Assembly (NCBI GenBank): GCA_964017195.1
Contig: OZ024895.1
Location: 6,816,001-6,880,000 of the forward strand
DNA from: Siderastrea radians
Lineage: Eukaryota; Cnidaria; Anthozoa; Scleractinia; Rhizangiidae
Length of the DNA stretch: 64,000 nt
Direction: 5' to 3'
Shown: positions 1-64,000 of the stretch, piece after piece
How the letters are laid out: the number at the start of each line of letters is the position of its first letter
How positions within the stretch are numbered: position 1 is the first letter of the stretch
Program-made: the position numbers and the translations under genes
Notes under the pieces: generated by a model
Database searches by the model: none
Told to the model about the DNA's origin: nothing
What the model saw: the letters and a program-made list of their open reading frames with translations, nothing else

Positions 1-192
1 ACTCTAACCAAAGTTTCAATCCTTTTTTAGTTGGGCAATCGAACCGTTGTTTCAATGAGATTTTTTCTTGAATTTGAAGCAAATCTGAACCATACTTTCA
101 ATCCTTTTTTTATCTGGGAAATCGAACCGTTGTTTCAATGAGTTTTTGTGTAGAAATTGAAGCAAACCTAACCATAGTTTCCATCCATTTTT

Positions 193-495
193 TATTTAAC
201 AAATAGATTCCATGTTGCCGTGCGTCTGTTCAGTAATAGATCACAGATGACGTCGAAATGTGATAAGACCACAAAAGTGGCACACGAGGCGATAGCAGAG
301 TGTGTCACTGAACTTTTTACCACATCTTGACGTCTTCTGTGATCAATTAGTGAACAGACGCACCGCAACATGGAATCTAATTTATATAATAAAGAAACAG
401 ACATTTTAATGATGACCCAATCTATGTCTTTGTCCTCCAATAGATCATAAGTGAGAACCAATTAAAATGCGTCCAAAAATAAGCTTATTATATAA
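193..495. mobile_element. Foldback/MITE-like insertion in the satellite edge
   Basis: Non-satellite DNA interrupts a monomer. The segment at about 204-379 is an imperfect palindrome: the left arm begins AGATTCCATGTTGCCGTGCG and its reverse complement ends the segment with one change, and pairing continues through GATCACAGA and GACGTC for about 60 nt per arm. It is bounded by TA on both sides. A second outer pair, TTATATAATAA at 381-391 and TTATTATATAA at 485-495, brackets the rest. No coding potential. I recall similar sequence as a common repeat in coral genomes, which cannot be checked here. The exact boundaries are uncertain. Confidence 0.7.
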
Positions 496-3400
496 CTGGG
501 AAATCGAACCGTCGTTTCAATGAGTTTTTCTGTAGAAATTGAAGCAAATATAATTATAGTTTCAATCCTTTCTTATCTAAGAAATCCAACTTTTTTTCAT
601 TAAGTATTTCACTTGAAATTCATGCAAATACAATCATAGTTTCGATCAATTTTTATCTCGGAAATCCACCCGTTGTTTCAATGAGATTTTGTCTTGAAAT
701 AAGAGCAAATCTAACCATACTTTCCATCCTTTTTTAACTGGAAAATCCAACCGTTGATTAAATGAGTTTTTCACATAAAATTAAAGCAAATCTAACCATA
801 GTTTCAATCTTTTTTATCTGGGAAGTCCAACCACTGTTTCAATGAAATTTTCTTTTCCAATTAAAGCAAATCTACCCATAGTTTCAATCTTTTCTTTCTG
901 GGAAATCCCAATCATTTTTCTCTCGGAAATCCAACCGTTGTTTCAATGAGGTTTTGTCTTGAAATTGAAGCAAATCTAACCATAGTTCCAATTTTTTTTT
1001 CATCTCGGAAATCCAAGCGCTGTTTCAATGAGTTTTTGTCTTGAAATTGAAGCAAATCTAACCATAGTTTCAATTCTTTTTTATCTCAAAAATCCACCCG
1101 TTGTTTCAATGAGTTTTCGTCTCGAAATTGAAGCGAATCTAACCATAGTTTCAATCCTTTTTTATCTACGAAATCCAACCATTGCTTTAATGAAATTTTC
1201 TCTTCAAATTAAGGAAAATCTAACCATAGTTTCAATCCTTTTTTATCTCAAAAATCCAACCGTTGATTTAATGAGTTTTTGACTTAAAATTGAAGGACAT
1301 TTAACAACAGTCTAGATCCTTTTCTATATATCGGAAATCCAACTGTTGTTTCAATGACTTTGATTTTCTTGAAATTAAAGCAAATCTAACCACAGTTTCA
1401 ATCCTTTTTTATCTAAGAACTCCAACCATTGTTTCAATTAAATTTTCTCTTGAAATTAAGGAAAATCTAGCCATAGTTTTAATCCTTTTTATCTCGTAAA
1501 TCCACCCGTTGTTTCAATGAGATTTTGTCTTGGATTTTCCGTATAAAAAAGGATTTAAGCTACGGTCAGATTCGCTTCAATTTAAAGAGAAAAACTCGGG
1601 ATTGAAAGTATGGTTAGATCTGCTTTTAGTTCATCCGTTGTTTACTTTTATAAAATTGAAGGGAATCTAACCATAGTTTTAATCTTTTTTTTATCTCGGA
1701 AATCCAACCGTTGTTTCAATAAGTTTTTTCCTTAAAATTACACCAAATCTAAACATAGTTAGAATCCTTTCTTATCTCGGAAATCCAACCGTTGTTTCAA
1801 TCAGTTTGTGTCGTGAAATTGAAGCAAATCTAACCATAGTTTCAATGCTTCTTTATCTCGAAAGTCCAACCGTTGTTTCAATGACTTTTTGTCTTCATAT
1901 TGAAGCAAAACTAACGATATTTTAAATCCTTTTTTAACTCGCAAATCCAACCGTTGGTTCAATGAAATTTTCTCTTCAAACTGAAGCAAAACTAACCATA
2001 TTTTCAATCCTTTTTTATCTCGCAAAACCAACCGTTGTTTCAATGAGTTTTAGTGTTCGAATTAAAGCAAACCTAACGATAGTTTCAATACTTTTTTATC
2101 TCGGAAATACAACCGTTGTTTGAATGAGTTTTTGTCTTGAAATTGAAGATAATCTAACCATAGTTTTAATGCTTTTTTATGTCGGAAATCCAACCATTGT
2201 TTCAATGAGTTTTTTCTTAAAATTAAAGCAAATCTAACCATACTTTAAATACTTTCTTATCTCAGCAATCCAACCATTGTTTTAATTAAACTTTATCTTG
2301 AAATTAAAGAAAATCTAACCATAGTTTCAATCCTTTTTTATCTGCGAAATCCAGCCGTTGTTTCAATAAATTTTTGTCTTTAAATTGAAGCAAATCTAAC
2401 CAAAGATTCAATCCTTTTTTAACTGGGAAATCTAACGTTGTTTCAATGAGTTTTTGTCTTGAAATTAAAGCAAATCTAACCATAGCAGCTGTTTCAATCC
2501 TTTTTTCTCTCGGAAATCCAACCGTTGTTTCAATGAGTTTTTGTCTTGAAATTAAAGCAAAGCTAACCATAGTTTCAATTCTTTTTTGTCTGGCAAAACT
2601 AACCGTTGTTTCAATGAGTTTTAGCGTTCGAATTAAAGCAAACCTAACGATAGTTTCAATACTTTTTATCTCGGAAATACAACCGTTGTTTGAATGAGTT
2701 TTTGTCTTGAAATTGAAGATAATCTAACCATAGTTTTAATGCTTTTTTATGTCGGAAATCCAACCATTGTTTCAATGAGTTTTTCCTTAAAATTGAAGCA
2801 AATCTAACCATAGTTTCAATCCTTGTTTATCTGCGAAATCCAGCCGTTGGTTCAATGAGTTTTTGTCTTGAAATTGAAGCAAATCTAACCAAAGATTCAA
2901 TCCTTTTTTATCTGGGAAATCTAACCGTTCTTTTCAATGAGTTTTTGTCTTGAAATTAAAGCAAATCCAACCATAGTTTCAATTTATCTGGCAAAACCAA
3001 CCATTGTTTAATAAGTTTTAGTGTTGGAATTAAAGCAAACCTAACGATAGTTTCAATTTTTTCTTGAAATTGAGGGAAATCTAACGAAAGGTTCAATCAT
3101 TTTTTATCTCGGAAATCCAACCGTTGTTTCAATGAGTTTTTGTCTTGAAATTGAAGCAAATCTAACCATAGTTTCAATCCTTTTTTATCTCAGAAACCCA
3201 ATCGTTCTTTCAATTGAATTTTCTCTTAATTTAAGGAAAATGTAACCATAGTTTCAATCCCTTTTTATCTCGGAAATCCAACCGTTGTTTGAACGAGTTT
3301 TCGTTTTGAAATTGAAGCAAATCGAACCACAGTTTCAATCTTTTTTTATCTCGGAAATCCAACCGTTGTTTCCATGAGTTTTTGTCTTGAAATTGAAGCA

Positions 3401-6400
3401 AATCTAACCATAGTTTCAGTACTTTTTTAACTCGGAAATCTAACCTTCGTTTCAGTTGGTTTTTGTCTTAAAATTGAACCCAATCTAACCATAGTTTCAA
3501 TCCTTTTTTCTTGGAAACCCAATCGTTGTTTTAATGAGCTTTCGTCTTGAAATTGAAGCAAATGTAACCATAATTTCAATTCTTTTTTATCTCGCAAATC
3601 CAACCGTTGTTTTAATAAGTTTTTGTCTTGAAATTGAAGGAAATTTAACCATAGTTTCAATCCTGTTTTATCTCGGGAAACCAACCGTTGTTTTAATGAG
3701 GTTTTGTCTTTAAATTGAACCAAATCTTACCAAAGTTTCACCCCTTTTTTGTCTAAAAAACCGCCCATTTTTTCAACGAGTTTTCGTCTTGAAATTGAAG
3801 CAAATCTAATCATAGTTCCAATCCTCTTTAATTTGGGAAATCCAACCGTTGTTTCAATGAGTTTTTGTCTTGAAATTGAAGCAAATCTAAGCATAGTTTC
3901 AATCCTTTTTTATCTCAGAAATCCAATCGTTGTTTCAATGAGGTTTTGTCTTGAAATTAAAGCAAATCGAACCTTAGTTTTAATCCTTTTTTATCTTGGA
4001 AACCCCATCGTTGTTTCAATGAGTTTTCGTCTTGAAATTGAAGGAAATCTAACCATAGTTTCAATCCTTCTTATCTAAGAAATTCAACCATTGCTTCAAT
4101 GAAATTTTCTCTTGAAATTGAGGAAAATCTCTCCATAGCTTTTATTCTTTTTTATCACGGAAATCCAACCATTGTTTTAATGAGTTTTGTGACCTACAAT
4201 TAAAGAAAATCTAACCACAGTTTTAATCTATTTTAATATTGGAAATCGAACCGTTGTTTCGATAAGTTTTTGTCTTGAAATTAAAGCAAATGTCCCCATA
4301 GTTTTACTCCTGTTTTATCTGGGAAATGCAACCATTGTTTCAATGAGTTTTTGTCTTGAAATTGAAGCAAATCTAACCATAGTTTCAATCCTTCTTATCT
4401 AAGAAATTCAACCATTGCTTCAATGAAATTTTCTCTTGAAATTGAGGAAAATCTTTCCATAGCTTTTATTCTTTTTTATCACGGAAATCCAACCATTGTT
4501 TTAATGAGTTTTGTGACCTACAATTAAAGAAAATCTAACCATAGTTTTAATCTATTTTAATATTGGAAATCGAACCGTTGTTTCGATAAGTTTTTGTCTT
4601 GAAATTAAAGCAAATGTCCCCATAGTTTTACTCCTGTTTTATCTGGGAAATGCAACCATTGTTTCAATGAGTTTTTGTCTTGAAATTGAAGCAAATCTAA
4701 CCATAGTTTTAATCCTTTTTTATGTCGGAAATCAAACCTTTGTTTTAATTAAATTTCATCTTGAAATTAAAGAAAATCTAACCATAGTTTCAATTCTTTT
4801 TTATCTGCGGAATCCAACCGTTGTTTCAATAAGTTTTTGTCTTGAAATTGAAGCAAATCTAACCAAAGATTCAATCCTTTTTTATCTGGGAAATCTAACC
4901 GTTGTTTCGATGAGTTTTTCTCTTGAAATTGAACGAAATCCAACCATAGTTTCAATCCTTTTTTATCTCGGAAATCCAATCGTTGTTTCAATGAGTTTTT
5001 TTTGTCTTATAATTCAAGGAAATGTAAACATAGTTTCAATCCTTTTTTATCTCGAAAATCTAACTGTTGTTTCAATGAGTTTTTCTCTTGAAATTGAAGG
5101 AAATCTAACCATAGTTTCAATCCTTTTTTATCTCGGAAATCCAACCGTTGTTTCATTGAGTTTTTGTCTTAAAAATTTAAGCAGATCTAACCATACTTTC
5201 AATCCTTTTTTAACTGGGAAATCCAATCGTTGTTTCAATGAGTTATTGTCTTATAATGAGTTTTTGTCTTGAAATTGAACAAATCTACTGGTAGTTTAAT
5301 CCTTTTTTATCTCGCAAATCCAACAGTTGTTTCAATGAGTTTTTGTCTTATAATTAAAGAAAATCTAACCATAAGTTCAATCCTTTCTTCTCTTGGAAAT
5401 CCAACCGTTGTTTCAATGAGGTTTTGTCTTGAAATTTAAGCCAATCTCACCATAGTTTCAATCCTTTTTTACCTGGGAAATCCAACCATTGTTTCAATGA
5501 GTTTTTGTCTTGAAATTGAAGCAAATCTAACCATAGTTTCAATCTTTTCTTATCTCGGAAATCCAACAGTTGTTTCAATGAGTTTTTGTCTTATAATTAA
5601 AGAAAATCTAACCATAGTTTATATCCTTTCTTCTCTTGGAAATCCAACCGTTGTTTCAATGAGTTTTTGTCTTGAAATTGAAGCCAATCTCACCATAGTT
5701 TCAATCCTTTTTTACCTGGGAAATCCAACCATTCTTTCAATGAGTTTTTGTCTTGAAATTGAAGCAAATCTAACCATAGTTTCAATCTTTTCTTATCTCG
5801 GAAATCCAACAGTTGTTTCAATGAGTTTTTGTCTTATAATTAAAGAAAATTTAACCATAGTTTCAATTCTGTCTTCTCTTGGAAATCCAACCGTTGTTTC
5901 AATGAGTTTTTGTCTTTAAATTTAAGCCAATCTCACCATAGTTTCAATCCTTTTTTACCTGGGAAATCCAACCATTGTTTCAATGAGTTTTTGTCTTGAA
6001 ATTGAAGCAAATCTAACCATAGTTTCAATCTTTTCTTATCTCGGAAATCCAACAGTTGTTTCAATGAGTTATTGTCTTATAATTGAAGAAACTCTAAACA
6101 TAGTTTCAATCCTTTTTTACCTGGAAAATCTAACCGTTGTTTCAATGAGTTTCTCTCTTGAAATTTAAGCAAATCTAACGATAATTCCAATCCTTTTTTA
6201 TCTGGGAAATCGGACCGTTGTTTCAATGAGTTTTTGTCTTGAAATTTAAGATGATCTAGCCGTACTTTCAATCCTTTCTTATTTGGGAAATCCGATCGTT
6301 GTTTCAATGAGTTTTTGTCTTATAATTGAAGGCAATCTAAACATAGTTTCAGTCCATTTTTATCTGGAAAATCTAACCGTTGTTTCATTGAGTTTTTCTC

Positions 6401-8599
6401 GCGAAATTTAAGCAAATCTAACGATAATTCCAACCTTTTTTATCTGGGAAATCAGACCGTTGTTTCAATTAGTTTTTGTCTTGAAATTGAAGCAAATCAA
6501 ACCACAGTTTCAATCCCTTTTTCTAACCGTTGTTTCAATTGGTTTTGTTTTTGGAATTAAAGCAAATCTTAACCATAGTTTGAATCCTTTTTTATCTTGC
6601 AAATCCAACCGTTAATTCAATGAGTTTTTGTCATGACAATAAGGCAAAGCTAACTATAATTTTAATCCTTTTTCCTCTCGCAAATCCAGCCGTTATTTCA
6701 ATGAGTTTTTGTCTTGAAATTGAAGCAAATCTAAGCATAGTTTTGATCCTTTTTTATGTCAGAAATCCAATCGTTGTTTCGATAAGTTTTTGTTTTCAAA
6801 TGAAAGCAAATCTAACCATAGTTTCAATCCTTTGTAACGTAAAATATCCAACCATTGTTTTAAAGAGTTTTCGTCTAGAAATTAAGGCAAATCTCACCAC
6901 AGTTTCAATCCTTTTTAATTTGCGAAATTCAAGCGTTGTTTCAATGAGTTTTTGTCTTGAAATTGAAGCAACTCTAACCATAGTTTCAATCCTTTTTCAT
7001 CTCGCAAAATCCAACCGTTGTTTCAATGAGTTTTTGTCTTGAAATTGAGGCAAATCTTACCATAGTTTCAATTCTTTTTAATCTGCAAAATCCAACCGTT
7101 GTTTCAATGAGTTTTTGTCTTGACATTGAAGCAAATCTAATCAAAGATTCAATCCTGTTTTATCTGGGAAATCTAACCGTTGTTTCAATGAGTGTTTCTC
7201 TTGAAATTGAAGGAAATCTAACTATAGTTTCAATCCTTTTTTATCTTGGAAATCCAACCGTTGTTTCAATGAGTTTTTGTCTTCAAATTTAAGCAGATAT
7301 AACCATACTTTCAATCCTTTTTTATCTGGGAAATCCAACCGTTGTTTCAATGAGTTTTTGCCTTGAAATTTAAGCAGATCTAACCATACTTTCAATCCTA
7401 TTTTAACTGCGAAATCCAACCATTATTTCAATGAAATTTTCTCTTGAAATTGAGGGAAATCTCACCATACTTTAAATCCTCTTTTATCTCGAAAATCCAA
7501 CCTTTGTTTCAATGAGTATTTGTCCTTACTAACCATAGTTTCAATCCTTTTTTATCTGGGAAATCTAACCGTTGTTTCAAATAAGCTCTTGTCTTAAAAT
7601 TGAATCAAATCTAACCTTAGTTTCAATCCTTTTTTATCTTGGAAAACGAATCGTTGTATCAATGCGGTTTCGTCAAGAAATTGAAACAAATTTAAGCATA
7701 GTTTCAATCCTTTTTATCTAAGAAATCCAACCATTGCTTCAATGAAATTTTCTGTTGAAATTGAGGAAAATCTATCCATAGTTTTAATTCTTCATTATCA
7801 CGGAAATCCAACCGTTGTTTCAATGAGTTTTTGTCTTGAAATTGAAGCAAATCTAACCATAGTTTGAATCCTTTGTTATCTCGGAAATCCAACCGTTATT
7901 TCAATGAGTTTTTCTCTTGAAATCGAAGGAAATCTAAACATAGTTTTAATCCTTTTTACCTAAGAAATCCAACCGTTGTTTCAATGAGTTTTTGTCTTGA
8001 AATTGAAGGAAATCTAACCATGGTCTCAATCTTTTCTTATCTCGGAAATCCAACCGTTGTTTCAATGAGTTTGTATCTTCAAATACAAGCCAATCTAACC
8101 ATAGTTTCAGTCCTTTTTTATCTGGAAAATCCAACCGTTGTTGGAATGAGTTTTTGTCTTGAAATTGAAGCAAATCTACCGGTAGTTTAATCCTTTTTTA
8201 TCTCGCAAATCCAACAGTTGTTTCAATGAGTTTTTGTCTTATAATTAAAGAAAATCTAACCATAGTTTCAATCCTTTCTTCTCTTGGAAATCCAACCGTT
8301 GTTTCAATGGGTTTTTGTCTTGAAATTTAAGCCAATCTAACCATAGTTGCAATCCTTTTTATCCTGGGAAATTCAACCATTGTTTCAATGAGTTTTTGTC
8401 TTGAAATTGAAGCAAATCTAACCATAGTTTCCATCTTTTCTTATCTCGGAAATCCAACAGTTGTTTCAATGAGTTTTTGTCTTATAATTAAAGAAAATTT
8501 AACCATAGTTTCAATCCTTTCTTCTCTTGGAAATCCAACCGTTGTTTCAATGAGTTTTTGTCTTGAAATTTAAGCCAATCTAACCATAGTTTCATTCCT

Positions 8600-11500
8600 T
8601 TTTTACCTGGGAAATCCAACCGTTGTTTCAATGAGTTTTTGTCTTATAATTAAAGAAAATCTAATCATAGTTTCAATCCTTTCTTCTCTTGGAAATCCAA
8701 CCGTTGTTTCAATGAGTTTTTGTCTTGAAATTAAAGCCAATCTAACCATAGTTTCAATCCTTTTTTACCTGGGAAATCCAACCGTTGTTTCAATGAGTTT
8801 TTGTCTTGAAATTGAAGCAAATCTAACCATAGTTTCAATCTTTTCTTATCTCGGAATCCAACAGTTGTTTCAATGAGTTTTTGTCTTATAATTAAAGAAA
8901 ATCTAACCATAGTTTCAATCCTTTCTTCTCTTGGAAATCCAACCGTTGTTTCAATGAGTTTTTGTCTTGAAATTAAAGCCAATCTAACCATAGTTTCAAT
9001 CCTTTTTTACCTGGGAAATCCAACCGTTGTTTCAATGAGTTTTTGTCTTGAAATTGAAGCAAATCTAACCATAGTTTGAATCCTTTGTTATCTCGGAAAT
9101 CCAACCATTATTTCAAAGAGTTTTTCTCTTAAAATCGAAGGAAATCTAAACATAGTTATAATCCTTTTTACCTAAGAAATCCAACCGTTGTTTCAATGAG
9201 TATTTGTCTTGAAATTGAAGGAAATCTAACCATGGTCTCAATCTTTTCTTATCTCGGAAATCCAACCGTTGTTTCAATGAGTTTGTATCTTCAAATACAA
9301 GCCAATCTAACCATAGTTTCAGTCCTTTTTTATCTGGAAAATCCAACCGTTGTTGGAATGAGTTTTTGTCTTGAAATTGAAGCAAATCTACCGGTAGTTT
9401 AATCTTTTTTTATCTCGCAAATCCAACAGTTGTTTCAATGAGTTTTTGTCTTATAATTAAAGAAAATCTAACCATAGTTGCAATCCTTTCTTCTCTTGGA
9501 AATCCAACCGTTGTTTCAATGAGTTTTTGTCTTGAAATTAAAGCCAATCTAACCATAGTTTCAATCCTTTTTTACCTGGGAAATCCAACCGTTGTTTCAA
9601 TGAGTTTTTGTCTTGAAATTGAAGCAAATCTAACCATAGTTTGAATCCTTTGTTATCTCGGAAATCCAACCGTTATTTCAATGAGTTTTTCTCTTGAAAT
9701 CGAAGGAAATCTAAACATAGTTTTAATCCTTTTTACCAAAGAAATCCAACCGTTGTTTCAATGAGTTTTTGTCTTGAGATTGAAGGAAATGTAACCATGG
9801 TCTCAATCTTTTCTTATCTCGGAAATCCAACCGTTGTTTCAATGAGTTTTTGTCTTGAAATTGAAGCAAATCTACTGGTAGTTTAATCCTTTTTTATCTC
9901 GCAAATCCAACAGTTGTTTCAATGAGTTTTTGTCTTATAATTAAAGAAAATCTAACCATAGTTTGAATCCTTTCTTCTCTTGGAAATCCAACCGTTGTTT
10001 CAATGAGTTTTTGTCTTGAAATTGAAGCCAATCTCACCATAGTTTCAATCCTTTTTTACCTGGGAAATCCAACCATTCTTTCAATGAGTTTTTGTCTTGA
10101 AATTGAAGCAAATCTAACCATAGTTTCAATCTTTTCTTATCTCGGAAATCCAACAGTTGTTTCAATGAGTTTTTGTCTTATAATTAAAGAAAATCTAACC
10201 ATAGTTTCAATCCTTTCTTCTCTTGGAAATCCAACCGTTCTTTCAATGAGTTTTTGTCTTGAAATTTAAGCCAATCTCACCATAGTTTCAATCCTTTTTT
10301 ACCTGGGAAATCCAACGATTGTTTCAATGAGTATTTGTCTTCAAATTGAAGCAAATCTAACCATAGTTTCAATCTTTTCTTATCTCGGAAATCCAACAGT
10401 TGTTTCAATGAGTTTTTGTCTTATAATTAAAGAAAATTTAACCATAGTTTCAATCCTTTCTTCTCTTGGAAATCCAACCGTTGTTTCAATGAGTTTTTGT
10501 CTTGAAATTAAAGCCAATCTCACCATAGTTTTAATCCTTTTTTACCTGGGAAATCCAACCGTTGTTTCAATGAGTTTTTGTCTTATAATTAAAGAAAATC
10601 TAATCATAGTTTCAATCCTTTCTTCTCTTGGAAATCCAACCGTTGTTTCAATGAGTTTTTGTCTTGAAATTAAAGCCAATCTAACCATAGTTTCAATCCT
10701 TTTTTACCTGGGAAATCCAACCGTTGTTTCAATGAGTTTTTGTCTTGAAATTGAAGCAAATCTAACCATAGTTTCAATCTTTTCTTATCTCGGAATCCAA
10801 CAGTTGTTTCAATGAGTTTTTGTCTTATAATTAAAGAAAATCTAACCATAGTTTCAATCCTTTCTTCTCTTGGAAATCCAACCGTTGTTTCAATGAGTTT
10901 TTGTCTTGAAATTAAAGCCAATCTAACCATAGTTTCAATCCTTTTTTACCTGGGAAATCCAACCGTTGTTTCAATGAGTTTTTGTCTTGAAATTGAAGCA
11001 AATCTAACCATAGTTTGAATCCTTTGTTATCTCGGAAATCCAACCATTATTTCAAAGAGTTTTTCTCTTAAAATCGAAGGAAATCTAAACATAGTTATAA
11101 TCCTTTTTACCTAAGAAATCCAACCGTTGTTTCAATGAGTATTTGTCTTGAAATTGAAGGAAATCTAACCATGGTCTCAATCTTTTCTTATCTCGGAAAT
11201 CCAACCGTTGTTTCAATGAGTTTGTATCTTCAAATACAAGCCAATCTAACCATAGTTTCAGTCCTTTTTTATCTGGAAAATCCAACCGTTGTTGGAATGA
11301 GTTTTTGTCTTGAAATTGAAGCAAATCTACCGGTAGTTTAATCTTTTTTTATCTCGCAAATCCAACAGTTGTTTCAATGAGTTTTTGTCTTATAATTAAA
11401 GAAAATCTAACCATAGTTGCAATCCTTTCTTCTCTTGGAAATCCAACCGTTGTTTCAATGAGTTTTTGTCTTGAAATTAAAGCCAATCTAACCATAGTTT

Positions 11501-12480
11501 CAATCCTTTTTTACCTGGGAAATCCAACCGTTGTTTCAATGAGTTTTTGTCTTGAAATTGAAGCAAATCTAACCATAGTTTGAATCCTTTGTTATCTCGG
11601 AAATCCAACCGTTATTTCAATGAGTTTTTCTCTTGAAATCGAAGGAAATCTAAACATAGTTTTAATCCTTTTTACCAAAGAAATCCAACCGTTGTTTCAA
11701 TGAGTTTTTGTCTTGAGATTGAAGGAAATCTAACCATGGTCTCAATCTTTTCTTATCTCGGAAATCCAACCGTTGTTTCAATGAGTTTTTGTCTTGAAAT
11801 TGAAGCAAATCTACTGGTAGTTTAATCCTTTTTTATCTCGCAAATCCAACAGTTGTTTCAATGAGTTTTTGTCTTATAATTAAAGAAAATCTAACCATAG
11901 TTTCAATCCTTTCTTCTCTTGGAAATCCAACCGTTGTTTCAATGAGTTTTTGTCTTGAAATTGAAGCCAATCTCACCATAGTTTCAATCCTTTTTTACCT
12001 GGGAAATCCAACCATTCTTTCAATGAGTTTTTGTCTTGAAATTGAAGCAAATCTAACCATAGTTTCAATCTTTTCTTATCTCGGAAATCCAACAGTTGTT
12101 TCAATGAGTTTTTGTCTTATAATTAAAGAAAATCTAACCATAGTTTCAATCCTTTCTTCTCTTGGAAATCCAACCGTTCTTTCAATGAGTTTTTGTCTTG
12201 AAATTTAAGCCAATCTCACCATAGTTTCAATCCTTTTTTACCTGGGAAATCCAACGATTGTTTCAATGAGTATTTGTCTTCAAATTGAAGCAAATCTAAC
12301 CATAGTTTCAATCTTTTCTTATCTCGGAAATCCAACAGTTGTTTCAATGAGTTTTTGTCTTATAATTAAAGAAAATTTAACCATAGTTTCAATCCTTTCT
12401 TCTCTTGGAAATCCAACCGTTGTTTCAATGAGTTTTTGTCTTGAAATTAAAGCCAATCTCACCATAGTTTTAATCCTTTT
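8600..12480. repeat. Two tandem copies of a 1,939-bp higher-order repeat
   Basis: Marker monomers recur at a fixed offset of 1,939 bp, for example at 8,731/10,670, 8,873/10,812, 9,196/11,135 and 9,438/11,377. The offset equals 24 monomers minus 5 bp. The copies are almost identical; a substitution at about 10,600 versus 12,540 marks where a third partial copy diverges. End points are approximate. Confidence 0.85.
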
Positions 12481-12829
12481 TTACCTGGGAAATCCAACCG
12501 TTGTTTCAATGAGTTTTTGTCTTATAATTAAAGAAAATCTAACCATAGTTTCAATCCTTTCTTCTCTTGGAAATCCAACCGTTGTTTCAATGAGTTTTTG
12601 TCTTGAAATTAAAGCCAATCTAACCATAGTTTCAATCCTTTTTTACCTGGGAAATCCAACCGTTGTTTCAATGAGTTTTTGTCTTGAAATTGAAGCAAAT
12701 CTAACCATAGTTTCAATCTTTTCTTATCTCGGAAATCCAACCGTTGTTTCAATGAGTTTTTGTCTTATAATTAAAGAAAATCTAACCATAGTTGCAATCC
12801 TTTCTTCTCTTGGAAATCCAACCGTTGTT

Positions 12830-15260
12830 TCAATGAGTTTTTGTCTTGAAATTAAAGCCAATCTAACCATAGTTTCAATCCTTTTTTACCTGGGAAATCC
12901 AACCGTTGTTTCAATGAGTTTTTGTCTTGATATTGAAGCAAATCTAACCATAGTTTGAATCCTTTGTTATCTCGGAAATCCAACCGTTATTTCAATGAGT
13001 TTTTCTCTTGAAATCGAAGGAAATCTAAACATAGTTTTAATCCTTTTTACCAAAGAAATCCAACCGTTGTTTCAATGAGTTTTTGTCTTGGAATTGAAGG
13101 AAATCTAACCATGGTCTCAATCTTTTCTTATCTCGGAAATCCAACCGTTGTTTCAATGAGTTTGTATCTTCAAATACAAGCCAATCTAACCATATTTTCA
13201 GTCCTTTTTTATCTGGAAAATCCAACCGTCGTTGGAATAAGTTTTTGTCTTGAAATTGAAGCAAATCTACTGGTAGTTTAATCCTTTTTTATCTCGCAAA
13301 TCCAACAGTTGTTTCAATGAGTTTTTGTCTTATAATTAAAGAAAATCTAACCATAGTTTATATCCTTTCTTCTCTTGGAAATCCAACCGTTGTTTCAATG
13401 AGGTTTTGTCTTGAAATTTAAGCCAATCTCACCATAGTTTCAATCCTTTTTTACCTGGGAAATCCAACCATTGTTTCAATGAGTTTTTGTCTTGAAATTG
13501 AAGCAAATCTAACCATAGTTTCAATCTTTTCTTATCTCGGAAATCCATCAGTTATTTCAATGAGTTTTTGTCTTATAATTAAAGAAAATTTAACCATAGT
13601 TTCAATCCTTTCTTCTCTTGGAAATCCAACCGTTGTTTCAATGAGTTTTTGTCTTGAAATTAAAGCCAATCTAACCATAGTTTCAATCCTTTTTTCCCTG
13701 GGAAATCCAACCGTTGTTTCAATGAGTTTTTGTCTTGATATTGAAGCAAATCTAACCATAGTTTGAATCCTTTGTTATCTCGGAAATCGAACCGTTATTT
13801 CAATGAGTTTTTCTCTTGAAATCGAAGGAAATCTAAACATAGTTTTAATCCTTTTTACCAAAGAAATCCAACCGTTGTTTCAATGAGTTTTTGTCTTGGA
13901 ATTGAAGGAAATCTAACCATGGTCTCAATCTTTTCTTATCTCGGAAATCCAACCGTTGTTTCAATGAGTTTGTATCTTCAAATACAAGCCAATCTAACCA
14001 TATTTTCAGTCCTTTTTTATCTGAAAAATCCAACCGTCGTTGGAATAAGTTTTTGTCTTGAAATTGAAGCAAATCTACTGGTAGTTTAATCCTTTTTTAT
14101 CTCGCAAATCCAACAGTTGTTTCAATGAGTTTTTGTCTTATAATTAAAGAAAATCTAACCGTAGTTTCAATCCTTTCTTCTCCTTGAAATCCAACCGTTG
14201 TTTCAATGAGGTTTTGTCTTGAAATTTAAGCCAATCTCACCATAGTTTCAATCCTTTTTTACCTGGGAAATCCAACCATTGTTTCAATGAGTTTTTGTCT
14301 TGAAATTGAAGCAAATCTAACCATAGCTTCAATCTTTTCTTATCTCGGAAATCCAACAGTTGTTTAAATGAGTTTTTGTCTTATAATTAAAGAAAATTTA
14401 ACCATAGTTTCAATCCTTTCTTCTCTTGGAAATCCAACCGTTGTTTCAATGAGTTTTTGTCTTGAAATTAAAGGCAATCTCACCATAGTTTCAATCCTTT
14501 TTTACCTGGGAAATCCAATCGTTGTTTCAATGAGTTTTTGTCTTATAATTAAAGAAAATCTAACCATAGTTTCAATCCTTTCTTCTCTTGGAAATCCAAC
14601 CGTTGTTTCAATGAGTTTTTGTCTTATGAGTTTTTGTCTTGAAATTGAAGCAAATCTACTGGTAGTTTAATCCTTTTTTATCTCGCAAATCCAACAGTTG
14701 TTTCAATGAGTTTTTGTCTTATAATTAAAGAAAATCTAACCGTAGTTTCAATCCTTTCTTCTCCTTGAAATCCAACCGTTGTTTCAATGAGGTTTTGTCT
14801 TGAAATTAAAGCCAATCTCACCATAGTTTCAATCCTTTTTACCTGGGAAATCCAACCATTGTTTCAATGAGTTTTTGTCTTGAAATTGAAGCAAATCTAA
14901 CCATAGCTTCAATCTTTTCTTATCTCGGAAATCCAACAGTTGTTTAAATGAGTTTTTGTCTTATAATTAAAGAAAATTTAACCATAGTTTCAATCCTTTC
15001 TTCTCTTGGAAATCCAACCGTTGTTTCAATGAGTTTTTGTCTTGAAATTAAAGGCAATCTCACCATAGTTTCAATCCTTTTTTACCTGGGAAATCCAACC
15101 GTTGTTTCAATGAGTTTTTGTCTTATAATTAAAGAAAATCTAACCATAGTTTCAATCCTTTCTTCTCTTGGAAATCCAACCGTTGTTTCAATGAGTTTTT
15201 GTCTTATAATGAGTTTTTGTCTTGAAATTGAAGCAAATCTACTGGTAGTTTAATCCTTTT
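12830..15260. repeat. Nested 808-bp and 580-bp tandem blocks
   Basis: Markers recur 808 bp apart (13,037/13,845; 13,075/13,883; 12,909/13,717) and, just downstream, 580 bp apart (14,368/14,948). Both are local duplications of several monomers, consistent with unequal exchange. Boundaries are approximate. Confidence 0.75.
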
Positions 15261-17255
15261 TTATCTCGCAAATCCAACAGTTGTTTCAATGAGTTTTTGT
15301 CTTATAATTAAAGAAAATCTAACCATAGTTTCAATCCTTTCTTCTCTTGGAAGTCCAACCGTTGTTTCAATGAGTTTTTGTCTTGAAATTTAAGCCAATC
15401 TCACCATAGTTTCAATCCTTTTTTACCTGGGAAATCCAACCATTGTTTCAATGAGTTTTTGTCTTGAAATTGAAGCAAATCTAACCATAGTTTCAATCTT
15501 TTCTTATCTCGGAAATCCAACAGTTGTTTCAATGAGTTATTGTCTTATAATTGAAGGAACTCTAAACATAGTTTCAATCCCTTTTTACCTGGAAAATCTA
15601 ACCGTTGTTTCAATGAGTTTCTCTCTTGAAATTTAAGCAAATCTAACGATAATTCCAATCCTTTTTTACCTGGGAAATCCAACCGTTGTTTCAATGAGTT
15701 TTTGTCTTGAAATTTAAGCCAATCTAATCATAGTTTCAATCGTTTTTTACCTGGGAAATCCAACCGTTGTTTCAATGAGTCTTTGTCTTATAATTAAAGA
15801 AAATCTAACCATAGTTTCAATCCTTTCTTCTCTTGGAAATCTAACCGTTGTTTCAATGAGTTTTTGTCTTGAAATTAAAGCCAATCTAACCATAGTTTCA
15901 ATCCTTTTTTACCTGGGAAATCCAACCGTTGTTTCAATGAGTTTTTGTCTTGAAATTGAAGCAAATCTAACCATAGTTTCAATCTTTTCTTATCTCGGAA
16001 ATCCAACAGTTGTTTCAATGAGTTTTTGTCTTATAATTAAAGAAAATCTAACCATAGTTGCAATCCTTTCTTCTCTTGGAAATCCAACCGTTGTTTCAAT
16101 GAGTTTTTGTCTTGAAATTAAAGGCAATCTAACCATAGTTTCAATCCTTTTTTACCTGGGAAATCCAACCGTTGTTTCAATGAGTTTTTGTCTTGAAATG
16201 GAAGCAAATCTAACCATAGTTTGAATCCTTTGTTATCTCGGAAATCCAACCGTTATTTCAATGAGTTTTTCTCTTGAAATCGAAGGAAATCTAAAGATAG
16301 TTTTAATCCTTTTTACCAAAGAAATCCAACCGTTGTTTGAATGAGTTTTTGTCTTGGAATTGAAGGAAATCTAACCATGGTCTCAATCTTTTCTTATCTC
16401 GGAAATCCAACCGTTGTTTCAATGAGTTTGTACCTTCAAGTACAAGCCAATCTAACCATATTTTCAGTCCTTTTTTATCTGGAAAATCCAACCGTCGTTG
16501 GAATGAGTTTTTCTCTTGAAATTGAAGCAAATCTACTGGTAGTTTAATCCTTTTTTATCTCGCAAATCCAACAGTTGTTTCAATGAGTTTTTGTCTTATA
16601 ATTAAAGAAAATCTAACCATAAGTTCAATCCTTTCTTCTCTTGGAAATCCAACCGTTGTTTCAATGAGGTTTTGTCTTGAAATTTAAGCCAATCTCACCA
16701 TAGTTTCAATCCTGTTTTACCTGGGAAATCCAACCATTGTTTCAATGAGTTTTTGTCTTGAAATTGAAGCAAATCTAACCATAGTTTCAATCTTTTCTTA
16801 TCTCGGAAATCCAACAGTTGTTTCAATGAGTTTTTGTCTTATAATTAAAGAAAATCTAACCATAGTTTATATCCTTTCTTCTCTTGGAAATCCAACCGTT
16901 GTTTCAATGAGTTTTTGTCTTGAAATTGAAGCCAATCTCACCATAGTTTCAATCCTTTTTTACCTGGGAAATCCAACCATTCTTTCAATGAGTTTTTGTC
17001 TTGAAATTGAAGCAAATCTAACCATAGTTTCAATCTTTTCTTATCTCGGAAATCCAACAGTTGTTTCAATGAGTTTTTGTCTTATAATTAAAGAAAATTT
17101 AACCATAGTTTCAATTCTGTCTTCTCTTGGAAATCCAACCGTTGTTTCAATGAGTTTTTGTCTTGAAATTTAAGCCAATGTAATCATAGTTTCAATCCTC
17201 TTTTACCTGGGAAATCCAACCGTTGTTTCAATGAGTTTTTGTCTTATAATTAAAG

Positions 17256-17261
17256 AAAATC
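17256..17261. repeat. Target-site duplication, left copy (AAAATC)
   Basis: The satellite reads AAAGAAAATC up to the element. The six bases AAAATC are repeated immediately after the element at 35,054-35,059, where the monomer continues with TAACCATAG. Removing the element and one copy leaves an intact monomer. A 6-bp duplication is the known size for Polinton integrases. Confidence 0.95.
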
Positions 17262-17331
17262 AGTAGTTATAGAGTTGGCGGTTCTAGATCATTGAAAATG
17301 ATCTTGAACCAAAGCCAACTCTGTAACTACT
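17262..17331. other. 70-nt hairpin at the left tip
   Basis: The outermost 70 nt fold back on themselves: AGTAGTTATAGAGTTGGC pairs with GCCAACTCTGTAACTACT, and GGTTCTAGATCAT pairs with ATGATCTTGAACC around a GAAA-type loop. There is one mismatch in each segment and a small bulge. The same structure closes the right end (34,984-35,053). It could be recognised by the integrase or by the replication machinery. Confidence 0.9.
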
Positions 17332-17355
17332 TCCATTAGATGGAAATCATTTTTT

Positions 17356-17470
17356 GGTAAACTATATGGTTTTTATTTTTTGGAGTGCGTTTGGCAAACT
17401 ATACGTTTTTTATTTTTTGGAGTGCGTTTGGCAAACTATACGTTTTTTATTTTTTGGAGTGCGTTTGTTC
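17356..17470 (+). repeat. Subterminal 37-bp direct repeats (x3)
   Basis: The unit CAAACTATACGTTTTTTATT followed by TTTTGGAGTGCGTTTGG repeats about three times with a 37-bp period. The copies sit inside the terminal repeat, so they are present inverted at about 34,845-34,959. Such subterminal repeats commonly serve as protein-binding sites; here that is only inference. Confidence 0.85.
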
Positions 17471-17580
17471 GATATCATGTTTCATGCGAAAACGTCTCTA
17501 CCATTCTCTGGCGTCATGATTTGACCACTTTGAGCTTGTTATATAACACGAGCGCAGTTTGCCATCGGATGAATATTACT

Positions 17581-17610
17581 TAAAAATATAATATCATATA
17601 ATAGTATAGA
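17581..17610 (+). promoter_or_regulatory. AT-rich start-proximal motif of the VLTF3-like gene
   Basis: The sequence AATATAATATCATATAATAG lies 6-26 nt before the ATG. It resembles the ATATTATTATATA motif in front of the BRO-N and DNA polymerase genes and lacks the TCTAA element found before capsid genes. It may be an early-class promoter (inference). Confidence 0.45.
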
Positions 17611-18171
17611 ATGTATTGTAACTCAGATATTCACGATTACCTGAAAGAATCAGAAGTTGTTTGTCCTTTTTGTGACGAAAAAATAGAAGATTCTAATAAA
17701 AAACCGAAAGATGATGAATGCTGTGATAATCAGGAGGTTATAACAACTGATGGAATGCAAGTTTGTCGAAGTTGTGGCATTGTTCAAGGATATAATATAG
17801 CTAGCGAATATGTTGATTTCTATGAGAATAGACATAGATTTATAAGAAAAAGTGTATATAATAGAAAATATCATGTCAATAATAATATATTAAAAATTCA
17901 AGAAAAGTACGGCATTGAACTATCCAATAGTCAGAAAAATAAGATTGATTCTATATATGTTGCGATAGGCAATGTTATTAATGATGTCAATTGTACAAGA
18001 AAAAGAATGATTAGCGTTAATTTTATTATGAGAAAGATATTCAAGATGATGGGAATACCTTACAAAAATATTCCAATTAGCAAATCTAAAAAAACATTGG
18101 CCTTTTACGATCGGTATTGGGCAAAAATTATGTTTCTTATTGGTGATAACATAAAATCTATTATTGGATGA
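17611..18171 (+). CDS. VLTF3-like late transcription factor with N-terminal zinc ribbon
   Basis: A 186-residue protein. Cys18-x2-Cys21 and Cys52-x2-Cys55 (CRSCG) form a TFIIB/VLTF-like zinc ribbon. The rest fits the poxvirus/NCLDV VLTF3 family: a helical central part, then a C-terminal block around residues 130-180 with RKR, a MRKIFKMMGI segment, KSKKTL, YDRYW and a final aliphatic helix, matching the family pattern of K-S-x-x-x-L followed by an aromatic-rich D-x-x-W. In NCLDVs VLTF3 drives late transcription. It is the first gene inside the left terminal repeat and runs toward the minus-strand cluster, overlapping the 3' end of the next gene by 11 nt. An element-encoded activator fits the shared motif before the capsid genes. 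The family call rests on pattern, not on a search. Confidence 0.65.
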   Translation: MYCNSDIHDYLKESEVVCPFCDEKIEDSNKKPKDDECCDNQEVITTDGMQVCRSCGIVQGYNIASEYVDFYENRHRFIRKSVYNRKYHVNNNILKIQEKYGIELSNSQKNKIDSIYVAIGNVINDVNCTRKRMISVNFIMRKIFKMMGIPYKNIPISKSKKTLAFYDRYWAKIMFLIGDNIKSIIG

Positions 18172-18649
18172 ACACCTTATTATATTTCTTTTCAAATTTG
18201 TCAGTTAACGGACACATATCAATGATTATATCATCGAGAATTTTGACATAATCAAGAAATTCTTTGTCATTATACTCCAGTCCTCTCATAAACGACCGCA
18301 AATCTGTTAAAACCTTTTCATATGAGGTGTACGCGAATTTACACATCTCAATCTTTCTTTTGTAATTTTTAGCCTCTGAATATGTTTTAAGCAATATACC
18401 AGTACCAGATATTACCCCAAGAGGAATAGGGTTTAGTGTTACACCACCAACTACTGTTCCTGTTACTACCAATAAAGCAGATCCAATATTACATGCAAGT
18501 TCTGCTGTTTTGAAATATTTGTAAGTCATTTTGAAAAGCCAGTATTTCTTATGATAGAATTTATACAATGCTTTCAACTCAGATATTTGATCATCGGTTA
18601 ATTTTTCTGACACATGGTTCCAATAGAATATGCTTTTACGTCTATCCAT
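18161..18649 (-). CDS. Two-TM membrane protein, SLATT-like
   Basis: A 162-residue protein. Residues ~20-50 form a charged helix, residues ~51-71 and ~73-90 are two hydrophobic segments separated by NPIP, and the C-terminal half (91-160) is an amphipathic coiled-coil-like region. This plan resembles SLATT-type membrane hairpin proteins (two TM plus a cytoplasmic helical tail), but I cannot assign it firmly. It is the last gene of the minus-strand cluster; its start is fixed by the TATCTATCAATATAATATAT motif directly before the ATG. Possible roles are a virion or host-membrane protein, a holin/viroporin-like pore or superinfection control; none is shown by the sequence. Confidence 0.6.
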   Translation of the reverse strand: MDRRKSIFYWNHVSEKLTDDQISELKALYKFYHKKYWLFKMTYKYFKTAELACNIGSALLVVTGTVVGGVTLNPIPLGVISGTGILLKTYSEAKNYKRKIEMCKFAYTSYEKVLTDLRSFMRGLEYNDKEFLDYVKILDDIIIDMCPLTDKFEKKYNKVFIQ

Positions 18650-18673
18650 ATATATTATATTGATAGATAATTT
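18650..18673 (-). promoter_or_regulatory. Start-proximal motif of the two-TM gene
   Basis: The 24-nt gap between genes is almost entirely the motif: read on the minus strand it gives TTATCTATCAATATAATATA just before ATG. It contains TCTA in an AT-rich context, as before the capsid genes. Confidence 0.55.
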
Positions 18674-19438
18674 TTATTCACTGGTGAAACTTATGACATC
18701 AGCTGGGAGACCTGAATTTGTGTCTAATTTTAAACCAGCTATCTCTTGAACCTCAATTGAGCTCACAGTGTAACTGTTCCAATCTTTATCTTTATTATTA
18801 GCGAGGTGATTTACTGTAAAGGTTCCCCCATCTGTTACTCTTGTCTGTAATTGAAATTTATGAAGCTTGTCTTTGTCTACAACCTTGAAAAAAGAAGCGT
18901 TTGCGAGTGTGGCGATGTTTTCATAGTCTGGAGCCAGCTGAATACCAAAACCTGACCGGAATCTTTTTCCTAAAAAAAAGGAGTTAGTTGTATTGACTTG
19001 TATTATACGGGTATTTTCGACTTTCTTTGTCACCGGGTTGATAATATTGACAACCCAACGACACCAAAGATTGCCTCCGTTTTGATTATTACCTACCTGT
19101 AGATATGTTACCAGTTTCACGACATTGCCAACAGTTGGATTATTGAAATTCGCCTAATAGTTGGTTAGGTCTTGCCAAGGACTATCTGTTAACCATGTAA
19201 TAGTGGAAACAATCTTATTTGTATACTTAACGATTCTCATTCCATGGTTGTTGTGATCATAGTCGTACACTTCTGGATTGACAGTGTCTTGCCAATCTTT
19301 GACTCCATAAATGATGAGAAAAGCCTGTGGTGAGGATAATGTTGAGCTTCCGTGTAGGTTGAAATAGATGTAATCAAGGGATTCCCTGCTACTATTGTTG
19401 AATTGTACGAGAATCTTTACGTGATCTGAGAAGCTCTT
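18674..19438 (-). pseudogene. Displaced C-terminal part of fibre 1
   Basis: After fibre 1 stops at 19,417, coding-like sequence continues on the minus strand in the -1 frame from about 19,438. A single TAG at 19,154-19,156 interrupts this frame, which then stays open to TAA at 18,674. No ATG start and no start-proximal motif occurs here, so it is not an independent gene. The content (polar, Asn/Thr-rich, aromatic-rich strands) fits a beta-structured fibre head. No canonical slippery heptamer exists at the frame change, so I read it as one indel plus one nonsense mutation in a once longer fibre. Stop read-through cannot be excluded. Confidence 0.6.
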
Positions 19439-20652
19439 TTGGATTGTTTTGTGGTAGCCTGAGCGGATAGTTGGATGTTGGTATGTGACCCTAGCGGATA
19501 ATATTCCAAGACAGATGTGAATTTGCCGATACTGAGAGGATATAGATTGAATCCGATTTTCGATTGATAATCATTGCTATTAGGATTTTTTTGTAGTCCG
19601 ACTTTGTAAGCTAATTTATTCTTGTGAGGGCTTTGTGGGAAATCAGAGATGCCAATAACCACTATATTATTCTCACTGGAGCTCTCGTCTGCATCAAGGA
19701 GGTACTTAAATGCATTCTTTTTGTTGCTGGAATCGATATGAGATTGTGCCAATGTTTCGTCAACGTAGCTCTTATTAGCAGCACTGCTATTGTATCGAGG
19801 TGTGCCGAGGTTGTTAATCTGTTTCTGATTATTTAGTAATGAAGATAGGAATGTGATAGGATTTTTCAGGACACCTCCTTTGTTTTTATTCAAAAAGGTG
19901 TTGTTAATATCTTTGAGATTGACAATATCTGATTCTGAATGAGAGGATGGATCAAAATCTGGTACTTGTATTCTTCCCTGAAATGTTTGTGTTGTTGTCT
20001 TTGAAAGGTCTGCTTTATTTTTTACTGAATTGTCGACATACCCCTTATTACTAGCGTGATTAGAAGCAGTTGGTGATTTCAGATTTGTGATGAAATTATT
20101 GTTCATATCAAGATTGGCTTCCATTAATACTGAACCATCTTTTTTGATGAATTTTGATGAATCAGTTATTGGAATCTTTCTTATCTCACTATCAACATAC
20201 ACCTTATTACTAGCGTGATTAGAAGCAGTTGGTGATTTCAGATTTACGATGTTTAAACCACCCATATCAATATGTTGCTCCATTCGACCTCCTTCCTTCT
20301 TTGACAAGAATATCTCTCTTTGCGATTCATAACTGATAACCTTGTTGAGATTACCATGAACTGGATAATTGTCTTTTGGGACAATGAGTGACCCTGTCAT
20401 CGTATCACCTGCTTTTAGCATGAATTTAGATGTATCCACACTTGGAATCTTGGCTATTTCACTATCTAACTGACTTTTTGTAACCACATCATTATTATTG
20501 GTTCCTTGTTTTACATTCACTAATTTTTTATTCTGCATATCATAATCATTATTAGCATCTAATTTAAATCCAATGCCAGGTAAACCTCTTAAACCTATCT
20601 TACCTAGTCCTTGAGAATCATCATGATTAAGGATACCGTTAGTATAACTCAT
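19417..20652 (-). CDS. Fibre 1: phage tail-fibre-like shaft protein, broken at its 3' end
   Basis: A 411-residue open frame. The start MSYTNGILNHDDS is shared with fibre 2, followed by a short collagen-like GLRGLPGIG. The shaft consists of repeats of the type D-M-x-N-x-x-I-x-N-L-K with SPTASNHASNKxYVD, as in many phage tail fibres; these lie at about residues 37-70, 128-155, 184-210 and 275-300. A KTTTQTFQGRIQVPDFDP segment is shared with fibre 2. The role would be attachment to a host surface. The frame ends near where homologous-looking sequence moves to the -1 frame, so the head is cut off. The motif ATCTAAACTAATATTAT stands directly before the ATG. Confidence 0.75.
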   Translation of the reverse strand: MSYTNGILNHDDSQGLGKIGLRGLPGIGFKLDANNDYDMQNKKLVNVKQGTNNNDVVTKSQLDSEIAKIPSVDTSKFMLKAGDTMTGSLIVPKDNYPVHGNLNKVISYESQREIFLSKKEGGRMEQHIDMGGLNIVNLKSPTASNHASNKVYVDSEIRKIPITDSSKFIKKDGSVLMEANLDMNNNFITNLKSPTASNHASNKGYVDNSVKNKADLSKTTTQTFQGRIQVPDFDPSSHSESDIVNLKDINNTFLNKNKGGVLKNPITFLSSLLNNQKQINNLGTPRYNSSAANKSYVDETLAQSHIDSSNKKNAFKYLLDADESSSENNIVVIGISDFPQSPHKNKLAYKVGLQKNPNSNDYQSKIGFNLYPLSIGKFTSVLEYYPLGSHTNIQLSAQATTKQSKRASQIT

Positions 20653-20680
20653 ATAATATTAGTTTAGATTTTTTACATTA
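20653..20680 (-). promoter_or_regulatory. Start-proximal motif of fibre 1
   Basis: Read on the minus strand, AATCTAAACTAATATTAT ends at the ATG. It fills the 25-nt gap to the fibre 2 stop and overlaps that stop codon. Confidence 0.65.
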
Positions 20681-21865
20681 AAATGAAATTGGATCATGAT
20701 CAACAGCATACCATCTACAAAGAACGTAATGGTGAAGTTTGATATTTGATTCAGTGAGAGTTTTACCCTTATAAAGACAATAAAAAGCTATATCACCTTT
20801 CAAGCCTGCAATACCAGAGGTATTCAAATCTCCAAATGTCATGTTGGTACTTCCTTGTGATGTTCTTGCTGTAAAATTAGCTAATTTTTTGCCGTTACAC
20901 CATGTTTCAGAAGCGTTGTTACCACTAGGTACATCCCAGTGAATTGATAAACAGATCCATTTATTCAGTTCACCCGCATTAGCTTTTGATTGGTATGACG
21001 CTGTAGCATTCTTATTATTAAAAGAACTTGATCCAATGACAATATGCTGATTTGTTGTTCCACTTACAAGTAAATGACCGGTTGGTGAGAATGCAATAAA
21101 TTTGTCATAACCTCCATTATCATGTCCGAAAAGTCCATTACGAACAGCATAAGATCCTGTGTATGAACTCAATCTATAAACGATGAAAACATTAACTATA
21201 TCAGCTTGCCCAGAACCAGGATTTAAATTTATGTTTGATAACATTCGTTTGCTACCATCAAATTTTAAATAATATCGATAATTAATTTTTTCAGCTTTTG
21301 TGCATAAAATGGGTTTAGTTGCTTGTGTTGCTTGGTTGGCATCATTTTCTTTAAGAGATTGATCGAAAAGATCTGATACTGCTCTAGTTGAATTATCAAA
21401 AGTAACCTCAGATGGACTACCTCGGTCTATCTTATATAAGCAATCAGCCAGTTGATAACTTTCCCAGAATAAAGTTTCTGATAATTGTAATCGTATTTCT
21501 GATTTCAATGCTGTCATTTTGTTGTCAACGTATTGTTTGTTTGTAGCGCTACTATTGAATTGCGGTGCCCCGAGGCTGTGAATCTGTTTTTGATTATTTG
21601 GTAGAGAACTGAGAAATGATATCGGATTGCTAAGAGTACCTCCCGTTTTTTTATTCAGAAATATACCATCAATATAACGGAGGTTTACGATATCTGATCC
21701 ATTGTGTTGCCCTGGATCAAAATCTGGTACTTGTATTCTTCCCTGAAATGTTTGTGTTGTTGTTTTTGAAAGGTCTGCTTTTGTACCCAATTGATTGACG
21801 ACATACACCTTATTACTAGCGTGATTAGAATCATCATGATTAAGAATACCGTTTGTATAACTCAT
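20678..21865 (-). CDS. Fibre 2: short-shaft fibre with LamG/concanavalin-like head
   Basis: A 395-residue intact protein. The first 13 residues are identical to fibre 1, then the sequence jumps directly into the NHASNKVYV repeat, so most of the fibre 1 shaft is missing. The shared TTTQTFQGRIQVPDFDP block and one NQKQIHSLG...YVD repeat follow. From about residue 190 a different domain begins: YYLKFDGSKRM, strands with FIVYRLSS, GLFGHD, a WICLSIHWD strand, then GDIAFYCLYKG near the end. This order fits a LamG/concanavalin A-like jelly-roll lectin. It is likely a receptor-binding head that gives a specificity different from fibre 1. It lies between fibre 1 and the ATPase with 16-25-nt gaps. Confidence 0.75.
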   Translation of the reverse strand: MSYTNGILNHDDSNHASNKVYVVNQLGTKADLSKTTTQTFQGRIQVPDFDPGQHNGSDIVNLRYIDGIFLNKKTGGTLSNPISFLSSLPNNQKQIHSLGAPQFNSSATNKQYVDNKMTALKSEIRLQLSETLFWESYQLADCLYKIDRGSPSEVTFDNSTRAVSDLFDQSLKENDANQATQATKPILCTKAEKINYRYYLKFDGSKRMLSNINLNPGSGQADIVNVFIVYRLSSYTGSYAVRNGLFGHDNGGYDKFIAFSPTGHLLVSGTTNQHIVIGSSSFNNKNATASYQSKANAGELNKWICLSIHWDVPSGNNASETWCNGKKLANFTARTSQGSTNMTFGDLNTSGIAGLKGDIAFYCLYKGKTLTESNIKLHHYVLCRWYAVDHDPISF

Positions 21866-21890
21866 ATAATATATTAATGGTTTAGATTTT
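21866..21890 (-). promoter_or_regulatory. Start-proximal motif of fibre 2
   Basis: Read on the minus strand, ATCTAAACCATTAATATATT ends near the ATG. Its ATCTAA is also the last codon and the stop of the ATPase gene. Confidence 0.65.
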
Positions 21891-22523
21891 TTCGTCGAAA
21901 TTTCGGGCTACCTTTTTTTTGACCTTATCAACATACAGAAAACTATATGGATCCTTAGTAGCTTTCTGATAATCTGATTTATTTATGTTCAGTTCTCGGC
22001 AAATCATCGATTGCTCGTTTATAGAAGGAAAATCAAAAACACAAAAATGTGAACTATTCAGTCTTATTGTTTTATCGGTTCCGTAATAGCTTTGACTCAA
22101 ATATATGCAACAACAATTTTTATTTCTTGAATTGGTGAAGTAGTCTCGTATCCGTTCGTCATTTTTCTTACCTGTATTCAAATAGTCATCAAATATGATT
22201 AATTTTTGGTTTTCATCAGACAAATCTGTCAGAGGGATGATTTCATCGTTACTTGCTTCTATCACGTCATAACCGACCTCTTTTGATATTGGTTCAAGAG
22301 ATTTCAACAGATGCTTATATTTGCTTTGTTGGAGATTACGAGCGTAAAGATATATCTTGTCAAAGTATAAGAGCCTGTAGATCATATCAAGCAAAAGGTT
22401 AGTCTTGCCACCACCAGAGGGAGCACAAATAAGCATCCTAAAACATCGGTTTGGCATGAAACTCTTTAATTGAACAAAATCGTTGTTTTCATCATCTTGA
22501 ATGTCATAGTTTTGAATTCTCAT
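21882..22523 (-). CDS. FtsK/HerA (A32-like) genome packaging ATPase
   Basis: A 213-residue P-loop ATPase. Walker A is CAPSGGGKT (residues 33-41) and Walker B is KLIIFDD (107-113); a sensor-like motif YLSQSYY is at 141-147. Polintons, adintoviruses, virophages and NCLDVs use this family to pump DNA into the capsid. The length is typical of the compact Polinton form. It is transcribed divergently from the plus-strand structural operon through a 116-nt spacer carrying an inverted promoter motif on each side. The start is fixed by that motif, which ends directly at the ATG. Confidence 0.93.
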   Translation of the reverse strand: MRIQNYDIQDDENNDFVQLKSFMPNRCFRMLICAPSGGGKTNLLLDMIYRLLYFDKIYLYARNLQQSKYKHLLKSLEPISKEVGYDVIEASNDEIIPLTDLSDENQKLIIFDDYLNTGKKNDERIRDYFTNSRNKNCCCIYLSQSYYGTDKTIRLNSSHFCVFDFPSINEQSMICRELNINKSDYQKATKDPYSFLYVDKVKKKVARNFDEKI

Positions 22524-22639
22524 ATATCATTTGTTTATACAATTTTATCGCATGACGACACGCTATGCGAGCGTTTTTATATATGATAACCCTAATTTTT
22601 CCGAACAAAATACGAAATTTTATGTAAACAAATGATATA
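22524..22639. promoter_or_regulatory. Divergent promoter region with mirrored motifs
   Basis: The spacer between the ATPase (-) and the PPxY-protein gene (+) has the same 14-nt word TAAACAAATGATAT next to each ATG, in inverted orientation (about 22,524-22,540 and 22,624-22,638). The word aligns with the TCTAAACTAATCATATA motif of the capsid genes. The middle holds CGCAT/ATGCG and CGCT/AGCG inverted repeats. Confidence 0.7.
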
Positions 22640-23632
22640 ATGAGTTTACTCAAATGGAAACAATTAGCAGAGAGCCGATCCGAGCTTGGTAAAAAGATTA
22701 ACACAGTAAGAGAGACAATAAAACAAAAAACGATATCTGATCAAATGGGTGAAGTCGAGGCAGAGAAACTTTTCAAACCTATAACATCTGAGTTAAAGGA
22801 ACTCACATTACCTAAAATGCCAGTAAGAAGATTACCGAAGAAAAAGCAACCTGTTCCTGATTATGGAATAGATATTGATGATGAAGTGCCTGATTTTGGA
22901 TTGGACGATTTGTTTGATCAACCTGTTCTACCTGAAAACGATAAACAATTGGTTCCAAAACCTCCATCTTATGAAGATGTCCTTGAGGATTTAGCATCAG
23001 GTAAAAAACAAATGTATATAGATCCAGAATACATGTATGAACCAGAAGATCTTCCACCTGAATACGAAGAAGAAGTACCAGATTACGAAATCCTTGAGGA
23101 GGATGCAATTAACCAAGCTTTAGATAAATTGAATATTCCGAACTACGATGATGTTGAATTACGTCTCAAACAAGAAGATATGAATAACACAAGGAGGAAA
23201 GCTTATCTTAACAAGATATTGAATGATGCTAAAAAACAAAGGAACATACTAAATGCTAATTTGACGAACGTCAAAAAGAAATTAAATAGTGGTTCAATAA
23301 GTGAAGCTGTAGCTCAATATCAAATGAAGGTCATTGCTGATACGAGGAAGGTTCTAAATGATTATAACAATTACAACAATCAAAAACTGAAAAATATCAA
23401 AGGGTCTGGTTTGAAGAAAAAAACAAAAAGAGGTGGACAGGTAATGTTTTTCAATAATCCGACAGAAATGATGAAAAAACTTGAACTGATTATCGGATCA
23501 AAGGTTGCTGGTAATAATAGCATAGAGCTAAGAAACACAGGTGTCGCTCTTCTTGATATCTTGTTGAGAAATTCAATACTCAATAAGCCGCAATATAACA
23601 AAATATACAAAAACTATTTTAGTCTAAACTAA
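22640..23632 (+). CDS. Conserved Polinton virion-associated protein with two PPxY motifs
   Basis: A 330-residue protein. Residues 1-60 are basic and helical; 70-155 is an acidic Pro-rich linker with repeats VPDYG, VPDFG and VPDYE and two PPxY motifs (PPSY 108-111, PPEY 139-142). Residues 170-255 are predicted helical/coiled coil, followed by a basic KKKTKRGG stretch and a C-terminal helical domain. Its place at the head of the structural gene cluster fits one of the conserved uncharacterised Polinton proteins (PX/PY class). PPxY recruits Nedd4-type ubiquitin ligases in many viruses, and adenovirus protein VI also carries PPSY. A minor virion or assembly role is inferred, not shown. Confidence 0.65.
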   Translation: MSLLKWKQLAESRSELGKKINTVRETIKQKTISDQMGEVEAEKLFKPITSELKELTLPKMPVRRLPKKKQPVPDYGIDIDDEVPDFGLDDLFDQPVLPENDKQLVPKPPSYEDVLEDLASGKKQMYIDPEYMYEPEDLPPEYEEEVPDYEILEEDAINQALDKLNIPNYDDVELRLKQEDMNNTRRKAYLNKILNDAKKQRNILNANLTNVKKKLNSGSISEAVAQYQMKVIADTRKVLNDYNNYNNQKLKNIKGSGLKKKTKRGGQVMFFNNPTEMMKKLELIIGSKVAGNNSIELRNTGVALLDILLRNSILNKPQYNKIYKNYFSLN

Positions 23633-23640
23633 TCATATAA
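23617..23640 (+). promoter_or_regulatory. Start-proximal motif of the penton gene
   Basis: AGTCTAAACTAATCATATAA ends at the ATG. The first half is also the last codons and the stop of the preceding gene, so the motif sits across the gene junction. It is the clearest example of the shared element. Confidence 0.75.
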
Positions 23641-24402
23641 ATGAATAGACAACTTGTATTATCCAGTCATACAGTAAAAACCCAAAATGGTAATAAACCA
23701 TCGGATTTCACAATCAAATACAGTAATCCGATAATACTAGATTCAAACAGACAATATGAAATCGGCCTAGACCGAATCATTTCGATGTCATTCACTTGGT
23801 TTAATGTGACAAGAGAACTCAATAATCAGAAAATAAGATATTCGACAGATAGTGGTACTAATTGGACGGAAATTATATTCAACCCTGGAGTATGGAATTA
23901 CATTGATTTTGACAATTTAATCAAAGAAAAAACAAAAACAGGAACCTCATCAAACCCTCAATATCCAATCACTCTGGAGTTTAACGATACTGTATTCAGG
24001 ACAATAATAACACTAGCCTCAAATTACAGATTAGATCTTACTCAAAGTAATTTTAATGATCTTATTGGTTTCAATAAAAAGATTCTAACAAGTAGTGTAA
24101 ATGTTGGAGATTACATTCCTAATCTCTCACAAGACAGAGAAATATTGAATGTTCATTGTGATTTGATAAGTGACAGTCTTGTCGATGGTGAAGAGTCAGA
24201 TATTATATATAGTTTCAGTACCTCAACTCTCACCCCGAGTTATAGTTTCACACAAGAGCCTCGACGAGTTCAGTACAACCCGTGTAATAAAAATACGATC
24301 AATAAAATTCGGATATATATAACAGATGGCAAACGAAGAATCATCGATCTTAATCATAGTGACACTTCATTCAGTTTGATTTTAAGAGAGAAGAGAGATT
24401 AA
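23641..24402 (+). CDS. Minor capsid (penton-like) protein, single jelly roll
   Basis: A 253-residue protein rich in beta-strand patterns. The C-terminal part is typical of Polinton pentons: LNVHCDLI at about 176-183, a DIIYSFST strand, SFTQEPRRVQYNP, then INKIRIYITDG and RIIDLNHSDTSFSLILRE at the end. The N-terminal part (LILDSNRQYEIGLDRI-like region) lies at about 30-50. In related viruses five copies form the vertex. It is placed 8 nt after the PPxY gene and 18 nt before the small basic protein, within the structural operon. I am confident of the role from the family pattern and position. Confidence 0.85.
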   Translation: MNRQLVLSSHTVKTQNGNKPSDFTIKYSNPIILDSNRQYEIGLDRIISMSFTWFNVTRELNNQKIRYSTDSGTNWTEIIFNPGVWNYIDFDNLIKEKTKTGTSSNPQYPITLEFNDTVFRTIITLASNYRLDLTQSNFNDLIGFNKKILTSSVNVGDYIPNLSQDREILNVHCDLISDSLVDGEESDIIYSFSTSTLTPSYSFTQEPRRVQYNPCNKNTINKIRIYITDGKRRIIDLNHSDTSFSLILREKRD

Positions 24403-24420
24403 TCTAACTAATAGTTATAT
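24403..24420 (+). promoter_or_regulatory. Start-proximal motif of the small basic gene
   Basis: TCTAACTAATAGTTATAT fills the whole 18-nt gap between the penton stop and the next ATG. Confidence 0.65.
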
Positions 24421-24774
24421 ATGTCGTCGTATGAATACAAGCGAATTTATCACCCGAAACTAGGTCGTTTTGTGTATAAGCATAAAGGATCTGGGATCAT
24501 TGTTGATAACATTTTCAAACCAGTTGGAAGGGTGTTAAGTAAAGTTCCAGAAATGGTTTTAAAACCTTTTGCCAAAAAAGCGCTTGAATCTGGTATTTCA
24601 CATGCTGGAGACAAACTGGGAAAAAAAGCAGCTGAAAAAAGCGGAGAGCTTATTATGAGAAAATTACATGGTTCAACTAAACAACCAATGAAACCTACCA
24701 AACCTACCAAACCAAAACAAGAAGAAGATTACAACACAATTCTGAATAGACTTATATCTGGTACTGGATATTAA
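24421..24774 (+). CDS. Small basic protein of the capsid cluster, function unknown
   Basis: A 117-residue strongly basic protein. It starts MSSYEYKRIYHPKLGRF, contains a GSGI motif at 23-26, and has an amphipathic helical centre (VGRVLSKVPEMVLKPFAKKA, about 36-55). A Lys/Pro-rich tail with KPTKPTKPK precedes a C-terminal NRLISGTGY. It is preserved between the penton and major capsid genes with its own start-proximal motif, so it is likely a virion component. A core/DNA-condensing protein or a small cement protein would both fit; I cannot choose. Confidence 0.55.
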   Translation: MSSYEYKRIYHPKLGRFVYKHKGSGIIVDNIFKPVGRVLSKVPEMVLKPFAKKALESGISHAGDKLGKKAAEKSGELIMRKLHGSTKQPMKPTKPTKPKQEEDYNTILNRLISGTGY

Positions 24775-24784
24775 AAAGTGAATT

Positions 24785-24805
24785 TTATCTAAACTACTCA
24801 TATAA
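24785..24805 (+). promoter_or_regulatory. Start-proximal motif of the major capsid gene
   Basis: TTATCTAAACTACTCATATA ends one base before the ATG. It is close to the penton motif and defines the longer consensus. Confidence 0.75.
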
Positions 24806-26095
24806 ATGAGTTTCAGAACAAATGAAAATCTACAACGATATGAATACGTTCGTTTCCATTTGGATAATGTCATTGAGCAACCTGCTAACAATCAAAGCCA
24901 GAAAAAGACAGGTTACAGATTCACAATCAACGATAGGTCAACTATGTTCGATTTTTTTAATGGGTATTTCGAAGTAACTAAAGAGCTTCAAAAAAGGGCA
25001 GATGGTGCTGGATATGCTGCAGCGGATCGCATCACTATGATAAACGGATCTCACAGTCTAATCAGACATATGGTTATTAAATCGTCTGGTAAAATAGTAT
25101 ACGAGAGTGATAATTTGCATCGAATTACGAATGTGAAAAATTTACTCGAATACAGTGACGATTTTAGTAGATCTGTTGGGAAGAATTCGTTCTGGTATCT
25201 TGATACTGATGGAACAACAGCAAATACTAATACAGGTTTCGAAGCCCGTCGCATTTTAACCCAAGCAGTACAAAACAACGGTGGTGGGGGAGCTAAAAGT
25301 ATTAATGAGATGCTTCCCTTAAACAGATACAGCTTTTTTCAAGAATTAGAAAGAAAAATGTTGCCTCCGATGCAGCTCACAATTGAACTTACATTTAACG
25401 AAGACAGTGAACTGATTCACATGGCAAATGGCACAGACCCTGGTCGTGTTGTAGTAAAGAGATTGTATCTTTGGCTCCCAAGATTAATCCCAAAAGACAG
25501 CATGTATAGTAATTTCGTTTCAGAGTTTCTCAAGCCAACAACCTGGAAATATATGCGAGATCTCTACAATCAGTCAGCAAATACCAGAGCTGTTCAGAAT
25601 ATGTTTCAAATCAGTCCAGCTATCGATGACGTTAAACATGTTTTTATATATCTCCAGAGGACAGACGCACCAAATAATGATGAAGCAGAGAGGAGTCCGT
25701 ATTTGTTTGACACTTTCAAGTTGAATGCAGCTAATGCTAATAGCTCTCTATCAAACTGCAGGCTTGAATACGGGAATAATGTTTTTTACCCAGAGCTGGA
25801 ATATGATGCAGATTCTAAAATACGGGTATTCAATGATCTCATGTCATATGCATTTCGTAAGAACGATTACAATTCAGGAACACAGCTTAATGTATCCAAT
25901 TTCACTAGTTTGTATGGATTATTGTATTTCGATTTGTCATATCAGAAAGAGGTAGTGACGAGAGATCCTAAACAGTTGATTCTCCATTATCGTCTCAATG
26001 TAGCCCCGGCAGCAAACGTCCGAGCTCATAGCATCGTATTTTACGAGAGTGAGGTTGTTGTTAAGACAGTTGGAAACGAATTGATGATAGTTTAA
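24806..26095 (+). CDS. Major capsid protein (double jelly roll)
   Basis: A 429-residue protein with the Polinton/adintovirus hexon pattern. The N-terminal region contains YRFTINDRSTMFDFFNGYFE (about 37-56) and a helix-strand segment HSLIRHMVIKSSGKIVYESD. The loop at about 150-175 is Gly/Asn-rich, followed by YSFFQELERKMLPPMQLTIE (about 180-199) and VKRLYLWLPRLIP. The second jelly roll ends with ILHYRLNVAP and HSIVFYESEVVVKTVGNELM. It would form the pseudo-hexameric capsomers of an icosahedral shell. The stop codon is followed at once by the ATG-like start region of the next gene. Confidence 0.92.
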   Translation: MSFRTNENLQRYEYVRFHLDNVIEQPANNQSQKKTGYRFTINDRSTMFDFFNGYFEVTKELQKRADGAGYAAADRITMINGSHSLIRHMVIKSSGKIVYESDNLHRITNVKNLLEYSDDFSRSVGKNSFWYLDTDGTTANTNTGFEARRILTQAVQNNGGGGAKSINEMLPLNRYSFFQELERKMLPPMQLTIELTFNEDSELIHMANGTDPGRVVVKRLYLWLPRLIPKDSMYSNFVSEFLKPTTWKYMRDLYNQSANTRAVQNMFQISPAIDDVKHVFIYLQRTDAPNNDEAERSPYLFDTFKLNAANANSSLSNCRLEYGNNVFYPELEYDADSKIRVFNDLMSYAFRKNDYNSGTQLNVSNFTSLYGLLYFDLSYQKEVVTRDPKQLILHYRLNVAPAANVRAHSIVFYESEVVVKTVGNELMIV

Positions 26096-26115
26096 ATGAA
26101 TATGTTTTTTAATAC

Positions 26116-26137
26116 AGATTTATCTAACATATATTAT
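26116..26137 (+). promoter_or_regulatory. Start-proximal motif of the pVI-like gene; decides the start
   Basis: TTTATCTAACATATATTAT ends directly at the ATG at 26,138, not at the upstream in-frame ATG at 26,096. In every other gene the motif abuts the true start, so translation probably begins at 26,138. Confidence 0.6.
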
Positions 26138-26965
26138 ATGACACAACTATACGAAATTAAAGTTAGTTTATCACCAAACCAGAAAAAGAATCTTAGTAAC
26201 GCGTATCATAAAAGAGAAACAATAGTTCTAAGGCTCACGAAGGACTCTCTATCTGGGAATGATACTCTGTATGTACCTCAGAATATAGTTAAGCGATTGG
26301 AAAAAAATAGAAAATTGAAAAAGGGAATGGACATTAAACTTTCTAAAACAAACATTCGAAAGCAATTAGGTGGATCTCTTCTGTCTACAGTTCTGGCGCT
26401 TGGAAGAACTTTTGCTCCCACGATTGCTAAGACCATTGGTTTGTCAGCTTTAGCTGGAGCAGCTAGTGAAGGAGCATCTCAGATTGTTAAGAAGATATCC
26501 GGAAAAGGTGTTCAAACCGGTGGGTTCCTCATACCACAAAATAAAATCGATCAGTTGATAACATATAAACATCTTTTGACCGCCAAACAAAAGAAGGATA
26601 TATTAAATGCTCTACAAACAGGCTCTGGTGTTCATATAAAACCAACAAAAGTACAAACGGGTGGGTTCTTAGGTACTCTTCTTGCATCAATTGGAGTCCC
26701 TTTAGCTATTGAGGCAATAAAGAAGATGACTGGTAAAGGTGCCCCTCAGATGGGACAACCCCAACAAAGACCACCCAGATCTAATGATAATCAGGATGGT
26801 GGTTTGTTAATGCCAATGTATAGAACTCCACCTTTTTATGGGAATTGGCCGAACGGTACAATCGGTATGGGGACTAAAAAAAAAGATCCCAAAAAGGGCA
26901 AAGGTCTACTATTAGGCAAAAACTCACCCTTCAAAAACGTCCCTCTTCTAAACATTCTATTGTAA
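26138..26965 (+). CDS. pVI/core-like virion protein with amphipathic helices and repeated QxGG sites
   Basis: A 275-residue basic protein from the preferred start (289 from the ATG at 26,096). Numbered from 26,138: an N-terminal folded part MTQLYEIKVSLSP..., then four Q-x-G-G motifs (QLGG 76-79, QTGG 126-129, QTGG 173-176, QDGG 219-222). Just after the first and third come hydrophobic amphipathic stretches (SLLSTVLALGRTFAP and FLGTLLASIGVPLAIEAIKK). A Pro-rich part and a basic KKKDPKKGKG tail end in LLLGKNSPFKNVPLLNILL. Adenovirus pVI combines protease cleavage sites with a membrane-lytic helix; a similar job is inferred. Its 3' end overlaps the protease frame by about 88 nt, and a run of nine A lies at 26,876-26,884. 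Confidence 0.6.
   Translation: MTQLYEIKVSLSPNQKKNLSNAYHKRETIVLRLTKDSLSGNDTLYVPQNIVKRLEKNRKLKKGMDIKLSKTNIRKQLGGSLLSTVLALGRTFAPTIAKTIGLSALAGAASEGASQIVKKISGKGVQTGGFLIPQNKIDQLITYKHLLTAKQKKDILNALQTGSGVHIKPTKVQTGGFLGTLLASIGVPLAIEAIKKMTGKGAPQMGQPQQRPPRSNDNQDGGLLMPMYRTPPFYGNWPNGTIGMGTKKKDPKKGKGLLLGKNSPFKNVPLLNILL
26876..26884 (+). promoter_or_regulatory. Possible -1 frameshift site (A_AAA_AAA) before the protease
   Basis: In the pVI-like frame the A-run reads AAA AAA AAA, giving the heptamer A_AAA_AAA at 26,878-26,884. The protease frame (-1) is closed by TAA at 26,875-26,877 and open from 26,878. Only a weak CCC/GGG hairpin and an AAGGG/CCCTT pairing follow, so the structural support is poor. Confidence 0.4.
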
Positions 26966-27423
26966 AACCAAAATTCCATAAGAATGCCCCATTAAGCAAT
27001 TATGATTTAATAAAATGGTGTAAATATCTGAATATCCCAATCAAAGATGTTCTGTCTCGAGATGAAACTGTCCCACATGATCATCAACAGGCTCTATTCA
27101 TTTACAATCTTGAACCGAGTTATATGTCAGGGAGTCATTGGGTGTCAACATATGTCAAAGATAACGTCATCAATTACTTTGATTCATTTGGTTTGCCTCC
27201 CTTCCAAGAAATGGTCAATCATGCTAAAAAGAAGAACTTAACATTACTTCATCAGAACAATCAAATACAAAATTTACTGACGACAACATGCGGTTACTTC
27301 TGTTTGTACTTTTTGAATGAGATGAATAAGGGTAAATCATATTTTGATCTGTTGGAAGTTTTCAACATATATGATACGACGAAGAATGAGAGGTTTCTAG
27401 CACGGTATTTCAAAAATATGTAA
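26878..27423 (+). CDS. Adenain-like maturation cysteine protease
   Basis: The Ulp1/adenain-type protease shows all catalytic elements: His in GSHWVSTYV (codon at 27,136), Asp in NYFDSFG, Gln in NNQIQ and Cys in TTTCGYFCLYF (about 27,289). The first in-frame ATG is at 27,124, immediately before the GSHW motif. That start would drop about 50 residues of family-like N-terminal sequence (SNYDLIKWCKYLNIP and SRDE-type segments), which are coded in the same frame from about 26,965 back to 26,878 without any ATG. No start-proximal motif is present either. Expression by -1 frameshifting from the pVI-like gene is therefore proposed. The enzyme should cleave capsid precursors during maturation; its likely substrates carry QxGG sites. 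Confidence 0.85.
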   Translation, partial: KKRSQKGQRSTIRQKLTLQKRPSSKHSIVKPKFHKNAPLSNYDLIKWCKYLNIPIKDVLSRDETVPHDHQQALFIYNLEPSYMSGSHWVSTYVKDNVINYFDSFGLPPFQEMVNHAKKKNLTLLHQNNQIQNLLTTTCGYFCLYFLNEMNKGKSYFDLLEVFNIYDTTKNERFLARYFKNM

Positions 27424-27434
27424 TCAAGTTATAT
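27416..27434 (+). promoter_or_regulatory. Start-proximal motif of DUF5679 gene A
   Basis: TATGTAATCAAGTTATAT ends at the ATG and overlaps the protease stop. It is a weaker relative of the motif beside the ATPase. Confidence 0.5.
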
Positions 27435-27836
27435 ATGAAATCTTATTGCGTGAAACAGAAAAGGGTCACAGAATGTGTACCTGGGAGTGAACGATATGTG
27501 AGAGCTAAAAATAACAGACTTATGATGAAATGTATTTGTGGTGAATGTGGTATTACGAAAACCAAATTTATCAAAAGCCAAAAGGGAGGTGAAAATCCAT
27601 TAGGTAAAGCTTTCGAGGCAGCCAAAATAGCCGAACAAATAACTCGCAAAGTAATTCCATCAACCAACCATGTATTTGACCGATATTGGTCTGGTGATAT
27701 CTTAAAAGGTGCTTTCACAGGACAAACGGGTATAACAAGCAAGAAATTCTGGACTAAACCAAAGAAGGGTACTGTCATGCGTTTGGTGAAAAATCCAAAA
27801 ACTGGTAAATATGAGAACGTATATATTGAACCTTAA
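27435..27836 (+). CDS. DUF5679-type protein A
   Basis: A 133-residue basic protein. Residues 1-47 form a Cys-containing module (KSYCVKQKRVTECVPGSERY, then KCICGECGITKTKF) resembling DUF5679 zinc-ribbon-like domains. It is nearly identical to the start of the next gene. The tail differs: a QKGG site at 49-52, a helical part (GKAFEAAKIAEQITRK), then a basic C-terminus ending ENVYIEP. The QKGG matches the putative protease site in the pVI-like protein, so it may be a processed virion protein. The duplication of the N-terminal module in two adjacent genes suggests that it targets cargo or packages it. Function unknown. Confidence 0.6.
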   Translation: MKSYCVKQKRVTECVPGSERYVRAKNNRLMMKCICGECGITKTKFIKSQKGGENPLGKAFEAAKIAEQITRKVIPSTNHVFDRYWSGDILKGAFTGQTGITSKKFWTKPKKGTVMRLVKNPKTGKYENVYIEP

Positions 27837-27857
27837 TCTAATCTAATCATATTATAT
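27834..27857 (+). promoter_or_regulatory. Start-proximal motif of DUF5679 gene B
   Basis: AATCTAATCTAATCATATTA precedes the ATG, with TCTAA repeated twice. Confidence 0.65.
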
Positions 27858-28043
27858 ATGAAATCATATTGCGTGAAACAAAAAAGGGTCACAGAATGTG
27901 TACCCGGGAGTGAACGATATGAAAAGGCTAAAAATGGGAGGCTTATGCTTAAATGCAAATGCTCTGAATGCGGAATAACTAAGACTAAATTCGTTAAACA
28001 GGCGGGAAACGGGTCAGCCCGTCGACAGGGGCGGGCGTACTAG
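27858..28043 (+). CDS. DUF5679-type protein B, entry to the PLA2 frame
   Basis: A 61-residue open frame with the same Cys module as gene A (KSYCVKQKRVTECVPGSERY; KCKCSECGITKTKF), then a short tail ending at TAG 28,041-28,043. The following frame codes for a phospholipase A2 protein without its own ATG or motif, so the two belong together. The frame change is -1, and the overlap (27,998-28,043) contains the in-phase heptamer G_GGA_AAC. Either programmed frameshifting makes both a short and a long product, or one indel has broken a fusion gene. I see no way to decide from one copy. Confidence 0.6.
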   Translation: MKSYCVKQKRVTECVPGSERYEKAKNGRLMLKCKCSECGITKTKFVKQAGNGSARRQGRAY

Positions 28044-28690
28044 ATACAGTAGCATCAACTGGTACTGATTTATTGATTCACCATGGTATTCCTTGGCTGG
28101 GAAAAAAGGCTGTTGAAATGGGAAGATATTATGGATCAGAAGCCTTGAGAAACCCAAAACTGCAGAAAAAGGCTATCGATTATGCTCTGGATAAGTTGAA
28201 TCCAATGATTCAAAATGTTGGAAGTCAAGCTCTTGATCAATTATCAACCAAAATAAGACCGAATAGAAAGTATAAAACTGACAGAAAGGATTTGGATGGC
28301 GCTGGTGTTGATATACATAAACTAATTGGGAAAATACCAAAACCAAAAGCTGGATGGACTCCTGGAAAGTATAAATACATGGGACCATACAATCCTCTCG
28401 ATAAACAGTTAGAGTATGATAGGAACACTGGAGAGGTCACCAAGTGGTACGTACAACCTTACAATAAAGTGGATGAAATAGCAGCTCATCATGATATTTG
28501 TTATGATATGGGGAAAAACAAAGGTGAATGTGACAAGAAAATGGTTAAGTCATTGGAAGAAATACCTTATGGACAGATGCCAAAATGGGGACAAACTGCT
28601 CGGTTCTTGATTAACACGAAGCAGAAACTAGGTCTTGGGACAAAAAACGGAAAAGGCCGTCGAGTGAAGAAAACTGGCAAAAAGAATTAG
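27998..28690 (+). CDS. Phospholipase A2-like domain protein (parvovirus VP1-type)
   Basis: The frame is open from 27,998, with no ATG upstream of the domain. Counting from a TTG at 28,073, residues 1-60 are helical. The PLA2 domain follows: a Ca-binding loop YMGPYNPLD (102-110) and the catalytic HHDICYD (139-145, His140-Asp141). A very basic tail (KGRRVKKTGKKN) ends the protein. Such domains occur in parvovirus capsids and in several Polintons and are thought to breach endosomal membranes. The upstream partner in another frame is DUF5679 gene B. The 3' end overlaps the integrase frame and contains a textbook-like frameshift signal. Confidence 0.8.
   Translation, partial: TGGKRVSPSTGAGVLDTVASTGTDLLIHHGIPWLGKKAVEMGRYYGSEALRNPKLQKKAIDYALDKLNPMIQNVGSQALDQLSTKIRPNRKYKTDRKDLDGAGVDIHKLIGKIPKPKAGWTPGKYKYMGPYNPLDKQLEYDRNTGEVTKWYVQPYNKVDEIAAHHDICYDMGKNKGECDKKMVKSLEEIPYGQMPKWGQTARFLINTKQKLGLGTKNGKGRRVKKTGKKN
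28004..28036 (+). promoter_or_regulatory. Possible -1 frameshift signal G_GGA_AAC plus GC-rich hairpin
   Basis: The heptamer GGGAAAC at 28,004-28,010 is in phase with the DUF5679 frame. After a 6-nt spacer, GCCCG (28,017-28,021) can pair with CGGGC (28,032-28,036) around a 10-nt loop. GGGAAAC is the known gag-pro slippery site of simian type D retroviruses. The local GC content is strikingly higher than in the rest of the element. Confidence 0.45.
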
Positions 28691-28735
28691 CTGATGAATT
28701 ACACAAACCCATAAAACGAAATTTTACTCGACGGC
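28642..28735 (+). promoter_or_regulatory. Putative -1 ribosomal frameshift signal PLA2 to integrase
   Basis: In the PLA2 frame the codons AAA AAC preceded by A make the heptamer A_AAA_AAC (28,642-28,648). After a 7-nt spacer, the perfect 10-bp stem GCCGTCGAGT (28,656-28,665) / ACTCGACGGC (28,726-28,735) closes a 60-nt loop. The PLA2 stop (28,688-28,690) lies in the loop. The integrase frame is -1 relative to PLA2 and opens at 28,615 after a TAA. Heptamer type, spacer and stem match known -1 frameshift sites; a pseudoknot within the loop is possible. Confidence 0.6.
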
Positions 28736-29607
28736 GTGTTATTGTAAATCATATTGACGAAATATGGTGCTCTGATCTTGTTGAGATGCAACAGTTTAGT
28801 CGATGGAACGCTGGCTACAGATATCTTCTTATGGTTTTAGATGTATTCTCTAAATACGGTTGGATCGTTCCATTAAAAGATAAAAAGGGTGAAACCGTTA
28901 TGAATGCTTTTAAAACAATCCTTAAAGAAGGCAGAAAACCACAATATCTATGGACTGATAAAGGGAAAGAGTATTATAACAAACATGTTAAGGAACTACT
29001 TGATAAGAATAAAATAACCTTGTACTCAACCGAAAATGAGGAAAAGTCGTCCGTTTGTGAAAGATGGAACCGTACAATTAAAACCAAGATGTGGAAGCAG
29101 TTTACTGTTCAAGGTAATACACAGTATTTAGACATGCTACCCAAATTAGTGAAACAATATAACAACACTAAACATAGCTCTATCAAAATGACACCCATAG
29201 AAGCAAGCAAAAAGAAGAATGAAGGGACTGTTTACTTTAATCTGTATGGTAATTTGGAAACATTAAAACAGAAACCGAAATTTAAAGTTGGTGATAATGT
29301 CAGAATAAGTAAGTATAAACGAAATGTGTTTGATAAGGGCTATACACCAAATTGGTCTGAGGAAGTTTTTAAAGTTGATGAAATACAACACACCAATCCA
29401 ATCACATACAAACTAAAGGATCTCAGAGATGAAGACATTCAAGGGAGTTTTTATGAACCTGAATTACTGAAAGCTGAACAAAAAGTATTCAGAATTGATA
29501 AAGTCATTCGGAGGGATTATAAAAAGAAGCAAGCTTTGGTGAAGTGGAAAGGATATAGTGATGAATTTAACAGTTGGATACCATTCAAGGACTTAAAGGA
29601 TATATAA
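28645..29607 (+). CDS. Retroviral-type (rve) integrase with C-terminal chromodomain
   Basis: The DDE integrase core has its first Asp in WCSDLVEM (codon 28,774-28,776), the second in LWTDKGKEYY and the Glu in SSVCERWNRTIK. A basic SH3-like part follows (KFKVGDNVRISKYKRNVF...), and the C-terminal chromodomain reads VIRRDYKKKQALVKWKGY, then NSWIPF. The only early ATG in frame, 28,786, lies after the first catalytic Asp and would give a dead enzyme. The N-terminal coding sequence runs back through the overlap with the PLA2 gene, without any ATG or promoter motif. Translation by -1 frameshifting is the simplest explanation. The enzyme inserts the element with a 6-bp duplication; the chromodomain may steer it to heterochromatin, in line with its satellite location. 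Confidence 0.92.
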   Translation, partial: KRKRPSSEENWQKELADELHKPIKRNFTRRRVIVNHIDEIWCSDLVEMQQFSRWNAGYRYLLMVLDVFSKYGWIVPLKDKKGETVMNAFKTILKEGRKPQYLWTDKGKEYYNKHVKELLDKNKITLYSTENEEKSSVCERWNRTIKTKMWKQFTVQGNTQYLDMLPKLVKQYNNTKHSSIKMTPIEASKKKNEGTVYFNLYGNLETLKQKPKFKVGDNVRISKYKRNVFDKGYTPNWSEEVFKVDEIQHTNPITYKLKDLRDEDIQGSFYEPELLKAEQKVFRIDKVIRRDYKKKQALVKWKGYSDEFNSWIPFKDLKDI

Positions 29608-29623
29608 AATGATTTAAAGAGAA

Positions 29624-29665
29624 ATATCTAATATATATTATATCGATTGATACAGTATATACTGT
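29624..29665 (+). promoter_or_regulatory. Orphan start-proximal motif and 14-bp palindrome
   Basis: ATATCTAATATATATTATAT (about 29,624-29,643) looks like the gene-start motif, but no ATG follows. It is followed by the perfect palindrome ACAGTATATACTGT (29,652-29,665). The 178-nt gap between integrase and BRO-N holds no gene. It could be a relic of a lost gene, a promoter for an untranslated RNA, or an operator. Confidence 0.4.
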
Positions 29666-29754
29666 CTTTTGCTTTTGGTAGCCAAAAATATCATTGTTTC
29701 TGGCTATCATCTGTTGTGGTGAATGACACTTAAGGAACATATACAAACACTTAT

Positions 29755-29785
29755 AAAGAGATATTATTATATATAATTACAAGAT
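29755..29785 (+). promoter_or_regulatory. AT-rich start-proximal motif of the BRO-N gene
   Basis: GAGATATTATTATATATAAT lies 8-28 nt before the ATG. It shares ATATTATTATATA with the DNA polymerase gene and lacks TCTAA, so it may be a second (early) promoter class. Confidence 0.5.
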
Positions 29786-30244
29786 ATGGAAATTTTTACT
29801 TATGAAGGAAATAAATTAGCTATCATTAAAAAGGATGATGATGTATGGTTCCGTGGTAAAACAGTTGCCGACATTTTGGGATATGAAGATACCAAGAAAG
29901 CGATTTTCAAACATGTTGATTCTGAAGATAAATGTTCACTTAAGAGGCTCAAATCCAAGGGGGGCGATTCGTCCCCTTTGACTGAGGTTGGTGAAAATGA
30001 CCAAAAATCCAAGAGTAACGATTCGTTACCTTTGACACGGAACACTGGAAACACGATTTATATAAATGAATCTGGATTGTACAGCCTTATATTGAGATCA
30101 AAAATGGATAAAGCCAAAGAATTCAAACGTTGGGTAACAAAAGAGGTTTTACCATCAATCAGAAAAACAGGTAAGTATGAATTCAACAACAGACCACACA
30201 AAATGCTAGCAAATGCTAGCATTCAATATCAATACAGAATATGA
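29786..30244 (+). CDS. BRO-N domain protein, N-terminal half of a split gene
   Basis: A 152-residue frame. BRO-N features are FTYEGNKLAIIKKDDDVWFRGKTVADILGY (in two parts, about 4-33), IYINESGLYSLILRSK (about 91-106) and FKRWVTKEVLPSIRKTGKY (about 113-131). BRO-N domains bind DNA and occur in many large DNA viruses. Between them lies a polar linker with a duplicated 18-residue unit (KSKGGDSSPLT / KSKSNDSLPLT). A 10-bp tandem duplication at 30,201-30,220 shifts the frame, and the last residues are read out of frame. The nuclease that follows has no start motif, so both halves were one protein. Confidence 0.8.
   Translation: MEIFTYEGNKLAIIKKDDDVWFRGKTVADILGYEDTKKAIFKHVDSEDKCSLKRLKSKGGDSSPLTEVGENDQKSKSNDSLPLTRNTGNTIYINESGLYSLILRSKMDKAKEFKRWVTKEVLPSIRKTGKYEFNNRPHKMLANASIQYQYRI
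29951..30034 (+). repeat. 54-bp in-frame duplication with conserved hairpins
   Basis: AAATCCAAG...TTTGAC occurs at 29,951 and again 54 bp later at 30,005. In each copy the variable centre flanks CGATTCG and can form a stem of about 9-10 bp around an ATT loop. Bases that differ between copies change in pairs (G-C to A-T and T-A), which keeps the stem. Confidence 0.7.
30201..30220 (+). repeat. 10-bp tandem duplication causing a frameshift
   Basis: AAATGCTAGC is present twice in a row (30,201-30,210 and 30,211-30,220). The extra 10 bp equals a +1 shift and separates the BRO-N frame from the VRR-NUC frame exactly here. Confidence 0.9.
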
Positions 30245-30662
30245 CTTGCATAAGAAGGTAGTCAACTTTATTAGAAACAATTATCCTAAAGCAATCCTAA
30301 TTCCAACACTTGGTGAAAACCAAATTAATGGTAACATGAGAATAAAATCATACAACATGGGTTATCAAAAGGGATCTCCTGATCTGATCATACAGAATTT
30401 ACATTTGAATTACTCAGGTTTTGCAATTGAATTTAAAACACCAACTGGTTATGGAAAGCTTTCAGAAGAACAAAAGATGATGCTGCAAGAGTATGAAAAC
30501 AACAATTACAAAATATTAGTGAGCAACGATTATGACGAAATCATAAAAGAAATCATACTTTATTTCCAGGGTGTGAGAATAAAATGCAAAAAATGTTCCA
30601 GAAAATTCAAGTCATCGGAAACATTGAGCAATCATACAAAGTTCATACATGAACACCAATAA
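30213..30662 (+). CDS. VRR-NUC nuclease with C-terminal C2H2 finger, second half of the split gene
   Basis: A 149-residue frame. The PD-(D/E)xK nuclease pattern is present: GENQINGN, KGSPDLIIQNL (Asp at about 57), then GFAIEFKTPTGYG with Glu-x-Lys at about 73-75, followed by LSEEQKMMLQEY and a YKILVSNDYDE strand. A C2H2 zinc finger (CKKCSRKF...NHTKFIH) ends the protein. Nucleases of this family resolve branched DNA or act in repair. The frame begins inside the 10-bp duplication, overlaps the BRO-N frame by 32 nt and lacks a promoter motif. As it stands it could be translated only by re-initiation at the ATG at 30,213. Confidence 0.8.
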   Translation: MLAFNINTEYDLHKKVVNFIRNNYPKAILIPTLGENQINGNMRIKSYNMGYQKGSPDLIIQNLHLNYSGFAIEFKTPTGYGKLSEEQKMMLQEYENNNYKILVSNDYDEIIKEIILYFQGVRIKCKKCSRKFKSSETLSNHTKFIHEHQ

Positions 30663-30678
30663 ATAAAATCAACTGTAG

Positions 30679-30708
30679 TTCAAAGGATCCATATGTGGAT
30701 CATTTGAA
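30679..30708. terminator. Hairpin between VRR-NUC and DNA polymerase
   Basis: TTCAAAGGATCCA and TGGATCATTTGAA pair over 12 of 13 positions around a TATG loop. It lies 17 nt after the nuclease stop. A transcript-end or processing signal is possible. Confidence 0.4.
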
Positions 30709-30742
30709 TTCTTGACTACTTAAAGACACAACCAAAAGAGGC

Positions 30743-30767
30743 TTAAAAAAAAATATTATTATATAGT
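30743..30767 (+). promoter_or_regulatory. AT-rich start-proximal motif of DNA polymerase B
   Basis: TTAAAAAAAAATATTATTAT then ATAGT stands directly before the ATG. It shares ATATTATTATATA with the BRO-N gene. Confidence 0.55.
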
Positions 30768-33700
30768 ATGAAGATAATGAATAAGAAAGATCTTAAGAAA
30801 CTCAGTAAAAGTCAATTGATAGAAATGCTCCTGAAGCAATCTATTATGAAACCGGTTCCAGCACCAAGAACCAAAAAACCAACGGATAAACCTATTCCAA
30901 CACCTCGCAAGAGTGTTAAAAAAATGGTAAAAGAGTATGAAGACAACATCATTCTTCCGCCTCTAGAATTCCGGGATAATTACAAACCAGTCCCAGCACC
31001 AAGAACTAAGAAAAATGCTGTCAAAAAACCGGTTCCAACACCAAGAACCATAATAAAGCAAACAGACAATGCTTTAAAAGGGTTCACTAAGTCTTATGAA
31101 ATAAGCATCAAAAGCGATCAAGACCCATTAGCCCAAATGCAAAACACTAGAAAGGCTATAGAACATCGTTTAATAACTTTGTTGAATGAAATGAAAGGCT
31201 TGAAATATGTTGAAACATTGAAAGTAACATTCGAAAAAAATGTAGGTGATGTTTTGGTTGAAAAAACCGCATATTTCAATAGCACATCTCAAACAATAAT
31301 CAACCGAATGGAAATCACTGATTCATTACAATTAACAAAACAACAGATAATGAATAAAATAGCTCAATGGATATCAGAAGGTTCAGGATGGACTATACAA
31401 TCTGTTCATAGTCATTACCTAAACATTGCCAAATACGAACCCATGAAAGGATCCTCATATATCCAACTGCCTTCTGAACTGAGAAATTCAAAGAAGGGGT
31501 TGATAAACATGAAAAATGAGGATAATGAATGTTTCAGATGGTGCCATATCAGACATATAAATCCACAAGAGAAATATCCTCAAAGAATAAAAAAGACAGA
31601 CAAACAATACGTTGAAAAGTTAGATTACTCAGGTGTTGAATTTCCAGTCGGTGTCAAACATTACAAAAAAATTGAGAAGCAAAACAGTATCAATATAAAT
31701 GTATTCGGATACGAAAACAAACAGCCATATCCCATCTATGTTTCAAAAGAAAAGTATGAAGATCATATGGAACTACTTCTGGTAACTGAAAAAGAAAACA
31801 AGCATTATGTTCTCATAAAGGATTTTAATAGATTCATGTATAACCAAACAAAACATGAACACAGGAAACACTTTTGCATGCACTGCCTGCAATGTTTCAG
31901 TTCCGACAGGGTATTAAGCAATCACAAAGAAAACTGTATTCAAGTGAACGGTACTCAAGCAATTAAAATGCCTAACAAAGACAATAACATACTGAAATTC
32001 AACAACTTTCATAAACAGCAACCTGTGCCATTTGTAATTTATGCCGATTTCGAGGCTATAACTGAAAAGGTACAAGGATGTCAACAAAAAGGTAATAAAT
32101 CATACACCGAAGCCTACCAAACACATACCGACTGCGGATATGGATACAAGGTTGTCTGCTGTTATGATGACAAATATACCAAACCAATACAACTATATAG
32201 AGGTGAAAAGGCTGTATACAAATTCATGGAAAATATTTTAGAAGAAGTGAAATACTGCAAAAAAGTAATGAAAAAATATTTCAATAAACCATTGAGAATG
32301 ACAGAAGAGAATGAACAGGAATTCAAAAAAGCAACAACATGCCACATCTGTGATAAAAAATATACTGAAAAAGACATTCGAGTGAGAGATCATTGCCATA
32401 TTACAGGTGAATTCAGAGGCTCAGCTCACCAAGAATGTAATCTGAAACTTAGAATAAACCCAAAAGAAATAAAAATTCCAGTCATATTCCATAATTTGAG
32501 AGGTTACGACAGTCATTTCATTATGCAAGAGATTGGAGCTATTGTTAAGAAACATGCATACAAAAATAATAAAGGAGAGGAGAAACAAATGAATATCAAT
32601 GCTATTCCAAATAACATGGAGAAGTATATGGCTTTTATGCTTGGCAACCATCTAACATTTATCGACAGTTTCCAGTTTATGAGTTCAAGTTTGGATAAAT
32701 TAGTTAGCAACTTACCAGCAGAAGCTTTAAAGTATACAAGCAAAAGATTCCAAAAAGAAAAATTAAATCTTATGACACGAAAAGGTATTTATCCGTATGA
32801 TTACATGGACAGTTTTGATAAATTCAATAAAACAGAATTACCGACTAAAGAAGAATTTTACAGCATATTGAATAATGAGCATATTTCAGATGAAGATTAT
32901 TGTCATGCTAAGAAAGTGTGGAATACATTTCAATTACAAACAATGGGCGAATACCACAATCTATATCTTAAGTCTGATATCCTTTTATTAGCTGATGTAT
33001 TCGAAAACTTCCGCAAAACATGTCTTCAGTATTACAAATTAGACCCATGCCACTATTTCACTAGCCCTGGTTTGAGTTGGGACGCCATGTTGAAGATGAC
33101 TAATATTCAATTGGAACTAATGACAGACATAGATATGTTTCAATTCATTGAAAAAGGCATGCGTGGTGGGATCAGTTATATTGCCAATCGATATGGAAAA
33201 GCGAATAACAAGTACATGAGTGAATATGATGAGAATGCACCGTCAAAATACATTATGTATCTTGATGCTAATAATTTGTACGGTTGGGCTATGAGTCAAT
33301 ATCTCCCTACTGGCGGTTTCAAATGGTTGACGGAAAAGCAGATTAATAAAATCAATTTAGCTCAGTATAATGAAGACAGTAATAAAGGATTATTAATAGA
33401 AGTCGATTTAGAATACCCGAAAGAGTTGCATGACCTTCATAATGACTACCCATTAGCCGCAGAGAGAGTTTGTGTTAATAAAGATATGCTGTCTGAGTAT
33501 TGCAAAGAAATAGCTACAAAATATAATATATCGACAGGACTAGTACATAAATTAATTCCTACATTAAGCAATAAACAAAAATATGTTCTGCATTATAGAA
33601 ACCTGCAGCTGTATATTGATCTTGGATTGAAAGTAAACAAAGTCCATCGAGTGTTAGAATTCAATCAGTCACCTTGGCTCAAACAATACATCAACTTTAA

Positions 33701-34538
33701 TACTCAAAAACGTACTCAAGCGAAAAATTCATTCGAAAAAGATTTCTTCAAACTTATGAATAACTCAGTATTTGGTAAAACAATGGAAAACATAAGAAAG
33801 CGTGTTGATGTCCGACTTATCACAGATGAGAAGAAACTATTGAAAATGGTAAGTAAACCAACTTATGTAAGCAGTAAGATCTTCAACGAAAATTTGGTAG
33901 CAGTGCATAAAATAAAGGAAACGCTCACTTTAAACAGGCCGGCATATGTAGGAATGTGTATTCTTGATCTGAGCAAGACATTGATGTATAATTTCCATTA
34001 TAACTACATCAAAGAAAAGTATGGAACCAAAGCCAAGCTGCTCTTCACTGACACAGACAGTCTGAAATATGAGATTGAAGCTGAAGATGTGTACCGAGAC
34101 TTTTGGAATGACAAAGATCGATTTGACAACAGCGACTACCCAGAAAGCTCGCCGTATTTCGATAAGACAAACAAGAAGGTAATCGGTAAATTCAAAGATG
34201 AAGCAGCTGGAATACCAATAACAGAATTCGTCGGTTTGCGATCAAAAATGTACAGTTACATAAAAGACAACCAGAAAGGTGGAAAAACAGCCAAAGGAAT
34301 CAAAAAGAACATTATAAAGAACAATATCAAACATGCAGATTATAAAGAAGTACTATTTAATAACAAACAAATACATCATACCATGAAGACGATCAGAAGT
34401 AGCAACCATCAACTCGGAAGCTATGAGCTCAATAAAGTGTCACTCAGCTGTTTCGATGACAAAAGATATATAGCCAACAATGGAGTAAATAGTTTCGCTT
34501 ACGGACATTATGCAATTCAAAAATGCATCGACTGCTGA
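30768..34538 (+). CDS. polB: Protein-primed family B DNA polymerase
   Basis: A 1,256-residue polymerase, complete. The N-terminal ~100 residues are basic with four PxxxPR motifs (29-34, 42-47, 74-79, 88-93). A C2H2-like finger (CMHCLQCF...HKENC) lies at about 367-385. Exonuclease motifs: YADFEAI (Exo I, Asp ~427), HNLRGYDSHF (Exo II, ~573-582), YLKSDILLLADVF (Exo III, ~733-745). A Cys/His module CHICDKKY...RDHCHITGEFRG...ECN sits between Exo I and Exo II (~525-565). Palm motif A is YLDANNLYG (Asp ~832), motif B is KLMNNSVFGKT, motif C is FTDTDSL (~1,093-1,096). It would copy the linear element from its protein-primed ends. A second Met at codon 4 is an alternative start. Confidence 0.96.
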   Translation: MKIMNKKDLKKLSKSQLIEMLLKQSIMKPVPAPRTKKPTDKPIPTPRKSVKKMVKEYEDNIILPPLEFRDNYKPVPAPRTKKNAVKKPVPTPRTIIKQTDNALKGFTKSYEISIKSDQDPLAQMQNTRKAIEHRLITLLNEMKGLKYVETLKVTFEKNVGDVLVEKTAYFNSTSQTIINRMEITDSLQLTKQQIMNKIAQWISEGSGWTIQSVHSHYLNIAKYEPMKGSSYIQLPSELRNSKKGLINMKNEDNECFRWCHIRHINPQEKYPQRIKKTDKQYVEKLDYSGVEFPVGVKHYKKIEKQNSININVFGYENKQPYPIYVSKEKYEDHMELLLVTEKENKHYVLIKDFNRFMYNQTKHEHRKHFCMHCLQCFSSDRVLSNHKENCIQVNGTQAIKMPNKDNNILKFNNFHKQQPVPFVIYADFEAITEKVQGCQQKGNKSYTEAYQTHTDCGYGYKVVCCYDDKYTKPIQLYRGEKAVYKFMENILEEVKYCKKVMKKYFNKPLRMTEENEQEFKKATTCHICDKKYTEKDIRVRDHCHITGEFRGSAHQECNLKLRINPKEIKIPVIFHNLRGYDSHFIMQEIGAIVKKHAYKNNKGEEKQMNINAIPNNMEKYMAFMLGNHLTFIDSFQFMSSSLDKLVSNLPAEALKYTSKRFQKEKLNLMTRKGIYPYDYMDSFDKFNKTELPTKEEFYSILNNEHISDEDYCHAKKVWNTFQLQTMGEYHNLYLKSDILLLADVFENFRKTCLQYYKLDPCHYFTSPGLSWDAMLKMTNIQLELMTDIDMFQFIEKGMRGGISYIANRYGKANNKYMSEYDENAPSKYIMYLDANNLYGWAMSQYLPTGGFKWLTEKQINKINLAQYNEDSNKGLLIEVDLEYPKELHDLHNDYPLAAERVCVNKDMLSEYCKEIATKYNISTGLVHKLIPTLSNKQKYVLHYRNLQLYIDLGLKVNKVHRVLEFNQSPWLKQYINFNTQKRTQAKNSFEKDFFKLMNNSVFGKTMENIRKRVDVRLITDEKKLLKMVSKPTYVSSKIFNENLVAVHKIKETLTLNRPAYVGMCILDLSKTLMYNFHYNYIKEKYGTKAKLLFTDTDSLKYEIEAEDVYRDFWNDKDRFDNSDYPESSPYFDKTNKKVIGKFKDEAAGIPITEFVGLRSKMYSYIKDNQKGGKTAKGIKKNIIKNNIKHADYKEVLFNNKQIHHTMKTIRSSNHQLGSYELNKVSLSCFDDKRYIANNGVNSFAYGHYAIQKCIDC

Positions 34539-34579
34539 TATTTTTATCAAAATGGAGCAACTTCTGATATTTTTATCAG
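34536..34579. terminator. Two small hairpins at the polymerase stop
   Basis: TGATATTTTTATCA (34,536-34,549) includes the TGA stop, and CTGATATTTTTATCAG (34,564-34,579) repeats it with a 6-bp stem and TTTT loop. The tandem copies right at the gene end suggest a 3'-end signal. Confidence 0.45.
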
Positions 34580-34758
34580 AAAAAGTAATTTATGGGTACG
34601 TTTTTGATTGGCTGATGACCTTGACACAATAGATATTAGTGATGACTCATTTCCTGTTCAGACATGCCAAGACTTGTTTCTCCGAAAAACTTCCTGCTTT
34701 CCGAGAATAGTTTGGAGTCACGTGATGAAAAAATGCGTAGGATCCAAATCCTATTAAT
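34580..34758. other. Non-coding gap before the right terminal repeat
   Basis: This ~180-bp stretch has no credible gene. An inverted repeat TAGGAT/ATCCTA with a CCAA loop lies at its inner edge next to the right terminal repeat. Confidence 0.6.
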
Positions 34759-35053
34759 TGCGCTCGTGTTATACAACAAGCTCAAAGTGGTCAAATCATG
34801 ACGCCAGAGAATGGTAGAGACGTTTTCGCATGAAATATGATATCGAACAAACGCACTCCAAAAAATAAAAAACGTATAGTTTGCCAAACGCACTCCAAAA
34901 AATAAAAAACGTATAGCTTGCCAAACGCACTCCAAAAAATAAAAACCATATAGTTTACCAAAAAATGATTTCCATCTAATGGAAGTAGTTACAGAGTTGG
35001 CTTTGGTTCAAGATCATTTTCAATGATCTAGAACCGCCAACTCTATAACTACT
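34759..35053 (-). repeat. Right terminal inverted repeat (295 bp)
   Basis: Reverse complement of 17,262-17,556 with three substitutions. It includes the inverted 37-bp subterminal repeats and the 70-nt tip hairpin (34,984-35,053). Confidence 0.96.
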
Positions 35054-35059
35054 AAAATC
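35054..35059. repeat. Target-site duplication, right copy (AAAATC)
   Basis: AAAATC follows the element and continues as TAACCATAGTTTCAATCC, completing the monomer interrupted at 17,261. Confidence 0.95.
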
Positions 35060-38000
35060 TAACCATAGTTTCAATCCTTTCTTCTCCTTGAAATCCAACC
35101 GTTGTTTCAATGAGTTTTTGTCTTGAAATTAAAGCCAATCTAACCATAGTTTCAATCCTTTTTTACCTGGGAAATCCAACCGTTGTTTCAATGAGTTTTT
35201 GTCTTGAAATTGAAGCAAATCTAACCATAGTTTCAATCTTTTCTTATCTCGGAAATCCAACAGTTGTTTCAATGAGTTTTTGTCTTATAATTAAAGAAAA
35301 TCTAACCATAGTTGCAATCCTTTCTTCTCTTGGAAATCCAACCGTTGTTTCAATGAGTTTTTGTCTTGAAATTAAAGCCAATCTAACCATAGTTTCAATC
35401 CTTTTTTACCTGGGAAATCCAACCGTTGTTTCAATGAGTTTTTGTCTTGAAATGGAAGCAAATCTAACCATAGTTTGAATCCTTTGTTATCTCGGAAATC
35501 CAACCGTTATTTCAATGAGTTTTTCTCTTGAAATCGAAGGAAATCTAAACATAGTTTTAATCCTTTTTACCAAAGAAATCCAACCGTTGTTTGAATGAGT
35601 TTTTGTCTTGGAATTGAAGGAAATCTAACCATGGTCTCAATCTTTTCTTATCTCGGAAATCCAACCGTTGTTTCAATGAGTTTGTATCTTCAAATACAAG
35701 CCAATCTAACCATATTTTCAGTCCTTTTTTATCTGGAAAATCCAACCGTCGTTGGAATGAGTTTTTGTCTTGAAATTGAAGCAAATCTACTGGTAGTTTA
35801 ATCCTTTTTTATCTCGCAAATCCAACAGTTGTTTCAATGACTTTTTGTCTTATAATTAAAGAAAATCTAACCATAGTTTCAATCCTTTCTTCTCTTGGAA
35901 ATCCAACCGTTGTTTCAATGAGGTTTTGTCTTGAAATTTAAGCCAATCTCACCATAGTTTCAATCCTTTTTTACCTGGGAAATCCAACCATTGTTTCAAT
36001 GAGTTTTTGTCTTGAAATTGAAGCAAATCTAACCATAGTTTCAATCTTTTCTTATCTCGGAAATCCAACAGTTGTTTCAATGAGTTTTTGTCTTATAATT
36101 AAAGAAAATTTAACCATAGTTTCAATCCTTTCTTCTCTTGGACATCCAACCGTTGTTTCAATGAGTTTTTGTCTTGAAATTAAAGCCAATCTCACCATAG
36201 TTTCAATCCTTTTTTACCTGGGAAATCCAACCGTTGTTTCAATGAGTTTTTCTCTTATAATTAAAGAAAATCTAACCATAGTTTCAATCCTTTCTTCTCT
36301 TGGAAATCCAACCGTTGTTTCAATGAGTTTTTGTCTTATAATGAGTTTTTGTCTTGAAATTGAAGCAAATCTACTGGTAGTTTAATCCTTTTTTATCTCG
36401 CAAATCCAACAGTTGTTTCAATGAGTTTTTGTCTTATAATTAAAGAAAATCTAACCATAGTTTCAATCCTTTCTTCTCTTGGAAATCCAACCGTTGTTTC
36501 AATGAGTTTTTGTCTTGAAATTTAAGCCAATCTCACCATAGTTTCAATCCTTTTTTACCTGGGAAATCCAACCATTGTTTCAATGAGTTTTTGTCTTGAA
36601 ATTGAAGCAAATCTAACCATAGTTTCAATCTTTTCTTATCTCGGAAATCCAACAGTTGTTTCAATGAGTTATTGTCTTATAATTGAAGGAACTCTAAACA
36701 TAGTTTCAATCCTTTTTTACCTGGAAAATCTAACCGTTGTTTCAATGAGTTTCTCTCTTGAAATTTAAGCAAATCTAACGATAATTCCAATCCTTTTTTA
36801 TCTGGGAAATCCAACCATTGTTTCAATGAGTTTTTGTCTTGAAATTGAAGCAAATCTAACCATAGTTTCAATCTTTTCTTATCTCGGAAATCCAACAGTT
36901 GTTTCAATGAGTTATTGTCTTATAATTGAAAGAACTCTAAACATAGTTTCAATCCTTTTTTACCTGGAAAATCTAACCGTTGCTTCAATGAGTTTCTCTC
37001 TTGAAATTTAAGCAAATCTAACGATAATTCCAATCCTTTTTTACCTGGGAAATCCAACCGTTGTTTCAATGAGTTTTTGTCTTGAAATTTAAGCCAATCT
37101 AATCATAGTTTCAATCCTTTTTTACCTGGGAAATCCAACCGTTGTTTCAATGAGTTTTTGTCTTATAATTAAAGAAAATCTAACCATAGTTTCAATCCTT
37201 TCTTCTCTTCGAAATCCAACCGTTGTTTCAATGAGTTTTTGTCTTGAAATTAAAGCCAATCTAACCATAGTTTCAATCCTTTTTTACCTGGGAAATCCAA
37301 CCGTTGTTTCAATGAGTTTTTGTCTTGAAATTGAAGCAAATCTAACCATAGTTTGAATCCTTTGTTATCTCGGAAATCCAACCGTTATTTCAATGAGTTT
37401 TTCTCTTGAAATCGAAGGAAATCTAAACATAGTTTTAATCCTTTTTACCAAAGAAATCCAACCGTTGTTTGAATGAGTTTTTGTCTTGGAATTGAAGGAA
37501 ATCTAACCATGGTCTCAATCTTTTCTTATCTCGGAAATCCAACCGTTGTTTCAATGAGTTTGTATCTTCAAATACAAGCCAATCTAACCATATTTTCAGT
37601 CCTTTTTTATCTGGAAAATCCAACCGTCGTTGGAATGAGTTTTGTCTTGAAATTGAAACAAATCTACTGGTAGTTTAATCCTTTTTTATCTCGCAAATCC
37701 AACAGTTGTTTCAATGAGTTTTTGTCTTATAATTAAAGAAAATCTAACCATAGTTTCAATCCTTTCTTCTCTTGGAAATCCAACCGTTGTTTCAATGAGG
37801 TTTTGTCTTGAAATTTAAGCCAATCTCATCATAGTTTCAATCCTTTTTTACCTGGGAAATCCAACCATTGTTTCAATGAGTTTTTGTCTTGAAATTGAAG
37901 CAAATCTAACCATAGTTTCAATCTTTTCTTATCTTGGAAATCCAACAGTTGTTTCAATGAGTTTTTGTCTTATAATTAAAGAAAATCTAACCATACTTTC

Positions 38001-39849
38001 AATCCTTTCTTCTCTTGGAAATCCAACCGTTGTTTCAATGAGTTTTTGTCTTGAAATTTAAGCCAATCTCACCATACTTTCAATCCTTTTTTACCTGGGA
38101 AATCCAACCATTGTTTCAATGAGTTTTTGTCTTCAAATTGAAGCAAATCTAACCATAGTTTCAATCTTTTCTTATCTCGGAAATCCAACAGTTGTTTCCA
38201 TGAGTTTTTGTCTTATAATTAAAGAATATTTAACCATAGTTTCAATCCTTTCTTCTCTTGGAAATCCAACCGTTGTTTCAATGAGTTTTTGTCTTATGAG
38301 TTATTGTCTTGAAATTGAAGCAAATCTACTGGTAGTTTAATCCTTTTTTATCTCGCAAATCCAACAGTTGTTTCAATGAGTTTTTGTCTTATAATTAAAG
38401 AAAATCTAACCGTAGTTTCAATCCTTTCTTCTCCTTGAAATCCAACCATTGTTTCAATGAGGTTTTGTCTTGAAATTTAAGCCAATCTCACCATAGTTTC
38501 AATCCTTTTTTACCTGGGAAATCCAACCATTGTTTCAATGAGTTTTTGTCTTGAAATTGAAGCAAATCTAACCATAGCTTCAATCTTTTCTTATCTCGGA
38601 AATCCAACAGTTGTTTAAATGAGTTTTTGTCTTATAATTAAAGAAAATTTAACCATAGTTTCAATCCTTTCTTCTCTTGGAAATCCAACCGTTGTTTCAA
38701 TGAGTTTTTGTCTTGAAATTAAAGGCAATCTCACCATAGTTTCAATCCTTTTTTACCTGGGAAATCCAACCGTTGTTTCAATGAGTTTTTGTCTTATAAT
38801 TAAAGAAAATCTAACCATAGTTTCAATCCTTTCTTCTCTTGGAAATCCAACCGTTGTTTCAATGAGTTTTTGTCTTATAATGAGTTTTTGTCTTGAAATT
38901 GAAGCAAATCTACTGGTAGTTTAATCTTTTTTTATCTCGCAAATCCAACAGTTGTTTCAATGAGTTTTTGTCTTATAATTAAAGAAAATCTAACCATAGT
39001 TTCAATCCTTTCTTCTCTTGGAAGTCCAACCGTTGTTTCAATGAGTTTTTGTCTTGAAATTTAAGCCAATCTCACCATAGTTTCAATCCTTTTTTACCTG
39101 GGAAATCCAACCATTGTTTCAATGAGTTTTTGTCTTGAAAGTGAAGCAAATCTAACCATAGTTTCAATCTTTTCTTATCTCGGAAATCCAACAGTTGTTT
39201 CAATGAGTTATTGTCTTATAATTGAAGGAACTCTAAACATAGTTTCAATCCTTTTTTACCTGGAAAATCTAACCGTTGTTTCAATGAGATTCTCTCTTGA
39301 AATTTAAGCAAATCTAACGATAATTCCAATCCTTTTTTATCTGGGAAATCCAACCATTGTTTCAATGAGTTTTTGTCTTGAAATTGAAGCAAATCTAACC
39401 ATAGTTTCAATCTTTTCTTATCTCGGAAATCCAACAGTTGTTTCAATGAGTTATTGTCTTATAATTGAAGGAACTCTAAACATAGTTTCAATCCTTTTTT
39501 ACCTGGAAAATCTAACCGTTGTTTCAATGAGTTTCTCTCTTGAAATTTAAGCAAATGTAACGATAATTCCAATCCTTTTTTATCTGGGAAATCCAACCGT
39601 TGTTTCAATGAGTTTTTGTCTTGAAATTTAAGCCAATCTAATCATAGTTTCAATCCTTTTTTACCTGGGAAATCCAACCGTTGTTACAATGAGTCTTTGT
39701 CTTATAATTAAAGAAAATCTAACCATAGTTTCAATCCTTTCTTCTCTTGGAAATCCAACCGTTCTTTCAATGAGTTTTTGTCTTGAAATTAAAGCCAATC
39801 TAACCATAGTTTCAATCCTTTTTTACCTGGGAAATCCAACCGTTGTTTC

Positions 39850-42800
39850 AATGAGTTTTTGTCTTGAAATTGAAGCAAATCTAACCATAGTTTCAATCTT
39901 TTCTTATCTCGGAAATCCAACAGTTGTTTCAATGAGTTTTTGTCTTATAATTAAAGAAAATCTAACCATAGTTGCAATCCTTTCTTCTCTTGGAAATCCA
40001 ACCGTTGTTGCAATGAGTTTTTGTCTTGAAATTAAAGCCAATCTAACCATAGTTTCAATCCTTTTTTACCTGGGAAATCCAACCGTTGTTTCAATGAGTT
40101 TTTGTCTTGAAATTGAAGCAAATCTAACCATAGTTTGAATCCTTTGTTATCTCGGAAATCCAACCGTTATTTCAATGAGTTTTTCTCTTGAAATCGAAGG
40201 AAATCTAAACATAGTTTTAATCCTTTTTACCAAAGAAATCCAACCGTTGTTTCAATGAGTTTTTGTCTTGGAATTGAAGGAAATCTAACCATGGTCTCAA
40301 TCTTTTCTTATCTCGGAAATCCAACCGTTGTTTCAATGAGTTTGTATCTTCAAGTACAAGCCAATCTAACCATATTTTCAGTCCTTTTTTATCTGGAAAA
40401 TCCAACCGTCGTTGGAATGAGTTTTTGTCTTGAAATTGAAGCAAATCTACTGGTAGTTTAATCCTTTTTTATCTCGCAAATCCAACAGTTGTTTCAATGA
40501 GTTTTTGTCTTATAATTAAAGAAAATCTAACCATAGTTTCAATCCTTTCTTCTCTTGGAAATCCAACCGTTGTTTCAATGAGGTTTTGTCTTGAAATTTA
40601 AGCCAATCTCACCATAGTTTCAATCCTTTTTTACCTGGGAAATCCAACCATTGTTTCAATGAGTTTTTGTCTTGAAATTGAAGCAAATCTAACCATAGTT
40701 TCAATCTTTTCTTATCTCGGAAATCCAACAGTTGTTTCAATGAGTTTTTGTCTTATAATTAAAGAAAATCTAACCATAGTTTCAATCCTTTCTTCTCTTG
40801 GAAATCCAACCGTTGTTTCAATGAGTTTTTCTCTTGAAATTTAAGCCAATCTCACCATAGTTTCAATCCTTTTTTTACCTGGGAAATCCAACCATTGTTT
40901 CAATGAGTTTTTGTCTTGAAATTGAAGCAAATCTAACCATAGTTTCAATCTTTTCTTATCTCGGAAATCCAACAGTTGTTTCAATGAGTTATTGTCTTAT
41001 AATTGAAGGAACTCTAAACATAGTTTCAATCCTTTTTTACCTGGAAAATCTAACCGTTGTTTCAATGAGTTTCTCTCTTGAAATTTAAGCAAATCTAACG
41101 ATAATTCCAATCCTTTTTTATCTGGGAAATCCAACCATTCTTTCAATGAGTTTTTGTCTTGAAATTGAAGCAAATCTAACCATAGTTTCAATCTTTTCTT
41201 ATCTCGGAAATCCAACAGTTGTTTCAATGAGTTATTGTCTTATAATTGAAGGAACTCTAAACATAGTTTCAATCCTTTTTTACCTGGAAAATCTAACCGT
41301 TGTTTCAATGAGTTTCTCTCTTGAAATTTAAGCAAATGTAACGATAATTCCAATCCTTTTTTACCTGGGAAATCCAACCGTTGTTTCAATGAGTTTTTGT
41401 CTTATAATTAAAGAAAATCTAACCATAGTTTCAATCCTTTCTTCTCTTGGAAATCCAACCGTTGTTTCAATGAGTTTTTGTCTTGAAATTAAAGCCAATG
41501 TAACCATAGTTTCAATCCTTTTTTACCTGGGAAATCCAACCGTTGTTTCAATGAGTTTTTGTCTTGAAATTGAAGCAAATCTAACCAAAGTTTGAATCCT
41601 TTGTTATCTCGGAAATCCAACCGTTATTTCAATGAGTTTTTCTCTTGAAATCGAAGGAAATCTAAACATAGTTTTAATCCTTTTTACCAAAGAAATCCAA
41701 CCGTTGTTTCAATGAGTTTTTGTCTTGGAATTGAAGGAAATCTAACCATGGTCTCAATCTTTTCTTATCTCGGAAATCCAACCGTTGTTTCAATGAGTTT
41801 GTATCTTCAAATACAAGCCAATCTAACCATATTTTCAGTCCTTTTTTATCTGGAAAATCCAACCGTCGTTGGAATGAGTTTTGTCTTGAAATTGAAGCAA
41901 ATCTACTGGTAGTTTAATCCTTTTTTATCTCGCAAATCCAACAGTTGTTTCAATGAGTTTTTGTCTTATAATTAAAGAAAATCTAACCATAGTTTCAATC
42001 CTTTCTTCTCTTGGAAATCCAACCGTTGTTTCAATGAGGTTTTGTCTTGAAATTTAAGCCAATCTCACCATAGTTTCAATCCTTTTTTACCTGGGAAATC
42101 CAACCATTGTTTCAATGAGTTTTTGTCTTGAAATTGAAGCAAATCTAACCATAGTTTCAATCTTTTCTTATCTCGGAAATCCAACAGTTGTTTCAATGAG
42201 TTTTTGTCTTATAATTAAAGAAAATCTAACCATACTTTCAATCCTTTCTTCTCTTGGAAATCCAACCGTTGTTTCAATGAGTTTTTGTCTTGAAATTTAA
42301 GCCAATCTCACCATACTTTCAATCCTTTTTTACCTGGGAAATCCAACCATTGTTTCAATGAGTTTTTGTCTTGAAATTGAAGCAAATCTAACCATAGTTT
42401 CAATCTTTTCTTATCTCGGAAATCCAACAGTTGTTTCAATGAGTTTTTGTCTTATAATTAAAGAAAATTTAACCATAGCTTCAATCCTTTCTTCTCTTGG
42501 AAATCCAACCGTTGTTTCAATGAGTTTTTGTCTTATAATGAGTTTTTGTCTTGAAATTGAAGCAAATCTACTGGTAGTTTAATCCTTTTTTATCTCGCAA
42601 ATCCAACAGTTGTTTCAATGACTTTTTGTCTTATAATTAAAGAAAATCTAACCATAGTTTCAATCCTTTCTTCTCTTGGAAATCCAACCGTTGTTTCAAT
42701 GAGTTTTTGTCTTGAAATTTAAGCCAATCTCACCATAGTTTCAATCCTTTTTTACCTGGGAAATCCAACCATTCTTTCAATGAGTTTTTGTCTTGAAATT

Positions 42801-45800
42801 GAAGCAAATCTAACCATAGTTTCAATCTTTTCTTATCTCGAAATCCAACAGTTGTTTCAATGAGTTTTTGTCTTATAATTAAAGAAAATTTAACCATAGT
42901 TTCAATCCTTTCTTCTCTTGGAAATCCAACCGTTGTTTCAATGAGTTTTTGTCTTGAAATTTAAGCCAATCTAATCATAGTTTCAATCCTCTTTTACCTG
43001 GGAAATCCAACCGTTGTTTCAATGAGTTTTTGTCTTATAAATAAAGAAAATCTAACCATAGTTTCAATCCTTTCTTCTCTTGGAAATCCAACCGTTGTTT
43101 CAATGAGTTTTTGTCTTGAAATTAAAGCCAATCTAACCATAGTTTCAATCCTTTTTTACCTGGGAAATCCAACCGTTGTTTCAATGAGTTTTTGTCTTCA
43201 AATTGAAGCAAATCTAACCATAGTTTCAATGTTTTCTTATCTCGGAAATCCAACAGTTGTTTCAATGAGTTTTTGTCTCATAATTAAAGAAAATCTAACC
43301 ATAGTTGCAATCCTTTCTTCTCTTGGAAATCCAACCGTTGTTTCAATGAGTTTTTGTCTTGAAATTAAAGCCAATCTAACCATAGTTTCAATCCTTTTTT
43401 ACCTGGGAAATCCAACCGTTGTTTCAATGAGTTTTTGTCTTGATATTGAAGCAAATCTAACCATAGTTTGAATCCTTTGTTATCTCGGAAATCCAACCGT
43501 TGTTTCAATGAGTTTTTGTCTTGAAATTTAAGCCAATCTAATCATAGTTTCAATCCTCTTTTACCTGGGAAATCCAACCGTTGTTTCAATGAGTTTTTGT
43601 CTTATAATTAAAGAAAATCTAACCATAGTTTCAATCCTTTCTTCTCTTGGAAATCCAACCGTTGTTTCAATGAGTTTTTGTCTTGAAATTAAAGCCAATC
43701 TAACCATAGTTTCAATCCTTTTTTACCTGGGAAATCCAACCGTTGTTTCAATGAGTTTTTGTCTTGAAATTGAAGCAAATCTAACCATAGTTTCAATGTT
43801 TTCTTATCTCGGAAATCCAACAGTTGTTTCAATGAGTTTTTGTCTCATAATTAAAGAAAATCTAACCATAGTTGCAATCCTTTCTTCTCTTGGAAATCCA
43901 ACCGTTGTTTCAATGAGTTTTTGTCTTGAAATTAAAGCCAATCTAACCATAGTTTCAATCCTTTTTTACCTGGGAAATCCAACCGTTGTTTCAATGAGTT
44001 TTTGTCTTGATATTGAAGCAAATCTAACCATAGTTTGAATCCTTTGTTATCTCGGAAATCCCACCGTTATTTCAATGAGTTTTTCTCTTGAAATCGAAGG
44101 AAATCTAAACATAGTTTTAATCCTTTTTACCAAAGAAATCCAACCGTTGTTTCAATGAGTTTTTGTCTTGGAATTGAAGGAAATCTAACCATGCTCTCAA
44201 TCTTTTCTTATCTCGGAAATCCAACCGTTGTTTCAATGAGTTTGTATCTTCAAATACAAGCCAATCTAACCATATTTTCAGTCCTTTTTTATCTGGGAAA
44301 TCCAACCGTCGTTGGAATAAGTTTTTGTCTTGAAATTGAAGCAAATCTACTGGTAGTTTAATCCTTTTTTATCTCGCAAATCCAACAGTTGTTTCAATGA
44401 GTTTTTGTCTTATAATTAAAGAAAATCTAACCATAGTTTCAATCCTTTCTTCTCTTCGAAATCCAACCGTTGTTTCAATGAGGTTTTGTCTTGAAATTTA
44501 AGCCAATCTCACCATAGTTTCAATCCTTTTTTACCTGGGAAATCCAACCATTGTTTCAATGAGTTTTTGTCTTGAAATTGAAGCAAATCTAACCATAGTT
44601 TCAATCTTTTCTTATCTCGGAAATCCAACAGTTGTTTCAATGAGTTTTTGTCTTATAATTAAAGAAAATCTAACCATAGTTGCAATCCTTTCTTCTCTTG
44701 GAAATCCAACCGTTGTTGCAATGAGTTTTTGTCTTGAAATTAAAGCCAATCTAACCATAGTTTCAATCCTTTTTTACCTGGGAAATCCAACCGTTGTTTC
44801 AATGAGTTTTTGTCTTGAAATTGAAGCAAATCTAACCATAGTTTGAATCCTTTGTTATCTCGGAAATCCAACCGTTATTTCAATGAGTTTTTCTCTTGAA
44901 ATCGAAGGAAATCTAAACATAGTTTTAATCCTTTTTACCAAAGAAATCCAACCGTTGTTTAAATGAGTTTTTGTCTTGGAATTGAAGGAAATCTAACCAT
45001 GGTCTCAATCTTTCCTTATCTCGGAAATCCAACCGTTGTTTCAATGAGTTTGTATCTTCAAGTACAAGCCAATCTAACCATATTTTCAGTCCTTTTTTAT
45101 CTGGAAAATCCAACCGTCGTTGGAATGAGTTTTTGTCTTGAAATTGAAGCAAATCTACTGGTAGTTTAATCCTTTTTTATCTCGCAAATCCAACAGTTGT
45201 TTCAATGAGTTTTTGTCTTATAATTAAAGAAAATCTAACCATAGTTTCAATCCTTTCTTCTCTTGGAAATCCAACCGTTGTTTCAATGAGGTTTTGTCTT
45301 GAAATTTAAGCCAATCTCACCATAGTTTCAATCCTTTTTTACCTGGGAAATCCAACCATTGTTTCAATGAGTTTTTGTCTTGAAATTGAAGCAAATCTAA
45401 CCATAGTTTCAATCTTTTCTTATCTCGGAAATCCAACAGTTGTTTCAATGAGTTTTTGTCTTATAATTAAAGAAAATCTAACCATAGTTTCAATCCTTTC
45501 TTCTCTTGGAAATCCAACCGTTGTTTCAATGAGTTTTTCTCTTGAAATTTAAGCCAATCTCACCATAGTTTCAATCCTTTTTTTACCTGGGAAATCCAAC
45601 CATTGTTTCAATGAGTTTTTGTCTTGAAATTGAAGCAAATCTAACCATAGTTTCAATCTTTTCTTATCTCGGAAATCCAACAGTTGTTTCAATGAGTTAT
45701 TGTCTTATAATTGAAGGAACTCTAAACATAGTTTCAATCCTTTTTTACCTGGAAAATCTAACCGTTGTTTCAATGAGTTTCTCTCTTGAAATTTAAGCAA

Positions 45801-48800
45801 ATCTAACGATAATTCCAATCCTTTTTTATCTGGGAAATCCAACCATTCTTTCAATGAGTTTTTGTCTTGAAATTGAAGCAAATCTAACCATAGTTTCAAT
45901 CTTTTCTTATCTCGGAAATCCAACAGTTGTTTCAATGAGTTATTGTCTTATAATTGAAGGAACTCTAAACATAGTTTCAATCCTTTTTTACCTGGAAAAT
46001 CTAACCGTTGTTTCAATGAGTTTCTCTCTTGAAATTTAAGCAAATGTAACGATAATTCCAATCCTTTTTTACCTGGGAAATCCAACCGTTGTTTCAATGA
46101 GTTTTTGTCTTATAATTAAAGAAAATCTAACCATAGTTTCAATCCTTTCTTCTCTTGGAAATCCAACCGTTGTTTCAATGAGTTTTTGTCTTGAAATTAA
46201 AGCCAATGTAACCATAGTTTCAATCCTTTTTTACCTGGGAAATCCAACCGTTGTTTCAATGAGTTTTTGTCTTGAAATTGAAGCAAATCTAACCAAAGTT
46301 TGAATCCTTTGTTATCTCGGAAATCCAACCGTTATTTCAATGAGTTTTTCTCTTGAAATCGAAGGAAATCTAAACATAGTTTTAATCCTTTTTACCAAAG
46401 AAATCCAACCGTTGTTTCAATGAGTTTTTGTCTTGGAATTGAAGGAAATCTAACCATGGTCTCAATCTTTTCTTATCTCGGAAATCCAACCGTTGTTTCA
46501 ATGAGTTTGTATCTTCAAATACAAGCCAATCTAACCATATTTTCAGTCCTTTTTTATCTGGAAAATCCAACCGTCGTTGGAATGAGTTTTGTCTTGAAAT
46601 TGAAGCAAATCTACTGGTAGTTTAATCCTTTTTTATCTCGCAAATCCAACAGTTGTTTCAATGAGTTTTTGTCTTATAATTAAAGAAAATCTAACCATAG
46701 TTTCAATCCTTTCTTCTCTTGGAAATCCAACCGTTGTTTCAATGAGGTTTTGTCTTGAAATTTAAGCCAATCTCACCATAGTTTCAATCCTTTTTTACCT
46801 GGGAAATCCAACCATTGTTTCAATGAGTTTTTGTCTTGAAATTGAAGCAAATCTAACCATAGTTTCAATCTTTTCTTATCTCGGAAATCCAACAGTTGTT
46901 TCAATGAGTTTTTGTCTTATAATTAAAGAAAATCTAACCATACTTTCAATCCTTTCTTCTCTTGGAAATCCAACCGTTGTTTCAATGAGTTTTTGTCTTG
47001 AAATTTAAGCCAATCTCACCATACTTTCAATCCTTTTTTACCTGGGAAATCCAACCATTGTTTCAATGAGTTTTTGTCTTGAAATTGAAGCAAATCTAAC
47101 CATAGTTTCAATCTTTTCTTATCTCGGAAATCCAACAGTTGTTTCAATGAGTTTTTGTCTTATAATTAAAGAAAATTTAACCATAGCTTCAATCCTTTCT
47201 TCTCTTGGAAATCCAACCGTTGTTTCAATGAGTTTTTGTCTTATAATGAGTTTTTGTCTTGAAATTGAAGCAAATCTACTGGTAGTTTAATCCTTTTTTA
47301 TCTCGCAAATCCAACAGTTGTTTCAATGACTTTTTGTCTTATAATTAAAGAAAATCTAACCATAGTTTCAATCCTTTCTTCTCTTGGAAATCCAACCGTT
47401 GTTTCAATGAGTTTTTGTCTTGAAATTTAAGCCAATCTCACCATAGTTTCAATCCTTTTTTACCTGGGAAATCCAACCATTCTTTCAATGAGTTTTTGTC
47501 TTGAAATTGAAGCAAATCTAACCATAGTTTCAATCTTTTCTTATCTCGAAATCCAACAGTTGTTTCAATGAGTTTTTGTCTTATAATTAAAGAAAATTTA
47601 ACCATAGTTTCAATCCTTTCTTCTCTTGGAAATCCAACCGTTGTTTCAATGAGTTTTTGTCTTGAAATTTAAGCCAATCTAATCATAGTTTCAATCCTCT
47701 TTTACCTGGGAAATCCAACCGTTGTTTCAATGAGTTTTTGTCTTATAAATAAAGAAAATCTAACCATAGTTTCAATCTTTTCTTCTCTTGGAAATCCAAC
47801 CGTTGTTTCAATGAGTTTTTGTCTTGAAATTAAAGCCAATCTAACCATAGTTTCAATCCTTTTTTACCTGGGAAATCCAACCGTTGTTTCAATGAGTTTT
47901 TGTCTTCAAATTGAAGCAAATCTAACCATAGTTTCAATGTTTTCTTATCTCGGAAATCCAACAGTTGTTTCAATGAGTTTTTGTCTCATAATTAAAGAAA
48001 ATCTAACCATAGTTGCAATCCTTTCTTCTCTTGGAAATCCAACCGTTGTTTCAATGAGTTTTTGTCTTGAAATTAAAGCCAATCTAACCATAGTTTCAAT
48101 CCTTTTTTACCTGGGAAATCCAACCGTTGTTTCAATGAGTTTTTGTCTTGATATTGAAGCAAATCTAACCATAGTTTGAATCCTTTGTTATCTCGGAAAT
48201 CCAACCGTTGTTTCAATGAGTTTTTGTCTTGAAATTTAAGCCAATCTAATCATAGTTTCAATCCTCTTTTACCTGGGAAATCCAACCGTTGTTTCAATGA
48301 GTTTTTGTCTTATAATTAAAGAAAATCTAACCATAGTTTCAATCCTTTCTTCTCTTGGAAATCCAACCGTTGTTTCAATGAGTTTTTGTCTTGAAATTAA
48401 AGCCAATCTAACCATAGTTTCAATCCTTTTTTACCTGGGAAATCCAACCGTTGTTTCAATGAGTTTTTGTCTTGAAATTGAAGCAAATCTAACCATAGTT
48501 TCAATGTTTTCTTATCTCGGAAATCCAACAGTTGTTTCAATGAGTTTTTGTCTCATAATTAAAGAAAATCTAACCATAGTTGCAATCCTTTCTTCTCTTG
48601 GAAATCCAACCGTTGTTTCAATGAGTTTTTGTCTTGAAATTAAAGCCAATCTAACCATAGTTTCAATCCTTTTTTACCTTGGAAACCAACCGTTGTTTCA
48701 ATGAGTTTTTGTCTTGATATTGAAGCAAATCTAACCATAGTTTGAATCGTTTGTTATCTCGGAAATCCAACCGTTATTTCAATGAGTTTTTCTCTTGAAA

Positions 48801-49270
48801 TCGAAGGAAATCTAAACATAGTTTTAATCCTTTTTACCAAAGAAATCGAACCGTTGTTTCAATGAGTTTTTGTCTTGGAATTGAAGGAAATCTAACCATG
48901 CTCTCAATCTTTTCTTATCTCGGAAATCCAACCGTTGTTTCAATGAGTTTGTATCTTCAAATACAAGCCAATCTAACCATATTTTCAGTCCTTTTTTATC
49001 TGGGAAATCCAACCGTCGTTGGAATAAGTTTTTGTCTTGAAATTGAAGCAAATCTACTGGTAGTTTAATCCTTTTTTATCTCGCAAATCCAACAGTTGTT
49101 TCAATGAGTTTTTGTCTTATAATTAAAGAAAATCTAACCATAGTTTCAATCCTTTCTTCTCTTGGAAATCCAACCGTTGTTTCAATGAGGTTTTGTCTTG
49201 AAATTTAAGCCAATCTCACCATAGTTTCAATCCTTTTTTACCTGGGAAATCCAACCATTGTTTCAATGAG
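39850..49270. repeat. Two tandem copies of a 4,708-bp higher-order repeat
   Basis: Marker monomers recur at exactly 4,708 bp: 40,255/44,963, 40,659/45,367, 41,389/46,097, 42,115/46,823, 43,022/47,730 and 43,589/48,297. The offset becomes 4,707 near 48,820 through a 1-bp loss. Ends are approximate. Confidence 0.88.
43022..44160. repeat. 567-bp tandem duplication (7 monomers)
   Basis: Markers at 43,022 and 43,589 are 567 bp apart, exactly seven 81-bp monomers. The pair recurs at 47,730/48,297 and 51,811/52,378 as part of the larger units. Confidence 0.85.
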
Positions 49271-52200
49271 TTTTTGTCTTGAAATTGAAGCAAATCTAAC
49301 CATAGTTTCAATCTTTTCTTATCTCGGAAATCCAACAGTTGTTTCAATGAGTTTTTGTCTTATAATTAAAGAAAATCTAACCATAGTTTCAATCCTTTCT
49401 TCTCTTGGAAATCCAACCGTTGTTTCAATGAGTTTTTGTCTTGAAATTAAAGCCAATCTCACCATAGTTTCAATCCTTTTTTACCTGGGAAATCCAACCG
49501 TTGTTTCAATGAGTTTTTGTCTTATAATTAAAGAAAATTTAACCATAGTTTCAATCCTTTCTTCTCTTGGAAATCCAACCGTTGTTTCAATGAGTTTTTG
49601 TCTTATAATTAAAGAAAATTTAACCATAGTTTCAATCCTTTCTTCTCTTGGAAATCCAACCGTTGTTTCAATGAGTTTTTGTCTTATAATGAGTTTTTGT
49701 CTTGAAATTGAAGCAAATCTACTGGTAGTTTAATCCTTTTTTATCTCGCAAATCCAACAGTTGTTTCAATGACTTTTTGTCTTATAATTAAAGAAAATCT
49801 AACCATAGTTTCAATCCTTTCTTCTCTTGGAAATCCAACCGTTGTTTCAATGAGGTTTTGTCTTGAAATTTAAGCCAATCTCACCATAGTTTCAATCCTT
49901 TTTTACCTGGGAAATCCAACCATTGTTTCAATGAGTTTTTGTCTTGAAATTGAAGCAAATCTAACCATAGTTTCAATCTTTTCTTATCTCGGAAATCCAA
50001 CAGTTGTTTCAATGAGTTTTTGTCTTATAATTAAAGAAAATCTAACCATAGTTTCAATCCTTTCTTCTCTTGGAAATCCAACCGTTGTTTCAATGAGTTT
50101 TTGTCTTGAAATTAAAGCCAATCTCACCATAGTTTCAATCCTTTTTTACCTGGGAAATCCAACCGTTGTTTCAATGAGTTTTTGTCTTATAATTAAAGAA
50201 AATTTAACCATAGTTTCAATCCTTTCTTCTCTTGGAAATCCAACCGTTGTTTCAATGAGTTTTTGTCTTATAATTAAAGAAAATTTAACCATAGTTTCAA
50301 TCCTTTCTTCTCTTGGAAATCCAACCGTTGTTTCAATGAGTTTTTGTCTTATAATGAGTTTTTGTCTTGAAATTGAAGCAAATCTACTGGTAGTTTAATC
50401 CTTTTTTATCTCGCAAATCCAACAGTTGTTTCAATGAGTTTTTGTCTTATAATTAAAGAAAATCTAACCATAGTTTCAATCCTTTCTTCTCTTGGAAATC
50501 CAACCGTTGTTTCAATGAGGTTTTGTCTTGAAATTTAAGCCAATCTCACCATAGTTTCAATCCTTTTTTACCTGGGAAATCCAACCATTGTTTCAATGAG
50601 TTTTTGTCTTGAAATTGAAGCAAATCTAACCATAGTTTCAATCTTTTCTTATCTCGGAAATCCAACAGTTGTTTCAATGAGTTTTTGTCTTATAATTAAA
50701 GAAAATCTAACCATACTTTCAATCCTTTCTTCTCTTGGAAATCCAACCGTTGTTTCAATGAGTTTTTGTCTTGAAATTTAAGCCAATCTCACCATACTTT
50801 CAATCCTTTTTTACCTGGGAAATCCAACCATTGTTTCAATGAGTTTTTGTCTTCAAATTGAAGCAAATCTAACCATAGTTTCAATCTTTTCTTATCTCGG
50901 AAATCCAACAGTTGTTTCAATGAGTTTTTGTCTTATAATTAAAGAAAATTTAACCATAGTTTCAATCCTTTCTTCTCTTGGAAATCCAACCGTTGTTTCA
51001 ATGAGTTTTTGTCTTGAAATTGAAGCAAATCTAACCATAGTTTCAATCTTTTCTTATCTCGGAAATCCAACAGTTGTTTCAATGAGTTATTGTCTTATAA
51101 TTGAAGGAACTCTAAACATAGTTTCAATCCTTTTTTACCTGGAAAATCTAACCGTTGTTTCAATGAGTTTCTCTCTTGAAATTTAAGCAAATCTAACGAT
51201 AATTCCAATCCTTTTTTACCTGGGAAATCCAACCGTTGTTTCAATGAGTTTTTGTCTTGAAATTTAAGCCAATCTAATCATAGTTTCAATCCTTTTTTAC
51301 CTGGGAAATCCAACCGTTGTTTCAATGAGTCTTTGTCTTATAATTAAAGAAAATCTAACCATAGTTTCAATCCTTTCTTCTCTTGGAAATCCAACCGTTG
51401 TTTCAATGAGTTTTTGTCTTGAAATTAAAGCCAATCTAACCATAGTTTCAATCCTTTTTTCCCTGGGAAATCCAACCGTTGTTTCAATGAGGTTTTGTCT
51501 TGAAATTGAAGCAAATCTAACCATAGTTTCAATCTTTTCTTATCTGGGAAATCCAACAGTTGTTTCAATGAGTTTTTGTCTTATAATTAAAGAAAATCTA
51601 ACCATAGTTGCAATCCTTTCTTCTCTTGGAAATCCAACCGTTGTTTCAATGAGTTTTTGTCTTGAAATTAAAGGCAATCTAACCATAGTTTCAATCCTTT
51701 TTTACCTGGGAAATCCAACCGTTGTTTCAATGAGTTTTTGTCTTGAAATTTAAGCCAATCTAATCATAGTTTCAATCCTCTTTTACCTGGGAAATCCAAC
51801 CGTTGTTTCAATGAGTTTTTGTCTTATAAATAAAGAAAATCTAACCATAGTTTCAATCCTTTCTTCTCTTGGAAATCCAACCGTTGTTTCAATGAGTTTT
51901 TGTCTTGAAATTAAAGCCAATCTAACCATAGTTTCAATCCTTTTTTACCTGGGAAATCCAACCGTTGTTTCAATGAGTTTTTGTCTTCAAATTGAAGCAA
52001 ATCTAACCATAGTTTCAATGTTTTCTTATCTCGGAAATCCAACAGTTGTTTCAATGAGTTTTTGTCTCATAATTAAAGAAAATCTAACCATAGTTGCAAT
52101 CCTTTCTTCTCTTGGAAATCCAACCGTTGTTTCAATGAGTTTTTGTCTTGAAATTAAAGCCAATCTAACCATAGTTTCAATCCTTTTTTACCTGGGAAAT

Positions 52201-55200
52201 CCAACAGTTGTTTCAATGAGTTTTTGTCTTGATATTGAAGCAAATCTAACCATAGTTTGAATCCTTTGTTATCTCGGAAATCCAACCGTTGTTTCAATGA
52301 GTTTTTGTCTTGAAATTTAAGCCAATCTAATCATAGTTTCAATCCTCTTTTACCTGGGAAATCCAACCGTTGTTTCAATGAGTTTTTGTCTTATAATTAA
52401 AGAAAATCTAACCATAGTTTCAATCCTTTCTTCTCTTGGAAATCCAACCGTTGTTTCAATGAGTTTTTGTCTTGAAATTAAAGCCAATCTAACCATAGTT
52501 TCAATCCTTTTTTACCTGGGAAATCCAACCGTTGTTTCAATGAGTTTTTGTCTTGAAATTGAAGCAAATCTAACCATAGTTTCAATGTTTTCTTATCTCG
52601 GAAATCCAACAGTTGTTTCAATGAGTTTTTGTCTCATAATTAAAGAAAATCTAACCATAGTTGCAATCCTTTCTTCTCTTGGAAATCCAACCGTTGTTTC
52701 AATGAGTTTTTGTCTTGAAATTAAAGCCAATCTAACCATAGTTTCAATCCTTTTTTACCTGGGAAATCCAACCGTTGTTTCAATGAGTTTTTGTCTTGAT
52801 ATTGAAGCAAATCTAACCATAGTTTGAATCCTTTGTTATCTCGGAAATCCAACCGTTATTTCAATGAGTTTTTCTCTTGAAATCGAAGGAAATCTAAACA
52901 TAGTTTTAATCCTTTTTACCAAAGAAATCGAACCGTTGTTTCAATGAGTTTTTGTCTTGGAATTGAAGGAAATCTAACCATGCTCTCAATCTTTTCTTAT
53001 CTCGGAAATCCAACCGTTGTTTCAATGAGTTTGTATCTTCAAATACAAGCCAATCTAACCATATTTTCAGTCCTTTTTTATCTGGGAAATCCAACCGTCG
53101 TTGGAATAAGTTTTTGTCTTGAAATTGAAGCAAATCTACTGGTAGTTTAATCCTTTTTTATCTCGCAAATCCAACAGTTGTTTCAATGAGTTTTTGTCTT
53201 ATAATTAAAGAAAATCTAACCATAGTTTCAATCCTTTCTTCTCTTCGAAATCCAACCGTTGTTTCAATGAGGTTTTGTCTTGAAATTTAAGCCAATCTCA
53301 CCATAGTTTCAATCCTTTTTTACCTGGGAAATCCAACCATTGTTTCAATGAGTTTTTGTCTTGAAATTGAAGCAAATCTAACCATAGTTTCAATCTTTTC
53401 TTATCTCGGAAATCCAACAGTTGTTTCAATGAGTTTTTGTCTTATAATTAAAGAAAATCTAACCATAGTTTCAATCCTTTCTTCTCTTGGAAATCCAACC
53501 GTTGTTTCAATGAGTTTTTGTCTTGAAATTAAAGCCAATCTCACCATAGTTTCAATCCTTTTTTACCTGGGAAATCCAACCGTTGTTTCAATGAGTTTTT
53601 GTCTTATAATTAAAGAAAATTTAACCATAGTTTCAATCCTTTCTTCTCTTGGAAATCCAACCGTTGTTTCAATGAGTTTTTGTCTTATAATTAAAGAAAA
53701 TTTAACCATAGTTTCAATCCTTTCTTCTCTTGGAAATCCAACCGTTGTTTCAATGAGTTTTTGTCTTATAATGAGTTTTTGTCTTGAAATTGAAGCAAAT
53801 CTACTGGTAGTTTAATCCTTTTTTATCTCGCAAATCCAACAGTTGTTTCAATGAGTTTTTGTCTTATAATTAAAGAAAATCTAACCATAGTTTCAATCCT
53901 TTCTTCTCTTGGAAATCCAACCGTTGTTTCAATGAGGTTTTGTCTTGAAATTTAAGCCAATCTCACCATAGTTTCAATCCTTTTTTACCTGGGAAATCCA
54001 ACCATTGTTTCAATGAGTTTTTGTCTTGAAATTGAAGCAAATCTAACCATAGTTTCAATCTTTTCTTATCTCGGAAATCCAACAGTTGTTTCAATGAGTT
54101 TTTGTCTTATAATTAAAGAAAATCTAACCATAGTTTCAATCCTTTCTTCTCTTGGAAATCCAACCGTTGTTTCAATGAGTTTTTGTCTTGAAATTAAAGC
54201 CAATCTCACCATAGTTTCAATCCTTTTTTACCTGGGAAATCCAACCGTTGTTTCAATGAGTTTTTGTCTTATAATTAAAGAAAATTTAACCATAGTTTCA
54301 ATCCTTTCTTCTCTTGGAAATCCAACCGTTGTTTCAATGAGTTTTTGTCTTATAATTAAAGAAAATTTAACCATAGTTTCAATCCTTTCTTCTCTTGGAA
54401 ATCCAACCGTTGTTTCAATGAGTTTTTGTCTTATAATGAGTTTTTGTCTTGAAATTGAAGCAAATCTACTGGTAGTTTAATCCTTTTTTATCTCGCAAAT
54501 CCAACAGTTGTTTCAATGAGTTTTTGTCTTATAATTAAAGAAAATCTAACCATAGTTTCAATCCTTTCTTCTCTTGGAAATCCAACCGTTGTTTCAATGA
54601 GGTTTTGTCTTGAAATTTAAGCCAATCTCACCATAGTTTCAATCCTTTTTTACCTGGGAAATCCAACCATTGTTTCAATGAGTTTTTGTCTTGAAATTGA
54701 AGCAAATCTAACCATAGTTTCAATCTTTTCTTATCTCGGAAATCCAACAGTTGTTTCAATGAGTTTTTGTCTTATAATTAAAGAAAATCTAACCATACTT
54801 TCAATCCTTTCTTCTCTTGGAAATCCAACCGTTGTTTCAATGAGTTTTTGTCTTGAAATTTAAGCCAATCTCACCATACTTTCAATCCTTTTTTACCTGG
54901 GAAATCCAACCATTGTTTCAATGAGTTTTTGTCTTCAAATTGAAGCAAATCTAACCATAGTTTCAATCTTTTCTTATCTCGGAAATCCAACAGTTGTTTC
55001 AATGAGTTTTTGTCTTATAATTAAAGAAAATTTAACCATAGTTTCAATCCTTTCTTCTCTTGGAAATCCAACCGTTGTTTCAATGAGTTTTTGTCTTGAA
55101 ATTGAAGCAAATCTAACCATAGTTTCAATCTTTTCTTATCTCGGAAATCCAACAGTTGTTTCAATGAGTTATTGTCTTATAATTGAAGGAACTCTAAACA

Positions 55201-55810
55201 TAGTTTCAATCCTTTTTTACCTGGAAAATCTAACCGTTGTTTCAATGAGTTTCTCTCTTGAAATTTAAGCAAATCTAACGATAATTCCAATCCTTTTTTA
55301 CCTGGGAAATCCAACCGTTGTTTCAATGAGTTTTTGTCTTGAAATTTAAGCCAATCTAATCATAGTTTCAATCCTTTTTTACCTGGGAAATCCAACCGTT
55401 GTTTCAATGAGTCTTTGTCTTATAATTAAAGAAAATCTAACCATAGTTTCAATCCTTTCTTCTCTTGGAAATCCAACCGTTGTTTCAATGAGTTTTTGTC
55501 TTGAAATTAAAGCCAATCTAACCATAGTTTCAATCCTTTTTTCCCTGGGAAATCCAACCGTTGTTTCAATGAGGTTTTGTCTTGAAATTGAAGCAAATCT
55601 AACCATAGTTTCAATCTTTTCTTATCTGGGAAATCCAACAGTTGTTTCAATGAGTTTTTGTCTTATAATTAAAGAAAATCTAACCATAGTTGCAATCCTT
55701 TCTTCTCTTGGAAATCCAACCGTTGTTTCAATGAGTTTTTGTCTTGAAATTAAAGGCAATCTAACCATAGTTTCAATCCTTTTTTACCTGGGAAATCCAA
55801 CCGTTGTTTC
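47650..55810. repeat. Two tandem copies of a 4,082-bp higher-order repeat
   Basis: Markers recur at 4,081-4,082 bp: 47,730/51,811, 48,297/52,378, 49,266/53,348, 49,931/54,013, 50,596/54,678 and 51,325/55,407. The block partly overlaps the second 4,708-bp copy, so the two duplications are nested. Ends are approximate. Confidence 0.88.
49266..50600. repeat. 665-bp tandem duplication, itself duplicated
   Basis: Markers at 49,266 and 49,931 are 665 bp apart with identical 155-codon frames. The pair is repeated at 53,348 and 54,013 within the 4,082-bp unit. Confidence 0.85.
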
Positions 55811-58800
55811 AATGAGTTTTTGTCTTGAAATTGAAGCAAATCTAACCATAGTTTGAATCCCTTGTTATCTCGGAAATCCAACCGTTATTTCAATGAGTTT
55901 TTCTCTTGAAATCGAAGGAAATCTAAACATAGGTTTAATCCTTTTTACCAAAGAAATCCAACCATTGTTTCAATGAGTTTTTGTCTTGAAATTGAAGCAA
56001 ATCTACTGGTAGTTTAATCCTTTTTTATCTCGCAAATCCAACAGTTGTTTCAATGAGTTTTTGTCTTATAATTAAAGAAAATCTAACCATAGTTTCAATC
56101 CTTTCTTCTCTTGGAAATCCAACCGTTGTTTCAATGAGTTTTTGTCTTGAAATTAAAGCCAATCTAACCATAGTTTCAATCCTTTTTTACCTGGAAAATC
56201 CAACCGTTGTTTCAATGAGTTTTTGTCTTGAAATTGAAGCAAATCTTACCATAGTTTCAATCTTGTCTTATCTCGGAATCCAACAGTTGTTTCAATGAGT
56301 TTTTGTCTTATAATTAAAGAAAATCTAACCATAGTTTCAATCCTTTCTTCTCTTGGAAATCCAACCGTTGTTTCAATGAGTTTTTGTCTTGAAATTAAAG
56401 CCAATCTAACCATAGTTTCAATCCTTTTTTACCTGGGAAATCCAACCGTTGTTTCAATGAGTTTTTGTCTTGAAATTGAAGCAAATCTAACCATAGTTTG
56501 AATCCTTTGTTATCTCGGAAATCCAACCGTTATTTCAATGAGTTTTTCTCTTGAAATCGAAGGAAATCTAAACATAGTTTTAATCCTTTTTACCAAAGAA
56601 ATCAAACCGTTGTTTGAATGAGTTTTTGTCTTGAAATTGAAGCAAATCTACTGGTAGTTTAATCCTTTTTTATCTCGCAAATCCAACAGTTGTTTCAATG
56701 AGTTTTTGTCTTATAATTAAAGAAAATCTAACCATAGTTTCAATCCTTTCTTCTCTTCGAAATCCAACCGTTGTTTCAATGAGGTTTTGTCTTGAAATTT
56801 AAGCCAATCTCACCATAGTTTCAATCCTTTTTTACCTGGGAAATCCAACCATTGTTTCAATGAGTTTTTGTCTTGAAATTGAAGCAAATCTAACCATAGT
56901 TTCAATCTTTTCTTATCTCCGAAATCCAACAGTTGTTTCAATGAGTTTTTGTCTTCTAATTAAAGAAAATCTAACCACACTTTCAATCCTTTCTTCTCTT
57001 GGAAATCCAACCGTTGTTTCAATGAGTTTTTGTCTTGAAATTTAAGCCAATCTCACCATACTTTCAATCCTTTTTTACCTGGGAAATCCAACCATTGTTT
57101 CAATGAGTTTTTGTCTTCAAATTGAAGCAAATCTAACCATAGTTTCAATCTTTTCTTATCTCGGAAATCCAACAGTTGTTTCAATGAGTTTTTGTCTTAT
57201 AATTAAAGAAAATGTAACCATAGTTTCAATCCTTTCTTCTCTTGGAAATCCAACCGTTGTTTCAATGAGTTTTTGTCTTATAATGAGTTTTTGTCTTGAA
57301 ATTGAAGCAAATCTACTGGTAGTTTAATCCTTTTTTATCTCGCAAATCCAACAGTTGTTTCAATGAGTTTTTGTCTTATAATTAAAGAAAATCTAACCAT
57401 AGTTTCAATCCTTTCTTCTCTTGGAAATCCAACCGTTGTTTCAATGAGGTTTTGTCTTGAAATTTAAGCCAATCTCACCATAGTTTCAATCCTTTTTTAC
57501 CTGGGAAATCCAACCATTGTTTCAATGAGTTTTGTCTTGAAATTGAAGCAAATCTAACCATAGTTTCAATCTTTTCTTATCTCGGAAATCCAACAGTTGT
57601 TTCAATGAGTTTTTGTCTTATAATTAAAGAAAATCTAACCATAGTTTCAATCCTTTCTTCTCTTGGAAATCCAACCGTTGTTTCAATGAGTTTTTGTCTT
57701 GAAATTAAAGCCAATCTCACCATAGTTTCAATCCTTTTACCTGGGAAATCCAACCGTTGTATCAATGAGTTTTTGTCTTATAATTAAAGAAAATCTAACC
57801 ATAGTTTCAATCCTTTCTTCTCTTGGAAATCCAACCGTTGTTTCAATGAGTTTTTGTCTTGAAATTAAAGCCAATCTAACCATAGTTTCAATCCTTTTTT
57901 ACCTGGAAAATCCAACCGTTGTTTCAATGAGTTTTTGTCTTGAAATTGAAGCAAATCTTACCATAGTTTCAATCTTGTCTTATCTCGGAATCCAACAGTT
58001 GTTTCAATGAGTTTTTGTCTTATAATTAAAGAAAATCTAACCATAGTTTCAATCCTTTCTTCTCTTGGAAATCCAACCGTTGTTTCAATGAGTTTTTGTC
58101 TTGAAATTAAAGCCAATCTAACCATAGTTTCAATCCTTTTTTAGCTGGAAAATCCAACCGTTGTTTCAATGAGTTTTTGTCTTGAAATTGAAGCAAATCT
58201 AACCATAGTTTGAATCCTTTGTTATCTCGGAAATCCAACCGTTATTTCAATGAGTTTTTCTCTTGAAATCGAAGGAAATCTAAACATAGTTTTAATCCTT
58301 TTTACCTAAGAAATCCAACCGTTGTTTCAATGAGTTTTTGTCTTCAAATTGAAGGAAATCTAACCATGGTCTCAATCTTTTCTTATCTCGGAAATCCAAC
58401 CGTTGTTTCAATGAGTTTTTGTCTTGAAATTAAAGCCAATCTCACCATAGTTTCAATCCTTTTTTACCCGGAAAATCCAACCGTTGTTTCAATGAGTTTT
58501 TGTCTTGAAATTGAAGCAAATCTTACCATAGTTTCAATCTTGTCTTATCTCGGAATCCAACAATTGTTTCAATGAGTTTTTGTCTTATAATTAAAGAAAA
58601 TCTAACCATAGTTTCAATCCTTTCTTCTCTTGGAAATCCAACCGTTGTTTCAATGAGTTTTTGTCTTGAAATTAAAGCCAATCTAACCATAGTTTCAATC
58701 ATTTTTTACCTGGAAAATCCAACCGTTGTTTCAATGAGTTTTTGTCTTGAAATTGAAGCAAATCTAACCATAGTTTGAATCCTTTGTTATCTCGGAAATC

Positions 58801-61680
58801 CAACCGTTATTTCAATGAGTTTTTCTCTTGAAATCGAAGGAAATCTAAACATAGTTTTAATCCTTTTTACCTAAGAAATCCAACCGTTGTTTCAATGAGT
58901 TTTTGTCTTGAAATTGAAGGAAATCTTACCATGGTCTCAATCTTTTCTTATCTCGGAAATCCAACCGTTGTTTCAATGAGTTTTTGTCTTGAAATTAAAG
59001 CCAATCTCACCATAGTTTCAATCCTTTTTTACCTGGGAAATCCAACCGTTGTTTTAATGAGTTTTTGTCTTGAAATTGAAGCAAATCTAACCATAGTTTC
59101 AATCCTTTTTTACCTGGGAAATCGAACCGTTGTTTCAATGAGTTTTTGTTTTATAATTAAAGAAAATCTAACCATAGTTTCAATCCTTTCTTTTCTTGGA
59201 AATCCAACCGTTGTTTCAATGAGTTTTTGTCTTGAAATTTAAGCCAATCTAACCATAGTTGCAATCCTTTGTTATCTCGGAAATCCAACCGTTATTTCAA
59301 TGAGTTTTTCTCTTGAAATCGAAGGAAATCTAAACATAGTTTTAATCCTTTTTACCTAAGAAATCCAACCGTTGTTTCAATGAGTTTTTGTCTTGAAATT
59401 GAAGGAAATCTAAGCATAGTCTCAATCTTTTCTTATCTCGGAAATCCAACCGTTGTTTTAATGAGTTTTTGTCTTGAAATTAAAGCCAATCTCACCATAG
59501 TTTCAATCCTTTTTTACCTGGGAAATCCAACCGTTGTTTTAATGAGTTTTTGTCTTGAAATTGAAGCAAATCTAACCATAGTTTCAATCCTTTTTTACCT
59601 GGGAAATCGAACCGTTGTTTCAATAAGTTTTTGTCTTATAATTAAAGAAAATCTAACCATAGTTTCAATCCTTTCTTCTCTTGGAAATCCAACCGTTGTT
59701 TCAATGAGCTTTTGTCTTGAAATTTAAGCCAATCTAACCATAGTTTCAATCCTTTCTTCTCTTGGAAATCCAACCGTTGTTTCAATGAGTTTTTGTCTTA
59801 TAATTAAAGAAAATCTAACCATAGAAATTGAAAGCAAATCTAACCATAGTTTCAATCTTTTCTTATCTCGGAAATCCAAGAGTTGTTTCAATGAGTTTTT
59901 TTCTTATAATTAAAGAAAATCTAACCATAGTTGCAATCCTTTCTTCTCTTGGAAATCCAACCGTTGTTTCAATGAGTTTTTGTCTTGAAATTAAAGCCAA
60001 TCTAACCATAGTTTCAATCCTTTTTTACCTGGGAAATCCAACCGTTGTTTCAATGAGTTTTTGTCTTGAAATTGAAGCAAATCTAACCATAGTTTGAATC
60101 CTTTGTTATCTCGGAAATCCAACCGTTATTTCAATGAGTTTTTCTCTTGAAATCGAAGGAAATCTAAACATAGTTTTAATCCTTTTTACCAAAGAAATCC
60201 AACCGTTGTTTCAATGAGTTTTTGTCTTGGGATTGAAGGAAATCTAACCATGGTCTCAATCTTTTCTTATCTCGGAAATCCAACCGTTTTTTCAATGAGT
60301 TTGTATCTTCAAATACAAGCCAATCTAACCATATTTTCAGTCGTTTCTTATCTGGAAAATCCAACCGTTGTTGGAATGAGTTTTTGTCTTGAAATTGAAG
60401 CAAATCTACTGGTAGTTTAATCCTTTTTTATCTCGCAAATCCAACAGTTGTTTCAATGAGTTTTTGTCTTATAATTAAAGAAAATCTAACCATAGTTTCA
60501 ATCCTTTCTTCTCTTGGAAATCCAACCGTTGTTTCAATGAGTTTTTGTCTTGAAATTTAAGCCAATCTCACCATAGTTTCAATCCTTTTTTACCTGGGAA
60601 ATCCAACCATTGTTTCAATGAGTTTTTGTCTTGAAATTGAAGCAAATCTAACCATAGTTTCAATCTTTTCTTATCTCGGAAATCCAACAGTTGTTTCAAT
60701 GAGTTTTTGTCTTATAATTAAAGAAAATCTAACCATAGTTTCAATCCTTTCTTCTCTTGGAAATCCAACCGTTGTTTCAATGAGTTTTTGTCTTGAAATT
60801 AAAGCCAATCTCACCATAGTTTCAATCCTTTTTTACCTGGGAAATCCAACCGTTGTTTCAATGAGTTTTTGTCTTGAAATTGAAGCAAATCTAACCATAG
60901 TTTCAATCTTTTCTTATCTCGGAAATCCAACAGTTGTTTCAATGAGTTTTTGTCTTATAATTAAAGAAAATTTAACCATAGTTTCAATCCTTTCTTCTCT
61001 TGGAAATCCAACCGTTGTTTCAATGAGTTTTTGTCTTGAAATTTAAGCCAATCTAACCATAGTTTCAATCCTTTTTTACCTGGGAAATCCAACCGTTGTT
61101 TCAATGAGTTTTTGTCTTATAATTAAAGAAAATCTAACCATAGTTTCAATCCTTTCTTCTCTTGGAAATCCAACCGTTGTTTCAATGAGTTTTTGTCTTG
61201 AAATTTAAGCCAATCTAACCATAGTTTCAATCCTTTCTTCTCTTGGAAATCCAACCGTTGTTTCAATGAGTTTGTGTCTTGAAATTTAAGCCAATCTAAC
61301 CATAGTTTCAATCCTTTTTTACCTTGGAAATCCAACCGTTGTTTCAATGAGTTTTTGTCTTGAAATTGAAGCAAATCTAACCATAGTTTCAATCTTTTCT
61401 TATCTCGGAAATCCAACAGTTGTTTCAATGAGTTTTTGTCTTATCATTAAAGAAAACCTAACCATAGTTTCAATCCTTTCTTCTCTTGGAAATCCAACCA
61501 TTGTTTCAATAAGTTTTTGTCTTGAAATTTAAGCCAATCTAACGATAGTTTCAATCCTTTTTTATCTGGGAAATTCAACCGTTGTTTCAATGAGTTTTTG
61601 TCTTGAAGTTGAAGCAAATCTAACCACAGTTTTAATCCGTTTTTTATCTCGGAAATCCAATCGTTATTTCAATGAGTTTT

Positions 61681-61877
61681 TTTAAACTGCTGGAGATGTA
61701 TCTGTTGGATGCTAGTAACGCCACAAGACAATGGAGGTGCAATGTTTTAAAACTCCAAGCAATTCTATTTCTAGAACCACAACCATGAAAGAGGAGTTAA
61801 AACGACAGCGCAAGAAGCCGTAGCTTCCACATGATCAAAGGAGACTGCAACAGTCTCAGAATATCTTGGATCCCTTA
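61681..61877. other. Unique-looking sequence after the satellite
   Basis: About 200 bp without satellite similarity or a supported gene, ending with the TTA target site of the MITE. Confidence 0.6.
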
Positions 61878-62387
61878 GGGGCCGATTACATGAGGCGGGC
61901 TGGCCCGCTTAGCCGGGCTGGCTCGGTTTGCCAGGATCTCGGCACGTCTGTGAAACACACTAAAAATCAACTTTGCGATTACATGGAAAAATTTCAGCCC
62001 GGCTAACTGGGATCCCGGCATCGCGATGCCGGGAGGAAAATTTACCATGTAATCGCGATTGCCGAGCCAACATTCTCTCGTCACTAAATTTCGCTTCAGA
62101 GCAAAATGGCTCACCAGAAGATCGATATTTCTCTTTCTATATAACACATAAAGGTTTATCAGACCATAAAGCTACGTAAAACTGAAAATGATACGCCAAA
62201 ATAATGGATTAGCGAGAATAAAAACGCTTGATTCATGCTCTTCGATGTACCCATCTTTTCACACGACAGCTTCTAAATTTAGCCGTAGGCGGGCTGGCTC
62301 GCCTCATGTAATACCGAGCTGAGCAGTCATCTCGGCAGACAGAGCCAGCCCTTCTACCGAGCCAGCCCGGCTCATGTAATCGGCCCC
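61878..62387. mobile_element. 510-bp MITE, PIF/Harbinger-like
   Basis: Termini GGGGCCGATTACATGAG and CTCATGTAATCGGCCCC are perfect inverted repeats, and similarity continues inward (GCCGGGCTGGCTCGG). The element is flanked by TTA on both sides (61,875-61,877 and 62,388-62,390), the target size of PIF/Harbinger elements. The interior is non-coding, GC-richer and contains a perfect 22-bp palindrome at 62,013-62,034. Confidence 0.85.
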
Positions 62388-62390
62388 TTA

Positions 62391-63548
62391 GACATTCGCG
62401 ATAAATAAAGTTACATGACTTGCACATAACCGCAAACAAACATCTAATCACGGGCTTAGAAACTTGGCATCCTTTCAGGGAACATCACTCTTTTAAGCAG
62501 CTTTAAGCAATCTTGCAATTACTCTGAGCCCAAAAAGCTAACTAATTGCCAAAGAGCTAGCACACACAACGGCACAAAGACTTGAAACGGCTCTAAGAAA
62601 GTAACATAAAACCCTCCAAACAGTATATGTCACAGCTTGAGTGTGCCCTCCAGGTCAACCACACAATTTACCGGCACAATTGTGTCGCCTTTAGATCATC
62701 TTGATCAAAAGGACAGGGCTGTTACGAAAGTACTTAAGAAAGCTTTATTTTGAAGGCTGGAATAACTTAAGCGCACTGGCGGGAGTCGCGTTTGGCCTGT
62801 CATTTTACATAGAGGGTCCTGAAGGGGGGGTACCAATCCCATTTCCCAGCCCAATTTTTTTCCAAATCCCACTTCCCAGTATTCAAATCCCATTCCCATT
62901 AGCAGAATTCAGAAAAAATCCCAGTGTCATACATACCAGCTCTTTTCTCTTAGCATCCGCAAAAATACGGCTTCTAAATACGACCCAACAAAGGCCCAAA
63001 AATACACGAGGATATGCGAAGATGTTCTGAAGACGATAGGATCCTTTTAGACTGGTAAAACGTGCAAGTAGGGAAGTTATAGTGATTTATTATTATTATA
63101 TTTTTAATATTTAGGTAACATGTTCATGCCACTTCACATTCCTGTCATTCCTGCCTGCATTCGACTTGTAAGTGTTCTTATTCTTCCAAGCCTGGACGAA
63201 CGGATCATTCTCAGTGTTGTTCCAAGAGCGCTGTCTACCTCTTCTTTGGAGTCACTGTCACTGTCACTAGCAAAAAGCTGTCTACCTGTTCGTTGTTAGG
63301 AGACTTTGGTGGTAAACTGACATCCTCATTTGAATTAGGCGGCTCATCACTTTCGCTTGGAACTCTTTGTACAGCTTTCAGTAAATTTCAATTGACTGGT
63401 TTCAGGACCGTTTCAGTTTCATGTAAGCTTAAGTTCAGAGGCAAAGTGCCCGCCCCGTCCATTGTGTTATTTTGTCTTACATTTCGTTGTCTGACGGGTT
63501 TACCATGCATTTTAGCCCACGCCCTCATTTCAGCTTCCTCGTTTCTGG
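62391..63548. other. Right flank without a supported gene
   Basis: Mixed sequence. A segment at about 62,825-62,930 is rich in the words AATCCCA and TTCCCAG and looks like a decayed dispersed repeat. A GTCACT triple repeat lies near 63,246-63,265 and an ATT-rich stretch near 63,090-63,120. Short open frames occur but show no domain. Confidence 0.5.
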
Positions 63549-63779
63549 TTATTGGTTACTTCTTGCCTCAATGAAGTCGATGTAAAACACTTCGACAGCA
63601 AAATCTGCAGATCCTCTTCGTCTACTCGATTTCTCTATGTCACACATTCTACGAATATTCCTCTCCATCTGGGTCGTTGAACAATCCAATGGTAATTCCA
63701 GTTTACAGTTCTCGGTGTGTATGACAACATTTTGAGTAGAAAAGTACTTAACTTCCACGACAACGTGCGAGTATTGCAC
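63549..63779 (-). CDS. Possible host exon, unknown protein (weak)
   Basis: A 76-residue open stretch on the minus strand with a balanced, non-repetitive composition (for example VVVEVKYFSTQ, ELPLDCSTTQMERNIRRMCD, FAVEVFYIDFIEAR). It ends near GAAGTAACC, which could be a splice donor. There is no recognised domain, and another frame is open over part of the region. It could equally be a fragment of a transposable element. Confidence 0.2.
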   Translation of the reverse strand: MQYSHVVVEVKYFSTQNVVIHTENCKLELPLDCSTTQMERNIRRMCDIEKSSRRRGSADFAVEVFYIDFIEARSNQ

Positions 63780-64000
63780 GACAGCGCCGTTTCTTCCACC
63801 ATGTTGTTTGTATCAGAGAAATATGCATCAGACTTTTGGCTTTACACGCACCGCTGTACACAAATATCGTTGACCGCAAATCAAGACCATTCGGGGATGA
63901 TGGCTAAACGTGCTAAAAATTGACACGAACAAGGTGCAATTTTTTAACGTCTCAACCCCAGGAAATAAGTGATGTCTCGACTGGTCATGGTTACAAAATA

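Follow-up and report, generated by a model that had tools for sequence, protein, structure and literature searches.

Two serial -1 frameshift sites probably lead to the integrase of a Polinton in the Siderastrea radians genome

How can a Polinton express an integrase whose reading frame offers no ATG before its first catalytic residue? We asked this of a window of 64,000 nucleotides from Siderastrea radians (contig OZ024895.1, positions 6,816,001 to 6,880,000), whose numbering is used throughout. At 17262-35053 lies a Polinton that looks complete and has the features of Polinton/Maverick elements, that is, long TIRs, a 6-bp TSD, an rve integrase with a chromodomain and a packaging ATPase of the A32 type (ORF 21882-22523, Pox_A32 in Pfam, E 1.1e-8). 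Since the TIRs are 99% identical and the TSD is perfect, the element looks recent. As regards PolB, the 1256-aa ORF at 30768-34538 had Endonuclease_7 as its sole Pfam match above cut-off, and as regards the capsid, a 429-aa ORF had no Pfam match. The features on which our argument rests are collected in Table 1.

Table 1. Features of the Polinton and of its putative frameshift sites (positions in the window).
Feature	Position	Strand	Remarks
Left TSD, 6 bp, AAAATC	17256..17261	.	identical 6 bp at 35054-35059
Left TIR, begins AGTAGT	17262..17559	+	298 nt, 99% identity
ORF upstream of protease, putative minor-capsid-like (our own reading)	26096..26965	+	no Pfam match above cut-off
Candidate -1 site, in-phase A_AAA_AAA in variable A-run	26878..26884	+	for protease
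Adenain-like protease, open frame	26878..27423	+	Peptidase_C5 E 0.048, below cut-off
ORF A, DUF5679-like zinc protein, 61 aa, start of the chain	27858..28043	+	DUF5679 E 0.0004, below cut-off
PLA2, open frame	27998..28690	+	PF08398 E 5.7e-8; stop TAG 28688-28690
Slippery heptamer 1, G_GGA_AAC	28004..28010	+	in phase with ORF A
Hairpin 1, GCCCGTC / GGCGGGC	28017..28036	+	predicted; 7 pairs (one G-U), 6-nt loop
Integrase (INT), open frame, rve core and chromodomain	28615..29607	+	PF00665 E 3.2e-11; PF00385 E 2.7e-7
Slippery heptamer 2, A_AAA_AAC	28642..28648	+	in phase with PLA2 (ACA AAA AAC)
Stem 2, 5' arm	28656..28669	+	predicted pairing with 28722..28735
Stem 2, 3' arm	28722..28735	+	predicted pairing with 28656..28669
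Right TIR	34756..35053	-	partner of left TIR (298 nt, 99%)
Right TSD, 6 bp, AAAATC	35054..35059	.	perfect match to left TSD

The original prediction described the integrase (INT) frame as lying at -1 to the PLA2 frame behind a slippery heptamer and a stem, and its description of the frames, the heptamer, the spacer and the stem was accurate. Stop-to-stop reading places INT at -1 to PLA2 with an overlap of 76 nt, and the first ATG of INT (28786) comes after the codon of the first catalytic Asp (28774). This Asp, taken to be the catalytic one of rve integrases, is residue 54 of INT and is invariant in an alignment of 15 proteins. Within the overlap, A_AAA_AAC is in phase with PLA2 and is followed by the 7-nt spacer (28649-28655) and by the perfect 10-bp stem (28656-28665 / 28726-28735), which extends to 14 pairs when G-U pairs are counted. 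How much do these elements weigh? The ORFs of the element contain 30 canonical in-phase heptamers in 5362 codons (0.0056 per codon), and the chance of finding one in a 25-codon overlap is about 13%. As such heptamers are not rare in this element, heptamer 2 alone is weak evidence. A perfect 10-bp stem 4-10 nt downstream was reached by one of 4000 dinucleotide shuffles, and the folding energy of the site had a z-score of -2.18, with 6 of 200 shuffles equally good. A possible pseudoknot between the loop of this site and downstream sequence, sought by eye, was discarded, as its supposed partner varies among copies.

More was found one step upstream. A further in-phase -1 site, which had not been noticed before, precedes PLA2: the PLA2 frame is itself at -1 to the frame of a small zinc protein, ORF A, with an overlap of 46 nt and no PLA2-frame ATG before 28118. 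The heptamer GGGAAAC in this overlap is separated by 6 nt from a predicted hairpin (MFE z -2.20), which is of a kind often reached by chance when a perfect stem of 5 is required (1738 of 4000 shuffles). Because PLA2 is at -1 to ORF A, INT lies two successive -1 steps downstream of it. Both junctions have a canonical heptamer in phase within the overlap and a predicted structure 6 or 7 nt further on.

Judging from the sequence, we consider it highly likely that INT is made by two successive programmed -1 frameshifts. In this model a single start, the ATG at 27858, would serve all three frames. The majority of ribosomes would end at 28043 and release the 61-aa zinc protein, whereas some would slip on G_GGA_AAC with the aid of hairpin 1 and make a zinc-PLA2 protein (277 aa by arithmetic). 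Some of these would slip again on A_AAA_AAC, aided by stem 2, to give a zinc-PLA2-INT protein (583 aa by arithmetic). The integrase could then be an occasional addition to a protein that presumably serves the entry of virions, comparable to Pol behind Gag, and as a rare tail it might be packaged in the particle and carried to the next cell. The slippage, its rates and the delivery of the integrase in the particle to the next cell are what we infer from this arrangement. The PLA2 domains of parvoviruses serve entry. In the part of the study of Sf Mavericks available, a capsid-like protein is described as containing PLA2 (PMC5803895).

We then asked whether the arrangement is peculiar to one copy. 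In a DNA search of the 804.8-Mb assembly, 40 of 911 candidates were scored. The list of 41 matches included the window itself and a fragment of 47 bases; the other 39, compared over about 2.9 kb each, form with the window the 40 scored of 911 candidates, all from one genome and sharing ancestry. The relations of ORF A to PLA2 and of PLA2 to INT are both -1 in all 39 copies. The linkers do contain indels, but these add up to a multiple of three in each of the 39. In-phase GGGAAAC is present in 38 of 39, the exception (L015) having a broken PLA2 frame as well, and in-phase AAAAAAC in every copy, so that the loss of the heptamer from intact copies, which the original prediction had named as contrary evidence, was not seen. 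The second spacer measures 7 nt in all 40 sequences, the window counted. The PLA2 frame is open in 36/39 and the INT frame in 38/39; in two copies (L038 and L047) INT has no stop inside the piece of about 2.9 kb that was compared. Two copies on the same contig (L044 and L045) are 99.2% identical over 2883 bases and lie about 6 kb apart, less than the length of an element.

Both INT and PLA2 are under purifying selection, with dN/dS of about 0.08-0.11. Compared with the window, the median dN/dS over 39 copies each was 0.084 for INT (mean dS 0.46) and 0.098 for PLA2 (mean dS 0.20), and between nearest pairs it was 0.111 (35 pairs) and 0.103 (32 pairs), respectively. Such low ratios at these dS values indicate that the two frames remain functional although they are split. 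Our main argument follows the same line: INT is kept functional in copies in which its frame is separate from that of PLA2, and 28 of the 39 have no INT-frame ATG ahead of the catalytic Asp. In the remaining 11 such an ATG is found upstream of the core, 189-204 nt before the Asp codon in 10 of them, and some internal starts of INT may therefore occur in addition to the shift. Conservation of the sites and frames under selection was found in this way for 39 copies of one genome, with single-frame exceptions in other genomes. The proposal that INT is a minor extension of PLA2 agrees with the frames and the heptamer (39/39 each), the 7-nt spacer, most of the stem and the selection. It must be modified in one respect: what is extended is no free PLA2 protein but, most likely, the product of the upstream -1 site.

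Conservation at the nucleotide level needs more care. No divergence was seen at heptamer 2 (0.0) and hardly any at heptamer 1 (0.0037), compared with 0.16-0.45 at third positions of INT; the heptamers code in two frames, however, and part of their conservation is imposed by this double coding. Outside its heptamer the first overlap is not unusually conserved (0.106 vs 0.100 in ORF A and 0.033 in PLA2 just after it). In the second overlap, variation falls on third positions of PLA2, which are first positions of INT; the trace of PLA2 coding is therefore the clearer one, and no selection on the INT reading is evident in this short stretch.

The predicted RNA structures were also compared among the copies. 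For stem 2, 96.8% of cells were paired over 40 sequences, as against 28-52% when the partner was slid by 1-4 bases. The 3' arm carries nearly all of its variation: one pair alternates between U-A and U-G, and others between G-C and G-U. The changes are almost always one-sided and mostly retain a U-G or G-U wobble; at one pair an A.C mismatch is present in 15 of the 40. The near invariance of the 5' arm is no clean evidence of pairing, because this arm also encodes conserved INT residues. All 7 pairs of hairpin 1 are kept in 37/40 sequences. Two copies, L028 and L041, which probably have one shared origin, keep 4 of 7 pairs at the columns of the window; in both, another hairpin of 8 bp with two-sided changes is predicted in its stead, almost at the same position and with a spacer of 7 nt, and a stop codon directly follows heptamer 1. 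The check proposed beforehand was whether heptamer, spacer and stem persist among relatives with compensatory changes. Persistence was observed for the heptamer (39/39), the 7-nt spacer and most of the stem, but at stem 2 nearly every change is one-sided, and compensation was seen in the upstream hairpin of L028 and L041 only.

Can the same arrangement be recognized in other genomes? Protein searches were evaluated over the best 120 matches each, with limited match length, and the shares of split and single-frame forms given here are not population frequencies. In the ORF A search, Gly-Asn stands near the C-terminal end in 110 of the best 120 of 230 matches, and 11 of this set stop exactly at Gly-Asn. 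Among distinct PLA2 tails, 67 of 71 contain [KL]N (1000 shuffles gave 32.7 on average and 48 at most), although the test is loose and P0134, P0142, P0149 and P0236 match for other reasons. If the 0 frame is to read Lys-Asn and the -1 frame Lys-Lys-Arg, AAAAAAC is the only possible sequence. When pairs of proteins were examined for the ability to share DNA, 35 of 5760 pairs of ORF A with PLA2-frame proteins fitted in the -1 register and none in +1. For PLA2 with INT, 3 of 2299 pairs fitted in -1 and none in +1, two of them involving the INT of the window and one being the window with itself; when short PLA2 tails were set against INT N-termini, 3 of 19 fitted in -1, that of the window included, and none in +1. 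For P0048 and P0049, combination with the P0133 tail leads back to TTTAAA(C/T) and a stop after it. Another slippery heptamer would then occupy the corresponding site, which suggests that the capacity to slip is preserved and not the encoded residues. These shared-DNA readings, whose pairs come mostly from different records, would extend the arrangement to other genomes. For P0074 and P0095, INT-frame readings made by hand would imply a non-canonical CTTAAAC at the second junction.

Relatives with the integrase in frame, or with an ATG of its own, had been named as speaking against the shift, and both exist: PLA2 and INT share one frame in at least 27 among the best 120 of 7632 integrase matches, and 11 of 39 copies have the ATG mentioned above. 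These cases limit the claim without refuting it, as the single-frame forms lie among split ones. In unrooted trees of the PLA2 domain they appear in several spots, 6-7 changes being needed, and in some cases single-frame and split forms have identical PLA2 domains (P0042 and P0201). Single-frame PLA2-INT forms are probably derived, to the extent that unrooted trees can tell. From the first tree, 18 rows with a missing or short PLA2 part had been dropped, eight of them single-frame fusions, and P0036 and P0237, which both continue into integrase sequence, had been mislabelled; the repeat tree had 128 rows, with 9 long or odd ones excluded. In P0122 (147 members) it is ORF A and PLA2 that share a frame, and the lineage retains a tail of the type found where PLA2 and INT are split. 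Among the best 120 of 7632 integrase matches, 16 begin after the first catalytic Asp. No relatives were found in IMG/VR by protein scans or pattern searches, or in GTDB genomes by one scan.

Could the split frames be no more than the remains of older genes? Ancestral PLA2-INT and zinc-PLA2 fusions may have been broken by ordinary frameshift mutations, so that the window would be decayed and its heptamers fortuitous. Such an origin would suit the single-frame PLA2-INT proteins, which are common elsewhere and in which a different register of the same A-run could account for the lysine-rich linker. However, both breaks are in the same register in 39/39 copies with dN/dS near 0.1 in INT and PLA2, the single-frame forms would have to arise among split ones by the 6-7 changes on the trees, and the TIRs (99%) and the perfect TSD do not suggest decay. 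The selection on INT in split-frame copies largely refutes this explanation, and we regard it as very improbable. It seems unlikely, too, that INT initiates independently, be it by leaky scanning to an ATG near 28585, from a non-AUG start or by reinitiation after the PLA2 stop. Such a start would not explain why the in-phase heptamers are invariant, why a stem follows at a constant 7 nt, or why INT is at -1 in all 39 copies, and PLA2 poses the same problem one step earlier. The 11 copies with an upstream INT-frame ATG, 10 of them within the narrow range given above, are in favour of such a start, as are many INT entries elsewhere that begin shortly before the core, although these calls may be mechanical; in the other 28 copies the Asp lacks a preceding ATG even though INT is open in 38/39.

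Nuclear splicing could also join the frames. The host genome is large, of eukaryote size, and an annotated relative, P0070 of Oculina patagonica, lacks the PLA2-INT linker, perhaps through a predicted intron. Yet with overlaps of 46 and 76 nt an intron would remove conserved coding sequence, and of six donor hexamers searched for in 27858-28800 a single one is present (GTACGT, 28447). We think splicing extremely improbable. Two serial -1 shifts are the reading that we prefer.

Retroviruses make Gag-Pro-Pol by successive -1 slips, the double frameshift of betaretroviruses. The Polinton resembles them in its two serial -1 overlaps with canonical heptamers, short spacers and downstream structures, and in a last frame that encodes a DDE integrase. 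It differs from them in being a DNA element with TIRs, in having a zinc protein and PLA2 in place of Gag and protease in the upstream frames, and in that a Pfam scan of 17 frames of the element showed no reverse transcriptase. The bacterial transposases of IS3 and IS1 likewise produce a DDE enzyme as a minor fusion through -1 slippage on an A-run; unlike the Polinton, these elements use a single shift, and their fusion includes no virion protein. The nearest published case is that of adintoviruses, Polinton-related animal viruses, for which slippery sites of Penton and of Hexon-adenain were predicted by KnotInFrame (PMC11071296), the latter a capsid-protease fusion. In the parts of that paper available these are program predictions for other genes; no integrase, PLA2 or serial shifts are described there, and no conservation among copies is given of the kind seen for the present Polinton. 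Vertebrate Mavericks (PMC8097293) and Sf Mavericks (PMC5803895) share with it the TIRs, the chromodomain integrase and the ATPase, and also have PolB and protease, of which the present element has putative counterparts, but the passages concerned present their integrase as one gene or ORF and frameshifts as mutations only. The literature surveyed, mostly abstracts and passages, describes no frameshift case for a Polinton integrase or PLA2. If the two serial sites are real, they would keep the dosage of integrase low and have it packaged as a tail of the entry protein, and the Gag-Pro-Pol strategy would be present in a DNA lineage with a retrovirus-like integrase. Annotation ORF by ORF would log such genes as truncated or broken.

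Is the protease made in a similar way? The frame of the adenain-like protease has no ATG before 27124 and is at -1, over an A-run, to the ORF that starts at 26096. It gave no match among solved structures and is under purifying selection (median dN/dS 0.127). We hold this third site as a weaker candidate only, because the A-run is variable and the frame relation is kept in 34/39 copies. With the published Hexon-adenain prediction, as far as seen in part of that source (PMC11071296), it offers a lead. Perhaps the element is a DNA transposon with retroviral logic, in which INT is reached by two serial -1 shifts from zinc-PLA2 and the protease by a third from a minor capsid protein, both being packaged as rare tails; this wider proposal is possible, but we would lean slightly against it.

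Several smaller observations concern the element and its surroundings. It is flanked by an 81-bp self-similarity, a tandem satellite, at about 1000-17200 and 35060-62000. The 429-aa ORF ends in TAA, and the next ORF, which is in frame with it, begins with its ATG right behind this stop (TAAATG, window 26080-26110). At 27435-27836 there is a second DUF5679-like ORF, whose N-terminus is nearly that of ORF A and whose tail is different. Two neighbouring ORFs at 19417-21865 on the minus strand begin alike (MSYTNGILNHDDS); one of them has a weak match to YadA_stalk, and the pair may be fibre-like. Finally, BRO-N and VRR-NUC ORFs at 29786-30662 overlap end to end, and a BRO-N-VRR-NUC fusion is reported for a dinoflagellate PLV in the available part of PMC12721341.
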